DNA from: Amnibacterium sp. CER49
GTDB taxonomy: Bacteria > Actinomycetota > Actinomycetes > Actinomycetales > Microbacteriaceae
Direction of reading: 5' to 3'
Assembly: GCF_029846255.1 (NCBI RefSeq)
Contig: NZ_JARVWQ010000001.1
Span: 682,001 to 746,000 of the forward strand
DNA: 64,000 nt
Made by a program: the position numbers and the translations under genes. Shown in pieces: positions 1 to 64,000 of this stretch (position 1 is its first letter; every line of letters starts with the position of its first letter). Below the pieces are notes generated by a model. It ran no database searches. It worked only from the letters and a program-made list of their open reading frames with translations, and had not been told where the DNA came from.

Positions 1-431
1 TCACCGGTCCAGTCGAAGATGCGCTCGGCGCACTCCCAGTACTCCTCGATCGTCTCGCCCTTCCAGGCGAAGACCGGTACGCCGCGAGGCTGAGCGGGGG
101 TGCCGCCAGGGCCGACGACCACCGCCGCGGCGGCCTCGTCCTGCGTGGAGAAGATGTTGCAGCTCGCCCAGCGCACCCGCGCGCCGAGGGCGACGAGGGT
201 CTCGATGAGCACCGCGGTCTGCACCGTCATGTGCAGCGAGCCGGCGATGCGGGCGCCGTCGAGCGGCCTGGTCGCGGCGTAGCGCTCGCGGAGGGCCATC
301 AGGCCGGGCATCTCCTGCTCGGCGAGGCGGATCTGGTGTCGGCCGGCCTCGGCGAGCTCGAGGTCGGCGACCCGGAACTCGAGGCTCGGACTGTCGGGCT
401 CCGTATCGACGGAGGACTCGAGAAGACTCAT
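1..431 (-). CDS. ahcY: Adenosylhomocysteinase, N-terminal part (cut by window edge)
   Basis: S-adenosylhomocysteine hydrolase, which splits SAH into homocysteine and adenosine in the cytosolic methyl cycle. About 143 N-terminal residues are visible, starting [11 protein letters not shown]. They match the family closely: the substrate-domain stretch with [20 protein letters not shown], then [19 protein letters not shown]. The ATG at 429-431 follows a GAGGG ribosome-binding site four bases upstream. The C-terminal two thirds lie beyond the left edge. It is the first gene of the conserved actinobacterial block that continues with DUF3499, the metallopeptidase-like gene and whiB. Confidence 0.93.
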
Positions 432-576
432 CCCTCCAGTGTTCCAGACGCTCCGACAGCCCTGGCGCCTGACCGAACGACGGAGTGCTTGCGCGCGAGG
501 AGCCGGATGCCTCACGCCGGAGCTGCGGCGGGACCGGATCTCCGTCGATCGGTCAGCGAACCGGCGCTCGGGCGGG

Positions 577-840
577 TCAGAGGCCGAAGAGCGTGCCCCG
601 GCTGCGCTCGGGCTCCGGTTGCGGCTCCTCGTCCGGCTCCGGCTCGCTGATGCGCACCACGGACCAGCCCTGCGGCACGGAGAGCCGCGCGGCGTGGTCG
701 GCGCAGAGGTCGTAGCTGTGCGGCTCGGCCTTGAGGCTCAGGGGTCCGAGCACGGCCATGGAGTCCGCGTACACGTACGTCAGCGTCGCGACGGCCGGCT
801 CGTGACAGGTGACGCGGGAGCAGGACCGTTTGGTCGTCAT
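577..840 (-). CDS. DUF3499 family protein
   Basis: An 87-residue protein starting [20 protein letters not shown]. It has two N-terminal cysteines (CSRVTC) and a later C-x2-H pair ([10 protein letters not shown]), an arrangement that looks like a small zinc-ribbon fold. These residues and the PQGWSVVRI segment are characteristic of DUF3499. The C-terminus is an acidic, proline-rich tail ([13 protein letters not shown]). A longer reading from 927 adds 29 Arg/Pro-rich residues with no family similarity, so the ATG at 838-840 is preferred. It is divergent from the metallopeptidase-like gene, as in mycobacteria (Rv3258c/Rv3259). Function is unknown. Confidence 0.9.
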
Positions 841-901
841 GACGCGGGAGGGTACGCGTGCCCTCCCGGGATGGGGGCGGTGCGCTCGGCGCGTCGGCGG
901 G

Positions 902-907
902 TACCAT
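902..907 (+). promoter_or_regulatory. Candidate -10 box of a leaderless transcript
   Basis: TACCAT ends 7 bases before the ATG at 915, so transcription would begin at or next to the start codon. No Shine-Dalgarno sequence lies between. No convincing -35 is seen. Confidence 0.45.
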
Positions 908-914
908 CCCCGGC

Positions 915-1355
915 ATGGCCCGGTCACGACGCGTGTCCACCCCGCCGTCGGCCCGTGGCGGCTACCGCAACCGGCACGGCCGGGGCCTGCGCTCGTCGGT
1001 GACGGGTCCGCACCTGCCGGTGCTGCGCACCCGCGCGGAGACCTTCGAAGGCATCGTGGCCGAGACGGCGGACTACCTGCGCGGGCAGTTCCCCGAGGAG
1101 CTCGCCGACGTCTCGTTCGAGATCGCCGGCATCCCCCGCTCGGTCACCTCCAGCGGGCTCGACCGCTGGTGGGTCGACGCCGGAGCCCGCCGGGTCGTGC
1201 TCTACCGACTGCCGATCGAGCGGCTGCAGCACCTGCACGCCGACGACGAGGCGCACCAGCGCATGCACGTCGAGGGCTACGTGTTCAAGGCCGTCGCCGA
1301 GCTGCTCGGCAAGGACCCCTGGGACCTCGCGCCCGACCGGTACCACCACTTCTAG
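915..1355 (+). CDS. Metallopeptidase-family (Rv3259-like) protein with degenerate zinc motif
   Basis: A 146-residue cytosolic protein starting MARSRRVSTPPSARGG. It corresponds to the 'metallopeptidase family' gene beside whiB2 and DUF3499 in Actinobacteria. The core LYRLPIERLQHLHADDEAH and the helix MHVEGYVFKAVAELLG align by eye with the LxRKPIER...LLHEI region of Rv3259. A canonical HExxH is absent: the position reads H-V-E-G-Y, so peptidase activity is doubtful. The start at 915 was chosen over an in-frame ATG at 858 because family similarity begins here and the TACCAT box fits a leaderless start. The protein ends YHHF. Confidence 0.8.
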   Translation: MARSRRVSTPPSARGGYRNRHGRGLRSSVTGPHLPVLRTRAETFEGIVAETADYLRGQFPEELADVSFEIAGIPRSVTSSGLDRWWVDAGARRVVLYRLPIERLQHLHADDEAHQRMHVEGYVFKAVAELLGKDPWDLAPDRYHHF

Positions 1356-1414
1356 CACCCGAGGCATGCGGCGGCCGGCATGCGCGCCGCTCCCCCGGCG
1401 CTCGCCGCCCGGTC

Positions 1415-1492
1415 GCGGATCCGGAGTTCCTCGCCGACACGCCGCGCGCAGCCGCGTCACCGCGGCGTGTCGCAGCAGAACTCCGGATCCGC
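1415..1492. repeat. Nested perfect inverted repeat between convergent genes
   Basis: Outer arms of 15 bases (1415-1429 and 1478-1492, GCGGATCCGGAGTTC and its complement) enclose a symmetrical 5+5 base internal loop. Inside are inner arms of 12 bases (1435-1446 and 1461-1472, CGACACGCCGCG and its complement), with a 14-base loop. It sits between the ends of two convergent genes. It could act as a bidirectional terminator or be a REP-like element, and it resembles the element at 9491-9555. Confidence 0.75.
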
Positions 1493-1520
1493 GGGAGGAA
1501 TCCGGACCCGCGAACCTCGC

Positions 1521-3005
1521 TCAGTGGGTGACGCGGACCGGGTGGGCGGCCTGGTCGGCGGGCGCGACCGGGTAGGTCGCGAGGCCCTCGCCGCCGCTGT
1601 ACGCGATCGCGGCGGTCAGTCCCGTGGCGCGAGTGAGCGTGAGCATGCCGGCGGCGACATCCGTCGCGGCGGTGCCGTGCGCCGGCACCGAGACGGTGGT
1701 GGCGCTGCCGCCCGCGGCCGCCACCTGCACCTGCAGCGCGGCGGCGGTCGGGTTCGCGAGCACGAGCTTCGGCGACGGCCCCCGGGCGACGGCGACCGCG
1801 GCCGAGGCACCGAGCGGCCGCGCCGCCGCGATCCAGGCGAAGTCGATGCCCCGCGCCGTCGAGGTGGTGGTGCCCGAACCGCCGGTGCCGATGCTGCCCG
1901 CGGTCTCGGTGCTGCCCGTCGCGGTGGTGTCGGTGGTCGACCCGCCCGCGTTCTGCACGACCGAGATGCGGGCGCCGGCCACGACCGGCACCGAGCTCGT
2001 CACGGCGACGCTCCAGACGCCGTCGCCGATGCCGGCGAGCGGCACGTCGGTCACGGCACCCGCGCTCACGTGCTTCGTGAGGGTACGGGCCGTGCCGCCG
2101 TCCGCCCCGGTGACGCGGAGCACGACGTCGCCGCCGGAGCGGCCGGGCGCGAGCAGGCGGACGACCGGCACGAGGTCGGCCGTGTCAGGGCCTCCCGAGG
2201 CGGAGGCGACGGCCGCGGAGTCGACGATCCTGATCCCGGGGATGGTCTGCGCGGTGGCGGGGGCGACGGTCGGGCCGGCGAGGTCGACGCCGCCCGACTC
2301 GAGGCCCCGCACAGTGCGCTGCTCGAGCGCCGCGCCGACCTGACCGCCGGTGCTCGTCACCTCGACCGCGGTGGCGGCGGCGTTCGTCACGACGCCGGAC
2401 AGCGAGAGCGCCTGCCGGCTGCGCGGCGGCAGCGTCACCTGCGAGGGCTCGGCGGCCGGCCCGTGGTCGGTCCAGATGCGGACGGCGACCTGGGCGGTCA
2501 CGCCGCTCGCGTTCGCGAGGGTGAGCACGGTCGTGCGCCCGGTGGTCGTCGCACCGGCGACGAGCCACAGGTCGTTGCCCGGCACGACGCAGCCGGTCGC
2601 GGCGAGCCCGGCGACGTCCCCGTCGGCGCCGCTCTGCGACTGCGCTGCGGCGATCGCCCCGTTCCTCCCCGCCGCGGCGGGAGCCGTGAGCAGGCGCGCG
2701 GCGGTGCCCTTGCCGCCGGACACGTTGCCGCGCGCGAGCGTCGTCAGGGCGACGGACGCGGAGCCCGACGTGCCCTGCACCCGCTCCGGTGAGGCGGACG
2801 CCGAGAGGTCCGCGGCTGCGTGGCCGGGCGCGCCGACGGCGATGGTCGCGCCGGGGCAGACGAGCCGCTGACCCGCGGACGACGGGGTCGCCACCGCGAC
2901 GTGGGGCTCGAGCCCGACCGCGGGCAGCTGCGCGACGAGGGCCGCAGCCACGACTCCCGCGGTCACGATGCCGGCCGCGCTGAGCACGCGCAGTCTCACT
3001 GCCAT
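1521..3005 (-). CDS. DUF5719 family exported protein
   Basis: A 494-residue envelope protein. An N-terminal hydrophobic segment (AAGIVTAGVVAAALVAQLP, about residues 10-28) is a signal peptide or anchor. It is followed by a Ser/Thr/Ala/Gly/Val-rich body of beta-type sequence with CPG and TGCVVPGNDLWLVAG stretches (a possible disulfide). This composition and its position directly behind the large GT2 gene match DUF5719 proteins. The GTG start overlaps the end of the glycosyltransferase gene by 10 bases, implying translational coupling. The molecular role is unknown; I infer a surface function linked to the product of the upstream glycosyltransferase. Confidence 0.82.
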   Translation of the reverse strand: MAVRLRVLSAAGIVTAGVVAAALVAQLPAVGLEPHVAVATPSSAGQRLVCPGATIAVGAPGHAAADLSASASPERVQGTSGSASVALTTLARGNVSGGKGTAARLLTAPAAAGRNGAIAAAQSQSGADGDVAGLAATGCVVPGNDLWLVAGATTTGRTTVLTLANASGVTAQVAVRIWTDHGPAAEPSQVTLPPRSRQALSLSGVVTNAAATAVEVTSTGGQVGAALEQRTVRGLESGGVDLAGPTVAPATAQTIPGIRIVDSAAVASASGGPDTADLVPVVRLLAPGRSGGDVVLRVTGADGGTARTLTKHVSAGAVTDVPLAGIGDGVWSVAVTSSVPVVAGARISVVQNAGGSTTDTTATGSTETAGSIGTGGSGTTTSTARGIDFAWIAAARPLGASAAVAVARGPSPKLVLANPTAAALQVQVAAAGGSATTVSVPAHGTAATDVAAGMLTLTRATGLTAAIAYSGGEGLATYPVAPADQAAHPVRVTH

Positions 3006-6000
3006 GCGGCCACCTCCTCGCGCACGTCCTCAGGCTCGGCGGCCTGCGCCGGGCCGAGGAGCTCGCGCGCCATGGCCTGCTCGGGCGTGACGGGCCGGTG
3101 GGCGGCGGCCGCGTGCGTGTTGGCCACATCGGCGACCGGGGCGCGCAGCGGTGGTGCCGGGCGCACCCGGCCGGCGAGGCGGCCGGTCGGCAGCGCGAGC
3201 AGCAGCATGAGCCCGAGCACCGAGCCCTGCACGACGAGCACGAGCAGCCCGAGCGGGGTGGCGGTGTTCCGCGGCGCGGCCGCGTCGAGCGTGCGACCGG
3301 CGGCCTCGGGCAGGTCGACGTAGCGGTAGAGCGTGCCCGCGGACGACGTGGAGACCGCACTGAAGAGCGGGTCGCTGCCGAGCGCCGCCCCGGCGTCGAG
3401 GGCGGCCTGCCGGCTGCCGGGGTCAGCGGCGCCGGGCGTGAGCAGCACGTACCCGATCTCGAGCGCGTCGAGCGGCGGGCGCAGGTCGTCGCCCGTCGGC
3501 TGCACCAGGGCGGCCGAGAGCGAGGCGAGGGTGCTGCCCTCGCCGAAGTCGGCGGTGGTCGCGAGGGTCGAGAGCTGCTCGAGCGTGCGGCCGGCCCCCC
3601 GGCTCAGCTGCTCGCGGACCCCGCCGTCCGGCTGCGGCGTGAGCGTGAGCAGACCGAGGCCGGGCCGGTCGGCCGCCTCGGCCGCGACGATCGCCGGCAC
3701 GGTCGCCTGGCCGCTCGCCTGCACGGAGGCCGCACCGAGCACCTGCGCGAGCAGCAGCGGGCTGCCCGCGACGAGCACGGCGGCGACAGCGGTGAGGCCG
3801 ACGATCGCGGTACCGAGCGTGCGGAGCCGCGACATCGCACGGGCGGTCCGCGCGCCGCCCGGGAGCGCCCCTGCGGCCGCGAGGCGGTCGAGCCCGCAGA
3901 CGGCGGCCTCGAGCACGCCGAGCCAGGCGATGGAGAGCCCGGCACCCGCCCAGGCCGCCACGGGCGTGGCGCCGTCGGCGACGACGTCGAGCCGGGTGGC
4001 GAGCGCCGCGGCGATCAGCCCGCCGACACCGGCGATGCCGACGCGGATGGGCATGCTGCGCCGCGGCCAGACGATGCCCACGGCGGCGAGCACGAGCAGC
4101 GGCACCGAGAGCGCGAGCACGAGCAGCGCGGACGCGGAGGCGCCGAGGCCGAGTGGCAGCGCGAGGGAGCGCCACGCGCTCTCGAGCCAGACGGGCCAGC
4201 CCGCGATGAGCTGCAGCACGGTCGCGAGGCCGTCGGGCAGACCGAGCAGGTGCGCGCGGGGCGATGCGGCAGGCACCGGACCCGGGTCCGCGAGCACGCC
4301 GAGGAGGCTGCCGTGCTTCAGCTGCTCCGCGATGAGCGGCAGGATCAGCACGACGGTCGGCAGCGGCAGCGGGATCACGCGGGCGAGCCGGGAACGGGCG
4401 TCCGGGGTCGGCCGGAGGGCGGCGACGACGAGCGCCGCGATCCAGCACCCGGCGAGCACGGGCAGCAGCGAGGGCGAGCACGCCGCGAGCAGGGCGCCGA
4501 GCAGCGCGAGCGTGGCGGAGGCCGACCACGACCGCCGCACGGAGAACGCGGCGAGCAGCGCGAAGGGCGCGACGAGATGCACGAGCACCGCGGGGAGCCG
4601 GCCCGCGTCCATGGCCGCGAGGAAGGTCGGCGCCGCCGCCCAGAGCAGGCCGCCGACGATCCGCAGGCTGCGCCGGCGCGTGAAGCGGGTCGCGGCGAGC
4701 CAGCCGCCCGCTGCCGCGACGGGCAGCGCGAGGAACCAGACGAGCACCACCGCGGTCGACGGATGCCAGAAGGTGAGCGTGCCGAGCACGGCCAGCACCA
4801 GCGCGAAGGGGTCGGCCGGCCCGCTGAAGCCCTGCCCGAGTGGATGCCCGCCCCAGCCGATCGATCCCCAGAGCGAGCCGAGGTCGCCGAGCGGCAGCAG
4901 GCCGCCACCGGCGAGCGCGGGAGCGCCGAGCAGCGGCAGGTGCAGGGCCACCGAGATCGCGGCCACCGCGAGCGTCAGCGCGAGACCTCCCCCGGCGAGG
5001 AAGCGCACCGGCTCGCGGCGCCGGGCGCGGCCGTTCTCGCGGAGCAGCCCGCGTCGTCGGCGCACCTCCCGCCACGGCTGGCGCAGCGGCGCGATCGACG
5101 ACCAGCCGGTGCTGCGGGTCCGGGCGATCCGCCCGCGAGCCCGGATCACTCCCGGGAAGCAGGTGGCGAAGACGAGCAGCGCCGCCATGAGCTCGGCGGG
5201 TGCCGAGCCCGGCTCCTTGCGGAGCAGCTGCCCGATGGCGCGGGCGACCCCGAGGGGCAGGATCGTGAGCCAGTGCAGCGGCACGGCCGGCAGCGGCGCA
5301 TAGACGAGCCGACGGTGCAGCTGCGCCTCGCGACGGAGACGGACCCGGCGCGGCTCGGTGGTCGAGGCGCCGAGCAAACGCGTGCCGGGCGCGTCGATGC
5401 CGGCGGAGAGCACCCGCGCGGCGGGCACGAGCTGCACCCGGTGGCCGGCGAGGCGGGCGCGGACGCAGAGGTCGAGCGCGTCGTCGAGCGCGGGCAGCGA
5501 CGGGTCGAACCCCCCGAGCTCACGCCAGACCGGCTCCTTCACGAGCATGCCGCCGGCGGCGACGGCGAGCACGTCGCTCTGCCGGTCGTACTGCGCCTGG
5601 TCGAGCTCGGGCTCCGCGAGCTCGACCGCGGTGCCCCAGGGCGTCATCGTCTCGCCGTAGGAGTGCAGGTAGTCGGGCGCGTCCCACTGCATCTGCTTCG
5701 GGCCGGCGATCGCGACCGACGGCGCGAGCTCGACGGCCTGCAGGAGCCGTTCGAGCGCGTCGGGCGCGGGTGCGTTGTCGCTCGCGAGCAGCCAGAGCCA
5801 CTGGTCGTCGCCCGCCTCGAGGCCGGCGGCGCGCACGCCGCGCGCGACGGCGAGGCCGAAGCCTGCGCGCGGCCCGACGTGGGCGTGGACGGTGGGCTCG
5901 ATCGCCGCGATGATGCTCGTCGTGACCGGGCTGCTCCCGAGCTGCACGACGACGAAGCGGTCGGGCAGCCGGGTCTGCAGCGTGATCGCGTCGAGGGTGT

Positions 6001-6058
6001 CGCGGAGGTACTCCGCCCCATCGGCCGCGACGAGGATCGCGGTGACAGAGGTCGGCAC
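2996..6058 (-). CDS. Large polytopic family-2 glycosyltransferase
   Basis: A 1020-residue membrane protein. The first 230 or so residues form a GT2 domain (start PTSVTAILVAADGAEYL; LLASDNAPAPDALERLL in the donor-binding region; LGGFDPSLPALDDALDLCVR near the acceptor site). The remainder is many hydrophobic helices with loops and a long periplasmic-type domain, ending in a cytosolic tail. Proteins of this architecture occupy the same place next to whiB2 in Actinobacteria. The sugar and acceptor are unknown. The GTG at 6056-6058 is six bases after TAGCGT, so translation is probably leaderless. DUF5719 follows with a 10-base overlap. Confidence 0.86.
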   Translation of the reverse strand: MPTSVTAILVAADGAEYLRDTLDAITLQTRLPDRFVVVQLGSSPVTTSIIAAIEPTVHAHVGPRAGFGLAVARGVRAAGLEAGDDQWLWLLASDNAPAPDALERLLQAVELAPSVAIAGPKQMQWDAPDYLHSYGETMTPWGTAVELAEPELDQAQYDRQSDVLAVAAGGMLVKEPVWRELGGFDPSLPALDDALDLCVRARLAGHRVQLVPAARVLSAGIDAPGTRLLGASTTEPRRVRLRREAQLHRRLVYAPLPAVPLHWLTILPLGVARAIGQLLRKEPGSAPAELMAALLVFATCFPGVIRARGRIARTRSTGWSSIAPLRQPWREVRRRRGLLRENGRARRREPVRFLAGGGLALTLAVAAISVALHLPLLGAPALAGGGLLPLGDLGSLWGSIGWGGHPLGQGFSGPADPFALVLAVLGTLTFWHPSTAVVLVWFLALPVAAAGGWLAATRFTRRRSLRIVGGLLWAAAPTFLAAMDAGRLPAVLVHLVAPFALLAAFSVRRSWSASATLALLGALLAACSPSLLPVLAGCWIAALVVAALRPTPDARSRLARVIPLPLPTVVLILPLIAEQLKHGSLLGVLADPGPVPAASPRAHLLGLPDGLATVLQLIAGWPVWLESAWRSLALPLGLGASASALLVLALSVPLLVLAAVGIVWPRRSMPIRVGIAGVGGLIAAALATRLDVVADGATPVAAWAGAGLSIAWLGVLEAAVCGLDRLAAAGALPGGARTARAMSRLRTLGTAIVGLTAVAAVLVAGSPLLLAQVLGAASVQASGQATVPAIVAAEAADRPGLGLLTLTPQPDGGVREQLSRGAGRTLEQLSTLATTADFGEGSTLASLSAALVQPTGDDLRPPLDALEIGYVLLTPGAADPGSRQAALDAGAALGSDPLFSAVSTSSAGTLYRYVDLPEAAGRTLDAAAPRNTATPLGLLVLVVQGSVLGLMLLLALPTGRLAGRVRPAPPLRAPVADVANTHAAAAHRPVTPEQAMARELLGPAQAAEPEDVREEVAAWQ

Positions 6059-6064
6059 CGCACC

Positions 6065-6070
6065 ACGCTA
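6065..6070 (-). promoter_or_regulatory. Candidate -10 box of a leaderless transcript
   Basis: On the minus strand TAGCGT ends 6 bases before the GTG start of the large glycosyltransferase, and no ribosome-binding site intervenes. Confidence 0.45.
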
Positions 6071-6224
6071 GGCGCGGGCACCCCCCGGACGGGCGGCGAC
6101 CCGCCGAGCAGGCCCGCAATACCCCTCGGTCGCCCGCGTGTCGCGCCGACGCCGGCGCCGCACGAGGCAGCAGCTCAGCCCTCAGCGCGCCGAAGGCGCT
6201 GCCCGGTCGTCGCCCGGCTCCATG

Positions 6225-6245
6225 CGCTCCTTATATAGAGGAGCG
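6225..6245. other. AT-centred hairpin
   Basis: CGCTCCT (6225-6231) pairs with AGGAGCG (6239-6245) around TATATAG, an AT-rich spot in very GC-rich DNA. It lies upstream of the glycosyltransferase gene and behind the whiB terminator. It could be a promoter element or an accessory terminator; nothing decides between these. Confidence 0.35.
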
Positions 6246-6271
6246 ATACAGCGCGGCGCCCGAGAACGAGG

Positions 6272-6305
6272 AAGGCCGCGGACCCCTCATCGGGTCCGCG
6301 GCCTT
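6272..6305 (-). terminator. Strong terminator behind whiB
   Basis: AAGGCCGCGGACCC (6272-6285) pairs perfectly over 14 bases with 6292-6305 around the loop CTCATC. It starts 24 bases beyond the whiB stop codon. The T-run is short, as is usual in high-G+C Actinobacteria. Confidence 0.85.
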
Positions 6306-6329
6306 TCCGCGTCGTTCTTGCGACGGGCC

Positions 6330-6647
6330 TCAGGAGACCCGGCGGAGCTTCCGGCGCTCGCGCTCGCTGAGGCCACCCCAGATGCCGAAGCGCTCATCGT
6401 TCTGCAGCGCGTACTCGAGGCACTGCGCCCGCACCTCGCACGAGCTGCAGATGCGCTTCGCCTCGCGCGTCGAGCCGCCCTTCTCCGGGAAGAACGCCTC
6501 GGGGTCCGTCTGCGCGCAGAGGGAATCTGCCTGCCAGGCCAGCGGGTCGTCGTCCTCGGTGACGCGACGGACGCTTGGAACACCCAGGTTGATCGGGTCG
6601 ACGAACCAGTCGCCAGGAACCGAAGTCTGGAAGGGGGAAACGGTCAT
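6330..6647 (-). CDS. whiB2: WhiB-family [4Fe-4S] regulator, WhiB2/WhmD type
   Basis: A 105-residue iron-sulfur transcription regulator that binds sigma factor region 4. The four cluster cysteines are visible: one in DSLCAQTDPEAFFPEKGG and three in the C-x2-C-x5-C motif ICSSCEVRAQC. The GIWGG beta-turn and the basic C-terminus SERERRKLRRVS follow. DPLAWQADSLCAQTDPEAFF and synteny with DUF3499 and the metallopeptidase gene identify the WhiB2 subclass, known for roles in septation and cell division. An AGAGGAC ribosome-binding site lies about 9 bases before the ATG. A candidate promoter is at 6703-6732 and a strong terminator follows. Confidence 0.94.
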   Translation of the reverse strand: MTVSPFQTSVPGDWFVDPINLGVPSVRRVTEDDDPLAWQADSLCAQTDPEAFFPEKGGSTREAKRICSSCEVRAQCLEYALQNDERFGIWGGLSERERRKLRRVS

Positions 6648-6702
6648 GACTGATCGTCCTCTCTACCGCTTCGAAGCCCCGCGCTCCGAAAGCGTGGGAG
6701 CA

Positions 6703-6732
6703 ATTACACACATGTGGTTCGAGCAGCGTCAA
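6703..6732 (-). promoter_or_regulatory. Candidate whiB promoter
   Basis: On the minus strand TTGACG (6732-6727) and TGTAAT (6708-6703) are separated by 18 bases, about 55 bases upstream of the whiB start codon. Confidence 0.5.
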
Positions 6733-7170
6733 GGCCGCGAACCATGCCACCGCGTGTCGGGCGTTCGTTCAGCGACGCGCCGGGTCCCAGCAGAAACGCG
6801 TGGTCATCGAAGGTTGAGCAGCGTCGTGCGGAAACCGTGTTTCCAGCCTCTGATCAGGCAGTATTCCCCGATTGGAGCGAAGTGACACGCCGCCCGCCCC
6901 TAACCTTCGAGCAAGGGTCGAATGCTGACGACACGCCGATAACGACTGTCGGCGCGTAACGCTGATGTCACACAAAGAAGTCGGAAAATTTTTTTCGGAG
7001 TGCAGTGCCGTTCGAATTCGTGTTCGAAGCATGCGCTTTTCCGCACATGGCACTGCCCCCTCTTCGAGGGGCATCGGCGAACCGGGAACAAGGGCGCCGC
7101 CTATCACAGCGGAATAACGCTTGTCGAATCGGACACGCCGGAGGCCGGGAAGCCGTGCAGAGGGCCGGGC
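6733..7170. other. Long intergenic region upstream of whiB, no gene seen
   Basis: No reading frame here has convincing coding character. It contains an AT-rich patch near 6985-6996 (a run of A then T), a LexA-type palindrome at 7012-7027, and otherwise unremarkable DNA up to the end of galE. Long regulatory regions upstream of whiB genes are common. Confidence 0.5.
7012..7027. promoter_or_regulatory. Candidate LexA/SOS box
   Basis: TCGAATTCGTGTTCGA matches the actinobacterial SOS palindrome TCGAAC-N4-GTTCGA at 11 of 12 specified positions. No damage-response gene lies directly downstream on either strand, so it may be fortuitous or may belong to the distal whiB promoter. Confidence 0.3.
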
Positions 7171-8139
7171 TCAGCGGGAGGCCGCGGCGGTGCGGGCCGT
7201 CCACGCGCTGCGGACCATGTCGTCGAGCGAGTGTCGCATGCGCCAGTCGAGATCGCGCGCGGCGCGCTCACCGGAGGCCACGATCCGCGCTGGATCGCCC
7301 TGTCGGCGCGGTGCGACCTCGGGCGTGAACTCGTGCCCGGTGACCGACGCCACGGTGCGCATGATCTCGCCGACGCTCACCCCTTCGCCCGAGCCCAGGT
7401 TGTAGACGGGCTCGAGCTCGGCGCCGGCGGCGAGGCGCTGCGCCGCCACGACATGCGCCTGCGCGAGGTCGGCGACGTGGATGTAGTCGCGCACGCACGT
7501 GCCGTCGGGCGTCGGGTAGTCGTCGCCGTTGATCCGTGGCGTACGCCCCTCGAGCAGCGCCTCGAAGACGAGCGGGAACAGGTTGTGCGGGCTCGTGTCG
7601 TAGAGGTCCGCGTCGCCCGAGCCGACCACGTTGAAGTAGCGCAGCGCGGTGTGCTTGAGTCCGACCGCGACGCCCTGGTCGGCGAGCAGCCACTCGCCGA
7701 TGAGCTTCGACTCGCCGTAGGGCGACTCGGGATGCTTCGGGGTCTCCTCGGTGACGAGCTCGGTGTCGGGCGTGCCGTAGACGGCGGCCGACGACGAGAA
7801 CACGATCTTGTCGATGCCCGCGTCGGCCATCACGCCGAGCAGGGTGGCGGTGCCGGTGACGTTCACCGCGTACGTGTGCAGCGGTCGCTGCACGGACACG
7901 CCCGCGTACTTGAAACCGGCGATGTGGATGACGCCCTCGATGGCGTGCTCGGCGAAGACGTCGGCGAGCAGCTCGCCGGAGAGGATGGAGCCGCGCACGA
8001 ACTCGACATCGCCCGGCACGAACTCGCGATGGCCGCTCGAGAGGTCGTCGACCACGAGCGCCTGCAGCCCCGCACCGGTGAGCGCACGCACGACGTGCGC
8101 CCCGATGTAGCCGGCGCCGCCCGTCACCATCCACGTCAT
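7171..8139 (-). CDS. galE: UDP-glucose 4-epimerase
   Basis: A 322-residue extended short-chain dehydrogenase that interconverts UDP-glucose and UDP-galactose with tightly bound NAD. The N-terminal Rossmann motif TGGAGYIGAHV (residues 6-16), the SSSAAVYG serine region and the catalytic YGESK tyrosine-lysine pair are all present. ALRYFNVVG and a C-terminal substrate lobe with TPDGTCVRDYIHVADLA follow. It supplies galactose-type precursors to the polysaccharide genes downstream in the window. The ATG is seven bases after TAGGCT with no Shine-Dalgarno, suggesting a leaderless message. Confidence 0.93.
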   Translation of the reverse strand: MTWMVTGGAGYIGAHVVRALTGAGLQALVVDDLSSGHREFVPGDVEFVRGSILSGELLADVFAEHAIEGVIHIAGFKYAGVSVQRPLHTYAVNVTGTATLLGVMADAGIDKIVFSSSAAVYGTPDTELVTEETPKHPESPYGESKLIGEWLLADQGVAVGLKHTALRYFNVVGSGDADLYDTSPHNLFPLVFEALLEGRTPRINGDDYPTPDGTCVRDYIHVADLAQAHVVAAQRLAAGAELEPVYNLGSGEGVSVGEIMRTVASVTGHEFTPEVAPRRQGDPARIVASGERAARDLDWRMRHSLDDMVRSAWTARTAAASR

Positions 8140-8146
8140 GCGGGCG

Positions 8147-8152
8147 AGCCTA
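8147..8152 (-). promoter_or_regulatory. Candidate -10 box of leaderless galE
   Basis: On the minus strand TAGGCT ends 7 bases before the galE ATG; no -35 is evident. Confidence 0.45.
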
Positions 8153-8211
8153 TTGACGGGGTCGGACGCCGCCTCGATGCCGTGCCGCGCGGTCGCGGAT
8201 CACGCAGCGGA

Positions 8212-8547
8212 TCAGAGCCCGAGGAAGGCGTAGATGCCGAGCAGTGCAGCGGTCGAGAGCGAGAGCAGCGCCACGAACGTGATGCCGGTCCACGAGCGGC
8301 GCGAGTGCTGCGGCTCGGCCTGCTGGAGCCTCTCGGGCGCGGCGACGGCCGCCTGCGCCTCCTCGAGGGTGCGGAAGGCCCCGATGGTCTCGCCGTCGAT
8401 GCCGAGCGCGAGATAGCGGTGGCCGTGCTCGACCGTGCCGACGGGGCGGCCGTCACGGCGGCCCACCCACAGCTTGCGGTTGAGAAGGCGCCACTCGACG
8501 CACGAGGGGATCGAGGCCGCGGGTGGCATCGGAGCGATCGTGCTCAT
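8212..8547 (-). CDS. Small protein with C-terminal membrane anchor
   Basis: A 111-residue protein of no recognised family. The cytosolic part (WRLLNRKLWVGRRDGRPVGT, then HRYLALGIDGETIGAFRTL) reads like a small beta-rich domain. The last 25 residues (GITFVALLSLSTAALLGIYA and on) form one transmembrane helix. GGAGGACCC precedes the ATG at a good distance. It is transcribed toward galE with a 72-base gap, so the two may share a message, although galE also has its own -10-like box. Confidence 0.7.
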   Translation of the reverse strand: MSTIAPMPPAASIPSCVEWRLLNRKLWVGRRDGRPVGTVEHGHRYLALGIDGETIGAFRTLEEAQAAVAAPERLQQAEPQHSRRSWTGITFVALLSLSTAALLGIYAFLGL

Positions 8548-8760
8548 CGGGTCCTCCCCTCAGTCGCTCCATCGGTCCGGTCGCTCCGTCGCGATGTCAG
8601 CGCTTTCTCAGATTGTACCCCGCTGTCCCCCGCTCGCGATAGGGGGCCCGCGGGTGAAATCCGGGGGAACAGCGGAAGGAGCAGCGCCGAACCGGTGAAC
8701 CGGATGGTCTGCTGTTGCTATAGGGGAACATTCATGTTGCGGATGCGGGAAAATGGGCGC

Positions 8761-9465
8761 ATGTGCGGCCGCTACGTCGTCACCAAGGCCGTGAACGACC
8801 TGCTCCCCGATCTGCTCGGCGGTCTCGGCGACCTGCCCGACGACTACAACGTGGCGCCCACGGCGCTCGTGCCGGTGGTCCGCGAGCGCCACGACGAGCG
8901 GCGCATGGCCGAGGTGCACTGGGGCTTCCTCCCCACCTGGGCGAAGGACGAGCGGGCGAAGCCGCAGCCCATCAACGCCCGCATCGAGACCGTGGCGACC
9001 TCCGGCATGTTCAAGCGCGCCTTCGCGAGCGCGCGGTGCCTCGTGCCGGCGCTCGGCTACTACGAGTGGGTCGTCACCCCCACGGGCAAGCAGCCGCACT
9101 TCATCCACGACCCCGACTCGGCGCTCGCCATGGCCGGCGTCGTGAGTGCCTGGGCCGACCGCACCAAGGACCAGAACGACCCGGACCGCTGGCATCTCTC
9201 CATGGCGGTGATCACCCGCGACGCGCATGTCGCGCCGGGCGAGGTGCACGACCGGATGCCCGCCTGCCTCACGCCGGACGCGTACGAGGCGTGGCTCGGC
9301 GACGGCCTGAGCTCCGAGCAGCTCGTCGCGCTGCTCGACCGCGAGTCGCTCGAGGTCGCCCACGCGCTCGACCACTACGAGGTGAGCCGCGACGCGAACA
9401 GCGTGCGCAACAACGGTCCGCAGCTGATCCAGCCGCTGCCGCAGCCCGGCTCCACCCGCGCCTGA
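8761..9465 (+). CDS. SOS-response-associated peptidase (SRAP, YedK/HMCES family)
   Basis: A 234-residue DNA-repair protein. SRAP proteins form a stable thiazolidine crosslink with abasic sites in single-stranded DNA through the Cys exposed after Met removal. The N-terminus MCGRYVVTK gives that Cys2. NVAPTALVPVV, WGFLPTWAKD, NARIETVATS, CLVPALGYYEWV and the active-site segment of DRMPACLTPDAYEAWL all match the family. The Cys2 requirement fixes the start at 8761, although in-frame ATGs exist at 8734 and 8743. A TATAGG box lies about 40 bases upstream. A hairpin-rich element separates it from the convergent HAD gene. Confidence 0.93.
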   Translation: MCGRYVVTKAVNDLLPDLLGGLGDLPDDYNVAPTALVPVVRERHDERRMAEVHWGFLPTWAKDERAKPQPINARIETVATSGMFKRAFASARCLVPALGYYEWVVTPTGKQPHFIHDPDSALAMAGVVSAWADRTKDQNDPDRWHLSMAVITRDAHVAPGEVHDRMPACLTPDAYEAWLGDGLSSEQLVALLDRESLEVAHALDHYEVSRDANSVRNNGPQLIQPLPQPGSTRA

Positions 9466-9490
9466 CGCGCCGCACGGAGGCAGCAGCAGA

Positions 9491-9555
9491 ATCCGGGCGC
9501 CTTCCGACGATCCGGGCGTCGCGTCGCGCCCGCTGTGTCGGAACCCGCCCGGAAT
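9491..9555. repeat. Imperfect inverted repeat between convergent genes
   Basis: The left arm at 9491-9508 pairs with the right arm at 9537-9555 through TCCGGGCG and TTCCGAC stems separated by a two-base mismatch. An inner GGGCG/CGCCC stem lies within. It shares wording (GCAGCAGAA, TCCGG, GTGTCG, GCGGGAGG) with the nested repeat at 1415-1492, and both lie between convergent genes. Confidence 0.6.
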
Positions 9556-9572
9556 GCGGGAGGCGGGCGGCG

Positions 9573-10349
9573 TCAGCGCAGCGCCGCGACGAGCCCCTCG
9601 ACGACCCCGACCGTCTCCTCCCAGCCCTCGACGGCCCGCGTGGGCACACCGAGCGCCTTCACCGGGTAGTCGTTGCCGTCGGGATCGAGCCGGTCACCGA
9701 CGAAGAGCGTCTCGTCGAACGGCACCTCGGTGATATCGGCGAGCCGCCGCATCCCGTACGCCTTGTCGATGCCGCGCCGCGTGATGTCGACGGACGTGGA
9801 CCCGCCTGAGCGCACCTCGAGGTCGGGCAGCTGCTCCTGCACCGCCTGGCGCAGCCGGTTCTTCTTCTCCCCGGTCGGGTCCCAGGCGCGCTTCTCGTCG
9901 AGCGGCGCCTGCTGGCCGAGGGCGGAGAAGGTGATCTGCGAGCCGCGGTCCTCGAGCGCCGGACCCCAGGTCCGCTCGGCCCAGAGGCCGAGGCGCTTCG
10001 CCTGCTCCTCGACGGCGGACATCGCCCGCTGCTTCTCGTCGTCGGTGAGGTCCTCCGCGTAGACGCAGGTGAGGCCGTCCTCGCCGAGGCGCCAGTACTG
10101 CGTGCCGCAGGTCGGCATGAGGTGCAGCCGCCGCGCCGAGCTCGACGGCAGGTCGCCGAGCCGCTCGACGACCTGGGTGCGGAACTGGTCGATCTGGCCG
10201 CCGGAGATCACGCACACCTGCGTGACGGCGAGCAGGTCGCGCAGCGCCTGCTGCATCGGATCGGGCAGCGGGGCCTTCGACGGCGCGAGGGTGTCGTCGA
10301 GGTCGAAAGCGACGAGGCGCGGCCGCTCGGGCGCAGCGGGGGTCTCCAT
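9573..10349 (-). CDS. HAD-IIB family sugar phosphatase/phosphomannomutase-like hydrolase
   Basis: A 258-residue haloacid-dehalogenase hydrolase. Motif I is LVAFDLDDTLAPSKAPL, with both catalytic aspartates. Motif II is the CVISGGQ serine region. A C2-type cap contains TCGTQYWRLG, and motifs III/IV are GIDKAYGMRRL and TLFVGDRLDPDGNDYPV. Relatives include eukaryotic-type phosphomannomutases and sucrose-phosphate phosphatases; the DDTLAPSK signature favours a phosphomannomutase-like or sugar-phosphatase role. A nucleotide-sugar precursor function is inferred from the adjacent priming transferase. The ATG at 10347-10349 was chosen; GTG three codons earlier is possible. Confidence 0.85.
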   Translation of the reverse strand: METPAAPERPRLVAFDLDDTLAPSKAPLPDPMQQALRDLLAVTQVCVISGGQIDQFRTQVVERLGDLPSSSARRLHLMPTCGTQYWRLGEDGLTCVYAEDLTDDEKQRAMSAVEEQAKRLGLWAERTWGPALEDRGSQITFSALGQQAPLDEKRAWDPTGEKKNRLRQAVQEQLPDLEVRSGGSTSVDITRRGIDKAYGMRRLADITEVPFDETLFVGDRLDPDGNDYPVKALGVPTRAVEGWEETVGVVEGLVAALR

Positions 10350-10572
10350 AGCACTCACCGTACGGCAGGACCTTCGAGCGCTCGCAGCCGCGCAGGGTGC
10401 CATAGAAAGGTGTCCGGGAGGGGCCGTGCGCACCGATTCTGCGTGAACGGCAGGATCTGCCCCCAAAAACCTGGTTGCGTCTGAGCGCCGGATCGCGAAG
10501 CATGGGGAGACCTGAGTCCGCGGCGACGGCGCCCGATCCTCCTCCGCCCGAACGGACCCGAGTAAGGACCCC

Positions 10573-12123
10573 ATGGAATCCAGTGCTCTCGGCGAGACCT
10601 TGCCCGAAGGTCGCGCCGCGCTCTCCCGTTCCTCCTCCCTGGGGACGGCGTTCGCGCCCGCGCCGGGGCTCCCCGAGCTCGTCGGCGCGGGGCACCGCGA
10701 CCTGCACTGGACCACCGTCTACCGGCTCGCCCTCATCGCCACCGACGCCGTCGTCGTCGCGCTCGCGCTCCTCTTCGCGCAGTCGGCCCGCTTCGACGTC
10801 TCGCCGCTCAAGCCCGTCGAGCAGGCCGAGGTCCCCTACGCCGTGGTCGCCGTCGCGATCGGCGTGCTCTGGCTCGGCATGCTCGCGGCCTTCCGATCCC
10901 GGGAGTCCCGCTTCGTCGGGTCCGGCACCGTCGAGTACCAGCGCGTCGCGAAGGCCACGCTCTACGCCTTCGGCGGGTTCGCCGTCGTCGCCCTCGCCGT
11001 CAAGCTGAACGACGTCTCGCGCGGCTACCTGCTCATCGCGCTTCCCGTCGGGCTCGGCGGCCTGCTGCTCGACCGCTACTTCTGGCGTTCGTGGCTCATC
11101 TCGCGGCGTCGTGCCGGCGGCTGCCTCACCGGCGCCTTCGTGGTGGGCAGCCACCCGGACGCGACGCGGGTGACGAAGGACCTCGTCAAGCACCACCACG
11201 CCGGCTACAAGCCCGCGGGCGTCGCCTTCACCGATGGTCTCGGCGGCGCGCACGAGCTGGTCACGGACGGCGCGCGGGTGCCGCTGCTCGACTTCCGCAC
11301 CCTCGCCGACACCGTGCGAGCGACGCACACGCGTGCGGTCATCGTCGCCGGCGACCTCCCGGGCGGTCGCGCGCAGATCCAGGACCTCGGCTGGCAGCTC
11401 GAGAACTCGAAGACCGAGCTGATCCTCATGTCGCAGCTCACCGACGTGGCCGGCCCGCGCATCCACATGCGCCCGGTCGACGGGCTGCCGATGCTGCACG
11501 TCGACCTTCCGCAGTACGCGGGCTTCAACCACACTCTCAAGCGCGGCATCGACCTGGTGCTCGGGGGCGTCGCGTTCCTGCTGCTCTCGCCCGTGCTCGC
11601 GCTCGTGGCGCTCGCGGTGCGGCTCGACTCCCCCGGCCCGGTGCTGTTCCGGCAGGAGCGCATCGGCGTCGCCGGCCGCTCGTTCACGATGTTCAAGTTC
11701 CGCAGCATGGTGATCGACGCGGAGGAGCGGCTCGCCGCCCTGCAGGCCGCGAACGAGGGCGCCGGGCTGCTGTTCAAGATGCGTGACGACCCGCGCATCA
11801 CCCGCGTCGGGGCGTTCATCCGCCGGTACTCGCTCGACGAGCTGCCGCAGCTGTTCAACGTGCTGAACGGCACGATGAGCCTCATCGGGCCGCGCCCGCC
11901 GCTCCCCCGCGAGGTCGCGGTGTACGAAGGCCGCGTCAACCGGCGTCTGCTCATCAAGCCCGGTATCACCGGGCTCTGGCAGGTGAGCGGTCGCTCGAAC
12001 CTCTCGTGGGAGGAGAGCGTGAAGCTCGACCTCTACTACGTGGAGAACTGGAGCGTCGTCACCGACTTCGTCATCCTGCTGAAGACGGTCAAGGCCGTCC
12101 TCAAGCGCGACGGGGCCTACTGA
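10573..12123 (+). CDS. Priming polyprenyl-phosphate sugar-1-phosphate transferase
   Basis: A 516-residue membrane enzyme of the exopolysaccharide polyprenyl glycosylphosphotransferase family (WcaJ/CpsE type). It transfers hexose-1-phosphate from a UDP-sugar to undecaprenyl phosphate, the first step of repeat-unit assembly. Four hydrophobic segments span about residues 50-170, followed by a nucleotide-binding-like middle domain (GAFVVGSHPDATRV). The C-terminal catalytic domain has SPGPVLFRQERIGVAGR, MFKFRSMVIDAE, TRVGAFIRRYSLDELPQLFN, SLIGPRPPLP and KPGITGLWQVSGRS. AAGGAC lies 5 bases before the ATG. This is the only priming transferase in the window and may serve both Wzx/Wzy sets. Confidence 0.93.
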   Translation: MESSALGETLPEGRAALSRSSSLGTAFAPAPGLPELVGAGHRDLHWTTVYRLALIATDAVVVALALLFAQSARFDVSPLKPVEQAEVPYAVVAVAIGVLWLGMLAAFRSRESRFVGSGTVEYQRVAKATLYAFGGFAVVALAVKLNDVSRGYLLIALPVGLGGLLLDRYFWRSWLISRRRAGGCLTGAFVVGSHPDATRVTKDLVKHHHAGYKPAGVAFTDGLGGAHELVTDGARVPLLDFRTLADTVRATHTRAVIVAGDLPGGRAQIQDLGWQLENSKTELILMSQLTDVAGPRIHMRPVDGLPMLHVDLPQYAGFNHTLKRGIDLVLGGVAFLLLSPVLALVALAVRLDSPGPVLFRQERIGVAGRSFTMFKFRSMVIDAEERLAALQAANEGAGLLFKMRDDPRITRVGAFIRRYSLDELPQLFNVLNGTMSLIGPRPPLPREVAVYEGRVNRRLLIKPGITGLWQVSGRSNLSWEESVKLDLYYVENWSVVTDFVILLKTVKAVLKRDGAY

Positions 12124-12167
12124 GCCGCTGCCGGCGCCCTCGGCCCGGTCGGGGCGCTCAGCGGCTC
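12122..12167. terminator. Bidirectional terminator hairpin
   Basis: GAGCCGCTG (12122-12130) pairs with CAGCGGCTC (12159-12167), with an inner GCGCCC/GGGCGC stem (12134-12139 and 12152-12157). It overlaps the stop codon of the priming transferase and the 3' end of the convergent small gene. Confidence 0.7.
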
Positions 12168-12406
12168 TCGTGGTCGAGCACGTCCGACGGCCGCGTGTCG
12201 ACCGAGACGGTGCCGACCGGCGCTGCGTCGTCGCGCAGCGGGAACGCGGACGGTCGCGCTCGGTAGATGCCCGCGGCGAGCCCGAGCCCCGCGAGGGCGA
12301 GGACGAGCGAGGCCCAGCGGCCATAGGGATGCCAGGCAGCGAGCGCGACCAGGCCTGCGACGATGAGCACCACGACTGCCGCGACATCGCGCGATCGAGC
12401 CCGCAT
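12158..12406 (-). CDS. Small two-helix membrane protein
   Basis: An 82-residue protein, MRARSRDVAAVVVLIVAGLV at the N-terminus. It has two closely spaced transmembrane helices (about residues 8-25 and 31-49) and a polar C-terminal tail of 30 residues. GAGAGGAAG lies about 4 bases before the ATG. Helices and length recall DUF3017-type membrane proteins, but I cannot confirm this. It converges on the priming transferase with an overlapping terminator. Role unknown. Confidence 0.65.
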   Translation of the reverse strand: MRARSRDVAAVVVLIVAGLVALAAWHPYGRWASLVLALAGLGLAAGIYRARPSAFPLRDDAAPVGTVSVDTRPSDVLDHESR

Positions 12407-12710
12407 GGCTTCCTCTCGTCGGGCGCCGCCCTCGGTGCCCGCTAGATACCAGAGTGCCGCATCCGATGGCAAGCCGGGGCGGACACGCAGAGGGATCAGC
12501 GCGACGCCCCGAACACACGGGTTCTTCACAGCGAAAGAGTGCATGCGCGAAATCGCTGCTCCGGCGGCATCATCGTGACAACGATCGTGCGCGAGCGCTA
12601 CCGATTCCGCTCCCATCCGGGTTTCCAACGACGGATCCGTGCGCGATTCCTCGCGGTACAGTCGGATCCGAAGGGCTCCGAACCCGAAACGGCGTCCGGA
12701 AAGCGGTGTC
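12407..12710. other. Intergenic region upstream of the two-component genes
   Basis: About 300 bases between divergently transcribed genes with no supported ORF. TACAGT at 12656-12661 is a possible -10 box for the response-regulator gene, about 50 bases before its ATG. No clear -35 is seen. Confidence 0.4.
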
Positions 12711-13373
12711 ATGCAGCCGGCACAACCCGCGACCCTCCGCGTAGGGCTCGTCGACGACCACGAGGTCATCGCGACGGCGGTCCGCGCCGCGCTGCGCTCC
12801 ACCCGCGAGCTCGAGCTCGTCGCCTGGGCACCGACGGTCGACGGGCTGTTCGCGCGCGCGGCAGGACGCCTCCACCTCGTCGTGCTCGACCTGCGGCTGC
12901 AGGACGGCTCCTCCCCCGCGAACAACGTCGAGCGGCTCACCGCCGCCGGCTGCAACGTGATCGCCTTCACGAGCGGCGAGAGCCCCTACCTGCTCCGCAC
13001 CGTGGCCCGCACACCGGTGCTCGGTATCGTGCGCAAGAGCGAACCCCTGCAGGCGCTCACCTCGGCGCTGCTCCGCGCCGCGTACGGCCAGCCGGTGATG
13101 ACCGCGGAGTGGGCATCGACGGTCGAGAACGACCCGCTCATCAGCGACGCCAGGCTGAGCCCGCAGGAGCAGCGCATGCTCGCCCTCTTCGCGAACGGCA
13201 ACACCGCGCAGACCGTCGCCGAGGAGGCCGGCATCGCGGTGAGCACCATCGAGGACTACGTGCGCCGCATCCGCGCGAAGTACGCGCGCGCGGGGCGCCC
13301 CGCCGTCACCAAGGTCGACCTCTACAAGCGCGCCGTCGAGGACGGGTTCCTGCCCGCGCCGAACGAGCCGTGA
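12711..13373 (+). CDS. NarL/LuxR-family response regulator
   Basis: A 220-residue two-component regulator. The receiver domain (about 1-125) has the acidic pair in VGLVDDHEV, the phospho-acceptor Asp in LVVLDLRLQDGS, a Thr/Ser switch in IAFTSGE and the conserved Lys in GIVRKSEP. The C-terminal helix-turn-helix reads LSPQEQRMLALFANGNTAQT, then VAEEAGIAVSTIEDYVRRI. The ATG at 12711 matches the family N-terminus. Its stop overlaps the GTG of the kinase gene by four bases, so the two are translationally coupled. Targets are not identifiable; the polysaccharide and surface genes around it are a reasonable guess. Confidence 0.88.
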   Translation: MQPAQPATLRVGLVDDHEVIATAVRAALRSTRELELVAWAPTVDGLFARAAGRLHLVVLDLRLQDGSSPANNVERLTAAGCNVIAFTSGESPYLLRTVARTPVLGIVRKSEPLQALTSALLRAAYGQPVMTAEWASTVENDPLISDARLSPQEQRMLALFANGNTAQTVAEEAGIAVSTIEDYVRRIRAKYARAGRPAVTKVDLYKRAVEDGFLPAPNEP

Positions 13374-14647
13374 CCACGGCGGCTGGTCGCGCTCGCCCGC
13401 CGCACCGGCGGGCCGCGGCGCCGGCCCCCGCCCGCGATGTGCTCCCGAGCGACTCGCCGCTGCTGCGTCGCCTCGCTGGCGGCCCCGGTGAAGAGCGGGT
13501 GCTGCGCGTCTTCGCCTTCGGCTTCCTGCCCGGGGGCGTCGTGTTCGGCCTGCTCGTCACCCCGCGGCTCTCGCAGCAGTTCGAGTACTACCCCGTCTGG
13601 TGGATCCAGGCGGTGCTCGCCGGCATGGTGCTGTCGGCCACGCTCATGGGCGCGCTCGCCTTCCTCGCGCCCGTGTGGGTGCTGCGCACGCTCGCCGGCA
13701 TCAGCGCCCTGTCGGGCCTGCTGGCGCAGCTGAGCATCCTGCCTATCGCGGCCTCCTGGCGCGGGCCGCTGCCGTCCGCGCCACCGTGGATCAACGACAT
13801 CCTCGCGCTCGGCGCCGTCGCGGCGGGCATCGCGCTGCCGGGACTCGGTGCCCTCGCCGTCACGGTCGCCACCGCCCTGCTCACCTTCGTCGACTACGAC
13901 GCCGTCACGCGTGGCCACTGGCTGCACGCGCTGCAGGCAGCCCTCTACATCCTGCTGTTCTGCATCACGTTCGTCGCGTTCGGCATCAGCTCGCTGCGCG
14001 CCGCACGGCTCGCCGAGCTCGCCGAGGCCGAGGCGCTGCGTACCGTGACGGCCGCTGCGGCGGACAACGCCCGCGAGCGCGAGCGCGCCCGCATCAACGC
14101 GCTCGTGCACGACCGCGTGCTCGCCACCCTGCTCGCCGCGGCGCGCAACGTGCCCGGCAGCGAGCAGCTGCGCCGGCAGGACGCGCGGCGCGCGCTCGAG
14201 GGGCTCCGCGACCTGCTCCGCAGCGACGACGACGGCAGCGCGGTCGCGCTGAGCGGCGAGGAGCTCGCCTGGGCGCTGCAGGGCGTCACCACCGACCTCA
14301 TGCCGGATGCGGTGTTCGGCTACGAGGTGCACGACGACGTGACGCTGCCCGCCGAGGCCGTCGAGACGCTCACCGCGGCCACCGAGGAGGCGCTGCGCAA
14401 CTCGGCGCGGCACGCGGGCGAGGCGAACCGCACGGTGCACGTGCTCGTCGACCGCAGCCGGGTGCGGGTCGACGTGCTCGACGACGGCGCCGGCTTCGAC
14501 CCCGAGCAGGTGCCGCCGAACCGGCTCGGGATCGCGCGCAGCATCAAGGGCCGCATGGCGGACCTCGAGGGCGGCTCCGCGGTCATCGTCTCGCAGCAGG
14601 GGGTCGGCACCCGGGTGCAGCTGCGCTACAAGCCTCCGGCGTCGTGA
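13370..14647 (+). CDS. NarL-type sensor histidine kinase
   Basis: A 425-residue membrane kinase, partner of the preceding regulator. About six hydrophobic segments occupy residues 40-205, then a coiled dimerisation helix (SLRAARLAELAEAEALRTV) leads to the phospho-acceptor His in ARINALVHDRVLATLLAAAR. The ATP-binding domain has the N box TEEALRNSARHAGEANRT, the G1 box DVLDDGAGFDP, and the G2-type stretch NRLGIARSIKGRM ending GVGTRVQLRYKP. The GTG at 13370 overlaps the regulator stop as GTGA. No extracellular sensor domain of any size is visible, so the signal probably lies in the membrane. Confidence 0.85.
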   Translation: MTTAAGRARPPHRRAAAPAPARDVLPSDSPLLRRLAGGPGEERVLRVFAFGFLPGGVVFGLLVTPRLSQQFEYYPVWWIQAVLAGMVLSATLMGALAFLAPVWVLRTLAGISALSGLLAQLSILPIAASWRGPLPSAPPWINDILALGAVAAGIALPGLGALAVTVATALLTFVDYDAVTRGHWLHALQAALYILLFCITFVAFGISSLRAARLAELAEAEALRTVTAAAADNARERERARINALVHDRVLATLLAAARNVPGSEQLRRQDARRALEGLRDLLRSDDDGSAVALSGEELAWALQGVTTDLMPDAVFGYEVHDDVTLPAEAVETLTAATEEALRNSARHAGEANRTVHVLVDRSRVRVDVLDDGAGFDPEQVPPNRLGIARSIKGRMADLEGGSAVIVSQQGVGTRVQLRYKPPAS

Positions 14648-15711
14648 TGAGCACCACCGAGGTCACGCAGGCGCTGCGGCACGGGGGCCTCGGCCGTGCA
14701 CGGTTCTTCCCACGGGTTCGCGGGGTCGCGGACTCGCTGCTCACCGGCGGTCTCGCCTTCTACGTCCTGTTCGTGCTCGTGCACACGGTGCTCGCTGTCA
14801 CCACCGACGGGGTGAGCGTCCAGGACTTCGTCGAGCTCGGCCTCATCTGCATCCCCTACGGCGTGCTCATAATCCGGTGGCGGCTCGAGTCGTGGCTCGT
14901 CGGCGTGCTCGCGTTCTGCCTGCTCGGATCGATCTGGGTGAACGTCTGGACGCTCCCGCTCGACAGGCCGGTCGGCGGCTACCAGGCCTGGCCGTTCGGC
15001 GCGGTGACCTTCGTGCTGCTCGGCTTCACCCTCGCCGGCCGCTACTCCGAGGCGTGGCTCATCCTGCTCGGTGCCGCGGGCATCGCGATCGGCTGGTCCG
15101 CCTCGAGCGGGCTCGGCGTCGGGCCGGGCATCGAGCTCGTCGACCGGCACTTCGCCACGCTCCTCGTGGGCACCCTGCTCGCGAACAGCTACCGCCGCTC
15201 GAACCGCGCGTTCCTCGCCAGCCAGGAGTCGGAGCGGCGCGCGCGGGCCGCGGAGGAGGCCGCCGCCGCCCGGGCGGGAGCCCGCCGCGGCGCCGCGGAG
15301 GCGGTGCTCGAGCAGGCGGGACCGATGCTGCAGGCGATCGCCGACGGCCGGCCGATGACCGCCGTCGACCGCCGCGAGCTGCTCGTGCTCGAGGGCGCCC
15401 TCCGCGACCAGATCCGCGCGCCCGGGCTGCTGCAGGGACGGCTGCCCGAGGTGGTCGGCGCGGCCCGGCGCCGCGGGGTCAACGTGCTGCTCGTCGACGA
15501 GGCGGCGCTCGACCGCCGCACCGGCGAGCAGGCCGCGGACTGGCTCGCCCGCCGCATCGAGCGGATCACCGGCGACCGCTTCGTGGGCCGCGTCCGCTCG
15601 ACCATGGAGGGGCTCGTCCTCACCGCGGTCGACGACGCCGGCAGCGAGACCGCGACGCTCCCCCACGCCGTGTCGCCTGCGCGGCCCGCGAGCGCCGGAC
15701 GCAACCGCTAG
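14647..15711 (+). CDS. Kinase-associated membrane protein without catalytic domain
   Basis: A 354-residue protein, third gene of the two-component operon, whose ATG overlaps the kinase stop (TGATG). Five or so transmembrane segments (residues 30-185) resemble the kinase sensor region. A long Arg/Ala/Glu-rich coiled coil (ESERRARAAEEAAAARAGAR) is followed by a soluble domain of about 130 residues (LEQAGPMLQAIADGRPMT, then RGVNVLLVDEAAL). No phospho-acceptor His, N box or G boxes are present where an ATPase domain would be. It may be a degenerate kinase paralogue acting as a co-sensor or modulator. This is inference from gene order and architecture. Confidence 0.7.
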   Translation: MSTTEVTQALRHGGLGRARFFPRVRGVADSLLTGGLAFYVLFVLVHTVLAVTTDGVSVQDFVELGLICIPYGVLIIRWRLESWLVGVLAFCLLGSIWVNVWTLPLDRPVGGYQAWPFGAVTFVLLGFTLAGRYSEAWLILLGAAGIAIGWSASSGLGVGPGIELVDRHFATLLVGTLLANSYRRSNRAFLASQESERRARAAEEAAAARAGARRGAAEAVLEQAGPMLQAIADGRPMTAVDRRELLVLEGALRDQIRAPGLLQGRLPEVVGAARRRGVNVLLVDEAALDRRTGEQAADWLARRIERITGDRFVGRVRSTMEGLVLTAVDDAGSETATLPHAVSPARPASAGRNR

Positions 15712-15854
15712 AGGACCATTCCTGCTGCATCGCCTCTAGACATGGCAGGGGCTTCACAGCCAGAATGACGCCGCGGGACGACCGGCCGCAGGTTCACGGC
15801 CGATCATCAGGCGTCCCTCAACGCGCCGACAGCGTCAGCGGTCACCCTCCGGGT

Positions 15855-16034
15855 ATGACAGCCGTGACCATCCTCGCCCTGGTGGCGGGACTGGTGGTGT
15901 GGGCGCTGACCGCCGTGGCGCTCGCGCTCATCACCGGCGCGCTCATCCACGAGCGCGAGCTCCACGACGACCGACCGCTCGACGACCGCACGGTGGCGAC
16001 GGCCGACGAACTGATCCACCCCCGCGCCGCCTGA
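15855..16034 (+). CDS. Small single-pass membrane protein
   Basis: A 59-residue protein beginning MTAVTILALVAGLVVWALTA. One transmembrane helix (about residues 3-30) is followed by an acidic/basic tail ending ELIHPRAA. Codon use is typical of the neighbours. It is separated by 143 bases from the kinase operon and ends 18 bases from the convergent carboxypeptidase-regulatory-domain gene. Family unknown. Confidence 0.55.
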   Translation: MTAVTILALVAGLVVWALTAVALALITGALIHERELHDDRPLDDRTVATADELIHPRAA

Positions 16035-16052
16035 CCCGACGTCGTCGGGCGC

Positions 16053-18059
16053 TCAGTGCGCCTTGACGTGCAGCACGACCGGGCCCACGTCGGTGGTGGC
16101 GCCGTCGCGCAGGGTGAACGTGCCGACCGGGGGCGCGAACCACCACGGGCCGTCCGTCACCGGCGCCGAGCCGATGAACGACTCGGCGTCGTAGGAGTAC
16201 GTCCCGGGGGTCAGGTCGTGCACGGTGACCTGCCCGTCGGGCAGCCGCGGCCCGATCCGCACGAGGTCGCCCCGCGCGTCGCTCGCGGTGCCGCCGACCT
16301 GCGGCGCGCCGGCGCCCCCGGAGATGAACCACGCCTTGAACGTGGCGGGCTCCGGCCCTGCGTCGAGGTCCTGCGTCGCGGAACCGAGCACCGATACCGC
16401 GATCGGCGGCGACGGCAGCCGGCCGGCGCTCACTCCCGTGACCGCGTAGACGGCGGGCATGAGCCCGTTCACCGTGTAGGCGCCCGTCGAGTCGACCATC
16501 GCCGAGCGGGAGAACACCGCCGCGTCGCCGACCACGACCGAACCGCTCGTCGCACCGTTCAGCGACCCGGTGAGGTGCAGCGTCGGCTTCCCGATGGTGA
16601 TGTCGGCGGTCGACGGCGTGCCGGCGCTCGCCTCGATCGTCGCGCCGCCGTAGCGCGCCTGCGCGAGGTCGGAGGGACGGTCGACGGCGTAGAGGCGGTA
16701 CCGGACGCCGGGCGTCAGGCCGCCGAGCAGGTACGTTCCCGTGCCCGCGTCGGCGGTGGTGCTGCGGATGATGCCGCGGGTGCCGAGGTCCTCCGCGACC
16801 ACCTGCACCGGCGCGGCAGCCGCGCCGCCGGTGACCGTCCCACCGATCTCCCCCGCCGGCTGCGCGGCCACGTCGGCCTCGACCTCCCCGAGGACCTCGG
16901 GCAGCTCGGCGGCCACCGACGCGGGCAGCACGGTGTCGGCGGTGCGGACGACGGGCTGCAGCACCGCCTCGGGGCCGGTCGGCCGCGTGGACGTGGGAGT
17001 GGGGGTGAGCGTCTGCGTGCTCGTCGGCGTGGGGCTCGGGGTCGGGCTGCCCGACGGATCCGGGATCGGCACGGGGGTCGGCGTCCGGCTCGCGGTGCCC
17101 GTCTCCCCCGCGTACTGCCCCGCGGTGACCGTGTACTGGCCGGCCGCCAGGCCGGAGAAGGTGTACTCGCCCTTGCTCGACGTCGTGGTCGCCGCCACCT
17201 CCGCGCCCTCGCGCAGCAGGAGCACCGGTACGGAGCCCCCGACCGCCTTGCCGTCGGCGGTGACGGTGCCCCGGATCGTGCCGCCGGACACCGGCGCGGC
17301 CGGGCTCGCCGTCACCGTCTGCCCGCTCCCCACCTCCGCGCGCACCGCCTGTGGCAGGTCGGGCGCCTTCGGGACGAGCGCGACGGCGTAGGTGCCGGGC
17401 GCGAGCGGCTCGGACGTGTAGTGGCCGTGCTTGTCGAGCGACAGCCGCTGCACGACCGACTGGTCGAGCCGCCGCACCTGGATCGCCTGCACCCGGTTGG
17501 CGGCGATCGGGCTGCTGCCGGTGATGCGCCCCGGGTGCTGCAGCTTGAAGTGCAGCTGCGCCTTGCCGCCGGCGAGGTTCTCCGCGGTCGCCGCGGCCCA
17601 ACCCTGGTAAAGCGGCGTCGAGGTCGGCTTCGCCGCCTTCGCGCCGATGATCCCCCGCACCACGGCGTCGGCCCCGCTGCCGGTGATCGCGTCGGTCGAG
17701 TTCGGCTCGGCGCCCGCGAAGGCGTAGCCGTCGATGGCGTCGGGCACATCGAGCGTGAAGCGCCCGCCGGCGTCGGCCTCGGTGTGGGCGATGACGCCCT
17801 CTGTGGGCGACCAGAACCCGACACGGATGAAGGGAACCGCCTCGCCGTCGACGGTGACGTCACCGCGGATCGTCTTCGTGCCGCCGGCGTTCGCGGTGAA
17901 GGCGGGGAACAGCGCCGCCGCGACGATCGCGACGCCGATGCAGGCGATGGCGAGCAGGTCGAAGGGACGCCGATGCGGCCGTATCGCCCGCGTCGCGCCG
18001 CCTGTCGTCACCCGCACCCCTGTCGTTCGACGCCGATGCGCCGCCGGCGGGCCAGTCAA
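16053..18059 (-). CDS. Surface protein with carboxypeptidase-regulatory-like repeats
   Basis: A 668-residue exported protein. After a basic N-terminus comes one hydrophobic segment (DLLAIACIGVAIVAAALFPA, about residues 34-53). The rest is tandem beta-sandwich modules of the carboxypeptidase regulatory-like type. Each has a G-x-V-x-x-x-G opening and an LxPGTY-like close (LAPGTYAVAL, LAAGQYTVTAG, LTPGVRYRLYA, LTPGTYSYDAE). A Pro/Thr-rich linker (PTPSPTPTSTQTLTPTPTST) splits the protein. There is no sortase motif. The TTG start has GGAGG-rich upstream DNA; GTG codons 14 and 16 residues in are alternatives. Probably an adhesive or structural envelope protein. Confidence 0.75.
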   Translation of the reverse strand: MTGPPAAHRRRTTGVRVTTGGATRAIRPHRRPFDLLAIACIGVAIVAAALFPAFTANAGGTKTIRGDVTVDGEAVPFIRVGFWSPTEGVIAHTEADAGGRFTLDVPDAIDGYAFAGAEPNSTDAITGSGADAVVRGIIGAKAAKPTSTPLYQGWAAATAENLAGGKAQLHFKLQHPGRITGSSPIAANRVQAIQVRRLDQSVVQRLSLDKHGHYTSEPLAPGTYAVALVPKAPDLPQAVRAEVGSGQTVTASPAAPVSGGTIRGTVTADGKAVGGSVPVLLLREGAEVAATTTSSKGEYTFSGLAAGQYTVTAGQYAGETGTASRTPTPVPIPDPSGSPTPSPTPTSTQTLTPTPTSTRPTGPEAVLQPVVRTADTVLPASVAAELPEVLGEVEADVAAQPAGEIGGTVTGGAAAAPVQVVAEDLGTRGIIRSTTADAGTGTYLLGGLTPGVRYRLYAVDRPSDLAQARYGGATIEASAGTPSTADITIGKPTLHLTGSLNGATSGSVVVGDAAVFSRSAMVDSTGAYTVNGLMPAVYAVTGVSAGRLPSPPIAVSVLGSATQDLDAGPEPATFKAWFISGGAGAPQVGGTASDARGDLVRIGPRLPDGQVTVHDLTPGTYSYDAESFIGSAPVTDGPWWFAPPVGTFTLRDGATTDVGPVVLHVKAH

Positions 18060-18160
18060 CCATCCCCACCCCGCCTCCCGTCACGGGTAGCGCGGTCGTG
18101 ACCGGACCGTGAAGCCGAAGCCGACCCGTGTCGCACCCCGCGTTCGGGGGCCGCGTCCAC

Positions 18161-18166
18161 TACAAC
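18161..18166 (+). promoter_or_regulatory. Candidate -10 box of a leaderless transcript
   Basis: TACAAC ends six bases before the ATG at 18173; no ribosome-binding site intervenes. Confidence 0.4.
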
Positions 18167-18172
18167 CGAGGC

Positions 18173-18424
18173 ATGCCTTGGCTCGGGATCGTGATCACCG
18201 CCACCGCAGTGTGGATCGCCGTGTCGATCGTCGCCGCGATGCTGTTCGCGCAGTCGGTCGCGGTGGCGAACAAGCGCCGCCCGCGCCCCCGCCGCCCCAC
18301 GAGCAGCGCCGCGGCCCGCCTCGGCCGCTTCGTCTCGGTCGCGACCGGATCCATCCCGGTCATCGGCCCGAAGCTCGTCTCGCTCGCCACCGGCGCGATC
18401 CCGGTCATCCGGCACACGGACTGA
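18173..18424 (+). CDS. Small basic membrane protein
   Basis: An 83-residue protein beginning MPWLGIVITATAVWIAVSIV. One transmembrane helix (about 4-28) is followed by an Arg/Pro-rich cytosolic stretch (KRRPRPRRPTS). Then comes an intriguing near-repeat, FVSVATGSIPVIGPKL and LVSLATGAIPVIRHTD. The ATG was chosen over an in-frame GTG 15 codons earlier because the hydrophobic helix begins here and TACAAC sits at leaderless distance. It ends four bases from the stop of the convergent FHA gene. Unknown family. Confidence 0.55.
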   Translation: MPWLGIVITATAVWIAVSIVAAMLFAQSVAVANKRRPRPRRPTSSAAARLGRFVSVATGSIPVIGPKLVSLATGAIPVIRHTD

Positions 18425-18428
18425 CGCC

Positions 18429-19391
18429 TCAGCGCAGCCCCACCGGCTCGACGGTGAGCTGCAGCCGGACCCCCCGGCCGAGCCCGAGCGTCGCCTCCAC
18501 CGGCAGGCGCGCCGGGCCCTGCAGCAATCGGCCGTCGAGCAGGGTGCCGTTCTTCGCCGACCGCGGCACCGCCCACCAGCCGTCCTCGCGCAGCTCGAGC
18601 TCGACGTGCTCGCGCGAGACGCCGGGCCGGTCGATGCGGATGTCGGCGCTGTCCGCCCGCCCGACCAGCGCTCGGCCTCGCTCGCGCGGCACGGTGCGCA
18701 CGTCGGTGCCGTGCACGACGACGAGGTCGCCGACGCCGAGCACCTCGGTGTCCGAAGCCTCGTAGGCCCGCGTCGGGTACGGCTCCCCCGGGGCCGTCTC
18801 CTCGGTCCGCTCCAACGGCGTCTCGGTGCGGTTCGGCAGCACCTCGGTCGGCTGCGCGATGGGCGGCTCGGGCGGCAGCTCGAGCCGGGACGCGTTCAGC
18901 TCGGCGGTGATCTCGGCCTCGTCGGGCTCGTCCGCTGGGTGGAGGGTGCGCTGCGCGTACGCCTGCCGAGGCCGAAGCGAGATGTCCCGGCGGATGGTGA
19001 TGAGCGGGTCGGTGGCGAGCCGCCACTGGTTCTCTCGCGCGTAACCGATGTAGAACTCGACGAGGTCGGCGACCGCGGCGTCGGTGCCGATCGAGCTCGT
19101 GATGAGGCGGTAGTCCTCGGGGCTCACGTGCACGTCGATTGCCGTCGCCGCCACCCGCCGCCCGGACGCCATCACCGAGTAGGTGTCCTTGAGCAGCCGG
19201 GCGAGCGCCCGCTGCACGATGACGCCGTCGCGGCGCGTTCCGGGCAGCAGCCCGGTCAGCACGAGACGGGCGAGCCCGCGCAGGTCGCGGACAGTGGTGA
19301 TCCGCATGAGCGTGCGAGCGAGCCCGAAGGCGACGAGCCCGGCGAGCACCACGCCCACCAGGAAGCCGAGCACCGCGCTCCCCCACCACAT
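18429..19391 (-). CDS. FHA-domain membrane protein, FhaA-like
   Basis: A 320-residue protein. An N-terminal transmembrane helix (AVLGFLVGVVLAGLVAFGLA, residues 6-25) precedes an FhaA-N/DUF3662-like domain (about 35-150; VAATAIDVHVSPEDYRLITS). A Pro/Glu-rich linker follows, then a C-terminal FHA domain (about 225-318) with ALVGRADSADIRIDRPGVSR and SAKNGTLLDGRLL, which carries the phosphothreonine-binding Arg, Ser, His and Asn. FHA domains recognise Ser/Thr-kinase substrates. Mycobacterial FhaA links phosphorylated MviN to wall synthesis but lacks this N-terminal helix. TAGGGT lies six bases before the ATG (leaderless). Confidence 0.83.
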   Translation of the reverse strand: MWWGSAVLGFLVGVVLAGLVAFGLARTLMRITTVRDLRGLARLVLTGLLPGTRRDGVIVQRALARLLKDTYSVMASGRRVAATAIDVHVSPEDYRLITSSIGTDAAVADLVEFYIGYARENQWRLATDPLITIRRDISLRPRQAYAQRTLHPADEPDEAEITAELNASRLELPPEPPIAQPTEVLPNRTETPLERTEETAPGEPYPTRAYEASDTEVLGVGDLVVVHGTDVRTVPRERGRALVGRADSADIRIDRPGVSREHVELELREDGWWAVPRSAKNGTLLDGRLLQGPARLPVEATLGLGRGVRLQLTVEPVGLR

Positions 19392-19397
19392 GCGGGC

Positions 19398-19403
19398 ACC
19401 CTA
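19398..19403 (-). promoter_or_regulatory. Candidate -10 box of a leaderless transcript
   Basis: On the minus strand TAGGGT ends six bases before the FHA-gene ATG. Confidence 0.45.
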
Positions 19404-19500
19404 GCGGCGCCCCTTGCGAGCCCTTCGGCGCTGTCAGCCAGGCTGTCCGCCTGAGGCCTTCACCCCCTACTCTGGGGTCAGCCGTGAGGACGGGGGCTGC

Positions 19501-20184
19501 TTGAAGACGCTGCTGATCGTGGACGGTGCGGACGTCTGCCGCGCGCCGATCATCGAGTACACACTTCGCTCGGCGCTCGCCGGGCCGGGCTGGCTCGGCT
19601 CCGTGGCTATCGCGAGCCGTGGTCTCACCGCGCAGGTCGGCGCAGCGATGTGCACCGCCGCCGCGGACCGGCTGGGCGTGAGCCCCGCATCAGTGGCATT
19701 CTTCACCGGCCATCGCGCCGAGCGTCTCACTCCGGCCGACGTCGCGAACGCGGGCCTGATCCTCACCGCCGAGCGCGACCAGCGCTCCGCCATCGGCGCA
19801 CTCCAGCGCGGTGCGCAGGTGCGGACGTTCACGGTGAAGGAGGCTCGGGTGCTCGCCACCCTCCTCCGCGAGGACGTGCAAGCGGGCGTCACGCCGCCGC
19901 CCGCGGACCTGCCCGCGCTCGCCGCGGCACTGCAGGCCATCCGCGGCGTCATCCCCGTGATCGAGCCAGCGGTGAAGACGAGCGCCTTCCACTGGAAGCG
20001 CGAAGCCACCGACCCGCTGTCGATGGCGGACGGCCACGAGCTCGCGTCGTTGCATCGGCACACGGTCGAGGAGGCGCGGGAGACGGCGCTCGTGCTCGGC
20101 ACGTTCCTCGCCGAGGCTCTGCGGTTCGAGCCGGTCGTCGCGCCGCCGGCACCCGCGTCACTGCACTGGATTCGCAGGGCCTGA
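19501..20184 (+). CDS. Low-molecular-weight phosphatase-like protein lacking the nucleophilic Cys
   Basis: A 227-residue homologue of LMW protein-tyrosine phosphatases (Wzb/Etp type). The P-loop region reads LLIVDGADVCRAPIIEY. Compared with the family form VCxGNICRSPIAE, the second Cys, the Arg and the Pro are kept, but the nucleophile that should open C-x5-R is Asp8. A DP element (TDPLSMADGHE) remains in the C-terminal half. Catalysis by the normal phospho-cysteine route is not possible. A regulatory or substrate-trapping role toward the BY-kinases or polysaccharide machinery is inferred. Start: TTG at 19501 with GAGGACGGGGG upstream; no in-frame ATG or GTG lies nearer. Confidence 0.78.
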   Translation: MKTLLIVDGADVCRAPIIEYTLRSALAGPGWLGSVAIASRGLTAQVGAAMCTAAADRLGVSPASVAFFTGHRAERLTPADVANAGLILTAERDQRSAIGALQRGAQVRTFTVKEARVLATLLREDVQAGVTPPPADLPALAAALQAIRGVIPVIEPAVKTSAFHWKREATDPLSMADGHELASLHRHTVEEARETALVLGTFLAEALRFEPVVAPPAPASLHWIRRA

Positions 20185-20515
20185 GTCAAGCCGTAACCGG
20201 CTCCGTCGGTCGCATGAGTCGTCGCCGGCTGCCCCGCACGCCGAGGTCGGGCCCTATGGTCCCCGGGGCGTTTCGCGCCTGAGCTAGGCCGCCCTTGGCG
20301 GCACTGTTCGCCGGTCCCCCGTGAAGCCTGCCGGGCACTGACGGGCGGCCGTTCTGATCCCGGAGCCGGCGCGTCCTGCCCACTAGGACGGCGAAGAACC
20401 AGGAGAAGCCCAGCCGGCGTACGGGGGTTGGTCGCGTGAAGAGGTCCGCCCCTGCTGATGCGCCTCGCCTGGGCGTTGTTTCTATGGTGACGGCCGAGCC
20501 GAGCGCCGGTGCGCC
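20185..20515. other. Structured intergenic region between convergent genes
   Basis: About 330 bases with no supported ORF. Short stems include GCCGCC/GGCGGC around 20288-20302 and CGTCCT/AGGACG around 20371-20389. Both flanking genes end here, so these are probably terminators. I tried to fit known riboswitch consensuses and could not. Confidence 0.4.
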
Positions 20516-21650
20516 CTACGGCTGGTAGCGGTCGAGGCGGTCGGCATGCAGGTCGGCCGCGAGCGCCGACACCTTCGCGCCGTCGGGCACGGCCGTGCCC
20601 TTTCCGCTCTCCTGCTTCGCCGGCACCGTGAGGAAGCCGATGTTCGAGGCCCGAGCATCGCGCAGGCTGACCGCGAGGTCGCCGAGGTATGCGGCGTCCA
20701 GTCCGTTGTCGACGATCAAGCAGGGCGCGATCGCGTTCACCGCGTTACCCACCTTCGCCGGATCGAGGAGGGTGTGGGCCTCCACATGGCATGAGCGAGG
20801 GCGCGGACGAACTGCTGCTGGTCCTGCACCCGTTCCGCGTCGCCGCCAGGCAGATCGGCGGTCGCCGAGAGATAGGCGGTGGCGCGTGCACCGGTGAGCG
20901 TGACCTTCCCGACCGGGAAGTCGTAGGCACGGGAGTGGAACGCGCCCGGGTTGTCGACCGTCACCCCGCCGAGCGCGGACGCGAGCTCCCCGAATCCCGC
21001 TGCGGGCACGACGGCCACGTGGTCGACGCGAGTGTTGAGCAATGACTCGATGGCCTTCACGGCGAGCGCGACACCGCCCACGCGCACCGTGCTGCCGATC
21101 GGCATCCGGCCGTGCCCCGGGACCGCGACGACCATCGACGGCAGCATCGACAGCGCCCAGACGCGCTGCCGGTCCGACGGCACGTGGATGAGCGTCACCG
21201 TGGTGGAGTCCTGGCCACGGACCGAGGCGAGCGTCGTCGGCTTGCGGCTGGCGTCCGGGCTGCCGAGCAGCAGCACCCTCCGCGCCTGAGCCGCGGCGCC
21301 TCCGGCACGGACCGGCCGCTCACTCGGTGCGGGGAACGGGTCGGCGACGATCTGTCGATGGGTGTTGTAGGAGGCGGAGAGCCAGCCGAGGAAGTACGCG
21401 GTGGGCGCCACGGCGATGAGCACGACCGATGCGACGACGGCGCCGGCGAGGATCAGGACCCGCCGCCGTAAACGCCGACGTCGGATGAGGGGCGAGCGGG
21501 ACGGCAGAACGTGCGCCGGCGAGGTCCTGCTCGGAAAGTCGTAAACGACGTTCTCCGGCTCGGCTACGGCGAGGGCAGATGAGTCGTTCGGGTCCCCCGC
21601 GCTTCGAACGTACCCTTCGGAGCGCGGCAGGACGAGGCCCGCGTCACAGC
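20516..21650 (-). pseudogene. LytR-CpsA-Psr (LCP) family gene, frameshifted
   Basis: LCP enzymes attach polyprenyl-linked polymers to the cell wall. Residues from GWLSASYNTHRQIVADPFP, RRVLLLGSPD and RVWALSMLPSMVVAVPGHGR to DLPGGDAERVQDQQQFVRAL read in one frame. The protein then continues in another frame from 20785 as MEAHTLLDPAKVGNAVNAIA, ending DLHADRLDRYQP. One missing base at about 20785-20787 explains the break. The 5' end is also damaged: the frame stays open through the transmembrane segment, but its first start codon (GTG at 21423) lies inside that helix. A GTG near 21645 could start the gene only with a second shift. RSDT-like and RD-W signatures have diverged (RGQDST, SMLPSMV). Confidence 0.75.
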
Positions 21651-22004
21651 ATGGGCGTGCGCCCGTACCTCTTTGGGTGATGGTGCGCCACCGGCGTGCA
21701 GTGACGTGAGCGCGTCAGGCGAAGCGATCGAACTGACACACCAAGCAGTTGCACTGCTGCTCGATGCGGCGTGTGCGACGAGCACGACGGGGAACCATTT
21801 CGGTCTCCGTGCGGTGGGAAGCGATTGGGTGCAGCAGTGCACTGATACTCATGGGACGGACTCCTCACACCGGACGTCCGGAACAGACGCCAGCCGGACG
21901 GCGCGTGCAGCGACCGTACACATGCGACTCTGGTGAACAGGTGCCGAAGGCCTTACAGAACGCTGACGAAACAACAGTGTGGGTGCGACTCTCCTTGGTT
22001 GCCC
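21651..22004. other. Intergenic region, no gene seen
   Basis: About 350 bases between the broken LCP gene and UDP-glucose dehydrogenase, noticeably less GC-rich than the flanks. No frame has convincing coding character; it presumably held the LCP promoter. Confidence 0.4.
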
Positions 22005-23318
22005 CTAGGGTCGCCCCATTCCTCGATACGTCCACCCGGCTGCCCTCCAGCGCTCGGGATCGAGCACGTTCCGGCCGTCGATGATCAGCTTGTCGCGGAC
22101 GAGCCGCCCGACCTCGACCGGGTCGAGAGTCCGGTACTCCTTCCACTCCGTGACGAGGACGACCGCGTCCGCTTCGTGCAGCGCATCGAGCGTGTCGGTC
22201 GCGAAGCCGAGCTGCGGGTGCAGCCGGATGGAGTTCGGGATCGCGGCGGGGTCGGTCGCGATCACGTGGGCACCGAGACCGTTCAGCTGCACGGCGACAT
22301 CGAGGGCCGGCGAGTCGCGGACGTCGTCGGAGTCGGGCTTGAACGCGAGTCCGAGCACGGTGACCTTCTTCTTGTAGACCTGGTCGCCGAGGCTCTCCAC
22401 GACGAGGTCGACCATCCGCTGCCGACGGCGAAGGTTGATCGCATCGACCTGCTTGAGGAAGTCGACGCTCTCACCGCGGCCGAGCTCCTCCGCCCTGGCG
22501 ACGAACGCGCGGATGTCCTTCGGGAGGCAGCCCCCGCCGAAGCCGATGCCGGCATTGAGGAACCGGCGCCCGATGCGCGGGTCGTAGCCGATCGCGTCGG
22601 CGAGCTGCGTCACATCCGCGCCGGTGACTTCGGCGATCTCGGCCATCGCGTTGATGAACGAGATCTTCGTGGCCAGGAACGCGTTCGCCGACACCTTGAC
22701 GAGCTCGGCCGTCGCGTAGTCGGCCGCGACGACGGGGGTGCCGTTGCCGACGGCGGTCGCGTAGACCTCGTCCAGCAGTCTCCGCGCCGCGGGTGCGGCA
22801 TCTCCGGACGGAAGACCGTAGACGAGCCGGTCGGGGCTGATCGTGTCCTTGACCGCGTAGCCCTCGCGCAGGAACTCGGGGTTCCACGCGAGCATCGCTC
22901 CCGTTCCGGCGGCCTCGACGCGTTCCGCGAGCCGAGCGGCCGTGCCGACGGGCACGGTCGACTTGCCGGCGATGAGGTCGCCGGGCGAGAGGTGCGGCAG
23001 CAGGCCGTCCACGGCGGCGTGCACGTAGGTGAGATCGGCGGCTCCGCCCCCTCGTGCCTGGGGTGTGCCGACTGCGATGAAGTGCACCTGTGCGCCCTTC
23101 GCATCCGCCGTCGAGGTGGAGAAACGCAATCGGCCTGATCGCATCGCCGAGTCGAGGATCTCCTCGAGCCCCGGTTCGAAGAAGGGCGCCCGGCCGGCGG
23201 CGAGCGCCTGCACCTTGCCGGCATCGACGTCGATGCCGACGACGTCATGCCCGAGCTCGGCCATCGATGCGGCGTGCACGGCACCCAGATAGCCGCAGCC
23301 GATGACCGATATGCGCAT
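22005..23318 (-). CDS. ugd: UDP-glucose/UDP-hexose 6-dehydrogenase
   Basis: A 437-residue enzyme that oxidises UDP-glucose twice to UDP-glucuronate, using NAD and a covalent thiohemiacetal. Motifs are the N-terminal Rossmann MRISVIGCGYLGAVHAASMA, VGTPQARGGGAADLTYV, the STVPVGTA loop and NPEFLREGYAVKD. The catalytic Cys is in GFGGGCLPKDIRA. The C-terminal GLAFKPDSDDVRDSPALDVA completes the family set. GGGAGAG precedes the ATG at 23316-23318; an in-frame upstream extension lacks family similarity. It makes acidic precursor for exopolysaccharide. It is divergent from the emfourin gene across 118 bases. Confidence 0.92.
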   Translation of the reverse strand: MRISVIGCGYLGAVHAASMAELGHDVVGIDVDAGKVQALAAGRAPFFEPGLEEILDSAMRSGRLRFSTSTADAKGAQVHFIAVGTPQARGGGAADLTYVHAAVDGLLPHLSPGDLIAGKSTVPVGTAARLAERVEAAGTGAMLAWNPEFLREGYAVKDTISPDRLVYGLPSGDAAPAARRLLDEVYATAVGNGTPVVAADYATAELVKVSANAFLATKISFINAMAEIAEVTGADVTQLADAIGYDPRIGRRFLNAGIGFGGGCLPKDIRAFVARAEELGRGESVDFLKQVDAINLRRRQRMVDLVVESLGDQVYKKKVTVLGLAFKPDSDDVRDSPALDVAVQLNGLGAHVIATDPAAIPNSIRLHPQLGFATDTLDALHEADAVVLVTEWKEYRTLDPVEVGRLVRDKLIIDGRNVLDPERWRAAGWTYRGMGRP

Positions 23319-23436
23319 GGATTTCTCTCCCTCAGCCTCGAGCGATGGCGCCCGCGGCAGTGAACGGTTGAACCAATCCAATCGAATCGGCGACTGCACC
23401 TGCCACTCTTTCCCTCAGTTGTGGAAAGGAGAGGCG

Positions 23437-23727
23437 ATGGGCACCGATCCGGCTCGGGTTCGCATCGAGCGCAGCGGCGGGTTCGCCGGGCTCGTCGCCG
23501 CGACCGAGGTGTCGGATCCCGACACGATCCGCCGGCTGCTCGCGGCCCTGCCGACGAGCTCCGGCAGCCCTGTCGCGGACGCGGGAGCGGCCGACCGATT
23601 CGTCTACCGCTTCGAGATCGAGCGGGTGGATCGGGCGGCCTCGCCCGAGGTGCTCGAGGTGGGCGAGCAGTCCATCGCCCCGCACGTCCGGCGCCTGCTC
23701 GCGGATCTGCTCGCACGACGAGCCTGA
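23437..23727 (+). CDS. Emfourin-type protealysin inhibitor
   Basis: A 96-residue cytosolic protein. It matches the small inhibitors encoded beside protealysin-like M4 proteases: an N-terminal strand VRIERSGGFAGLVAATEV, the segment DPDTIRRLLAALP, and RFVYRFEIERVDRAASPEVL before an ISPHVRRLLADLL-like end (here SIAPHVRRLLADLL). AAAGGAGAGG lies just before the ATG. The partner protease follows after 93 bases in the same direction, the known toxin-antitoxin-like arrangement that keeps the intracellular protease inactive. Confidence 0.8.
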   Translation: MGTDPARVRIERSGGFAGLVAATEVSDPDTIRRLLAALPTSSGSPVADAGAADRFVYRFEIERVDRAASPEVLEVGEQSIAPHVRRLLADLLARRA

Positions 23728-23820
23728 GTAGCTGCCACGGTGGACAACCCCGTGGGGCCGTCGGCGCGCTCCCCTATGGTGCGGAGTCGTTCCGCTGCTC
23801 GAACCACCGGAAGGACTCTC

Positions 23821-24858
23821 ATGTCCCACGCCTACCCGCGCTGCGGGATCGTCCCCCCGTACATCCTCGAGGCGCTCGCCGATCACGGCGACGACCGCGT
23901 GCGAGAGGCCGCGCGGCGCACCCTCGGCCTCTCCGCGGAGCTGGGCGCCTCCCGCTTCGCACCCCAGCCCCCCGCGCGAACCGCGGTCGCGCCGGCCGAG
24001 GACCGGCGCATCTACGACGGCCACTCGCGCGAGACGCTGCCGGGAACTCTCGTGCGCCGCGAGGGCTGGGCCCCGACGAGCGACGTCGCCGTGAACGAGG
24101 CGTACGACGGCCTGGGCGCCACCTGGAGCCTCTACGAGGACGTGTACGGCCGGAACTCGATCGACGGCAACGGCATGCCGCTGCTCGGCACGGTGCACTT
24201 CGGGCAGGACTACGACAACGCGTACTGGGACGGCAGCCAGATGGTGTTCGGCGACGGAGACGGTGTGCTCTTCAACCGGTTCACGATCGCGGTCGACGTG
24301 ATGGGGCACGAGCTCACGCACGGCGTCACCGGGGCTCTCGTGAACCTCGAGTACCAGGGGCAGTCCGGCGCGTTGAACGAGTCGGTGTCCGACGTGTTCG
24401 GCTCGCTCGTGAAGCAGCGGACGCTCGGCCAGACCGCCGAGCAGGCCGACTGGTTGATCGGCGCGGGGCTGCTCGCGAGCGACATCGACGGCGCGGCGCT
24501 GCGCTCGATGAAGGCACCCGGCACCGCGTACGACGACCCGCAACTCGGCGGCCGGGACCCGCAGCCGGCGACGATGAGCGGCTACGTGCGCACGAGCAGC
24601 GACAACGGCGGCGTGCACACGAACTCCGGCATCCCGAACCACGCCTTCTACCTCGCCGCGGTGGCGCTCGGCGGCAACGCGTGGGAGAAGGCCGGACACA
24701 TCTGGTTCTCGACGATCTCCAGCACGACCCTCTCGAGCACGGCCACGTTCGCGCAGTTCGCCGCCGTCACTGCGCAGCAGGCGGCCGCGCTCTACGGGGC
24801 GACCGAGCAGCAGGCCGTGGCGGACGCCTGGCGGCAGGTCGGCGTGCAGGCCGACTGA
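23821..24858 (+). CDS. Protealysin-like M4 metalloprotease
   Basis: A 345-residue thermolysin-family protease. It lacks a signal peptide; instead the N-terminus carries a short protealysin-type propeptide (CGIVPPYILEALADHGDD, residues 8-25). The zinc ligands and catalytic Glu are in MGHELTHGVT (H-E-x-x-H), the third ligand Glu is in GALNESVSDVFG, and the transition-state His is in TNSGIPNHAFY. GGAAGGAC precedes the ATG. Protealysin-like enzymes are delivered by non-classical routes and are held inactive by emfourin, which is encoded immediately upstream. The distal metal-site region is short compared with secreted thermolysins. Confidence 0.92.
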   Translation: MSHAYPRCGIVPPYILEALADHGDDRVREAARRTLGLSAELGASRFAPQPPARTAVAPAEDRRIYDGHSRETLPGTLVRREGWAPTSDVAVNEAYDGLGATWSLYEDVYGRNSIDGNGMPLLGTVHFGQDYDNAYWDGSQMVFGDGDGVLFNRFTIAVDVMGHELTHGVTGALVNLEYQGQSGALNESVSDVFGSLVKQRTLGQTAEQADWLIGAGLLASDIDGAALRSMKAPGTAYDDPQLGGRDPQPATMSGYVRTSSDNGGVHTNSGIPNHAFYLAAVALGGNAWEKAGHIWFSTISSTTLSSTATFAQFAAVTAQQAAALYGATEQQAVADAWRQVGVQAD

Positions 24859-24901
24859 ACGGTCCGGTCGCGCCCGTTCCTGTACCCCGAAGAGGCGACT
24901 G

Positions 24902-24997
24902 ACCCTGAAAGGGTGCGGCGCGTAGCGTCCGTGCTGCGCCGTTCCCACCCGGATCCCCCACCCGGGCGGCGCAGCCATCCCGGTGCCCGACCGGGAT
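24902..24997 (+). promoter_or_regulatory. Multi-hairpin leader before a 54-codon ORF
   Basis: Several successive perfect stems occur. They are ACCCT/AGGGT (24902-24906 and 24910-24914), CGGCGC/GCGCCG (24916-24921 and 24936-24941), and ATCCCGGT/ACCGGGAT (24977-24984 and 24990-24997). The last ends two bases before the AAGGAG ribosome-binding site of the small ORF at 25011. It could also include the terminator of the protease gene. No known RNA family is recognised. Confidence 0.45.
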
Positions 24998-25010
24998 CAA
25001 GGAGCGTTCC

Positions 25011-25175
25011 GTGACCACCTTGCTGCACCGCGTCGTCGTTCCCCCGGCGGCCGCCGCCGAACCCGCCGCTCCGGCGGTCCCCCGCCGCGCCACACTGACG
25101 GAGCGCGCCCTCCCGGTGGTGCTCGCCGTCTTCACACTGCCGTTCGCCCTGCTCTGGCGGTCGGACCGGGACTGA
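25011..25175 (+). CDS. Tiny membrane protein (54 residues)
   Basis: GTG start with AAGGAG seven bases upstream. The sequence begins MTTLLHRVVVPPAAAAEPAA and ends with a hydrophobic helix ALPVVLAVFTLPFALLWR then SDRD. The helix-plus-short-charged-tail pattern is like the two tiny proteins at 62255-62425 and 62764-62928 (helix, then WTPGEA or WAPGDA tails), though the N-terminal halves differ. The hairpin cluster directly upstream suggests controlled expression. No family recognised. Confidence 0.55.
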   Translation: MTTLLHRVVVPPAAAAEPAAPAVPRRATLTERALPVVLAVFTLPFALLWRSDRD

Positions 25176-25688
25176 GCGAGCCGAATACCCCCGAATCTTC
25201 CGCGCCGATCCGGCCTCCCCACGGTACGTTCGCGCAGCGCCGCAGGTGGGTCCGCCTGCTGCGAGGCGGCTCGGACCGAGGGGCGAGGACGCGCCGGAAT
25301 CACGGTTGGTCGAACCGCGCCCCGGAAGACCCCGCGCTGCCCGTAGTGGTCGCCGTCGGCCTGCTCGCCGTCGCGGTCGAGATGCTGATCGCGAAGCTGC
25401 GGAGGAGTGCAGCAGCGATTGCAAGCGCGCCGAACAATCGGCGACCGGCCGAGCGCTAGGGACGCGCCGCGGAGGGTCCGGGAGAAGGCAAGCACGTCCG
25501 TCTCCCCTGCTGGCGCCGACACCTCGCGACCCTTGATTCGCCCTCCATATCGCTCTGGGGCTAAGTAATCCGTTCAATCCCCTGAACTGGGGCTCGCGGG
25601 TCTCCATCCCGGAGCGCACTCTTGTGATATCGGCGCGACGGCCCCGCACCCGAACGGAACCGCGCGTCGCGACAGTCGGAGCCCCACC
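25176..25688. other. Intergenic region with one doubtful frame
   Basis: About 510 bases. On the plus strand a frame ending at 25459 encodes one hydrophobic helix (DPALPVVVAVGLLAVAVEML) and a basic tail, similar in style to the tiny membrane proteins. It has no credible start codon or ribosome-binding site, so it is not called. The rest shows nothing. Confidence 0.4.
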
Positions 25689-25841
25689 ATGTCGATCGCC
25701 GGCATCCTGCACCAGTTCGTTGCCGCCCACGAGACCAAGGCGCAGCAGCCGAAGGTGATGACGCGCCGCGAGGCGCGCGCGGCGCGACGCGCTGCTGAAG
25801 AGTGCACGTGTCTCGCCTGTCAGCTCGACCGCTTCGCCTGA
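25689..25841 (+). CDS. Tiny basic protein with CxCxxC motif (50 residues)
   Basis: Begins MSIAGILHQFVAAHETKAQQ and continues through a very basic stretch (MTRREARAARRAAEE) to CTCLACQLDRFA. The three cysteines in CTCLAC could bind zinc or form a redox pair. A GGAG sits about 9 bases before the ATG. It converges on the GH16 gene. Length and isolation make it tentative; no family recognised. Confidence 0.45.
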   Translation: MSIAGILHQFVAAHETKAQQPKVMTRREARAARRAAEECTCLACQLDRFA

Positions 25842-25890
25842 CGTCGTCTCGACAGTCGCTCGGGCCACCGCCTCCAGCCCTGACCTTGCT

Positions 25891-27780
25891 TCAGTGCTGG
25901 TAAACCCGCACGTAGTCGACCCCGTAGTTCGCGGGGAACCCAGTGGCCGAGTCGGGAGATCCTGGCCAGCTGCCACCGACGGCGAAGTTGAGGCGCAAGA
26001 AGAACGGTCGCGAGAAGTCCCGCGTGAGCCACGACGTCGTCGAGGTCGTGCGCGTGTACGTGGCGTGGCCGTCGATGTACCAGGTGATGGATCCGGGCTC
26101 CCAGTCGAGCCCGTAGGTGTGCCACCCGGAGGACAGCGAGCCCGAAGGGTAGCTCGTCGTGTGCTCCTGCTGCCCGATGCCGCTCGTGTAGCCCGCGTGG
26201 ATGGTCTGGTGCACGTCGTCCGTGCCGCCGGCGGGCGTGCCCACCGTCTCGAGCACGTCGATCTCGCCGTCGCCGCCGTCCTGCGGCCGCAGCCAGAACG
26301 CCGGCCAGAGCCCCTTCGAGGCGCCGGGTGCCATCGGCAGCTTCGCGCGGATCTCGAAGTAGCCGTAGGTGAAGGCGGCCTTGTTCTTCGTCTCGATCGT
26401 CGCGCCCGAGTAGGAGCGACCGCCGGGGAAGCGCGAGTCGTGCGAACCGCAGGTCACGGGACTCGACTCGTGCTTCGCGACGAGCGACAGCACGCCGCCG
26501 CTCACGACGGCGTTGCTCGCGAGCTCGCACTCGAGCTGCTGGTTGCCGTCGCCGAACGTCGAGTCGTTCAGCACCGACCACTGGTTCGAGGACAGGCTGC
26601 TGCCCGAGAAGTCGTCCGCCCAGCGGAGGTTCCAGCTGCCCGCGGGCAGGTCGTTGCCGGACGCGACGGGCGGCGTGCCGATGGGCGGCGCGGGTTCGGA
26701 GGCGATGACCGGCGCACCCGAGATGCTCGGCGAGGCACCGGATGAGCTGGACGGGATCGCGGAAGCGGACCGGGATCCGCGCCCACGGGTCGGGGTGGCG
26801 AAGGCGGTGAGGAGCGTGCTCGCCGGATGCGGCCCGACCCCGCGCGACGACCGCCCCACCGTGGTAGCGGAGGGAACGGCCCGGTCCGCGCCGGTCGCCG
26901 CGACCGCGTGGCTGCTCGCGGCGCTGACGGCGTCGACGGGTGCGAGCGCCCCGGTGCGGCTGCCCGCGGAGCGGGCGGGAAGGGCGACCGCCAGCACGAC
27001 GACGGCGACGAGCACGATGGCGATGCTGAGCACGATGCTGCCGGTCCAGCTGTTGAGCAGCCAGGCCCCCTGACGCGTCGGCCGGGACGCCCGAGCGGGA
27101 GCGTGCTGCACACGCGGGGCTGCCGCGGGACGGTCGAGCAGCGACGGCGCGGACCGGAGCGACGGCACCCGTCGGACCGCCCGGCGGGAGGTCACCGGCG
27201 GCACGGGCTCGTCGCCGCGTACCCGCGGAGCCATCGGCGCCGTGGCCTCATCCTCGGCCGACGCGCCGGGAGTCGGCTCGGGGCCCTGCTGCGCCGCGAC
27301 CGGAGCGGCGACCGCCGGGGCCTCGGAGCGCGGAGCGGGAGCGGGACGCGCGGGCTGGGGCACCGCCGCGGCGCGCGGCGCGGCCGGCGCGCCCGGCGCG
27401 ACGATCGGCGGGCGGGTGAACGTCCGGAGCGGCTGCGTGATCTCGGCCGCGGTGGGCTCGATCGGCTGAGGCGTCCACGAGACCGCCCGCTGCGGCGCGG
27501 TGGGCGGCTCGACGGCGATACGGCGCGCGGCGGCCCGCAGCGCTGCGGCCTCGGCGAGGAAGGATGCGATCTGGTCGTCGCTGACGTCCGGGGAGGTCGC
27601 GACCATGGTCGCCGCGTCGATGGTGGGGATCGGCCCACTCGGGTGCGGCGGCCGCACCTCCTGCACCGGACCGGTGAGCAGCGTGGCGATCGCCGCGTCG
27701 TGAGCGACGGGCTCGATGCCGCGGTGCCGGCCGTGCGGACGGGGTGCCGGGGTGGACGGTTCGCGCGCGGGCGTGTCCAT
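25891..27780 (-). CDS. Membrane-anchored GH16 endo-beta-glucanase
   Basis: A 629-residue protein. About 235 N-terminal residues are Pro/Ala-rich and apparently cytosolic. They are followed by one transmembrane helix (WTGSIVLSIAIVLVAVVVLA, about 240-262) and a Ser/Pro linker. A GH16 catalytic domain then runs from about residue 380 (WADDFSGSSLSSNQWSV). The catalytic ExDxxE reads GEIDVLETVG; QLECELASNAVVSGGVLSL, FEIRAKLPMAPGASKGLWPA and WYIDGHATYTRT also fit laminarinase/licheninase-type enzymes. Probably cleaves beta-1,3(4)-glucan or the strain's own polysaccharide outside the cell. The TGP-x-P-x-ID wording near residues 46-52 recalls the duplicated membrane family at 43.9 and 57.5 kb. Confidence 0.85.
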   Translation of the reverse strand: MDTPAREPSTPAPRPHGRHRGIEPVAHDAAIATLLTGPVQEVRPPHPSGPIPTIDAATMVATSPDVSDDQIASFLAEAAALRAAARRIAVEPPTAPQRAVSWTPQPIEPTAAEITQPLRTFTRPPIVAPGAPAAPRAAAVPQPARPAPAPRSEAPAVAAPVAAQQGPEPTPGASAEDEATAPMAPRVRGDEPVPPVTSRRAVRRVPSLRSAPSLLDRPAAAPRVQHAPARASRPTRQGAWLLNSWTGSIVLSIAIVLVAVVVLAVALPARSAGSRTGALAPVDAVSAASSHAVAATGADRAVPSATTVGRSSRGVGPHPASTLLTAFATPTRGRGSRSASAIPSSSSGASPSISGAPVIASEPAPPIGTPPVASGNDLPAGSWNLRWADDFSGSSLSSNQWSVLNDSTFGDGNQQLECELASNAVVSGGVLSLVAKHESSPVTCGSHDSRFPGGRSYSGATIETKNKAAFTYGYFEIRAKLPMAPGASKGLWPAFWLRPQDGGDGEIDVLETVGTPAGGTDDVHQTIHAGYTSGIGQQEHTTSYPSGSLSSGWHTYGLDWEPGSITWYIDGHATYTRTTSTTSWLTRDFSRPFFLRLNFAVGGSWPGSPDSATGFPANYGVDYVRVYQH

Positions 27781-28061
27781 AGCAGGGATGCCTTCCGCTG
27801 GTCCGGCGCGGTTTCGGCGCGCCGCCTGATCAGATGCCGCGGGGACGGTAACCAGCGGAGGACACGTTCCCCTTGCAGATCGCGCGGCGTGTTCCGGATG
27901 CCACGCCGTATTCGATTGAAGTTCGACTTGAAGGTGCAGCGACCTGGGGACAACCGGCGACGCCGCCGGCTGCCCCCCATTAGGGTCACGCGCGGGACCG
28001 ACCACCCATCGGTCCCCCGATTCCCCGACGCCGTCGGTCCCCCCGAAGGGATACCCGCCCG

Positions 28062-30410
28062 ATGCCCCGTGCCCGTACGGCCGCCGCCTGGCTCGCCGCC
28101 CTCGCCACGACCGCCGTGCTCGGCGTCGCCCCCGCTGCGCACGCCGCCGCGCCCATCACCTTCGCCGTGATCGGCGACGTCCCCTACGGCGGGACCCAGT
28201 ACGCCGACCTGCCCGGGTTCATCTCCCAGATCAACGCCGACCCGAGCGTGCAGGTCACGACCCACGTCGGCGACATCAGCAGCCCGCTGAACTGCTCGAG
28301 CTCGTACTACGACTCGGTCAAGTCGATGTTCGACGGCTTCGCGATGCCCTTCGTCTACACCCCCGGCGACAACGAATGGGCGGACTGCCACCGCGCCACG
28401 ACCGGCGCCGGCAACCCGCTCGACAAGCTCGCGACCGTCCGCTCCACCTTCTTCCCGACGCCCGGCACCACCATGGGCAAGGCGCCGATGGCGGTCACCG
28501 CGCAGGCGGGCTATCCGGAGAACGTGCGGTACGGCCTCGGCGACGTCACCTTCGCCGCGCTGAACCTCCCCGGCTCCGACAACGACCTCGACACCTGGAC
28601 CGGCCTCGGCTACACCGCCGCCACCTCCGCCCAGCTGTCGGAGGAGTCGGCGCGCACCGCAGCCGACGTGCAGTGGATCGACCAGGCCTTCAGCCAGGCG
28701 AAGGCGAGCGGCAGCCGCGCCGTGGTGATCCAGACGCAGGCCGACATGTTCATCCCGAGCACCACGACGCCGAGCGCGAAGTACAAGCAGGCCTACGGCT
28801 CGATCGTGAAGGAGCTCGCGGCACAGTCGACGGCGTTCGGGGCCCCCGTGTTCCTGATGAACGGCGACACGCACGTGTTCCGCAAGGACACCCCGCTCAC
28901 CTCGTCGTCGTGGCTCAGCTTCTACGGCATCAGCGCGGCCGTGCCGAACCTCACCCGCATCACCGTGCAGAGCGGCACGAGCGAGTACGCCCGCTTCGCC
29001 GAGACGAGCGACGCCGCCGTGCTCGCGGTGACGCGCGTGCCGCGCACGACGACCACGACGAACGCCGCACCGACCGCGAGCTTCACCTCCACCACGAGCG
29101 GTCTCACCGCGAGCGTCGACGGCTCCGCCTCGAGCGACAGCGACGGCACCGTCACCACCTACGCCTGGACCTTCGGCGACGGGCAGGACGGCAGCGGCAG
29201 CACCGCCACCCACACCTACGCGACCGCCGGCACCTACACGGTGACGCTCACGGTCACCGACAACGGTGGGGCGACCAGCTCCGTCTCGCACAGCGTCACG
29301 GTGAGCGGCGGCAGCACGACGCCCCCGACGCCCACCACGCTCGTCCCAGCCGGCTCGACCTGGTCGTACGCCGACCCGGCCTCGACGACCGCCCCCGCCG
29401 GCTGGACCGGCACGTCGTTCGACGACTCGGCCTGGAAGTCCGGCCCCGCGCCGCTCGGCTGGGGCAGCTCGAGCATCAAGACCGCGATCCAGCCCGGAGC
29501 CGCCTCGACGAACCCGCTCACCGCCTACTACCGCCGCACCGTGCAGGTGGCGGACCCGTCGACCCTCGGCACCGTGACCTTCACGACCCGCGCGGACGAC
29601 GGGGTCGTCGTCTACGTGAACGGGGTCGAGGCGCAGCGCGCGAACATGCCCACTGGCACGGTCACGGGCGGTACGTACGCGACGAGCGCGGTCACGACCT
29701 CCACCGCGGTCGCGACGCCCGTGACCTTCACCGTGCCGAGCAGCGCGTTCCAGGCGGGCACGAACGTGATCGCCGCCGAGGTGCACTCCAACTACCACTC
29801 CACCGCGAACACGTCGTTCGACCTCAGCGCGAGCGCGAGCGGTGCGACCTCGACGGGCGGCTCCGGTGGCTCGACCGGCTCGGGCACCCCGCTGCCGAGC
29901 GGCACGGTGCTGCTGCCCGCCGGCTCCACCTGGTCGTTCACGCACCCGAGCGCCGCGCCGGCGTCCGGCTGGTCCTCCCCCGGCTTCGACACCTCCTCGT
30001 GGAGCTCCGGCGCCGCCCCGATCGGCTGGGGCTCGAGCAGCCTGAGGACGACGATCCCGCTGCCGACGGGCACCAACCCACTCGCCACCTACTATGTGCG
30101 CACGGTGGCCATCCCGACCGGTGGCATCCCCACGAGCGGACTCACGCTGAAGACCCGCGCGGACGATGGGATCATCGTGTTCGTGAACGGCACCGAGGTG
30201 GGCCGCTCCAACTTGCCATCAGGCACGATCGGCGCTGGCACCTACGCGGCCTCGTCGAGGAGCACCTCGACCGCGGTCGCGAGCCCGGTGACGTTCTCCG
30301 CGCCGCCGTCACTGCTTCGGGACGGCACGAACACGATCGCCATACAGGTTCAGACGAATTACCATGCCGCACCCGACTCGAGTTTCGACCTAAGCGCGGT
30401 GGCCCGATGA
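28062..30410 (+). CDS. Secreted metallophosphoesterase with PKD and twin C-terminal domains
   Basis: A 782-residue exported protein with a signal peptide ending near AAHAAAP (about residue 30). The calcineurin-like domain (30-320) shows metal-site motifs FAVIGDVPYGG, THVGDIS, YTPGDNEWADCH and FLMNGDTHVFRKD. A PKD domain follows (about 337-417; TYAWTFGDGQDGSGS). Two tandem beta-sandwich domains of about 160 residues each then occur. They begin PAGSTWSYADPAS and PAGSTWSFTHPSA, and both contain a TRADDG core and NYH near the end. Codon use loosens in the last 80 codons, near the low-G+C boundary. Substrate unknown. Confidence 0.85.
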   Translation: MPRARTAAAWLAALATTAVLGVAPAAHAAAPITFAVIGDVPYGGTQYADLPGFISQINADPSVQVTTHVGDISSPLNCSSSYYDSVKSMFDGFAMPFVYTPGDNEWADCHRATTGAGNPLDKLATVRSTFFPTPGTTMGKAPMAVTAQAGYPENVRYGLGDVTFAALNLPGSDNDLDTWTGLGYTAATSAQLSEESARTAADVQWIDQAFSQAKASGSRAVVIQTQADMFIPSTTTPSAKYKQAYGSIVKELAAQSTAFGAPVFLMNGDTHVFRKDTPLTSSSWLSFYGISAAVPNLTRITVQSGTSEYARFAETSDAAVLAVTRVPRTTTTTNAAPTASFTSTTSGLTASVDGSASSDSDGTVTTYAWTFGDGQDGSGSTATHTYATAGTYTVTLTVTDNGGATSSVSHSVTVSGGSTTPPTPTTLVPAGSTWSYADPASTTAPAGWTGTSFDDSAWKSGPAPLGWGSSSIKTAIQPGAASTNPLTAYYRRTVQVADPSTLGTVTFTTRADDGVVVYVNGVEAQRANMPTGTVTGGTYATSAVTTSTAVATPVTFTVPSSAFQAGTNVIAAEVHSNYHSTANTSFDLSASASGATSTGGSGGSTGSGTPLPSGTVLLPAGSTWSFTHPSAAPASGWSSPGFDTSSWSSGAAPIGWGSSSLRTTIPLPTGTNPLATYYVRTVAIPTGGIPTSGLTLKTRADDGIIVFVNGTEVGRSNLPSGTIGAGTYAASSRSTSTAVASPVTFSAPPSLLRDGTNTIAIQVQTNYHAAPDSSFDLSAVAR

Positions 30411-31036
30411 AACATAGGAGGTCGCGAGAGGCTGAACTCCTCTCTTCCGCAGCCGCGACAATCCCCCTTTCGTGAGCGCATGCGGCCGAAAGTACCGACA
30501 TATACCGCTTTCAATCGCAGACACCAGCATTACTTCGAGTTGGCTCCGGGAGCCGCCTTCGCGAATTTCCACAACGGCCGAAGCATGAAGCATTGAAGGG
30601 CCGCCTCGAAGGTTGTGGCACGACGAGTTACGGCTTATGCGCATCCGCTCATCTCATAGGGCGGGACAAGCTTTCATGCCGGACTCTCGCGACCACTCAG
30701 CGCCGGAAGAGGATTTACGAAAGGACAACGCACCGCTCACGGGCGTCCCCACGGACCCACGGATCAACGCTGCCGGCACTCTTCCGCTACTGCCCAAACA
30801 CCGTCATCGGCCGAGGCGACCTAACGCCGCTACCTAGCACCGGCGAAGATTGGGCTCATCCGCAGCCCTCGACCCCGGCTGACACTCTAGGCAGCGGCAC
30901 CGCAACCTACTCACCACCGAAGGCTCAGCATCTGCTGGCAGCCCGCCAATGAAACGAGTGATGTCCCTCAACCGATCAGCCTCAAGAGGCACTACCCTGA
31001 TCGTAGTATCGACCAGACGGAGGGATTAAGCATACT
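30411..31036. other. Gene-free junction at the edge of the low-G+C island
   Basis: About 630 bases with no supported gene. G+C falls abruptly relative to the left flank. It contains a small GAGAGG/CCTCTC hairpin (30426-30444) that may terminate the phosphoesterase message. A TAGTAT box at 31003-31008 and a GGAGGG ribosome-binding site follow just before the BY-kinase start. No integrase, tRNA or terminal repeat is seen. An open frame at 30613-30837 lacks coding character. Confidence 0.45.
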
Positions 31037-32377
31037 TTGGAAATTCGCGACTATATCGTCATCTGGAGGCGGTATTGGCAAACCATCTTGGCGACGGTCC
31101 TAGCAGGCATAGCAGTATCCGCGACTGTCGCTCTCGTTCAGCCATCAACATATCAGGCGACAGCGAGCGCCTACGTGGCAACACCGTCCAGCTCGTCGAT
31201 CGCCGAACTGAGCCAAGGAGCGTCATTCACCCAGCAAGCCGTCAAGAGCTATGCTCAAGTGGCGACGTCCTCTTTTGTGCTTTCTCCCGTGATCAAGCGG
31301 CTTCACCTGCAGCTCTCAACATCCCAGTTAGCCGCGGAAATCACAGCCACAGCACCCGTAGACACGGTAATAATCGACATAACTGTCGCAGACCGATCCG
31401 CCACGCGTGCGGCTGCAGTGGCGAACGCTGTCACAGAACAGCTCAGTAACAGCATCAATAGTTTGACCAGCGTAGCAGCCACACCAGTTAAGATCACGAG
31501 AATTCAGCCGGCCGTGCCACCGGTATCAAGATCGAATTTACCCCTCGCACTATTGATGACTCTTGGTGCGCTCGCTGGCCTCATTGTGGGCTACGGCCTT
31601 AGCGTCCTTAGAGAATCATTAGACACACGCGTTCACTCCCGCGCCGACCTCGAGGAGGTAACCGACACCCCCATTGTCGGCGAACTCCTGCTCACAAAGC
31701 GGGACCAGCCAGCACGTCTGGTTATGCGCGACGACGAACTAGGGGCCGCCGCCGAGGCATACCGAGCTCTGCGCGCCAACCTGAACTACGTCAGTATCGA
31801 CAAGAGAGTCCGGACAACCTTAATCACGTCTTCGATAGCCGGGGAAGGAAAGTCAACCACGGCCGCGAACTTAGCTATAGCGCTCACTCAGGCAGAGACA
31901 CGGGTGCTATTGATCGACGCAGACCTAAGACGGCCAGCGATTGCCGACTACTTCGCGCTCGAGGGCGAGCTTGGATTGACGGATGTGCTCGTCGGCCAGG
32001 TACAGCGTGAGCACGCAATTCAACGCTCCGCATACCTCAACCTGGATATCCTAACGTCAGGGCAAACGCCACCAAATCCCGGCGAACTTCTCGGTTCGCG
32101 GGCTCTTCATAAGCTGCTCGAAGAACTCAGGCCCGAGTATGACCAAATACTCATTGACTCTCCGCCGCTTCTGCCGGTCGCAGATGCTGCAGTCCTTGCC
32201 GGACAAGTGGACGGCGTTATTATCGTCGCTGCAGCAGATAGGACCACCCGAACACAGTTAGATCTGTCGCTAACGACATTGGCAACAACAGACAGCGCCC
32301 TCCTCGGCATTGCCCTGAACATGGTACCGCCCGGCAGAGCGACAGCAGGAGTTTACGGGTACGCCCACAACCGTTGA
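31037..32377 (+). CDS. Wzz/BY-kinase chain-length and tyrosine kinase protein
   Basis: A 446-residue polysaccharide co-polymerase fused to a bacterial tyrosine kinase. Two transmembrane helices (about 13-33 and 171-193) flank the Wzz domain (TYQATASAYVATPSSSSIAE). The kinase domain has Walker A in SSIAGEGKSTTAANLA (about 266), Walker A' LLIDADLRRP (about 290) and Walker B ILIDSPPLLP. The C-terminal tyrosine cluster is minimal, GVYGYAHNR, with only two Tyr. The start is TTG at 31037 with GGAGGGA upstream. It is divergent in direction from, and convergent at its 3' end with, the polymerase gene. Second BY-kinase of the window; see 48480-49928. Confidence 0.9.
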   Translation: MEIRDYIVIWRRYWQTILATVLAGIAVSATVALVQPSTYQATASAYVATPSSSSIAELSQGASFTQQAVKSYAQVATSSFVLSPVIKRLHLQLSTSQLAAEITATAPVDTVIIDITVADRSATRAAAVANAVTEQLSNSINSLTSVAATPVKITRIQPAVPPVSRSNLPLALLMTLGALAGLIVGYGLSVLRESLDTRVHSRADLEEVTDTPIVGELLLTKRDQPARLVMRDDELGAAAEAYRALRANLNYVSIDKRVRTTLITSSIAGEGKSTTAANLAIALTQAETRVLLIDADLRRPAIADYFALEGELGLTDVLVGQVQREHAIQRSAYLNLDILTSGQTPPNPGELLGSRALHKLLEELRPEYDQILIDSPPLLPVADAAVLAGQVDGVIIVAAADRTTRTQLDLSLTTLATTDSALLGIALNMVPPGRATAGVYGYAHNR

Positions 32378-32414
32378 GGCAACATGAACTGACCCAGATT
32401 TAGAGGACAATCGT

Positions 32415-32429
32415 GCCCCTGCTCGGGGC
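32415..32429. terminator. Small hairpin between convergent genes
   Basis: GCCCC (32415-32419) pairs with GGGGC (32425-32429) in the 61 bases separating the BY-kinase and polymerase stop codons. Weak but well placed as a shared terminator. Confidence 0.4.
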
Positions 32430-32438
32430 TGAGTGTAC

Positions 32439-33746
32439 CTAGACGCGAGCGACCATCGTGCTTCCTGTTGAGATGCGTTGAGAGCACAGAAGACCACATA
32501 CCGCACCCAGTATCGCGGTCAGACTCACCCATGAAAACTCGGAAACAGAGAAGCCCTCGGCGGCGAACAATACAAGGACCGCGAAGAGTGCCAATCGCGG
32601 CTCAGCGCCATAGAATCGACGCAAAGTAGCCCTGCGTGCTATCGACACCGCAACTATGATCACGAGGCCTAACCCGATCAGGCCGTACTGAAGGGCGACA
32701 ATCAAGTACGTGTTGTCCACGCTGTGCGCAAGGTCGAGCACACCGTAAACAGAATCAACAAGCAAAAGCCCTGGTGGCAGCGCTCCGGGGCCTAAACCGA
32801 AAGGATTGGCGGAGACGACCTGACTCCCCACTTGAATCAGCGCGATACGATACTGAGAACTCGCCTCTGATTCGTTGGCGCCTCCAACATAAACACTTGG
32901 GAGGGAGGAGAAGTAGATGCTGACTGCGACGGCAAGTCCGCCAAGCGCAAGCGAGATAGCGCTTCGTGGAACATTCTTCGGCACGAAACGAAACGCGGTC
33001 GCGGCCGCAATCGCTATCACCGATGCAGCAAGCGGGCCGCGACTGTCAGATAGGAGGAGGCCCAATATACCGGCTGCGCCGACGAGTATCCGAACTTTCG
33101 TCGTAGTGCGATCGAGCAGCCACATTAAGGTGATAGCCGCCACGCTTACGCCAAAAACAATCGGATGCGGGAAAAAGGCCTGAGCTCGCACGACCCCATC
33201 CCGGTAACCTGGATGAAATATTCCCTGCCCCGCGGGCAGAAGGTAAGTGCCTCTCCCTCGTTCCATCAGGCCAAGGGAAACGGCAAGGACGACAATTAGG
33301 GTCCAGGCGCCTCTCCACCGCGCGAAGTCAAACACATCTAGGTCGGCGGCCAGTTTATAAACGAGTGCACATGACACGAGTTCCACGAGAACCGTGAGTA
33401 CGTCAGTAATCGATCCCTGCCGGGCTCCGTGCGCGGTGAGCGAAACGATCACCACGAGCACAAGGCACATGACGAGAAGACCAATCGGCATTCGCACGTT
33501 CGGGCCACGCGCCGCAAACCGTCGCTCAACAGTAGTTTCGCGCGACTCAAGCGCCACCCGACCCGCTAAACGTACGACGGCGGCCACGATCACTGCAAAC
33601 TCTGGCGGAACAGTCAAGGACGCGACCTCAGCATACAGCGGCGGAGGAACGGCCGCGGCTAATGGCGCGAGTACGCTCACGACGGAACGAAGTGGCAACA
33701 AAATCGCAGCGATGGCGGCGAGTACGAGCAGACCGATCGCAAGCAA
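32439..33746 (-). CDS. wzy: Wzy-type polysaccharide polymerase / O-antigen ligase family
   Basis: A 435-residue polytopic protein with about 11 transmembrane helices. The family's central loop is visible: GLLLSDSRGPLAASVIAIAA (the SRG motif), then the large extracellular loop with SEASSQYRIALIQVGSQVV, NPFGLGPGALPPG and AHSVDNTYLIVALQYGLIG. It polymerises lipid-linked repeat units at the outer face of the membrane. The TTG start lies two bases after the stop of the upstream GT2 gene, so it depends on translational coupling. Last gene of the eight-gene minus-strand unit. Confidence 0.85.
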   Translation of the reverse strand: MLAIGLLVLAAIAAILLPLRSVVSVLAPLAAAVPPPLYAEVASLTVPPEFAVIVAAVVRLAGRVALESRETTVERRFAARGPNVRMPIGLLVMCLVLVVIVSLTAHGARQGSITDVLTVLVELVSCALVYKLAADLDVFDFARWRGAWTLIVVLAVSLGLMERGRGTYLLPAGQGIFHPGYRDGVVRAQAFFPHPIVFGVSVAAITLMWLLDRTTTKVRILVGAAGILGLLLSDSRGPLAASVIAIAAATAFRFVPKNVPRSAISLALGGLAVAVSIYFSSLPSVYVGGANESEASSQYRIALIQVGSQVVSANPFGLGPGALPPGLLLVDSVYGVLDLAHSVDNTYLIVALQYGLIGLGLVIIVAVSIARRATLRRFYGAEPRLALFAVLVLFAAEGFSVSEFSWVSLTAILGAVCGLLCSQRISTGSTMVARV

Positions 33747-33748
33747 AT

Positions 33749-34648
33749 CTACTTGGAGCTTTCAGGCGAAGAGCCGCTACTCAGAGTCGTCACGCTCATG
33801 TTCTCCCGAATACGAGGCAGCTGGAACTTCAGCAGCATACGCCGACCCAGAAGGTCGAAAATAACCATCCTTGCGACGTTTTGCGCTGTTGCACCCACCC
33901 TACGAGTTCGAAAGGCGGCCGCGACAGCTGACCGGGCAAAATGGGCATACGCCGGGGGATCCTGCCTAAATGCGTCTCTCCGCAAGCTCACCAGCCTTAT
34001 TATTGCTTCGTCGTACGCGCCCGGCTCTCGCGATATGCTGTCAATTGGCTCTCTGGCATGCACCAGGTACTCTCGAACGGGCACAAATCTGGTGAAGCGC
34101 GAGACGCGCAACCACAATTCCCAATCTTGCAGTCGCGGAAGCGACTCATCAAAGGGATTAGCCGCTAGAAAATCGCGGGAAGCGAGAACGGTCTGCGTGC
34201 TAATGAAATTTCCCCGAGTTAGCGGCAAGTCATCAAAGACTGCAGGTGCCTCTAGCACCGCACCAGTGCGTAGCACCTTTCTAACACCACAATAGCTAAT
34301 CGCTCGAGCTTCGTCGCTGCTCGCGAGCGCCGCAACTTGCTTCTCTAGTTTCTCGCGAGTCCAAAGATCATCCGAGTCCTGAAAGGCGACGAGCGTTCCC
34401 GAGGCCCTTCGAACGCCCTCGTTCCGCGCAGCGTTGGCGCCCCGCCCCTCCTCGAACCTGAACACTCGCACGGGCACAGCACCGGAGTATCCGTCGAGCG
34501 ACGTTGCAATCGGCTTCACAGACCCATCATCGACCACGATGATCTCGACAGGCGAGAGCGTCTGCTCGCAAAGGTTCTGCAGGCACTCAAGTATCATGTC
34601 ATTGCGATCCTTGCAGGGGACGACAACTGAAATTCTTGGCACTAGCAT
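33749..34648 (-). CDS. Family-2 glycosyltransferase
   Basis: A 299-residue cytosolic GT-A enzyme. It starts MLVPRISVVVPCKDRNDMIL; the nucleotide-binding VVDDGSVKP and the acidic metal site in FQDSDDLW are standard. The acceptor half carries LPRLQDWELWLRVSRFTRF. It adds one sugar of the repeat unit to the lipid carrier; donor unknown. The ATG overlaps the preceding gene's stop by seven bases, and the next gene (polymerase) starts two bases after its stop. Confidence 0.87.
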   Translation of the reverse strand: MLVPRISVVVPCKDRNDMILECLQNLCEQTLSPVEIIVVDDGSVKPIATSLDGYSGAVPVRVFRFEEGRGANAARNEGVRRASGTLVAFQDSDDLWTREKLEKQVAALASSDEARAISYCGVRKVLRTGAVLEAPAVFDDLPLTRGNFISTQTVLASRDFLAANPFDESLPRLQDWELWLRVSRFTRFVPVREYLVHAREPIDSISREPGAYDEAIIRLVSLRRDAFRQDPPAYAHFARSAVAAAFRTRRVGATAQNVARMVIFDLLGRRMLLKFQLPRIRENMSVTTLSSGSSPESSK

Positions 34649-35643
34649 CTCGTCCGGCTCACTTCGCCTAGAAGGTCAGTCCAAGTCTCAGAGCACCTCT
34701 CTAGCGCGCGAGCGAGCCTGTACTGCATCGACTGCTTAGAGACGCTTACTGCTTCCGCGATCGAGGCGAGCCACCCGTCCGCTGAAGTATCGTCGACGAT
34801 ACCAGGATAATCAGCACCGTAAAGCTCAACCAGTTGCGGGTGCCGGACGCATATGACGGGGACGAGCGCTTCCAGCGCTCGCACCATTACGCCGCTTTGG
34901 TAGAAGTGCTGGTACGGAATGATTACTCCCGCCGCACCTTGGATCAGTCGGCGGAAGTCTGCCTCGGGAACGAAGAGATCGTGGACCTCCCATCCCGCAA
35001 CCGCTGGCCATCCCCTGCCCCAAATCTGCAAACGGAAATGCGATAATCGGTCGTCCCTGGCAATCCGCTCTAGGATGCCAACGTCCCTAGCACTTTTGAA
35101 CTGCCCTAGTACGCGGATGGTCGCTGCTTCCTCAGTGAAAGCCACCTCAGATGAGACGGCCATGACCGGGTGAAGGACTACTTTCGCTGAGATGCCCGTC
35201 AATTCCAGTAGCTCTCGCGCAGCAGCCTCGGTGTGACACACATACCGAACACGGGCCGACTTCCCCGCGATTCTACAGGAGCGTAAGGCTAGGGCCCCGT
35301 AGCCGAACTGAGGACGCAAGGGTCGTACGTCATGGATGATGATAGTGATATCCCGTGCGATGCTAGCCAGAAGCCAACTCAGACCGTCGAAATACCCAAA
35401 CGCTGGCCACAGAACGATTATCCTCTCAATAGAAGGGGCACTTAGTGCAAGCGCCAATCTCTCGCCTAGGGCTCGCAGCGCAGATGTTGCTTTGCGAAGA
35501 CCTGTGACGCCTTCGACGGGGGTCGCTTTCATCCGTCCGACCACAACACCTGCAGTTTGCAACGTTGCAATCAACTCTTCCTCGTAGTGAGCAAGGGCCT
35601 CAGGAAGAGGATTATAGAATGACCACTGTGACTCTTGTTGCAT
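34642..35643 (-). CDS. GT-B type glycosyltransferase
   Basis: A 333-residue glycosyltransferase starting MQQESQWSFYNPLPEALAHY. C-terminal half features fit the GT4-like fold: IRVLGQFKSARDVGILERIA, LQIWGRGWPAV, and a donor-site stretch IQGAAGVIIPYQHFYQSGV followed by RALEALVPVICV. The N-terminal acceptor domain is short, with IIVLWPAFGYFDGLSWLLA and IIIHDVRPLRPQFG. A frame 86 codons longer overlaps the upstream GT2 gene and has no similarity, so the ATG at 35641-35643 is used. Sugar specificity unknown. Confidence 0.75.
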   Translation of the reverse strand: MQQESQWSFYNPLPEALAHYEEELIATLQTAGVVVGRMKATPVEGVTGLRKATSALRALGERLALALSAPSIERIIVLWPAFGYFDGLSWLLASIARDITIIIHDVRPLRPQFGYGALALRSCRIAGKSARVRYVCHTEAAARELLELTGISAKVVLHPVMAVSSEVAFTEEAATIRVLGQFKSARDVGILERIARDDRLSHFRLQIWGRGWPAVAGWEVHDLFVPEADFRRLIQGAAGVIIPYQHFYQSGVMVRALEALVPVICVRHPQLVELYGADYPGIVDDTSADGWLASIAEAVSVSKQSMQYRLARALERCSETWTDLLGEVSRTRC

Positions 35644-35650
35644 GTGCGAT

Positions 35651-36490
35651 CTACTGACCTCGAAGGTGCAGAGCACCAGTGAAACCATCGACCAGCCCCT
35701 GTAGCCGCCGCCCAGCTTGAGCCGGGCTCCTGAGATCTCGCCAGAGTATCCGTGCGAGTACAGCCACAACGGAGAGCGTGACGAGAAGCGGCTTCCTTCT
35801 CTTGCGCCAGAAAAGCACTCTGTTCCGCGCCGCGAAGTAGACAGGCGTTCCAGCAGTATCTTGCCATGCAACTGCACTGGGGATGACCATAACGGGACCA
35901 ATTTGTGTTAGGCGAGCGGAGACGTCCACGTCCTCCCAGTAGAGAAAGTAATCTTCGTCCAGACCACCGATTTGGTCTAGAGCAGCACGGCGTGCGAAAA
36001 TGCACGCTCCATCAAGCCAGCGGACCGCGCGCTCTTGCCTACGGTCGGTGAACCTGTGCACCGCGTTTCCCGCCCAAGTCAAGTCCCCTCCCCCAGACCA
36101 CTGGACATTCGTTGCTGTCATTGCCAGGACGGGGCCAAAGGCGCTCGCCCTCTCGTATCGCCGAGATGCTGACATCAACATTTCCGCGGCATTTGGATCC
36201 ATTAAGACTTCATGCGTAAGCAAGGCAACCATACTTAGGCTGGACGGGAGCATCGCCAGGCCTCGATTCATCCCTCCTGCATAACCGAGGTTGCGCTCGA
36301 GTCTGATGAATTGAACGTCAGGCCAGCGGTTCTCTAGCTCACCAACAACACCGTCGGCAGAGCAATTATCGACAACCACGACGCTACGCGGAGGACAGGT
36401 CTGCGAAAAGAGGCTCTGAAGAGTCCGCTCGAACTCTGGACCTCGTCTGTAGTAAAGCACCACAGCTCCCCACGCACCAGCGCTATCCAA
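35651..36490 (-). CDS. Family-2 glycosyltransferase, rhamnosyltransferase-like
   Basis: A 279-residue GT2 of the WbbL/RfbF type: VVLYYRRGPEFERTLQSLFS, VVVDNCSADGVVGEL and LERNLGYAGGMNRGLAML. The conserved acceptor-site block is RWLDGACIFARRAALDQIGG, then LDEDYFLYWEDVDVSARLTQ. Rhamnose transfer is the common activity for this pattern but is not provable here. TTG start at 36488-36490 with GGAAGGGAGG about 11 bases upstream. A gap of 146 bases separates it from the upstream gene. Confidence 0.83.
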   Translation of the reverse strand: MDSAGAWGAVVLYYRRGPEFERTLQSLFSQTCPPRSVVVVDNCSADGVVGELENRWPDVQFIRLERNLGYAGGMNRGLAMLPSSLSMVALLTHEVLMDPNAAEMLMSASRRYERASAFGPVLAMTATNVQWSGGGDLTWAGNAVHRFTDRRQERAVRWLDGACIFARRAALDQIGGLDEDYFLYWEDVDVSARLTQIGPVMVIPSAVAWQDTAGTPVYFAARNRVLFWRKRRKPLLVTLSVVAVLARILWRDLRSPAQAGRRLQGLVDGFTGALHLRGQ

Positions 36491-36636
36491 AAGAGCTTAG
36501 CCTCCCTTCCTACATTGCGACCTTCGTCGAGCCCGGATCTTGGTGTAAATGACGACGTAAGAGCTCGATCGCCGCGCGACCCGCCGCAGTTACCGAACGA
36601 AAGCCTGGGTGGCCTGCGGGGGTTGCCATCTCATTT

Positions 36637-37803
36637 TCAATTGTGCACGCTGTCTTGATTACCGTCCGCCGGGGCAGGCGCGAAGGCAGATACCCATCTT
36701 GGAAACGCTGAGTAGCCTAGTGTCCAGTCAGTTAACGCCTCGTACCGAGCCACGTAGTCTTCCTGCCGCAGCCCGGACGCGGCCAAGGCGACCCTACCCG
36801 ACATGTGATTGCCGCACTGTAGCGCACTCTCCAAAGCGGCAGCGAAGGCTTCAGGATCGTTAGGGTTCACCGCGTAAATCGTCGCCACTTTGAAATAATC
36901 TGCTATTCCGCCAGTGGCAGTTACGACGGCCGGGCAGCCGATTTGCATTGCCTCCATGAGAGTTGTTGCTCCAGCCGCGTGCAGATTTTCGCGACTAGGT
37001 ATAGCGACGCACGAGGCACGCACGTACAGCTCGGCAAGGGTATCCGCGCCCCCTGCTGCAACAGACACGTTATCAGGCAGCGGGACCCCACTGATGTTGA
37101 CGTTGCTTGAGAAGATTACAAAGTCGACAGCGGGCAATGAGCGAGCCACGCCAATCAGCAGTAGCCAGTCTCTGTCGGGATCGTTGCCTGGAGCAACAAC
37201 GAGCGGCCTCCCTCCATCAGGCCGGCGGGCCTTTACTCGACCAGATATGTCGGTCGTGCCGAACGGAACTTGTAGAACGACTCGGCCTCTAACCGCCTTA
37301 TTCGACACCGCGCGATTGACGGCACTGTGCACCAGTTCTACCGCGGCCGAGCGCAGCGCGTAGGCAACAATCCAACGTTTCAGCCTGCTCCACCGAAGCC
37401 AGTTATCCCATAGCCAAACGGATTGCGCGAGTATGGGGGTTCCCTTAATGCCCATTGGCCTACCCCATAGCGCAACCCCCAGATGTTCGGCTTCTGTGTG
37501 AGTCCAAATTACGTCGGCCCAGCGGAGCAATTTGCGGTTGTCCCAAACGTGTACAAGATCTGCTCCCGTGCAGCGACGCGATACCTTCGCCAGTAGTGCA
37601 AGCGGCAGGACGCGCCGCTTGTCCATCGACCAGCGAAGCTCGTAGTCACGACCCGCAAGATGGTACCCGTAGGGGGTCTCGTCCCATCGAAGACCCCGTT
37701 CAAAAGCAGCGCGCCAGGACCGCACGGAATAGCCGTACGGCAGCACTACTGCCACACGAACGCGTGGTGCTGAGCTGCGCGGCGGCCTGGAGGGCTTCCT
37801 CAT
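36637..37803 (-). CDS. Family-4 glycosyltransferase
   Basis: A 388-residue GT-B enzyme. The N-terminal domain has RVRVAVVLPYGYSVRSWRAA and ADLVHVWDNRKLLRWADVIW. The C-terminal donor domain shows VVAPGNDPDRDWLLLIGVAR, FVIFSSNVNISGVPLP and the E-x7-E region SRENLHAAGATTLMEAMQIG before CPAVVTATGGIADYF. The ATG at 37801-37803 overlaps the previous stop as ATGA and is preferred to a GTG five codons earlier. Sugar unknown. Confidence 0.82.
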   Translation of the reverse strand: MRKPSRPPRSSAPRVRVAVVLPYGYSVRSWRAAFERGLRWDETPYGYHLAGRDYELRWSMDKRRVLPLALLAKVSRRCTGADLVHVWDNRKLLRWADVIWTHTEAEHLGVALWGRPMGIKGTPILAQSVWLWDNWLRWSRLKRWIVAYALRSAAVELVHSAVNRAVSNKAVRGRVVLQVPFGTTDISGRVKARRPDGGRPLVVAPGNDPDRDWLLLIGVARSLPAVDFVIFSSNVNISGVPLPDNVSVAAGGADTLAELYVRASCVAIPSRENLHAAGATTLMEAMQIGCPAVVTATGGIADYFKVATIYAVNPNDPEAFAAALESALQCGNHMSGRVALAASGLRQEDYVARYEALTDWTLGYSAFPRWVSAFAPAPADGNQDSVHN

Positions 37804-38828
37804 CGCGAACTCCACCACGACCGCTTCCCCTTCTTGAGGACGGTCGCCTTGGCATACACCCTGGCGTGCGCCTCTGCTAGACGCACCCAGTTGCGAGCGT
37901 CGCTTAAAGGAGCGTGGTCACGCTCGTGAGCGCGAGCCTCTAGCTCTTCAAGGCACTTCCGCAAGGCACTTGCGTCCCATGCTGTCGGCAGCAGCTGCAC
38001 CCATGCCTGTCCTACTTCCGCAGCCAGTCCCTCGGAGGCTGAAGACCGGGAGAGCACCACGGGGACATCTAGAGATAATGCGAGGATCGCAGCTCCGGAA
38101 TTGTAGAAGTTCGGATACGGCAACACGACCGCAGAGCTCGTCTTGATGAGGCGCAATAGTTCAGTTGTCGGCAGAGATTCGCTGCGCAGCTGCACTCGGT
38201 CGGCAGTCCTCGCAGATATCGACTCCAGCGCGTGCAGGTACGAGTCTGTCTCGGCGCGCCCCACCACGAGTAGCTTTGGTAGTGTGACATCCGAGTCCGC
38301 CCACGCATTCATAAGACGCTCGATATCTTTGTAGCGACGCAGGTGTCCGAACAGCAGGACGCGTTCCGACGATTTGGCATCCGAGACGTCGTACGGATGA
38401 ATGATGGGCCGGTAATCTCCGTGGGGTAGGAAGACGTTTGGCCACATATCGACGTCCACCCTCGGTGTCGCAGCCATGAAGATGCGAACGTACACTGTCC
38501 GCTGCCATATAGCGAGGCCGAGCCTCGCAGTCGAGGTACGTGGCTGGTGCGGCCGAAGATTATGAATAGTCTCTATATGCGGGACCCCGCGCCATTTGTT
38601 CATCATCGCCAGTACACACAAGAGCATTACATTGCGCAGGTTGATTACGAAGCCGCCGGTGAACAGAGCCTCTGGCCAGTGAAAGTGCACGGCGTCGTAA
38701 TGATCAAAAAGTGCGCGACGCCAAGTAAATGTGATGAGTTCGCACTCCTGTCCGACGTATCTCATGAAGAGTTCGCCGAACGGATTGTCATGAGAAGACG
38801 AAGACATGGGCAGAGTAAGAACTCGCAT
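37800..38828 (-). CDS. Glycosyltransferase, GT-B type
   Basis: A 342-residue protein with an acceptor half containing LFDHYDAVHFHWPEALFTGG and PHIETIHNLRPHQPRTST. The donor half has RVLLFGHLRRYKDIERLMNA, LLVVGRAETDSYLHAL and VVLPYPNFYNSGAAILALSL. This VHFHWPE-type sequence is common among capsule and exopolysaccharide transferases of Actinobacteria. AAGGAG is six bases from the ATG at 38828 but only three from the alternative GTG at 38831, which decides the start. The preceding flippase stop overlaps by one base. Confidence 0.78.
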   Translation of the reverse strand: MRVLTLPMSSSSHDNPFGELFMRYVGQECELITFTWRRALFDHYDAVHFHWPEALFTGGFVINLRNVMLLCVLAMMNKWRGVPHIETIHNLRPHQPRTSTARLGLAIWQRTVYVRIFMAATPRVDVDMWPNVFLPHGDYRPIIHPYDVSDAKSSERVLLFGHLRRYKDIERLMNAWADSDVTLPKLLVVGRAETDSYLHALESISARTADRVQLRSESLPTTELLRLIKTSSAVVLPYPNFYNSGAAILALSLDVPVVLSRSSASEGLAAEVGQAWVQLLPTAWDASALRKCLEELEARAHERDHAPLSDARNWVRLAEAHARVYAKATVLKKGKRSWWSSR

Positions 38829-40279
38829 CACCTACTCCTTATCAGAATGAGCATCCTCAAGAGTGCCGCCGTGAGTGCGGTCGTCGTTATCCAAGTCGAG
38901 ACTTGTACGACGACAACGACCAAGTTCGGCTCTGAGTGAAACGTAAGGACCCGTGCAAGGGCTGTAGTGCACACTGCTCCTACAACTGCAGCGATGAAAG
39001 GCGCAAGAGCAGGTTTTATGAGATTCGGAAAGTTCGCAGAGCGGACACGCCCCAGAACCAGAGTGCTTGAGCACCATATTGCAATATACGACATTGACAT
39101 GACCTGTGCCACCGCCGTCGGTCCTGACGGAGCAACTGACACTACGCCAACGATTGCTAATGCTCGACCCGGAAGTTCAGTTAACAAAAGCAAGGACGTG
39201 CGCCCCAAGGCAAGCAGCCCCCAATAGTAGATGTAACCAGCTGCTTGAAAGGCACCGCCAATGGCAAGAACCTGAACAAGACTGCCAGTTTGTCCCCACC
39301 GCGAGCCAAACACAGTACTGACCAAAGTCGGCCCGCATGAAAAAAGCATGCCTAGGAGAGGAAGTGTGACCCAGCAGAGACGCCGTTGTATTCGCTGAAC
39401 CTCCTCGGGGAACCTTCCTTCTCTGATCGCCCTGGCCATGTGCGGAAGCATCACTCGCGTCAGAGGAGTTGCAATTTGTTGAATCGGCAGCGAGACGAGT
39501 TGGAATGCCCTGTTGTACAGACCGGTTGCCGTAGTGCCTTGTAGGCGACCGAGCATTACAGTGTCTATATTTGATCCGATATAATTCAGCACCTGCAAAA
39601 TGCTCGAGTTGCGCCCGAAGCGCAGATGATGCGCCATCGATCCTGCTTTGTTGAATCGAGAGGGCTTCCACCGGTCGCTGAATACCGCGATTAGTAGTTG
39701 AACGTAGGCGGGTATCAAAATCGCGCATGCCAATGCTCCTACGCCACCTTCGAGAAGCGCGGCTGCGACCGCCGCGGCGAAGCCACTCGCCTGCGCTGCG
39801 AGGTCGCCGTATGCAAGCACCCCGACTCTGCCGGCTAGTTGCAGCCGGACACGGTGTTGGACAGCAAAACCGCTCGCAGGAAATATCATCGCCACCGCGC
39901 CGAGATACGCAACGACCGCCGGCGATGAATAGAACTGCGCGGCAAGTGGGGCGATGCATAGCACTAACGCGCCTGCTCCAATGCCTATGGCCCCGTTGAG
40001 CCAGAATAGGTTTGATTGCTCCTGCTGGCTGATGTTCACGGTACGAAGCGCCGAAAGCGAAAGCCCCAAATCCGAAAGCACGGTTGCAAGTCCCGTAATA
40101 GTGGCGCCCATTGCAGCGATGCCGTATGCGCTGGGGGGGAGCAGGCGGGTCAAAACCACCAGGGATGCAATTTGCAGCGCATACCGTCCCCACTGCCCGT
40201 AAAGCGTGCGTGAAACTTGACCGCGACTTAAAGTGGACCATAGCTTCAGAGCTGGCTTACGGATAGTACCTAATCTCAC
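38828..40279 (-). CDS. wzx: Wzx-type polysaccharide flippase
   Basis: A 483-residue polytopic protein of the MOP superfamily (PST family) with about 14 helices. Typical features are the N-terminal GQWGRYALQIASLVVLTRLL, then PPSAYGIAAMGATITGLATV, the conserved loop GRNSSILQVLNYIGSNIDTV, LGRLQGTTATGLYNRAFQLV, and PLTRVMLPHMARAIREGR. It flips lipid-linked repeat units across the membrane for the neighbouring polymerase. GTG start. It lies between two glycosyltransferase genes in one transcription unit. Confidence 0.9.
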   Translation of the reverse strand: MRLGTIRKPALKLWSTLSRGQVSRTLYGQWGRYALQIASLVVLTRLLPPSAYGIAAMGATITGLATVLSDLGLSLSALRTVNISQQEQSNLFWLNGAIGIGAGALVLCIAPLAAQFYSSPAVVAYLGAVAMIFPASGFAVQHRVRLQLAGRVGVLAYGDLAAQASGFAAAVAAALLEGGVGALACAILIPAYVQLLIAVFSDRWKPSRFNKAGSMAHHLRFGRNSSILQVLNYIGSNIDTVMLGRLQGTTATGLYNRAFQLVSLPIQQIATPLTRVMLPHMARAIREGRFPEEVQRIQRRLCWVTLPLLGMLFSCGPTLVSTVFGSRWGQTGSLVQVLAIGGAFQAAGYIYYWGLLALGRTSLLLLTELPGRALAIVGVVSVAPSGPTAVAQVMSMSYIAIWCSSTLVLGRVRSANFPNLIKPALAPFIAAVVGAVCTTALARVLTFHSEPNLVVVVVQVSTWITTTALTAALLRMLILIRSR

Positions 40280-40374
40280 AGCGCACCCGGCATACGTCTA
40301 CTGGTCAAAGTTCATTGATACGACTTTGCAGGCTATTCTCGCATTGTTAGGAGCCGTAGTCGCATTCGCATCGT

Positions 40375-41502
40375 TCAGCTAGGTTCCCCAGGCGATTCTC
40401 GCACCTTGGCAGATTCCGTAAGTACCTCGCCATAGCGAGAACAGACAAGGTGCCAGGTAAACTTGGCTCGGGCACGCTGGATAGTTTCCTGCCGTAGACG
40501 ATCACGCGTATCTGGATCGGACATCACGGCACGTACGCCCGCGTAGATTTCCTCGCTGGTGGCTTGCACGAACACGCCACTGTCGCCGAGAACTTCCTTA
40601 TTGTAAGCCGTGTCTCGGGCAACCACCGGGGCACCAAGCGCCATCGCTTGCACTAGCGCCGGATTCGTGCCGCCCACACTATGGCCGTGGAAGTACACTC
40701 CAGCGTGTTGCCAGAGTGAGTGCAATAAATCATCGTCGCTAACGTGCCCTAGCCATTGTACGTTCGCCAACAACTGCAGTTTTCTTGCCTCCTCGTCGAA
40801 CGATCCGCCGTGGTCGGTCCCCACCAGTACTACGGGCCAATCTTGGGCAAGCGCAGGCACGGCTGCGAAGAACTCGGAGATACTGTTCTCCGGAACGAAA
40901 CGCGCGACCAGCAGGATGTAGCTTCCGTTTACTAGATCAAGAGGTGCTTCTAACTGCCCACGTCGGTCGCCGCCATAGGGAATGTAGTCGCCTGTGACAT
41001 TGAAGTCAGCCCTCCATCGTCTTTCTACTTCGATCGCATCAAAGATGAGGCGGTTCGCAAATTTTGCTGTCATCTTCGCGCCGGCAAAAAACATCTGTCG
41101 AGCGAACCAACTCCACTTTCCACGTTCCCACTCAATGCCGTCGACGTTGACAACGCAGGGGATACCGCGAAGACGCAGCAGCGGAAGGACAAACCCGTTG
41201 GCGACATTCATAACGAGTGCGACGCTGGGCGGTCGAATGACTGCGTGTAGTGCCGCCGTGAATCCGTGCGTTAGCGTCGAAAGAGCCGGGGTACGAATGC
41301 CGTGCGTCTGCACGGACTCAACTCGCGCATCTGCATCGGCGTCGTCTGACTTAACGCTTCCTCGTCTGCCGTACACGGTAACGTTCCATCCGGCATCGAC
41401 CAGGAACGGAGCAAGCTTCCGGACCGCAGTCTCGAAGCCGCCGTAATAGCTCGGGTAGCCCCTGGTGCCAAGAATTGCTACTGAACGCTTCGGCGAAGGC
41501 AT
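40375..41502 (-). CDS. DUF1972/GT4 glycosyltransferase
   Basis: A 375-residue GT-B enzyme whose N-terminal DUF1972 domain (SVAILGTRGYPSYYGGFETA, then VRKLAPFLVDAGWNVTVYG) is typical of rhamnosyltransferases that act directly after the priming sugar (Cps2T/WchF type). The donor domain has VDGIEWERGKWSW, ILLVARFVPENSISEFFAAV, and HSVGGTNPALVQAMALGAPV. GGAG is eight bases from the ATG. It is first in the minus-strand island unit and probably adds the second sugar of the repeat. TTGACG at 41543-41538 could be a -35 element, but no good -10 follows. Confidence 0.87.
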   Translation of the reverse strand: MPSPKRSVAILGTRGYPSYYGGFETAVRKLAPFLVDAGWNVTVYGRRGSVKSDDADADARVESVQTHGIRTPALSTLTHGFTAALHAVIRPPSVALVMNVANGFVLPLLRLRGIPCVVNVDGIEWERGKWSWFARQMFFAGAKMTAKFANRLIFDAIEVERRWRADFNVTGDYIPYGGDRRGQLEAPLDLVNGSYILLVARFVPENSISEFFAAVPALAQDWPVVLVGTDHGGSFDEEARKLQLLANVQWLGHVSDDDLLHSLWQHAGVYFHGHSVGGTNPALVQAMALGAPVVARDTAYNKEVLGDSGVFVQATSEEIYAGVRAVMSDPDTRDRLRQETIQRARAKFTWHLVCSRYGEVLTESAKVRESPGEPS

Positions 41503-41988
41503 TGGTTACTCCATACTCTTTTTTCGCTCCGGGAACTCGTCAAGGCGTCGGGCGGGTAGCAGACGTGAGGAGATTGCCGCTTCGAGGCGCGGACAGCCTG
41601 CCAAGCACTGAATGTCTGGGTCGCGAGAATATCGCGCGTCGACATGTCTTGCCCTATCGACGGCGTCCTGCGCACTGTGGTCACCTTCGATACTTATAGG
41701 CTCAAGGGCTGGTGCTCCGGAGCGTCGTGTGCTCCGCCCCTGTAATTTTGGTTCCGGTCGTCCGTATTGGCACACTCTTGCGATGTAATCCAGCGGCTGG
41801 CGAGCCTGCCCTCAGCTTCGCCTCCACCCCGATACTAGGCCTACCACTTGAGTCTTCGTTTCAACGCTAAGTCGCTGGTACCACGGCTTCCGTAACGCTT
41901 CGGTATGCAGAAGAAGCGGCGCGCCTCAGCCCCTGGTATCGTCGGCGGAAGCGTTTACCTAGCAGGTTCCTGCGATAGTTGGTTGAGT
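41503..41988. other. Gene-free right edge of the low-G+C island
   Basis: About 490 bases with no supported ORF. It would hold the promoter of the minus-strand glycosyltransferase unit (TTGACG at 41543-41538 is the only recognisable piece). Composition rises to the genomic norm beyond it. No att-like repeat or mobility gene noticed. Confidence 0.4.
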
Positions 41989-42798
41989 CTACTGAGAGGT
42001 CATGCCTGTAGGACTTTGCGTGATCGCGCTCGGCGCTACCGTAGGCGACAGCGACCTCCCACAGGCAGCGTCGGGGGCACGTTGCGTGCGGCGTCCTTCG
42101 CTGCCGTGTCGGCTTCTGCTCGTCCCTTCAGGACGACCGCGACGACCAGGACGGTGCAGAGTAGGGCCGGCAGTGCGAGAACGCCCTACCGCAGCCAGCG
42201 CCCGTCGAATGCGCGTGAGCGGAACTGCACTCGCGAGCGAGAATACGGGGCCGAGCGTGACGGGTTTCGCCCGCGCCGCTGCTGGAGGCGACGATCTATT
42301 CCTACCCGGTTCGGCTCTCGCACCGACGGCGCTTCCTGCCCCGGGGTTTATCTGGGCGATGACCTGCTTCGAGAGGTCCGTAGCAGCGGGGCCTGTCCCG
42401 GCCGGTAAGGGCGCCAGGTCGGCCGGTGGCATGACATCTACGATCGGCATCGGGCCGGCGCGATCATGCGCGGGGCGAGGCATCACCGGCCCGGTGTCGC
42501 CTCGAGCCGTGAATGCCCGACAAGCTGCCTTCACCGCGGTGTCGGAAGCGGACGCCATGGTCGTCTGAATCACGTGCGAGTCCCGGGACGCGCTGATTGA
42601 CTCCTGCAGGTCGCTCGGATCGACGTCGTCGCTGTCAACATACTCGTCCAGCGCCCCGGTGTCGGGCCCGACCTGCGCGCTGTCCTCGGCCGGCACAGCG
42701 GTTGCAGGGGCGCCCACCTCTCGGGAGCCTTCGCCCAGGGTGCCCTCCGGCGCCGTGTCGCGGTGCGGGTCGGGATCGCGCTCGTCCGGATCGGTCAC
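41989..42798 (-). pseudogene. Copy 1 of duplicated single-pass membrane protein (decayed)
   Basis: Homologous to the intact genes at 43893-44729 and 57544-58356. GTG start with VTDPDERDPDPHRD, then EYVDSDDVDPSDLQESISAS and AVKAACRAFTARGDTGPV are collinear with copy 2. The C-terminal half has left frame. The transmembrane region is recognisable only in another frame (AFDGRWLR, stop, then TVLVVAVVLKGRAEADTAAK), with TAG at 42188-42186 where copies 2 and 3 have Tyr. So at least one frameshift plus one nonsense mutation has inactivated it. Confidence 0.78.
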
Positions 42799-42885
42799 CT
42801 ACTCATCGTAGGGATGCGGCAGTGTTGGCGCCGCTGCCCCGAATCCGTCGAGATCGCTTAGGCCTTCGCTACTGGGAGGCCTTCG

Positions 42886-43795
42886 CTACTGCGCCACGGT
42901 AAGCGCCGACCACCCTCCTCCGATGCGGGTTCCGGTGGACAGCGTCCTGACGCCGTTCCCGGAGTACCGCCACATCGTGCCGGCGCTGTCGATCGAGACG
43001 AGGTCCGCCGTGAGGTCGCCGCTCAGGTGACCGCCGGCGAGCAGCCGTGGGAACGCCGACGGTGTGAGCGTCTGCCCGAGGTCGATCGGTGCGGTCGCGT
43101 TCTTCCTCGCGCGCGCGCCGGCTCCTTCGTAGAGCGAGAGAGCGCCGGTAGTGCTTCGAGCGACCACGCCGGCGGCGCATTGCTTGTCGAAGTCACCGAC
43201 CCCGATGAACTGCAGCGAGGCGGGAAAGGTGCCGGTGCTGGTCGCAGCGCCGAAGGTGGCGCTGCCGGAGCCGAGCAGCAACTGCACCTCACCGTTCACC
43301 TGCTGATCGAGGAGGTTGGCGTGCTTATCGCCCGTGAAGTCGCCCACGGCGATCGGTGAGGTCGCCGTCGTCGCCAGCCGCGTCGCGGCGCTGAACGAAC
43401 CCGCGCAGGTGCCCCTCATGAGCCATAGCGAGTGGTCCGAGGAATCCAGCCCAGCAGGTGGGGGCGCCGTCGCCGTTCAGGTCGCCAGGCAGCAGCAGCC
43501 GCAAGTACGCGGTACCGAACCACTGTCGACCGTGATGGCGATGTTCGGCGCCCAGTCGTAGGAGGTGCGCGGTAGAAGAGGAGCGCGCCGCTGCTGTACA
43601 CGGCGAGGAAGTCGGGGGTTCCGTTGCAGTCGAGGTCAGGCCCGTTGTGGGCGACTGCGGGCAGCGTGAAGAGCCGGTAGAGGCTCTCGCGGGCGCATCG
43701 AACGTGCTCGGCGCGTCAAGCCGGCAGCGACGATAGCCGTGAGCGTGACCACGTGAACGGCGCCTTGGATCGTGCGCGCATGGAGATCTCACTCA
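42886..43795 (-). pseudogene. FG-GAP/VCBS-repeat protein gene, copy 1 (frameshifted)
   Basis: The last 177 codons are open and read as FG-GAP beta-propeller repeats: SPIAVGDFTGDKHANLLDQQ, FPASLQFIGVGDFDKQ, LLAGGHLSGDLTADLVSIDS, and the end GGWSALTVAQ. Further upstream another repeat (PDLDCNGTPDFLAVYSSGAL) is found in a different frame, and the stretch linking them contains stops, so at least two frameshifts are present. Such proteins are usually secreted; no clear signal peptide survives. It precedes copy 1 of the membrane protein by 87 bases, exactly as copy 2 does. Confidence 0.7.
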
Positions 43796-43892
43796 CACGT
43801 TTCCGCGCATTAACTTCGATCCAGAGGTGCGCAGATTACGATTCGGAAGATCGAGGTACGTCGCTCGTGCTGTTTCGCTAGCCCGGCCGGGC

Positions 43893-44729
43893 TCACTGGC
43901 CAGGGGGCGTGAGCGTCGGGCCCGGCGAGAGTGTTGTGCTTCCTCGCGGCGTCGGCGACGCAGCCGAAGCGGTCGAGGCCAGCGTCGGCGGCACGTATCG
44001 CGACGACTCCTTGGCAGCCGCGTCCGCCTCCGCGCGCGTCTTCAGCACGACGGCGATCACCAGCACGACGCAGATGAGGGCCATGAGCGCGAGGGCGCCG
44101 TACTGCAACCAGCGCCGATCAAAGGCACTCGAGCCGGCGCGCCCTCGCAGCCGGCTGCTCGACGTCGGCGACGACCACCCCGACCGCCGTTGCGGTTGAA
44201 CACGGTTCCCCTTGGGCTCTGAGGTTGGCCCCGGCGCTGCCTCCCCGGACGGAAGTACAGTGCTGGCGCCCGGTACGGCGGGCTCAGGCGCAGCAGGCAT
44301 GCGAGCAGGCATCGGAGCGGTCGCGGCGGGGCGCGGTGTTGCGTCGGGCGCCGAGGCGTCGATTACCGGCATCGGGCCCGTGCGGTTGTACGTCGGAGGC
44401 GGGGGGGCAACCGGCCCGGCGTCACCTCGCGCTGTGAAGGCCCGGCGGGCCGCCTCGACGGCCGGATCCGGAGCTGTGGGCAGGGTCGGCTGGTTTACTG
44501 AGGAGTGCCGCGACGCGCTGAGCGGTTCGGGCAGGTCGCTGAGGTCGACGTCCTCGCTGTCGGCGTACTCGTCAATCCCACGGACCGCCGAGTCGACCGG
44601 CAAGTGAGGCTGATCGAGCGGTTTGGCGTTTGCTGGGGCCGGCTTCTCCCGGCCGCCATCTCCCTCGGTCGACTTCAGCCGGGCGGCAACGTGGGGCAGG
44701 TCGGGATCGTGCTCGTCCGGATCGGTCAC
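43893..44729 (-). CDS. Copy 2 of duplicated single-pass membrane protein
   Basis: A 278-residue protein of no recognised family. The acidic N-terminus (VTDPDEHDPDLPHVAARL) is followed by EYADSEDVDLSDLPEPLSAS and a conserved box PAVEAARRAFTARGDAGPV. A Pro/Ala-rich disordered stretch with RTGPMPVIDAS comes next. Near the C-terminus is one transmembrane helix (LQYGALALMALICVVLVIAV) followed by VLKTRAEADAAAKESSRYV and a Ser/Thr/Pro tail. Topology is inferred as cytosolic N-terminus with a short exposed tail. GTG start at 44727-44729, conserved in all three copies; no good ribosome-binding site. Confidence 0.7.
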   Translation of the reverse strand: MTDPDEHDPDLPHVAARLKSTEGDGGREKPAPANAKPLDQPHLPVDSAVRGIDEYADSEDVDLSDLPEPLSASRHSSVNQPTLPTAPDPAVEAARRAFTARGDAGPVAPPPPTYNRTGPMPVIDASAPDATPRPAATAPMPARMPAAPEPAVPGASTVLPSGEAAPGPTSEPKGNRVQPQRRSGWSSPTSSSRLRGRAGSSAFDRRWLQYGALALMALICVVLVIAVVLKTRAEADAAAKESSRYVPPTLASTASAASPTPRGSTTLSPGPTLTPPGQ

Positions 44730-44816
44730 CTGTTCATCGTAGGGACGCGGTAGCCGCGTTCGACAGCGATGCATGGCTTCTCGTGATCCGTGAATCCCAG
44801 GGATCTGCCGGACCGT

Positions 44817-45125
44817 TCATTGCGCGACGGTAAGCGCCGACGATTTTCATAGAGATACGGGTTCGGTTGGATGCATGCGGGGGACGCCGACGGATCAGCG
44901 TCTGCGCGACGCCGATCGATGCGGTCGGTTCCTCGAGACCGATGCCGTTGAGCCGCAGCGAGGGCGCCCAGGCTGCTTGGGGCGCCGAACGTGCCGCGGC
45001 CGCAACGGGGCAGCAGCACCTCTCTGGGCGCGTGCTGATCGAAGAGGTCGGCGTGCGCGTCGCGGTGCGCCGCATACGGAGATCCGCGGGGTCGTACCGG
45101 AACGAGTCTCGCCGTGAGGCCCACC
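44817..45125 (-). pseudogene. FG-GAP protein gene, copy 2 (remnant with deletions)
   Basis: Fragments in two frames align with copy 1: DAHADLFDQHAPREVLLPRC with DKHANLLDQQVNGEVQLLLG, GTFGAPSSLG with ATFGAATSTG, and TASIGVAQTLIRR with TAPIDLGQTLTPS. It ends with the same SALTVAQ-stop at 44817-44837. Two internal deletions relative to copy 1 are evident. Traces continue toward 45300 without a usable frame. The stop lies 87 bases before copy 2 of the membrane gene. Confidence 0.68.
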
Positions 45126-45350
45126 GACCTTCAAGGAGGGCCATCTCAATTTCGCTGAGCGAAGGCGCCGAACCGACAACGACCTCGTTGGCACAACCCC
45201 TCCGACGGGTGCACTCTTCGCTTCCTCTGACCATTGACTGGTCGAGGACGTAGTGCCACCGTGGACCTTCTCCCAGCCGGCGGGGGCGAGCGCCACAATC
45301 CATTAACAGGCCCCTGACAGAAAAACCCTGCTACTGCTAGCGTTCGGTTC

Positions 45351-46391
45351 GTGCCCCCGAACGCTGACGCCGCAGCCGCGGGAGCATATCTCTCCGGTCA
45401 CGAGCGCCCGCGGAAGTACGTATTCGTGGCGTCGACCGGGGGGCATCTGGCACAGCTGCGCCGGTTCTCGAAGCGCATGAACGCGCATTCGGATTCGCTC
45501 TGGGTGACAACGAGGACCCCCCAGAGCGAATCCCTGCTCGAGGGCTGCCGCGTGCTGTACCTCCCCTACGTGGGCGCGCGCGATCCATTCGGCGTCCTCC
45601 GCACCTTCCGACAGTCCGGCCGGCTGTTCATCAACGAGCGCTTCGATGTCGCTATCAGCACCGGCTCGGCCTTCGCCATCGGCGTGTTCGCGCAGGCGGC
45701 GCTGCACCACGTGCCACGCATCTTCGTCGAGAGCGTGAGCCGCGTCACCGGCCCGTCGATGTCGGGGCGGATCATCGCCCTTCTGCACCTCGCAGACCTC
45801 TACACGCAGCACAAGGGCTGGGCGACCGGTCGGTGGAAGCCGCACCCGAGCGTCCTCGCCGAATACGCGCCGGCACCTGCTGTCCAGCAGCCCCCGCCCG
45901 ACGTGGACGGGCACTCGGTGTTCGTCACGCTCGGCACGTTCCGTCGCTACCGGTTCGACAGCCTCGTCGAGGCGCTGCTCCGCACGGGGCTCGTAGGCCC
46001 CCGCACCACCTGGCAGCTCGGCGCGACGGACCGGTCCGACCTGCCCGGCCGCGTCGAGGTCGAGCTGAGCGCCGCCGAGTTCGAGACCGAGCTGTCACGC
46101 GCGGATGTGGTGGTGACGCACGCCGGTGTGGGCACGATCCTCTCCCTGCTCGAAGCCGGACGCTTCCCCGTGGTCGTGCCGAGGCGCCGCGCTCGCCACG
46201 AGCACGTCGACGACCACCAGAGCCAGATCGCGGACCTGCTTCGCTCGCTGGGCATCGCCCGCGTCGTCGAAGCGCCGGAGCTGACCCGCGAAGACCTGCT
46301 AGCGGCGACGACCATGAGCGTCGTACCCCGCGACTCGGTGCCACTACCCAGGCCCGAGGAATCCATCTCATCCGGAAGCGACCCATCATGA
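45351..46391 (+). CDS. Fused Alg14/Alg13-like (PssD/PssE) glycosyltransferase
   Basis: A 346-residue single-chain version of the two-subunit GT1/GT28-type enzymes. The N-terminal half matches Alg14/PssD (YVFVASTGGHLAQLRRFSKR; then ISTGSAFAIGVFAQAALHHV). The C-terminal half matches Alg13/PssE (SVFVTLGTFRRYRFDSLVEA; VVTHAGVGTILSLLEAGRFP; HVDDHQSQIADLL). In other exopolysaccharide loci these transfer glucuronate or GlcNAc to the lipid-linked acceptor, which fits the UDP-glucose dehydrogenase gene at 22 kb. The GTG start lacks a clear ribosome-binding site. Its stop overlaps the next ATG (ATGA). Confidence 0.85.
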   Translation: MPPNADAAAAGAYLSGHERPRKYVFVASTGGHLAQLRRFSKRMNAHSDSLWVTTRTPQSESLLEGCRVLYLPYVGARDPFGVLRTFRQSGRLFINERFDVAISTGSAFAIGVFAQAALHHVPRIFVESVSRVTGPSMSGRIIALLHLADLYTQHKGWATGRWKPHPSVLAEYAPAPAVQQPPPDVDGHSVFVTLGTFRRYRFDSLVEALLRTGLVGPRTTWQLGATDRSDLPGRVEVELSAAEFETELSRADVVVTHAGVGTILSLLEAGRFPVVVPRRRARHEHVDDHQSQIADLLRSLGIARVVEAPELTREDLLAATTMSVVPRDSVPLPRPEESISSGSDPS

Positions 46392-47464
46392 TCCGGCTCG
46401 GAATCGTCGGCCTCGGCAAGATGGGGCTCTCGCACTACGCCATCGCCAATTCGACGCCCGGCGCGCAAGTCGTCGCGGTATGCGACTCGTCGACGCTGCT
46501 TCTGGGATTCATCGACCGATACGGTCGGGTCAACACCTACACCTCGATGCCGGAGATGCTCGCCGCCGAGCGGCTCGACGGCGTCATCATCTCCACGCCG
46601 AATCACCTCCACGCGGAGATGGTGCGAACGGCGCTCGCCGCTGGGGTCGCCGTGTTCTGCGAGAAGCCGTTCACGCTCTCCGCTCACGAGTCCATCGATC
46701 TCACCGAGTTGGCGAGCGCGAACGGTCTGGTGACCCAGGTCGGCTACCACTACCGGTACGTGGCCACGTTCCAGGAGATGAAGCACCTGATCGAGGGCGG
46801 GGCGCTCGGCAAGGTCACGCACGCCGAGGCGGAGGCCTACGGTCCCGTGGTGGTCCGACCGGCGAACGCGACCTGGCGGAGCAAGAAGAGCGCAGGCGGC
46901 GGAGCCCTCTACGACTACGCACCGCACCCCATCAATCTGTTGACCTGGCTCTTCGGCGCACCGAAGACCGCGATCGGCACGGTGATGACCTCCGTCTTCT
47001 CGGCGGACACCGAGGACGAGGTGCTCGGTACCTTCCAGTGGCCCGACTCGCTGAGCGCGCACCTGAGCGTCAGCTGGTCGGACACCTCCGAGCGCAAGAT
47101 GGCCACCAAGGTCTCGCTCTGGGGCGCCGAGGGCAAGATCGTCGCCGATCGGCAGGAGATCCGCGTCTTCCTCCGGCACGCCGCGGAGACCTCGCGACGC
47201 GCCTACTCGGCGGGCTGGACGACCCTCAACATCGCCGAACTCACCCCGCCGGTGGCCTACTACCTTCGCGGCGAGGAGTACTCGCTCCAGATGGAGGACT
47301 TCGTCGCCCGGGTGCGGAACCGAGCGTTGGACGGTGTGAACGACTTCCGCTCCGCCGCCACCACCGACGAGGCCATCGAGCTGCTGACCGGGGCGAACAG
47401 CGGCCGTCAGCAGGAGATCGAGAAGGTCGTGGCTCCGCGCCGCCGACTCTGGGTGAGGAGCTGA
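46388..47464 (+). CDS. Gfo/Idh/MocA family oxidoreductase
   Basis: A 358-residue NAD(P)-dependent sugar dehydrogenase. The Rossmann start is MIRLGIVGLGKMGLSHYAIA; the signature lysine is in FCEKPFTLSAHES; GYHYRYVATFQEMKHLIEGG and GGGALYDYAPHPINLLTWLF form the C-terminal active-site part. Members in polysaccharide clusters modify UDP-sugars (for example oxidation at C3) or make unusual precursors. The ATG overlaps the previous gene as ATGA and the next gene starts one base after its stop, so the three are one operon. Confidence 0.88.
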   Translation: MIRLGIVGLGKMGLSHYAIANSTPGAQVVAVCDSSTLLLGFIDRYGRVNTYTSMPEMLAAERLDGVIISTPNHLHAEMVRTALAAGVAVFCEKPFTLSAHESIDLTELASANGLVTQVGYHYRYVATFQEMKHLIEGGALGKVTHAEAEAYGPVVVRPANATWRSKKSAGGGALYDYAPHPINLLTWLFGAPKTAIGTVMTSVFSADTEDEVLGTFQWPDSLSAHLSVSWSDTSERKMATKVSLWGAEGKIVADRQEIRVFLRHAAETSRRAYSAGWTTLNIAELTPPVAYYLRGEEYSLQMEDFVARVRNRALDGVNDFRSAATTDEAIELLTGANSGRQQEIEKVVAPRRRLWVRS

Positions 47465-47465
47465 C

Positions 47466-48341
47466 GTGCCCGACCGGCTCATCTTCGGCGACAACCAGTT
47501 CTTCGGCGTGAACCACATGTCGGAGGACAAAGCGCGTGCCCAGGCGATCAGGTTCCAGACCGACGACGCCGTTCTCGAGGTGCTGGAAGCAGCGAACCGC
47601 AACGGCATCCGGTCATTCATGTGCACGACGCACGACCGGCTCGGCAGCATCGTGCCGAGCGTTCTGCAGCGCCCGGAGGCGTTTCCGGATCAGCAGTTCC
47701 TCCCCTGCATGCCCTACGCCCACAAGTACTCGAACGCGATGGCGGAGCAGGGGATCATCGGTTCCCTGCAGGGCTTCCTGCCCGAGCGCGGCCGGATCGA
47801 AGCCCTCGTCCGGAGCGGCAGGTCACTCGCCTCGCGCGACATCGCGGGCGTCGCGACCTTGTTGATCGACGCCGAGATGCGCCCCTTCCGCAACGCTTCG
47901 ACCCCGGTCGTCTTCCTGCAGAACGTGACCGTCGACCTCATCCTGGGACTCGGGGCGTACGAGATCTTCCAGGTGTTCGCCGACCATGTGCGCACCCGCT
48001 ACAACGCCGAGCCCGGGTTCATCACGATGAACGTCCCACGCCTGCTCGACGCGCTCCGCATGCAGGAGATCGAGAACCCGCTCGTCTGCGCGAACGTCAA
48101 CAAGCTGGGCTTCCGCATGTCGGGCGGCGTCGAGGCCTATGAAGAGGCGCTGCGCCGCGCCGACTTCAGACTGATCGCGATGTCGATCTTCGCGTCGGGC
48201 GCGATCCCGCCGGCGGAGGCTGTGCGGTGGGTGTGCGGTCTTCCGAACATCGAGAGCATCGTGTTCGGAGCGTCGAGCGAGCGCAACATCGTCTCGACCC
48301 GCGACCTGGTCGAGACGTACTGGCGCCGCCAGCCGGTGTAA
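47466..48341 (+). CDS. Uncharacterised protein in sugar-modification operon
   Basis: A 291-residue soluble protein, GTG start one base after the oxidoreductase stop. It opens RLIFGDNQFFGVNHMSEDKA. It contains CTTHDRLGSIVPSVLQRPEA, FLPCMPYAHKYSNAMAEQGI, FITMNVPRLLDALRMQEIEN and CANVNKLGFRMSGGVEAYEE. It ends with GLPNIESIVFGASSERNIVS, a wording like the C-terminal strand of aldo/keto-reductase barrels. The alternating hydrophobic pattern suggests a TIM barrel, but no catalytic tetrad is identifiable. Tight coupling to the Gfo/Idh/MocA gene suggests joint action on a nucleotide sugar or its keto intermediate. Family not recognised. Confidence 0.6.
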   Translation: MPDRLIFGDNQFFGVNHMSEDKARAQAIRFQTDDAVLEVLEAANRNGIRSFMCTTHDRLGSIVPSVLQRPEAFPDQQFLPCMPYAHKYSNAMAEQGIIGSLQGFLPERGRIEALVRSGRSLASRDIAGVATLLIDAEMRPFRNASTPVVFLQNVTVDLILGLGAYEIFQVFADHVRTRYNAEPGFITMNVPRLLDALRMQEIENPLVCANVNKLGFRMSGGVEAYEEALRRADFRLIAMSIFASGAIPPAEAVRWVCGLPNIESIVFGASSERNIVSTRDLVETYWRRQPV

Positions 48342-48479
48342 GCGAACGGCAGGCAGTGAGGAGCCGACCGGCACGAGTTCGACCGCGCTCCCCACGACGG
48401 CTCTGCCCAAGCGAGGGCACCGGCCGGCGCGCCGGCCCGGGAGCCCCGCGCCGGCGCCGGCCAGGAAGCCCCGCCGCTC

Positions 48480-49928
48480 TCAGGCGGAAGGAGCCGGGCG
48501 TGCCTCGCCGAGTCCCGGGGCCGGACGGTGCTGCGGCGCTGCCGCCTCTTGCGCTAGGGGGGTCGGCGAGTAGCCGTACCCGTAGCCGTAGCCATACCCG
48601 TAGCCGTCCGTCGCCCGCTGCGGCGCCATCGATAGCACAGTGCCGGACACGGCGGCGCCGACGGCATCGAGCGACGCGAGCGAGGTGTGCACCGCATGCT
48701 TCGTCGTCTTGCCTGCTGCGACGACGAGCATCACGGTGCTGGCGGCCGGGGCGAGGGCCGCGGTGTCGGCGACCGGCACGAGCGGCGCCGAGTCGATGAC
48801 GACGAGGTCGTACTGCGCCTCGAGCTGGCGGACCAGGCCGCGCATCTCCTCGGACGCGAGCAGGTCGGTCGGATTCGGCGGGAGCGGACCAGCGGGGATG
48901 ACGTCCAGCTGCCCGTCCCCCCAGTGCTGCACGGCTTCGGAAAGGCCCACCCGTCCGATGAGGAGGTCGCTGAGACCCACACCGCCGTCGATGCCGAAGT
49001 ACGGCGCGACTGAGGGCTTGCGCAGGTCGGCGTCGACGACGACGACCCGCGCCCCCGCATTCGCCGCGACCAGCGCAAGGTTCGCGGCGATGGTGCTCTT
49101 CCCCTCGCCGGGCCCCGGCGAGGTGACGATCACGCTCGTACGCTTCGCGAGCGTCGAGAGGTACCGCAGGTTCGTGCGCAGGCGCCGGAACTCCTCGACG
49201 CGGCGCCCGGAGCGCGGGTCGGTGCCGGTCAGTAGCGCGTGGCTGAACGCGCGCAGGTCGTAGGCGACGGCGCCGAGCGACGGGGATCTCACCAGGTCGC
49301 TCAGGTCGCTGACGCTGCGCACCTTGGTGTCGAGGAGGTTGCGCAGGAAGACGAACAGCACGCCCAGCACGAGCCCGAGCGCTGCGCCGATGGCGAGGTA
49401 GAGCGGCAGGTTCGGGGACGACGGCGCAGTCGGCGGATCGGCCGGCTGCAGCATCGTGATCTTGACGGGGCTCTCGCCGCTCTTCACGTTCTGCGGCGCG
49501 ATGCGCGACACCGCGTCGACGAAGGTGCGGGAGATCGCGTTCGAGAGGGCCGCGGCCCGGTTCGGCGAAGGGTCGGTGACGCCGATCGTGATGATGACCG
49601 TGTTCGGCGGGATGCTCGTCGTGACGTTCTTCGCGAACTCACGCACCGGCTGCTGGATCCTGAACGCCTTGCGCACGGGCTCGAGCACGAGGGCCGTCGG
49701 GACGATGTCGGCGTACGACTTCACCTGATCCTGCGCGAAGGTACCGCCCTGCGTGAGGTCGGAGGCCGTGTTCGCCGACTGCGTCGACACGAAGACCTCG
49801 CTGACTGCGTTGTACCCAGGCCGCTGCACGAGGGAGAGCGCGGTCGCACCGATCAGGCCCAGGAGCAGGACCGCCACGATCGTGGGCCACCCCCGCCGGA
49901 GCACGGTCAACGCGTCAGTCAGTTCCAT
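48480..49928 (-). CDS. Wzz/BY-kinase with YG-repeat tail
   Basis: A 482-residue polysaccharide co-polymerase/tyrosine kinase. The Wzz part lies between helices at about 15-33 and 173-196 (GYNAVSEVFVSTQSANTASD). The kinase has Walker A TSPGPGEGKSTIAANLA (about 267-283), Walker A' VVVDADLRKP and Walker B LVVIDSAPLVPVADTA. The C-terminal phospho-acceptor cluster is a strict YG repeat, DGYGYGYGYGYGYSPT, with six tyrosines. The repeat is encoded by near-identical hexamers and could vary in length by slippage. Last gene of the murA-like operon; a hairpin and TTGACG box upstream hint at its own promoter. Confidence 0.91.
   Translation of the reverse strand: MELTDALTVLRRGWPTIVAVLLLGLIGATALSLVQRPGYNAVSEVFVSTQSANTASDLTQGGTFAQDQVKSYADIVPTALVLEPVRKAFRIQQPVREFAKNVTTSIPPNTVIITIGVTDPSPNRAAALSNAISRTFVDAVSRIAPQNVKSGESPVKITMLQPADPPTAPSSPNLPLYLAIGAALGLVLGVLFVFLRNLLDTKVRSVSDLSDLVRSPSLGAVAYDLRAFSHALLTGTDPRSGRRVEEFRRLRTNLRYLSTLAKRTSVIVTSPGPGEGKSTIAANLALVAANAGARVVVVDADLRKPSVAPYFGIDGGVGLSDLLIGRVGLSEAVQHWGDGQLDVIPAGPLPPNPTDLLASEEMRGLVRQLEAQYDLVVIDSAPLVPVADTAALAPAASTVMLVVAAGKTTKHAVHTSLASLDAVGAAVSGTVLSMAPQRATDGYGYGYGYGYGYSPTPLAQEAAAPQHRPAPGLGEARPAPSA
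48569..48606 (-). repeat. Hexameric YG-codon repeat
   Basis: Six tandem Tyr-Gly codon pairs (TAC/TAT GGC/GGG) encode the autophosphorylation tail of the BY-kinase. Unit number could change by replication slippage. Confidence 0.7.
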
Positions 49929-49985
49929 CGAGGACTCCTCGTTCGGGCGCTACGAGCCGACGGCCACCGCCGTCGCATGAAATCG

Positions 49986-50011
49986 GCAGCGGGGCGGGTT
50001 CCTCCCGCTGC
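49986..50011 (-). promoter_or_regulatory. Hairpin in the BY-kinase leader
   Basis: GCAGCGGG (49986-49993) pairs perfectly with CCCGCTGC (50004-50011) around a 10-base loop, between the polymerase stop and the BY-kinase start. It could terminate or attenuate read-through. TTGACG at 50064-50059 is a possible -35 just upstream. Confidence 0.45.
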
Positions 50012-50060
50012 TCCGTTATTAGAACGTCTTCACGTACTGAGTACAAGCCATTCCTCCGCG

Positions 50061-51416
50061 TCAAGAAAGTATCGATGTGCTCTTGCCATCCGGGGAACCG
50101 GCGGCACCGATCAGCGCAACCCGCTGGCGCGCGCGACTGGTGGTCCGGCGAGGCTGGACGGTGGCCTCCTGCAGCTCGGCGGCGAGCACCAGGAAGGTCA
50201 ATGCGAGCACCGTGCTCGGCTTGCCGGCGTACTCCACGCCCGTCAGGCTCGCGAGCAGCGTCGTGAGCACCAGGAACAGCGAGTACGGCACGCGCTGGAG
50301 CCGCACCCGCACCCAGATGGCCCCGACGAGCTGTGCGAGCACGACCGCGACGGTGAACCAGACACCGAGCATCCCTGTCTCGAAATACGCCTGAAGGAAC
50401 GAGTCGTGTGCATGCGGAGCGCGGTAACGACCCCAATAGGCGTCGAACACCGGACTGATGAAGCTCGAGAACCCATATCCGAACGGTCCGGAACCTTGCG
50501 CCGCGGCGATGGTGCGCTCCCAGACGTTCGTGCGGCCACTGAGCGACAAATCGACACCGTCGGACCCGAGTGAGTTGAAGATGTCGGCGGCGTTCAACGC
50601 GCCCCACACGAGCAATCCGCCGACGACGACCCCGACGAGCACCCGGAGGATCGGTCCCCGCGTCATCCCGAGGGTGAGCACGAGCGCGATGATGATGTAG
50701 ACGGAGTTCAACCGCGCGAGGGCGGCCACGAACGCCAGCCCCAGCAGCACGAAGGCGAACCTCCGATAGACCGTCGATCCGGGCAGCAGCGAGCGGAATC
50801 GACCGTTGGCCATCGCGACGAGGCAGAGGCCGACCACCGTGCCCATCACGAGGCCGAGACGCTGCTGATGGTTGAACACCCCGCGGAGTTCGGGGACACC
50901 GAGCCCCGTGACATGCGTCTGGAAGGCACCATCGCCGAACACCAGGATGGCCGCGAAGGAGAGGAAGGCGAGCACGACAGCGACCTTCGTCACCATCCGC
51001 AGCTGCTCCTCGGCGCGCACGGTGCGGACGACGAACGTCGCGGTCCACAGGATCCCCGCGTAGACGACCTGCACGACCGTCGCGAGCGGGCTCACCGACC
51101 ACAGCGTCGAGAGGGCGCAATACAGGAGGTAGGCCAGGTACACGAGGTCCGGCCAGAAGAAGCGCGGCATCTCCTGGGTGCGGTCACGACGCAAGGACGT
51201 GATCGCGATGGCGATCGCGATCATCGCGAGCGCGCTCATGACCACGTTCCAGGGCTGGAAGTTGTCGAACGGGTTGGACATCTCGATCGAGCAGATCGCC
51301 AGCACCGTCACGGACGCCGCCCGCCGAACGCCCTGCCCCGCCCCGGGAGCGCCGGCTCCAGACGCGGTGGCGGGCGCAGCCCTTCCGCTCTGCACGACTC
51401 CCCTGCTCCCAGCCAT
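50061..51416 (-). CDS. wzy: Wzy-type polymerase / O-antigen ligase family, second set
   Basis: A 451-residue polytopic protein with about 12 helices. Family signs are CALSTLWSVSPLATVVQVVY, GVPELRGVFNHQQRLGLVMG, FVAALARLNSVYIIIALVLT, and the large loop DLSLSGRTNVWERTIAAAQG followed by GPFGYGFSSF and YRAPHAHDSFLQAYFETGML. The ATG at 51414-51416 lies seven bases after the GT2 stop; longer frames run into that gene. It differs strongly in sequence and codon use from the island polymerase at 32.4 kb, so it is a separate assembly line rather than a recent duplicate. Confidence 0.86.
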   Translation of the reverse strand: MAGSRGVVQSGRAAPATASGAGAPGAGQGVRRAASVTVLAICSIEMSNPFDNFQPWNVVMSALAMIAIAIAITSLRRDRTQEMPRFFWPDLVYLAYLLYCALSTLWSVSPLATVVQVVYAGILWTATFVVRTVRAEEQLRMVTKVAVVLAFLSFAAILVFGDGAFQTHVTGLGVPELRGVFNHQQRLGLVMGTVVGLCLVAMANGRFRSLLPGSTVYRRFAFVLLGLAFVAALARLNSVYIIIALVLTLGMTRGPILRVLVGVVVGGLLVWGALNAADIFNSLGSDGVDLSLSGRTNVWERTIAAAQGSGPFGYGFSSFISPVFDAYWGRYRAPHAHDSFLQAYFETGMLGVWFTVAVVLAQLVGAIWVRVRLQRVPYSLFLVLTTLLASLTGVEYAGKPSTVLALTFLVLAAELQEATVQPRRTTSRARQRVALIGAAGSPDGKSTSILS

Positions 51417-51423
51417 CGCCCCG

Positions 51424-52446
51424 CTACGCCCTCTGTCCGCGAGGAGAGGCGACGGAAGCGGCGCCGCCCTCGACGCCGAGCAGCCGGAACACGACGGCAC
51501 GGATCCTCGCAGCCCAGGTGCGGCCGAGCAGCGCGGCGAAGACGAGCAGCGCCACCCGGGGCAGGCGCCCTGTGATGTACGACCGAGCGATCTCCGTCGC
51601 GTCGTCGTACGCTCCCCACACCGCCGAACGGACGCTGCCCTTGAACAGCTTCTTCTGCAGCTTCGGGTCCTCGGGCGTCACCAGAGCCAGCGGCCCTTCG
51701 CTCCGAAGGCGCTCGACGAGACGCTCGCCCTCCCTGGGCGGCAGGGTCGCGACCCGCTGCGCGATGATCGAGTAGCGGCCGTGCACTGCGAGCTTCTTCG
51801 GGTCGTACGAGACGCCGTCGAACTGGATGTACCGGTCGTAGAGGTGCTCGGGCACCGTCGAGAACCGGCACAGCCTGATCATCCGCAGCCACAGGTCGTA
51901 GTCCTGGGCGTTCGTGAAGGCGGTGCGGTAGCCGCCCGCCTGCTCGTAGAAGCTGCGCCGCAGCATGACCTCACCGTGGGAGAAGACGTTGCCGCGGGTC
52001 ACGAGCCGCTCGAAGTCCATCGTCGTGGCGTCAGGGGTGCGGAGCCGCCGGGCCCCGGTCGCCTCGACGACGTTCGCGTAGTGGCAGCCGACGACGCCGA
52101 CACCCGGGTCGCCGTCGAGCAGCTCGGATTGCAGCCGGATGCGGCCGGGCAGGGAGACGTCGCCTGACCCTTGAATGGCGATGTACTCCCCCGTGGTCTG
52201 CGAGATCGCCTGTCGCAGCCCTGTGACGAAGCCGAGATTGCGCTCGTGCACCACGAAGCGCAGGCGCGGATCGTCGAGCTCGTCGGCCAGCCGCGCCAGC
52301 TCGTCGGCGGTCCCGTCCTTCGAGGCGTCATCGAACACGAGCAACTCGAGGTCGTCGTAGCTCTGCTCGAGAATCGAGGTGATGGTCCTGCGGAGGACCG
52401 ACCGCCGGTTGTAGTAGCCCGTGACCACGGACACCTTCGCGCTCAT
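51424..52446 (-). CDS. Family-2 glycosyltransferase
   Basis: A 340-residue GT-A enzyme: MSAKVSVVTGYYNRRSVLRR, LLVFDDASKDGTADELARLA, VHERNLGFVTGLRQAISQTT. The metal-site region reads IAIQGSGDVSLPGRI, with SGD where most relatives have a fuller acidic triad. The acceptor part has TNAQDYDLWLRMIRLCRFST. A C-terminal amphipathic segment (LPRVALLVFAALLGRTWAAR) may tether it to the membrane. ATG start ten bases after the flippase stop. Confidence 0.85.
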   Translation of the reverse strand: MSAKVSVVTGYYNRRSVLRRTITSILEQSYDDLELLVFDDASKDGTADELARLADELDDPRLRFVVHERNLGFVTGLRQAISQTTGEYIAIQGSGDVSLPGRIRLQSELLDGDPGVGVVGCHYANVVEATGARRLRTPDATTMDFERLVTRGNVFSHGEVMLRRSFYEQAGGYRTAFTNAQDYDLWLRMIRLCRFSTVPEHLYDRYIQFDGVSYDPKKLAVHGRYSIIAQRVATLPPREGERLVERLRSEGPLALVTPEDPKLQKKLFKGSVRSAVWGAYDDATEIARSYITGRLPRVALLVFAALLGRTWAARIRAVVFRLLGVEGGAASVASPRGQRA

Positions 52447-52456
52447 GCTGTCTCCA

Positions 52457-53776
52457 TCACCTCTGCAGCAGTCCGTGGATCGCGGTCCTCGATCGTCGCT
52501 GCACGCTCGTCACGAGCGCCGCCACCTCGGACCGGGGCGGCAGGAAGAACGTCCGCATCGGGATGCGGTAGTTGCGCCGGCAGAGGATGGCATAGCCGAC
52601 GAGCAGCACGACCTGACCGATCACCAGAGCCGCGCTGCCGCCGGGTACGCCCAGACCCGGCACCAGGAGCCACGACGCGACGAGGTTCACTCCGAGGCTG
52701 ACCGCGATCAGCGGGGTGCCGAAGGTGGGCCGGCCGATGCCCGCGATGGTCGAGTAGACGACCTTGGTCGCGGCGGTCGGTGCGAGGCTCAGCGCGAGCA
52801 CCTGCAGCGCGCCAGCGGCTCCTTCGTAGTCCGAGCCGAGCAGCACCCTGACGAGCACCGGAGCGGCGGCGGCGATGAGTCCCGCGATGAGCAGGAACCC
52901 CCAGAGCAGCCACGCCGCGAGCCTCGCGCTCTCCTCGAGCACCGCACGTGCGTCCACCTGTCGCGCGGTTCGAGAGAAGATCACCATGCCGAGCGCCGTC
53001 GATGCCTCGAGGAAGATCTCGTTGACGCGGACCGCTGCGTAGAACTGCCCCGCCGCTTGTGCTCCCTGGAACCCCTGGATCACGAACATCGAGATCCGCG
53101 AGCACAGGGTGATGAGGAAGAGGTTGAGCGCGAAGAAGATGCCGTAGCGCAGCATCGGGAGCAGGGACCGCCCCTGGGGCCGGAAGGCTCCCCTCTCGCC
53201 GCGAAGCGCGAACCAGATCGAGGTCGGGATCGTGAGCAGGTAGCAGAGCGACTGGACCCACAGGGAGGCTTCCAGCGTCATCGTGCCGGTGACGGCCAGG
53301 AGCGCCACACCGATGAGCAGCAGGACCCGCGGCAGGGTGTCGCCGAGCGTGAAGGCGCGGATGTTGCCACGGCCGAGGTTCACGCCCTGAAGGAGCGTGA
53401 TGAGCACGGTCCCGGCCATGCTGGTGAAGATGATCAGCGCCGCGGTCGCGGGACTGTGAACCGGCGCGTGAGTACCGAACAGGGCGTAGACGAACGCCGA
53501 GGCGAGCAAGGTCAGAGGTAGCCAGAGGGCGATCCCTGTGGCCGCGGCACCGGCTCCGGTCAGCCGACGCTGCCCGATCCAGTACGCGAACGACTGGCGC
53601 AGCCCGAGCGTGCCGAGCGTCGCGGCGAGGGCGAGCGCGCTCGTCAGCACGCCGAACCAGCCGAACTGGGCGGCCGACAGCGACCGCGCGAGCAGCACGA
53701 ACGTGACGAGCTGAGCGATGCGGATGACCCCTCGCCCGAAGAGCACGGTCGCGACCTGCGCGGGGAGGGAGCTCAC
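52457..53776 (-). CDS. wzx: Wzx-type flippase, second set
   Basis: A 439-residue polytopic MOP-superfamily protein with about 12-14 helices: GRGVIRIAQLVTFVLLARSL, SAAQFGWFGVLTSALALAAT, YGIFFALNLFLITLCSRISM, FVIQGFQGAQAAGQFYAAVR and RVLLGSDYEGAAGALQVLAL. GTG start at 53774-53776 overlaps the murB-like stop (GTGA). Longer in-frame extensions are Arg/Pro-rich antisense-like sequence. It partners the polymerase at 50-51.4 kb. Confidence 0.87.
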   Translation of the reverse strand: MSSLPAQVATVLFGRGVIRIAQLVTFVLLARSLSAAQFGWFGVLTSALALAATLGTLGLRQSFAYWIGQRRLTGAGAAATGIALWLPLTLLASAFVYALFGTHAPVHSPATAALIIFTSMAGTVLITLLQGVNLGRGNIRAFTLGDTLPRVLLLIGVALLAVTGTMTLEASLWVQSLCYLLTIPTSIWFALRGERGAFRPQGRSLLPMLRYGIFFALNLFLITLCSRISMFVIQGFQGAQAAGQFYAAVRVNEIFLEASTALGMVIFSRTARQVDARAVLEESARLAAWLLWGFLLIAGLIAAAAPVLVRVLLGSDYEGAAGALQVLALSLAPTAATKVVYSTIAGIGRPTFGTPLIAVSLGVNLVASWLLVPGLGVPGGSAALVIGQVVLLVGYAILCRRNYRIPMRTFFLPPRSEVAALVTSVQRRSRTAIHGLLQR

Positions 53777-54798
53777 GACCCGTACCCGCTGCGTTGCAGC
53801 AGCCCGACGCCCTCGTCGTCGTCCTCGCGCTGTGACCACCGGTGATCGGCAGCGAGGTGCGCGGGGACGACTGCACCGGCAGGTGACACGTAGCGGACCT
53901 CGCACTCGAGCCAGTGCCCGGTCGCGCGGTGCACGGCGCGTCGCGCGAGTGCGATCAGCCAGAGGACGTCGTCGGAGCTGGCGCCGTCGATGTTGACGAT
54001 GAAGTTCGCGTGCCGCTCGGAGATCATCGCGCCACCGCGACGGACTCCCTTCAGGCCCGCCAGCTCGATCACTCTGCCTGGAGGGCCCACTGATTCGTAC
54101 AGCTCAGGACTCGACAGGAACGTCGATCCCCCGCTCGGCAGGTCGAGTGGGAACCGGGCCGCCCGCGAGCTCACGATCGCATCCATCCGGTCTGCGATCT
54201 CGGCCGGTTCACCGAGCTCGAGCTCGAGCTCGACCTCGGTGATGAGGATCCCGAGGTGCTGCAGCGCGGACGAGCGGTAGGCGAACTCGCACTCCTCCTG
54301 GGTCAGCTGCACCAGCTCACCCTCGCGATCGACGCCGGTGACGCGAACGACCCGCTCACCGATCCCGCGGCGCATGCTCCCGCCGTTCATGAGCACCAGG
54401 CCACCGAGGGTGCCGGGGATGCCGACCGTGTGCTCGATACCGGTCAGGCCGGCGGCACCCACTGCGCGCGCAAGAGCTGGCACCGACACGCCCGCCTGAG
54501 CGACGACCCGGCGGCCGTCGATCGACACCTCCGACATCTGCGCGCCGATCTGCAGCACGGTCTCGTCGTGCTGCGCGCTATCGAACAGCAGGTTGGAGGT
54601 GCCACCGACCGCGATCCACGGCTCACCGCTGCGGGCGAGCGTGGCGACCGTTGCGGCGGCGGCGACGCCGGTTCGCGGTTCGGCGACCAATCGGACGCTC
54701 CCACCGATGCGCCAGGAGGTGAAGCGGCTGAGCGGCAGGTCGCGCTCGACGATCACGTCGTCGAGGCGCGCGATCGCCCGCGCCGTCTCGACGGTCAT
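53773..54798 (-). CDS. MurB-like UDP-N-acetylenolpyruvylglucosamine reductase in polysaccharide operon
   Basis: A 341-residue FAD enzyme homologue. MurB reduces UDP-GlcNAc-enolpyruvate to UDP-MurNAc with NADPH. The FAD domain shows TSWRIGGSVRLVAEP, WIAVGGTSNLLFDS, GIEHTVGIPGTLGGLVLMNG and the YR-x-S substrate motif in CEFAYRSSALQHLG. The proton-donor Ser is in LPSGGSTFLSSP and the C-terminal Glu in HWLECEVRYVSPAG, so all three catalytic positions appear intact. The ATG overlaps the murA-like stop (ATGA). A flippase follows by overlap, so the product very likely feeds the polysaccharide rather than, or as well as, peptidoglycan. Confidence 0.88.
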   Translation of the reverse strand: MTVETARAIARLDDVIVERDLPLSRFTSWRIGGSVRLVAEPRTGVAAAATVATLARSGEPWIAVGGTSNLLFDSAQHDETVLQIGAQMSEVSIDGRRVVAQAGVSVPALARAVGAAGLTGIEHTVGIPGTLGGLVLMNGGSMRRGIGERVVRVTGVDREGELVQLTQEECEFAYRSSALQHLGILITEVELELELGEPAEIADRMDAIVSSRAARFPLDLPSGGSTFLSSPELYESVGPPGRVIELAGLKGVRRGGAMISERHANFIVNIDGASSDDVLWLIALARRAVHRATGHWLECEVRYVSPAGAVVPAHLAADHRWSQREDDDEGVGLLQRSGYGS

Positions 54799-56132
54799 GC
54801 GGTGGAGACCAGTTCCCGGTCCACCGGGGACACGTCCTCGTGCACCTGGATGCGAGACCCCAGGCGATGCAGCTTGCCCTCGAGGTTGTCGTAGCCGCGC
54901 ATCGCCATCTGAACGTCCTGCACGACCGAGCGGCCCGGCGCCACAAGAGCGGCGAGCACGGAGGCCATTGACCCGCGGAGGTCGGTCGAGGTGGAGACCG
55001 CGGGCTGGAACCGTGCCGGGCCGCGCACCGTGATCCTGCCGGGCATCGCCTCGAGGTGCGACCCCTGGACGTGCTTCGCCAGCTCCCTGACGAAGGCGAT
55101 GCGCTCGGGATATCGATAGTCGTAGATGCGCGAGGTGCCGGCGCCGACGAGGGCGAGCAACACGAAGAAGGCCTGCATGTCGGAGATCACGCCAGGATGC
55201 GCACCGCACGCGAGCTCGAAGGGCTCGACCCGCCCCGAGGGGAAGCAGTCCGGCTTGATCTGGATCGAGCGGCTGTTCGCGTAGAAGTCGATGCCCGCGT
55301 GCTGCAGGTGCGTCAGCGGCACCTCCATCGCCTCGAACGGCACGCCCTCGACGGTGAGGTCACCGCGGGCGATGACGGCGTACACGATCCATGTGAGCGC
55401 CTCGATACGGTCGGGCATCACCGGCATCCGCGCGCCCGCGAGCAGCCCGGCACGTCCCTGCACCACCAGATGGCTCGTTCCGTAGACCTCGATGACCGCG
55501 CCCATCTGGCGCAGGAGCTTGATCAAGTCCTCGATCTCCGGCGTGATGTACGCGTTCGAGATGCGTGTCTCGCCGGCGGCGACACTGGCGCAGAGCAGCG
55601 CGTTCTCGGTGCCGCCGACCGTCGAGATCGGGAAGTCGATGCTGCTGCCTCGGAGACCCGCCGGGGCGGCCACGTAGATGTGGTCCGCGCGCTCCTCGAC
55701 GGTGCAGCCGAGCCGTTCCCACACCATGACATGCAGGTCGTAGCCACGCTGACCGGATGGCCCCGGCCCGATGGGGCAACCGCCGGGGTAGGGCACATAG
55801 GCGACCCCGGATCGAGCGAGCTGCGCAGCCGCGAGCAGGTACGTGGTGCGGACGGGCAGGTCGAGCTGTGCGCGCTCGAGTTGGTGCGGGGTGAAGCCTC
55901 GAGCGTCGACGCGCAGGCGTCCGTCGCCGCCGTCGACCTCGACGGAAGCCCCCATCGCACGGGCGAAACCGATCTTGTGCCCGACGTCGACGAGCGACGA
56001 CGGGAAGTTGCTCAGATCGACCGGCTCGTCGCTCAGCAGCGCGGCAGCGAGAAGTCGAGTGGCCGAGTTCTTCGCGCCACTGACCGTGATCCGGCCGACG
56101 GGAGCGATACCACCATCGATCACCGCATACAT
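54795..56132 (-). CDS. MurA-like UDP-GlcNAc 1-carboxyvinyltransferase in polysaccharide operon
   Basis: A 445-residue EPSP-synthase-fold enzyme (housekeeping MurA is about 420). MurA adds enolpyruvate from PEP to O3 of UDP-GlcNAc. Catalytic positions are kept: Lys21-Asn22 in SGAKNSATRLLAAALL, Arg95, the PEP-binding Cys119 in YPGGCPIGPG, Asp318 in ISDMQAFF, and Arg386 in STDLRGSMAS. The Cys loop differs from the usual GGCAIGARPVDLH by an insertion (GPGPSGQRGYDLH), suggesting a divergent paralogue with possibly altered specificity. First gene of the six-gene minus-strand operon; no clear ribosome-binding site or promoter found. Confidence 0.88.
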   Translation of the reverse strand: MYAVIDGGIAPVGRITVSGAKNSATRLLAAALLSDEPVDLSNFPSSLVDVGHKIGFARAMGASVEVDGGDGRLRVDARGFTPHQLERAQLDLPVRTTYLLAAAQLARSGVAYVPYPGGCPIGPGPSGQRGYDLHVMVWERLGCTVEERADHIYVAAPAGLRGSSIDFPISTVGGTENALLCASVAAGETRISNAYITPEIEDLIKLLRQMGAVIEVYGTSHLVVQGRAGLLAGARMPVMPDRIEALTWIVYAVIARGDLTVEGVPFEAMEVPLTHLQHAGIDFYANSRSIQIKPDCFPSGRVEPFELACGAHPGVISDMQAFFVLLALVGAGTSRIYDYRYPERIAFVRELAKHVQGSHLEAMPGRITVRGPARFQPAVSTSTDLRGSMASVLAALVAPGRSVVQDVQMAMRGYDNLEGKLHRLGSRIQVHEDVSPVDRELVSTA

Positions 56133-56447
56133 TCCGGAACCGCCTGACCAAGTCGCGTCGAACTGATTCTGCGACGACCGAGTGGATTCCGGGCGCGCCC
56201 CTCATCGTGATGATAATCGGCCTCGGCTATCCGTTCCAGCACGAATTTCCACTGCTCAACGCCTCGTCTCAGCACGTTCACGGCAGCCGCCCCTCAGCCG
56301 GCGTCGCGGCACACGGCGCGATCTCACGCCGCCTTCCCACCTCCGGCGGTAAAGTCGAAGCAGCGGATTTCAGCGGAGCGATCGATGCGCACGACTCGCC
56401 GCACAGTTGACGGGCCCAGGCGCCGGCGGCGCCTACCCTCTGCCGCC
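56133..56447. other. Divergent promoter region
   Basis: About 315 bases between the murA-like operon and the GH6 gene. No ORF. TTGACG at 56407-56412 and TACCCT at 56434-56439 face the GH6 gene but are 21 bases apart, too far for a standard promoter. TATCAT near 56209-56214 on the minus strand may serve the operon. Confidence 0.4.
56434..56439 (+). promoter_or_regulatory. Candidate -10 box of leaderless GH6 transcript
   Basis: TACCCT ends eight bases before the ATG at 56448 and no Shine-Dalgarno is present. Confidence 0.4.
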
Positions 56448-57467
56448 ATGAGTCCCCGAAGGATGACCGCCGGTTTCATCGCCCTGTGCGTCTCGCTCCT
56501 TCCGATCGCGCCGAGCGGCGGCGCGACCTGGTTCCACCAGCTGTTCCCCAGCCCGAGCAGTGGCCCTGCCCAGCGGACGACGGAGGCGACGGGGCGGTTC
56601 ACCGCCCCGCTGTGGGTCAATCCGAGCACCGGCGTCGCGAGGGCGACGCGCTCGCTGCTCGCGGTCGGGATGAACGATCGAGCGAGGGCGCTGCAGGTGC
56701 TCGCCGATGAACCGACCGGCGTCTGGCTGACGAGCACCGATCTCACCGCCACCCGACAGCGCGTGCAGTCGGTCGTAGCGCAGGCGACGCAGGCCGATCG
56801 ACTGGTCACCCTCGTGCCCTACGCGATCCCCGATCGGGGATGCAGCCCCTACTCCGCTCTGCCCGCTGCGGAGTCCGCCGCACACTACCGGTCCTGGATC
56901 AGCACGATCGCGCAGGCACTCGGCTCCTACCGGGCCATCATCGTGCTCGAACCCGACGCGACGGGGCTCTTCCAGTGCCTGACGCAGCAGCAGCAGCAGC
57001 AGCGCCTCCAGCTGCTGAGCGAAGCGACCAAGGTGCTCGCGCACCAGGGTTCGTGGGTGTACATCGATGCGGCTCATACCGGCTGGCTCTCGCCGCAGGT
57101 CGCGGCCTCACGCCTCAAGGCCGCTGGTGTGGCCGACGCGACGGGATTCGCCGTGAACGTCGCCAACTTCCAGTCCACCGATTCCCAGATCGCCTACGGG
57201 CGGAGCATCTCGCGACTCGTGGGCGGGAAGCACTTCATCATCGACACCTCTCGCAACGGCGTCGGCACCGCCAGGAGCGATTGGTGCAACCCGCCGGGGC
57301 AGGGGCTCGGGAAGAAGCCGACACTGGTCACGCATGTGCCCCTCGTCGACGCCTTCCTGTGGGTGAAGCGACCCGGGAACTCCGACGGGCCGTGCCACGG
57401 CGGCCCCGCCGTCGGCACCTTCTGGGAGAGCTACGCCCTCGGTCTCATCGCGCGGGCGCACTTCTAG
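56448..57467 (+). CDS. Secreted GH6 family glycoside hydrolase
   Basis: A 339-residue cellulase-type enzyme (endo-/exo-beta-1,4-glucanase fold). A signal peptide covers about residues 1-28 (MTAGFIALCVSLLPIAPSGG). The catalytic domain has LVTLVPYAIPDRGCSPYSAL, the acid Asp in AIIVLEPDATG, WVYIDAAHTGWLSPQVAASR, GFAVNVANF and DTSRNGVG. The second acidic site is FLWVKRPGNSDGPCHGG. Four Cys could form the two family disulfides. A run of six Gln codons (LTQQQQQQRLQLL) is unusual. It lacks a carbohydrate-binding module. Its place beside the polysaccharide operon suggests it trims or releases a beta-1,4-linked product. Confidence 0.9.
   Translation: MSPRRMTAGFIALCVSLLPIAPSGGATWFHQLFPSPSSGPAQRTTEATGRFTAPLWVNPSTGVARATRSLLAVGMNDRARALQVLADEPTGVWLTSTDLTATRQRVQSVVAQATQADRLVTLVPYAIPDRGCSPYSALPAAESAAHYRSWISTIAQALGSYRAIIVLEPDATGLFQCLTQQQQQQRLQLLSEATKVLAHQGSWVYIDAAHTGWLSPQVAASRLKAAGVADATGFAVNVANFQSTDSQIAYGRSISRLVGGKHFIIDTSRNGVGTARSDWCNPPGQGLGKKPTLVTHVPLVDAFLWVKRPGNSDGPCHGGPAVGTFWESYALGLIARAHF
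56985..57002 (+). repeat. CAG trinucleotide run
   Basis: Six consecutive CAG codons inside the GH6 gene, encoding polyglutamine in the loop after LEPDATGLFQCLT. Confidence 0.8.
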
Positions 57468-57543
57468 CCGCCCCCTGCGCCGTCTCGCCTGCCGAGTCGT
57501 CCGGTCAGCTCGGGCGTCGTAGATCTCGGGCAGGGAAGGGCGG

Positions 57544-58356
57544 TCAGCCGAGCGGCGTCGGTGTCGGCGCCGCCGAGGTGACTGTGGGCGTCGGCGTCGG
57601 CGTCGACACGGGCGTGGGTGTCGTCCGCAGCGCGGGCGGTGCAGCCGCAGACCTCCTGGTGGTGGGCAGCGCCGGCACGACATACCGCGCCGCCTCTTTC
57701 GCGGCGGCATCCTCTTCTGCGCGGAACTTGAGCAGTACGGCGCCCAGGAGCACGATCCACACGATCGCAAGCACTACGAGGGCGATGTACCGCAGCGGAC
57801 GTCCTTCGAGACGCGCCGCGGGGTCGGTACCCGACCGGAGTCGGCGACTGAAAGGACGGCGCCGCCCTCGCGCCTCCCTTCCAGCGCGTTCCGAAGATCT
57901 TTGGGGGCGCGTCTGCGCAGGCTTGTCTGTCCTGGCCTCGGCCGACGGCGTCCTCGGCTGGTCCACGAGATCAGCACTCGGGCTCGCGCTCGTGACGGGC
58001 CGCGGCGACGGTCGGGGGGACACAGGCACCGGTCCGGTCGAATCCCTCATCGCGAAGGCGCGGAGCGCTGCCGTCACAGCTGGGTCCGGCCGAGACGGAT
58101 TCGACGGTGGCGCTACGGCCGCCGCGGCCTCTTCCCACTCTGGTGCAGTACCGGTATCCCCCTCATGCCTCGCCTGACCAGCATCAGCGGGCGCGTCCTC
58201 TTCGCGGACGACAGCGGCCGCTGAAGGAATCTCCGATTGCGCGATCTGGTCGGCGTCGCCACCGGCCACCTCGTCCCGGTCCTTCACATTGCTCCCCTCG
58301 GGCTCGTTCACGAGATCGCGCTCGTGCGCGGAATCGTGGTCGTGCTCGTCGGTCAC
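57544..58356 (-). CDS. Third, intact member of the duplicated membrane family
   Basis: A 270-residue paralogue of the gene at 43893-44729. Shared features in order are the acidic N-terminus (VTDEHDHDSAHERDLVNEPE), the box DPAVTAALRAFAMRDSTGPV, a long Pro/Arg-rich disordered stretch, and the helix LRYIALVVLAIVWIVLLGAV. Then come LKFRAEEDAAAKEAARYV, PALPTT and a Thr/Pro-repeat tail (TPTPVSTPTPTPTVTSAAPT). No FG-GAP gene accompanies it. The frame is open upstream of the GTG, but the start conserved with copies 1 and 2 is used. Transcribed after the GT87-like gene. Function unknown. Confidence 0.68.
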   Translation of the reverse strand: MTDEHDHDSAHERDLVNEPEGSNVKDRDEVAGGDADQIAQSEIPSAAAVVREEDAPADAGQARHEGDTGTAPEWEEAAAAVAPPSNPSRPDPAVTAALRAFAMRDSTGPVPVSPRPSPRPVTSASPSADLVDQPRTPSAEARTDKPAQTRPQRSSERAGREARGRRRPFSRRLRSGTDPAARLEGRPLRYIALVVLAIVWIVLLGAVLLKFRAEEDAAAKEAARYVVPALPTTRRSAAAPPALRTTPTPVSTPTPTPTVTSAAPTPTPLG

Positions 58357-58538
58357 GTGCTCATCGTGGAGTGACGCACGGAGACGCGCAAGCATCATGC
58401 GGACGGTACCCGTGAGCCAGGGGCGTGCCTCCGGAGTCGCATCATCGTGCTCGTGCGGGCCGAACGGCGCCGGTCGCCAGGACGGCATTGCGGGCAGGCC
58501 GGTCCTGCGGCGCCACTCCCCGGCAGGACGAGCCGGGA

Positions 58539-59729
58539 TCAGAGGGCCGCGGCTTTCGACGATCGAGGAACGTCGACGCGGTGCGGCTCTCCGCGTGGCC
58601 CGAGCTCTCGCCGGCGGTGGAGCGGCAGCGCGAACGCGGCGACGAGGGACGCGACGATGCCGACCGTACGGAACCCGCTGACGAGGACGGGGATGCGCGG
58701 AGGAACCAGGTAGACCGGGCCCAGCACCAGCACCAGGGCGGCCAAGGTGGCGAGCGCGAGGGTGGCATCGAGATCGAGGAGCAGGGCTCCTGTGAGCAGG
58801 CCTGAGGCGTAGTAGCTGTGCGCACCCGGGTCGAGCAGCATCCGGAAGGCCACGACGACGAGGACCGCCGCAAGCGGACGCCCGCGACGAACCGCAGCCG
58901 CGGCGAGGAGCGCGCCTCCGACCAGCTGGGCCGGACGGCACCACGGCGGTGTGCCGTGGGCGCGGATGCCGAAGAGCCACAACGTGCTTCCGGACGAGAC
59001 CGGGATGCGGAACTGCAGGGCCCTCACGCTGGCCGGATCGAGGAGGAAGAACGGGCTCCACACCACGACGACTGCGAGAACGACGACGCCGAGGGCGGGC
59101 CACCGGTGCCGCGGCGCGAACAGCAGCACCGCTGCGAGCGGCAGCATCCATGGTTTGCAGTCGACAGCGACTCCGATCGCGAGCCCTGCGGCGACCGTGC
59201 GTCCGTCCTGCAGCAGCCGCATCGCGAGCACGGCGAAGAAGAGCGCCAGAGCATCGTCGAGGTGCCCGAAACGCACCGCGAGCTCTGGCCACGCGATCGC
59301 GAACAGCACGGCGGCGACCGCCCACCGTCGACGGGCGGAGGGGCTTTCGGCGGCGAGGATCCGCTGCGCCTCGCGCATGATCGCGAGGCCGATCAGCAGC
59401 ATCAGGAGCACGGCAGCGAACCGGCCGGCGTCCCCCTTGAGTATCAGCACGAGTGGCGCACCGACAAGGAAGGTGATCGGCCCCATCTGGATGTCAGGAC
59501 GTAGGGCGTACAGGGCGAACCAATGCGGCGACACGAGAATGTGGACCGCAGACCGGACGTAGCCCCACCCGACTGCCCACGCGGGCTCGGTCAGCAGGTG
59601 CGCGACACTGACGGCGGCGAGGACCAGCGACAGCGCGCGGAACGGATGCGCCGTGATCGCCCGCGCCACGGCGCCGCGCCCCGGCACGACGAGGCCCGCG
59701 AGGGGCAGCGGCGGTCGTCGCTCAATCAC
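58539..59729 (-). CDS. GT87/DUF2029-like polyprenyl-linked mannosyltransferase
   Basis: A 396-residue polytopic protein with about 10 helices of the GT-C class. VSPHWFALYALRPDIQMGPI is followed by an acidic loop after the first helices. The signature GLAIGVAVDCKPWMLPLAAV and WSPFFLLDPASVRALQFRIP, LDPGAHSYYASGLLTGALLL are typical of actinobacterial GT87-like enzymes. These use polyprenyl-phosphate mannose (or arabinose) at the outer face of the membrane. A GTG start with weak GGAAG upstream. It may decorate a wall or surface glycan; the acceptor is unknown. Confidence 0.78.
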   Translation of the reverse strand: MIERRPPLPLAGLVVPGRGAVARAITAHPFRALSLVLAAVSVAHLLTEPAWAVGWGYVRSAVHILVSPHWFALYALRPDIQMGPITFLVGAPLVLILKGDAGRFAAVLLMLLIGLAIMREAQRILAAESPSARRRWAVAAVLFAIAWPELAVRFGHLDDALALFFAVLAMRLLQDGRTVAAGLAIGVAVDCKPWMLPLAAVLLFAPRHRWPALGVVVLAVVVVWSPFFLLDPASVRALQFRIPVSSGSTLWLFGIRAHGTPPWCRPAQLVGGALLAAAAVRRGRPLAAVLVVVAFRMLLDPGAHSYYASGLLTGALLLDLDATLALATLAALVLVLGPVYLVPPRIPVLVSGFRTVGIVASLVAAFALPLHRRRELGPRGEPHRVDVPRSSKAAAL

Positions 59730-60096
59730 CGCGGATCGCTTCCGAGTCGGCTCACGTGTGCATCGTGTCGACCCGACGCTCAGCCGCGGCTAAGACGGCG
59801 GATCCGGGGATCGAGACGGTGCCGAACGACGACGTCCCCGCAGCTCGCTCCCCCGGAGCCCGCGCCGCTCGCCGCATCGAATGGCGCCCGGATGCCGCTG
59901 CCGATAAGCGGTACGGACGTTCGCGCAGACCGCTCACTCGCACGAGCGTCATCAGCAGCGCGCTCAGAGTCGACCCACCAGTGAGCAGTGACGATGCGCT
60001 GCCCTCGGAAGTGTGGTCTTGACGGGCGGGCGCCGGCCGGAGGTGAATGCGTCCCGGACGGCCTCGATGAAGTGGCCGCATCAAGGAGGCACCCCC
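59730..60096. other. Divergent intergenic region
   Basis: About 370 bases upstream of both the GT87-like gene and the PKD protein gene. No supported ORF. TTGACG at 60017-60022 lies 75 bases before the PKD-protein ATG, without a well-spaced -10 box. Confidence 0.4.
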
Positions 60097-62106
60097 ATGC
60101 GCAAGCCGGTCCGCGCCTTGTCGCTGCTCGCCGCCGTCGCCCTCGGTCTCGGCAGCCTCGTCCTGTCGTCCGCACCGGCGTCCGCTGCGGCAGGCGACCT
60201 GCCCTGCGTCCAGCACGCGCCCGGACAGCACGGTCATATCGGCGGCATCGTGCGTCAGGTGAAGCACGTCGCGAAGGGCCACCCCTGTCCCCCGACTTAT
60301 CGACCGATCGGGAAGAACGACTACTACTACCCCGGCACAACTCCGCCCCTGATCTACAACGGCGGACCGGTGATGGCCACGAGCGGCCCCATCACCGTCA
60401 CCCCCATCTACTGGGCGCCGAGCGGCTACACGTTCCCGAGCACCTACCAGAGCGTGCTCAACACCTTCCTCGCGAACGTCGCCGCGGACAGCGGCAAGTC
60501 CACGAACGTCTTCTCTCCTCTCCAGCAGTGGACGAGCTCGAGCGGGCATGTCCGCTACCGCTACGTCGCCGCGACGGCGCTCTCCGACTCGACCCCGTTC
60601 CCCACGTCGGGCTGCTCCGCGGAGGCCGGTTCGCGCTACCCCGACGGGAGCGGGTTCACGTCGTGCGTGACGGACCCTCAGGTGCAGACGGAGCTCCTGA
60701 ACGTGGTGCGGGGGCACTCGCTGCCGTCCGACCTGAACCACGTCTATGCGGTGTTCCTGCCGAAGGGCGTCGAGTCCTGCTTCGGGACCGCGAACGGAAG
60801 CCAGGGCGGGGACTGCACCTCGAACTCGTACTGCGCCTACCACACGTGGCAGGGCAGCTCCACGGCCCCGCTCATCGATGCGCTCATGCCGTTCGCGCTG
60901 CCGAGCTTCTGCACCACGACCATCCAGTCGCCGAACGGGGACTCGAACGCCGACATCGTGACGAGCCCGCTCAGCCACGAGCTCAACGAGGCGGCGAGCG
61001 ACCCCTTGCTGAATGCCTGGTACGACACCAGCGGTTACGAGAACGGTGACGAGTGCGCCTACATCTACGGGACGGCCTCGGGAACGTCGGGCGCGCAGTA
61101 CAACCAGACGATCAACGGCGCCCACTACTTCCTGCAGGAGGAGTTCAGCAACGAGGACTACGCGACGAACAGCATCGCCGGCTGCGTGCAGAAGGAGGAG
61201 TCGCCGACGGCGTCCTTCACGGTCAACCCCTCGTCTCCCGGCGTGAACCAGACCGCCACCTTCGACGGATCCGCGTCCGTCGACAAGGACAACCCCACGG
61301 GGATCACGAGCTACTCGTGGACGTTCGGCGACGGCGGCACCTCGACGAGCGGTCCGACCACGACGCACGCGTTCGCCGCGGCAGGCACCTACGCAGTCAA
61401 GCTCCAGGTGCGGGACGGACTGGGCTACACGGGATCGGTGACGCACTCGGTGACGGTCACCGGTGCCACACCGCCCACCGTGATCGCGAAGTACCCTGCC
61501 GCCGGAGCGACGAACATCGGCGTCGGATCGGCGACCGCACCGAAGCGGATCACCGCACAGTTCAACGAGCCCGTGACCGGCGTCAGCGCATCCTCGTTCC
61601 AGGTCAAGCTCGGCACGGCCTCCGTGGCCGGCACCCTGAGCTACGACGGCTCCACGAACACGGCGACCTTCACCCCGTCCGGCGCCCTGACGACCGACTC
61701 GCACTACACGGTCTCGCTCACCTCCGACATCAAGAACGCGTCAGGAACCTCGCTGGCGCCGCTCTCGTGGACCTTCTCGACCGGACCGAGGCCCACGGTG
61801 AAGTCGGTGACTCCTGCCTCAGGCGCGACCGGTGTGCCTATCGGGTCGGCCTCGACACCCACCTTGGTGAAGGCGGTGTTCAGCGAGTCCGTGACCGGGG
61901 TCAGCGGTGCGTCGTTCACGGTGAAAGCGGGCACGTCATCGGTAGCGGGTGCAGTCACGTACGCGTCGGGGACGGCGACCTTCACCCCATCCGGAGCCCT
62001 TGCGCCCAACACGACCTACACGGTCGCGCTGACCTCGGCGATCAAGGATCTGGCGGGGAACCCGTTGAGTGCGTACACCTGGTCGTTCACGACCGGGGCG
62101 AGCTGA
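60097..62106 (+). CDS. Secreted protein with HE-motif domain, PKD and two Ig-like domains
   Basis: A 669-residue exported protein with a signal peptide (ALSLLAAVALGLGSLVLSSA, cleaved near ASAAAG). The N-terminal domain (about 35-365) includes PITVTPIYWAPSGYTFPSTY, several Cys pairs and SPLSHELNEAASDPLLNAWY with GDECAYIYG. This resembles EXORDIUM/phosphate-induced-type or metallopeptidase-like proteins whose HE-x3-E site could bind zinc. A PKD domain (about 368-455; SYSWTFGDGGTSTS) and two Big_5 Ig-like domains (459-564, 565-668) follow. AAGGAGG is seven bases from the ATG at 60097, which decides the start. Substrate unknown; possibly surface-glycan binding. Confidence 0.82.
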   Translation: MRKPVRALSLLAAVALGLGSLVLSSAPASAAAGDLPCVQHAPGQHGHIGGIVRQVKHVAKGHPCPPTYRPIGKNDYYYPGTTPPLIYNGGPVMATSGPITVTPIYWAPSGYTFPSTYQSVLNTFLANVAADSGKSTNVFSPLQQWTSSSGHVRYRYVAATALSDSTPFPTSGCSAEAGSRYPDGSGFTSCVTDPQVQTELLNVVRGHSLPSDLNHVYAVFLPKGVESCFGTANGSQGGDCTSNSYCAYHTWQGSSTAPLIDALMPFALPSFCTTTIQSPNGDSNADIVTSPLSHELNEAASDPLLNAWYDTSGYENGDECAYIYGTASGTSGAQYNQTINGAHYFLQEEFSNEDYATNSIAGCVQKEESPTASFTVNPSSPGVNQTATFDGSASVDKDNPTGITSYSWTFGDGGTSTSGPTTTHAFAAAGTYAVKLQVRDGLGYTGSVTHSVTVTGATPPTVIAKYPAAGATNIGVGSATAPKRITAQFNEPVTGVSASSFQVKLGTASVAGTLSYDGSTNTATFTPSGALTTDSHYTVSLTSDIKNASGTSLAPLSWTFSTGPRPTVKSVTPASGATGVPIGSASTPTLVKAVFSESVTGVSGASFTVKAGTSSVAGAVTYASGTATFTPSGALAPNTTYTVALTSAIKDLAGNPLSAYTWSFTTGAS

Positions 62107-62254
62107 TCGAAACCGCTGCGCTGAACCTGGCGGCCCGGAACCGCGGGGCGATTCCTCGGCAGGGTCCGGGCCACTGGGTGCGCTGGTCACGATCGGCAGG
62201 AACCTGGCCAGCGAGACGTCCAGGGCATCACAGCGGGAGAGGTCCGCCGCTCGA

Positions 62255-62425
62255 TCAGAACTGCCCCGCCTCGCCCGGAGTCCAGTCCACGAGCACGGTG
62301 ACGATGGCGAATGGCACAAGGACCAGCGCGATCAGCGTCAGGCCGGCGTAGGTCCCACCAGCGTGCCGTGCCGTGGCGTGCAAGGTGGCCACACTCGCCA
62401 CCCCCTGAATCAGTCTCTGCATCAT
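62255..62425 (-). CDS. Tiny single-pass membrane protein A
   Basis: A 56-residue protein (MMQRLIQGVASVATLHATAR) with helix AGLTLIALVLVPFAIVTVLV and tail DWTPGEAGQF. GGAAGGAC is upstream of the double ATG; TTGGCT and TATCAC with 18-base spacing (62474-62445) form a plausible promoter. It is clearly paralogous to the protein at 62764-62928. No family recognised. Confidence 0.62.
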   Translation of the reverse strand: MMQRLIQGVASVATLHATARHAGGTYAGLTLIALVLVPFAIVTVLVDWTPGEAGQF

Positions 62426-62763
62426 CGCGATCCGTCCTTCCGCTGTGATACCACTGCTTCGCCCGCGAAGCCAATGCCGCATCCGGTACGCGGTGGTGGT
62501 CGATCGCTGCCACGTGCATCAGCAGTCCGCGGGCCCGACACTCGAGCCCTCGTGGCGAGCGAGAAGCGTCGACGCGAGCGCCGTGACTCGTTGCCCCCAC
62601 GGCTACTCCTCGATCCGCGCCGAGAGCCCGCAACGTCGTCCCAGCCGTGCTGCGCCGCGTAACGAGCGCCCAGGATCGGCCGCCCGGGCTCAGGGACGAC
62701 GAAGGTTCCGAGCACCGATGTCAGCGGACGCGTAACGTGCGCGTCGAGTGGTGGCCTCTGGAC
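62426..62763. other. Spacer between two paralogous tiny genes
   Basis: About 340 bases without a supported ORF, separating the two tiny membrane-protein genes transcribed in the same direction. It contains the candidate promoter of the downstream one (62445-62474). Confidence 0.4.
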
Positions 62764-62928
62764 CTAGAAGCTCATCTCGTGCGCCGGCGCGTCGCCCGGC
62801 GCCCACTTGGCGAGCACGGTGACAACGGCGAACGGCGCAAGCGCAAGCGTGATCAGTGCTGTACCGGCATCACGCGCGCGCCCCGTGCTTCGGGTACCAC
62901 GTCGCACAGCCTGGTGCATCGTCGCCAT
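62764..62928 (-). CDS. Tiny single-pass membrane protein B
   Basis: A 54-residue protein (MATMHQAVRRGTRSTGRARD) with helix AGTALITLALAPFAVVTVLA and tail KWAPGDAPAHEMSF. The LAPFAVVTVLAKWAPGDA segment matches LVPFAIVTVLVDWTPGEA of protein A nearly position for position. GAGGTGGGG precedes the ATG. Unknown function. Confidence 0.62.
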   Translation of the reverse strand: MATMHQAVRRGTRSTGRARDAGTALITLALAPFAVVTVLAKWAPGDAPAHEMSF

Positions 62929-63391
62929 CGACCCCACCTCTTCAGACACGTGCGCTTCGGTCATGGAGGCCAGTGCACTCGCTCCGATGAACGAGGCGGT
63001 GAACACTTCACCACGCCGATCTGAACCGTCCGCGGCAGCAGCACGCCGCAGCGAGCGCGCTGGATCGCTCAGCCCTTCGTCGTCGGCAGGATCGTGACCG
63101 AGCCGTCGACGGGCACCCGGTTCAGAATCGGAAGGTCCGAGGCATCGTGCGCGCTGCATCGTCACCGAGGCGACGCGCGTTCAAGCGCTCGTCGGCTTCG
63201 CCGCCGCCGGGGTCGGCGGCCTGCGCATTCGATATGGAGCAAGGTCCGACAGAGGTGGAGCACCGGCTTCTCACGCATGCTCCAGGTGCTGGGGCGGCCG
63301 ACCCGCTGTCCGACAGCGCGACGGGACCAAAGCCCATGTCGCGGTCGGTCCTCGCGGGCTCGAGCGGGGCGGGATCCCCGACCGACTCGAC
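62929..63391. other. Intergenic region, no gene seen
   Basis: About 460 bases between the glycosyltransferase end and the tiny-gene pair. No frame has convincing coding character, and no strong hairpin was noticed. Confidence 0.4.
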
Positions 63392-64000
63392 CTATCGAGT
63401 GGCCGGAGATGCGCCCTGAGCGTCCGCGTACACCGCGTCGATGCGCTCGACCGCCCGGCTCCAGCTGAACTGCTCAGCGTACGAGCGGCACCCTCCGGGG
63501 TCCGGTGGTCCGTCGAGCACCTGAGCGAGCGCAGCGCGGAGTGCGTCGATCGTCATCGAGGTCGCGAGCAAGCGCCCTCCTGCGAAGCCGGCGAGTGCTT
63601 CGACGAGTCCGCCCTGCGGTCTGGCCACTGCGGGTGTGTCGACCGCCATGGATTCGAGGCAGACCAGTCCGAACCCCTCGAGCTCGAGCGTCGGGATGAC
63701 CGTGGCATCAGCAGCGCGGTAGACGTCGAGCAGGGTCCCCTCGTCCACCCGGCCGAGGAAGCGATTCCGGTCGGGAAGGACCGCGTCGGCAGCGCGCTGC
63801 AGGCCGCTGCGCTCAGGGCCGTCGCCGACGACGACCAGGTGCGCGGTCGGCGATGCCGCAGCCAGCGCTTCGGCGGCGTCACCGATGCCCATCCGAGCGA
63901 CGAGTCGGCGTGCGCAGGCGACGATCGGCACATCGCCCGGGAGGCCCAGCCGCTGCCGAGCCGCGGCCCGGTCCCCAGGCGTGAACCGTGTGAGGTCGAC
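63392..64000 (-). CDS. Family-4 glycosyltransferase, C-terminal part (cut by window edge)
   Basis: The visible 202 C-terminal residues form a GT-B donor domain: VDLTRFTPGDRAAARQRLGL, IVACARRLVARMGIGDAAEA, HLVVVGDGPERSGLQRAADA, RFLGRVDEGTLLDVYRAADA. The E-x7-E element is in LELEGFGLVCLESMAV, followed by DTPAVARPQGGLVEAL. The reading frame is open to base 64000, so the N-terminal acceptor domain lies beyond the right edge. Likely another polysaccharide-assembly transferase. Confidence 0.88.
   Translation of the reverse strand, partial: VDLTRFTPGDRAAARQRLGLPGDVPIVACARRLVARMGIGDAAEALAAASPTAHLVVVGDGPERSGLQRAADAVLPDRNRFLGRVDEGTLLDVYRAADATVIPTLELEGFGLVCLESMAVDTPAVARPQGGLVEALAGFAGGRLLATSMTIDALRAALAQVLDGPPDPGGCRSYAEQFSWSRAVERIDAVYADAQGASPATR

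Follow-up and report, generated by a model that had tools for sequence, protein, structure and literature searches.

A candidate route to lactyl-ether sugars: a MurA/MurB-like gene pair in a Wzx/Wzy polysaccharide operon of Amnibacterium sp. CER49

Why does a surface polysaccharide operon begin with homologues of two peptidoglycan enzymes, MurA and MurB, and which sugar would they make there? The question is raised by a 64,000-nucleotide stretch of the Amnibacterium sp. CER49 genome (hereafter the window), in which the following features bear on the answer.

54795..56132, minus strand: MurA-like enolpyruvyl transferase, 445 aa (families, AlphaFold model, fold matches)
53773..54798, minus strand: MurB-like enolpyruvyl reductase, 341 aa (families, tree, motifs)
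52457..53776, minus strand: Wzx-type flippase with a GTG start (PF01943)
51424..52446, minus strand: GT2 glycosyltransferase of the kind that accompanies the pair (PF00535, tree)
50061..51500, minus strand: Wzy-type polymerase, start uncertain as the ORF overlaps GT2 (Wzy_C PF04932, 4.7e-13)
48480..49928, minus strand: Wzz/BY-kinase fusion for chain-length control (Wzz and AAA_31 matches)
45351..46391, plus strand: PssD/PssE/WelK-like glycosyltransferase, a possible member of the same pathway (every model score below cut-off)
22008..23318, minus strand: UDP-glucose 6-dehydrogenase-like protein (PF03721), a possible source of UDP-GlcA

Read directly from the coordinates, an ATGA overlap joins murA-like to murB-like, and the stop codon of murB-like overlaps the GTG start of wzx (53776) as GTGA, in agreement with the translational coupling claimed in a preliminary description of this DNA. 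From an ORF and family scan of the window, the order after wzx is GT2, Wzy and BY-kinase, which places flippase, polymerase, glycosyltransferase and Wzz/BY-kinase in a single run, as in a Wzx/Wzy polysaccharide operon. No peptidoglycan genes were found among the 18 other window ORFs scanned, again as had been described.

The two proteins had also been called divergent yet catalytically complete, and closer comparison bore this out. The MurA-like protein matches PF00275 (3e-47) and reaches the cut-off of the subfamily model NF006873 (329 bits; cut-off 297), while falling short of that of the TIGR01072 equivalog (311.2 bits; cut-off 392.7). The MurA catalytic set K22, N23, C115, R120, D305, R331, D369 and R397 (E. 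coli numbers) is present, with Asp318 as the counterpart of D305. An AlphaFold model, with a mean pLDDT of 89 and values below 50 at residues 117-128 in the Cys loop, finds its best fold matches among MurAs (TM-score 0.85-0.93, e.g. 1UAE and 2Z2C), several of them solved with UDP-GlcNAc. The ten residues that a deep mutational scan found least tolerant of change in E. coli MurA (PMC9842644) are retained, with S162 as a tolerated Thr, and so are positions 120, 162 (Ser/Thr) and 164 in MurAs of this pair type, which the same paper describes as binding the UDP part of the substrate.

The MurB-like protein matches PF02873 (1.3e-24), reaches the TIGR00179 equivalog cut-off (169.9 bits; cut-off 144.5) and narrowly misses that of NF010480 (251.2; cut-off 259). 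It retains the YR, GS and C-terminal Glu motifs, which we take to be catalytic. Both proteins thus reach the cut-off of a Mur model, a subfamily model for the MurA-like and an equivalog model for the MurB-like one, which counts against a changed substrate. The FKN motif has become F-x-S with one residue inserted in 16 of 17 pair MurBs, the altered residue being the Lys before Asn. Loss of the diphosphate-binding Asn was considered as a sign of changed substrate and rejected, as the Asn column keeps Asn in 9/17 pair MurBs (Asp in 4, Ser in 3 and Arg in 1 of the others).

The preliminary description had proposed searching the genome for a second, canonical murA and murB, and both were found, at C1:501854 and C1:1057984. 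Identity between the MurA-like protein and the host's own housekeeping MurA is 32-34%, and neither member of the pair groups with its vertical counterpart in the trees. All 13 named host genomes carry a canonical murA above the TIGR01072 cut-off (439-608 bits) and a second murB besides that of the pair, with their pair MurAs at 231-338 bits, below the cut-off (two are fragments). In the MurA tree, which omits the fragments L016 and L018, 16/16 pair rows lie on the same side of one branch (98/93), apart from all 21 housekeeping rows. The MurB tree, which omits L008 as a near-copy of L007, places 16/17 pair rows in one clade (100/99). The proposed separation from housekeeping enzymes thus stood for every MurA and for all MurBs but one (L013), which falls outside.

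Nearest relatives of the MurA-like protein (up to 67%) are found in Luteimonas, Haematobacter (on a plasmid), Croceicoccus, Alteromonas, Vibrio, Bacteroidota and Planctomycetota, the last as a MAG fragment. By the placement of these relatives, the pair is not a local duplication. The earlier framing of the pair as actinobacterial was not supported: it was found mostly in Gram-negatives, and none turned up in 59 relatives or in a draw of 395 other genomes from the phylum. At 27 loci picked by MurA alone, a MurB adjoins the pair-type MurA every time (the L185 match is weak, 30%), and no MurB match above 55 bits was found at two housekeeping-murA control loci. As near-copies, L007/L008 and L009/L015 make these loci less than fully independent; the pair counts exclude L061, a different paralogue that lacks the Arg described below. 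Constant linkage to wzx/wzy had been proposed as a check; matches of Wzx, Wzy, Wzc or ligase type above 50 bits, some of them weak, occur at 20/27 loci. In Luteimonas (L006) and Caulobacteraceae (L011) a wzx homologue comes after murA-murB, a Wzy homologue is also present in L006, and one annotated Alteromonas pair locus has Wzx, Wzy and GT genes. In Qingshengfaniella, murA-murB-GT2 lies among catabolic genes.

Because the pair is dedicated and complete, with MurB at 27/27 loci and polysaccharide-type matches at 20/27, a lactyl-ether sugar would be its natural product, and the pair very probably makes such a sugar nucleotide for a polysaccharide. The MurA-like enzyme would move enolpyruvate from PEP onto a UDP-sugar at its 3-OH; reduction of the enolpyruvyl group by the MurB-like flavoenzyme would then yield an (R)-1-carboxyethyl (lactyl) ether. 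The lipid-linked repeat unit would probably receive this lactyl sugar from the linked GT2, after which Wzx would flip the unit and Wzy would polymerise it under Wzz/BY-kinase control. The acceptor would most likely be UDP-glucuronic acid, whose carboxylate Arg340 would bind, and the product UDP-3-O-lactyl-GlcA.

Arg340 (codon 55113-55115) corresponds to E. coli MurA position 327, which we take to contact O4 and O6 of the sugar. All 26 pair MurAs that cover the site have Arg, and none of 23 housekeeping MurAs does (I in 15, V in 6, M in 2). In two docking studies, the active-site residues listed include Val327 together with Asp305 and Phe328 (PMC10816260; PMC9031695). An Arg here would suit a uronic acid better than a hexosamine, so that of the products proposed in the preliminary description, a lactyl-ether sugar is supported and MurNAc or another hexosamine is less favoured; the Arg may also reflect a single inherited event and have another role. 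Position 122, next to the UDP-binding Arg120, is Tyr across the whole pair clade and I/V/M/L in housekeeping rows. The altered loop after the catalytic Cys, previously read as a substrate clue, does occur in the window protein, yet the insertion is present in 7/26 pair MurAs covering the loop (window, L006, L007, L008, L032, L035 and L184); it is a subgroup trait and was ruled out as a mark of specificity.

How else might the pair be explained? Many bacteria have duplicate MurAs, and on that account the pair could be a peptidoglycan backup that stands in a polysaccharide operon by chance. Its genes overlap, however, MurB is a constant neighbour, the surroundings are of polysaccharide type in several phyla, carriage on a plasmid occurs, and its MurAs form a clade separate from every housekeeping row; we regard this account as very improbable. 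A weightier alternative is that the pair supplies ordinary UDP-MurNAc separately from peptidoglycan, the repeat-unit sugar being MurNAc itself. Muramic acid does occur as an O-antigen sugar, both catalytic sets are full, the MurB-like protein exceeds the TIGR00179 and the MurA-like protein the NF006873 cut-off, and the nearest solved folds are MurAs, several with UDP-GlcNAc. However, housekeeping enzymes already supply UDP-MurNAc, and the separate clade, the pocket Arg that replaces Ile/Val/Met in 26/26 and the altered FKN motif in 16/17 MurBs hint at a changed substrate, which leaves this explanation unlikely.

The substrate could also have changed in another direction, with UDP-GalA, UDP-GlcNAcA, UDP-Glc or a GDP- or dTDP-sugar as acceptor and a different lactyl ether as product, for example on Rha or Man as in Rhodococcus equi capsules. 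The clade-wide Tyr at position 122 is consistent with this, as are the lactyl ethers on Rha O-3 and Man O-4 reported for that actinobacterial genus (PMC12786566) and on Man O-4 for Salinivibrio (PMC8466920). Against it, the positions described as binding the UDP part (PMC9842644) are retained, and lactyl sites besides O-3 would need a new geometry; we consider it improbable.

Neighbouring genes were examined for clues to the acceptor. The same GT2 type is found at 15/27 pair loci and is absent from 12/27 within the locus DNA examined (one clade in 11/19 loci first compared; 4/9 later loci by best match), and its clade separates at 100/100 from 7 other GT2s of the same loci. Its best PDB match is chondroitin synthase, which is uninformative as a clue to GlcA transfer because an unrelated window GT2 (33749) scores higher on it. 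The window dehydrogenase, ~31 kb from the pair, is the genome's only PF03721 match above cut-off, and UDP-glucose-dehydrogenase-like genes occur at 7/27 pair loci. For five such dehydrogenases the best substrate-specific model was UDP-glucose rather than UDP-GlcNAc or UDP-ManNAc, all below cut-offs, and all 14 named genomes have a dehydrogenase at least 36% identical to one of those examined. Genomic presence proves nothing and has no power as a test for UDP-GlcA because the family exceeds its cut-off in 56/60 genomes of the relatives draw, own genome included. An epimerase near four pairs has as its top PDB match 5u4q (chain labelled dTDP-glucose 4,6-dehydratase), with 6zl6 and MoeE5, which we take to be UDP-GlcA 4-epimerases, ranking lower.

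On balance we favour a sugar-nucleotide pathway dedicated to a Wzx/Wzy surface polysaccharide, with UDP-3-O-lactyl-GlcA as its most likely product. This product is preferred over MurNAc because Alteromonas polysaccharides are reported to contain 3-O-(1-carboxyethyl)-GlcA (PMC2901825). UDP-GlcA as the acceptor, taken by itself, is close to an even call. More tentatively, a mobile murA-murB-GT2 cassette shared by Pseudomonadota, Bacteroidota, Planctomycetota and the present high-GC lineage may make UDP-3-O-lactyl-glucuronic acid by means of the sugar-pocket Arg. If true, this would explain the making of a known group of acidic sugars with no explained route: UDP-3-O-lactyl-glucuronic acid is a diacidic sugar for which we found no known genes, and for 3-O-lactyl uronic acids the module is a concrete candidate route. 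Such genes, where annotated plain murA, could be spotted by the signature Arg at E. coli MurA position 327, and with the pair a core cell-wall pathway would have been copied into mobile polysaccharide chemistry.

Lactyl-ether sugars are known from capsules, O antigens and marine exopolysaccharides (PMC12786566, PMC8466920, PMC2901825). In the literature searched, outside which most subscription papers lie, we found neither a MurA/MurB pair tied to exopolysaccharide sugars nor an enzyme route to 3-O-lactyl uronic acids; in PMC12492903, murA and murB appear only within a nucleotide-sugar table. A title cited in PMC5643014 ties glucolactilic acid of the Shigella boydii 17 O antigen to two genes, a genetic basis for a lactyl-ether sugar, as the pair would be. 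A tie to E. coli/Shigella lactyl-sugar genes is without blastn support: the pair MurA DNA of Vibrio furnissii had no match in an E. coli collection, a search that distant homologues could escape.

NikO of nikkomycin synthesis (PDB 4FQD) is likewise a MurA homologue repurposed outside peptidoglycan, but it is described as an enolpyruvyl transferase acting on UMP, a nucleotide acceptor (PMC6801904). It is more distant in sequence (122 bits) and ranks below MurAs by both sequence and fold, so the MurA-like protein is not closest to a NikO type. To our knowledge, NikO has no MurB partner. With the MurA and MurB of peptidoglycan, the pair shares fold, catalytic residues and expected reaction order; it differs in its separate clades, Arg at 327, altered MurB FKN motif, a MurA below the TIGR01072 cut-off and genes that sit with Wzx, Wzy and GT2. 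The closest chemical parallel lies in the Alteromonas 1644 polysaccharide, with its 3Lac-GlcA, and in deepsane, with its 3-O-(1-carboxyethyl)-GlcA (PMC2901825). We found no genes reported for this sugar; it is the product predicted for the pair, to which it is linked at the level of the genus.

Direct reading of the DNA bore out the preliminary description: both genes are present on the stated strand, they overlap each other at ATGA, and the second overlaps the flippase gene at GTGA. Family searches placed the pair at the head of a single run on the minus strand of the window:

54795-56132 (-), MurA-like protein
53773-54798 (-), MurB-like protein
52457-53776 (-), Wzx flippase
51424-52446 (-), GT2 glycosyltransferase
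50061-51500 (-), Wzy polymerase
48480-49928 (-), Wzz/BY-kinase

The window MurA scored below the murA equivalog cut-off (311.2 versus 392.7 bits) and above the MurA subfamily cut-off (329 versus 297 bits), and the window MurB exceeded the MurB equivalog cut-off (169.9 versus 144.5 bits). The two contigs of the Amnibacterium genome hold three PF00275 matches and two MurB_C matches. Besides the window copy, these comprise a housekeeping murA (L002) adjoining reading frames that resemble, by eye, leuD, plsC and gpsA; a gene (L001) taken for aroA because similarity to MurA was absent at 1e-15; and a second murB (L005). The genome therefore has a second murA and murB apart from the window pair, which the preliminary description had proposed looking for.

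G+C in the window is about 70%, which fits the actinobacterial origin given in the preliminary description. A second Wzx/Wzy-type polysaccharide cluster lies at 30000-42000; its G+C is 56-60%, compared with 67-79% elsewhere and 67-71% in the pair operon, and it is perhaps a recent arrival. Nearby, two related predicted proteins (41989-42798, which has no Pfam match, and 43893-44774) are 46% identical across a stretch. Next to a PssDE-like glycosyltransferase, at 46397-48341 and convergent to the pair operon, are genes for a Gfo/Idh/MocA oxidoreductase and for a second protein that has no Pfam match, perhaps providing a further sugar-modifying step.

Searching bacterial and archaeal genomes with MurA as the sole query retrieved 14 loci, with identities to the window MurA of 67% in Luteimonas, 63-64% in Croceicoccus, 58% in Caulobacteraceae and Paraglaciecola (the latter a fragment), 56-58% in Alteromonas and Ningiella, 54% in Planctomycetota (a fragment of a MAG), 53% in Cyclobacteriaceae, 52% in Vibrio furnissii and 46% in Bacteroidales; a murA remnant in Luteimonas suaedae was also among them. 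Plasmid records added a Haematobacter MurA (63%) and a second subgroup (37-40%) in Rhizobium, Agrobacterium and Qingshengfaniella. In 59 related genomes, ranging from the same genus up to the same order, full-length matches did not exceed 35% identity, with one partial match at 38%, the level of housekeeping MurA. In a draw of 396 genomes from the phylum, nine matched at 1e-58: our own and eight at 35-38% that are taken as housekeeping MurA; the three placed in the tree group with housekeeping enzymes. Outside the phylum, the pair type is rare in family draws. Counting both subgroups, it occurred in 6/295 genomes of the Alteromonas family, 5/397 of the Croceicoccus family and 3/395 of the Luteimonas family, where at most four or five candidates were scored per genome and the weaker matches inspected were L187 and L188.

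The 13 named host genomes of the non-plasmid loci each contain a murA of their own that scores above the equivalog cut-off, in addition to a pair copy that scores below, and a second murB. The trees proposed in the preliminary description separated the pair MurAs from housekeeping enzymes throughout (38 rows; all 16 pair rows to one side of a branch, 98/93), with two fragments left out and a long-branch warning that includes the branch uniting the two pair subgroups. The separation held for 16 of 17 pair MurBs (32 rows; 100/99) and failed for the Cyclobacteriaceae MurB, which falls elsewhere. The Paraglaciecola genome also carries a very divergent additional MurA paralogue (L061:722-2026), whose contig contains a partial match to MurB as well. 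This paralogue does not have Arg at position 327 (E. coli numbering), sits on a very long branch and is possibly another MurA-like specialisation.

At all 27 pair-type MurA loci (the window, L006-L018, L032-L035 and L178-L186), a MurB lies within about 2 kb, weak in L185 (30%) and divergent in L184. When two control loci around a housekeeping murA were searched with pair MurB queries, no match exceeded 55 bits. Wzx-, Wzy-, Wzc- or ligase-type matches above 50 bits, some weak, accompany 20 of the 27, and Luteimonas L006 reproduces the window order murA-murB-wzx-GT2-wzy. One GT2 type recurs in single copy in 11 of the 19 loci compared first (remnant locus included) and, by best match, in 4 of 9 compared later; these 11 GT2s separate from seven others of the same loci (100/100). 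Where this type is missing (12 pair loci), the contig measures about 7 kb or less in five cases. On a Qingshengfaniella plasmid (L034:9956-13193), the neighbours of a murA-murB-GT2 cassette are genes for proline, betaine and arabinonate, not those of a polysaccharide cluster. The Luteimonas suaedae remnant (L019:10001-10105) retains about 18 murA-like codons, in frame with a short tail, and wzx follows immediately; across the 20 kb examined, neither murA nor murB nor a GT2 of the module type is present, while a dehydrogenase, an epimerase and wzx are retained. From this linkage, recurrence, cassette and joint absence, MurA and MurB, often with the GT2, therefore seem to be one unit. The analysis confirms the MurA-MurB module, often joined by a GT2, as a distinct and mobile entity present in several phyla, a stronger result than first stated.

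Synthesis of a lactyl-ether sugar, as first proposed, stands as the best reading of the pair; in place of the hexosamine of that proposal, a uronic acid as acceptor offers a more specific alternative that can be tested. The catalytic and least mutation-tolerant MurA residues are retained, and MurA structures are the best fold matches of the AlphaFold model (mean pLDDT 89, below 50 in the loop after the catalytic Cys), with NikO at rank 44 and AroA below. This loop, once offered as a hint of changed substrate use, loses that role: its insertion occurs in only 7 of 26 pair MurAs. Arg340, at E. coli position 327, is one of several clade-wide differences, being Arg in 26/26 pair MurAs covering the position and Ile, Val or Met in 23/23 housekeeping MurAs. 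Residue 327 of E. coli MurA presumably contacts sugar O4/O6, and Arg340, as a positive residue turned towards the sugar, would suggest an acidic acceptor. Passages of docking studies place Val327 beside Asp305 and Phe328 in the active site (PMC10816260, PMC9031695). In MurB, the FKN motif has become F-x-S plus one inserted residue in 16 of 17 pair proteins, with the Asn retained in nine of the 17.

UDP-glucose-dehydrogenase-like genes occur at 7 of 27 pair loci (31 kb from the pair in the window), and in the five examined, UDP-glucose models outscore UDP-GlcNAc/UDP-ManNAc dehydrogenase models, all below cut-offs. Four pairs (L032, L035, L182 and L183) have an epimerase-like gene close by, whose top-ranked PDB structure carries the label dTDP-glucose 4,6-dehydratase; 6zl6 ranks next and MoeE5 further down, and we take both to be UDP-GlcA 4-epimerases. 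As pointers to UDP-GlcA these neighbours are suggestive only, the dehydrogenases because 56 of the 60 genomes in the draw of relatives contain a member of this family scoring above its cut-off. We regard UDP-GlcA as acceptor as about an even prospect and UDP-GlcNAc as rather unlikely. Lactyl ethers of glucuronic acid are known from polysaccharides: according to passages of a review, deepsane contains 3-O-(1-carboxyethyl)-D-GlcA and Alteromonas 1644 contains 3Lac-GlcA (PMC2901825), and one Alteromonas locus in our set has the pair among Wzx, Wzy and glycosyltransferase genes.
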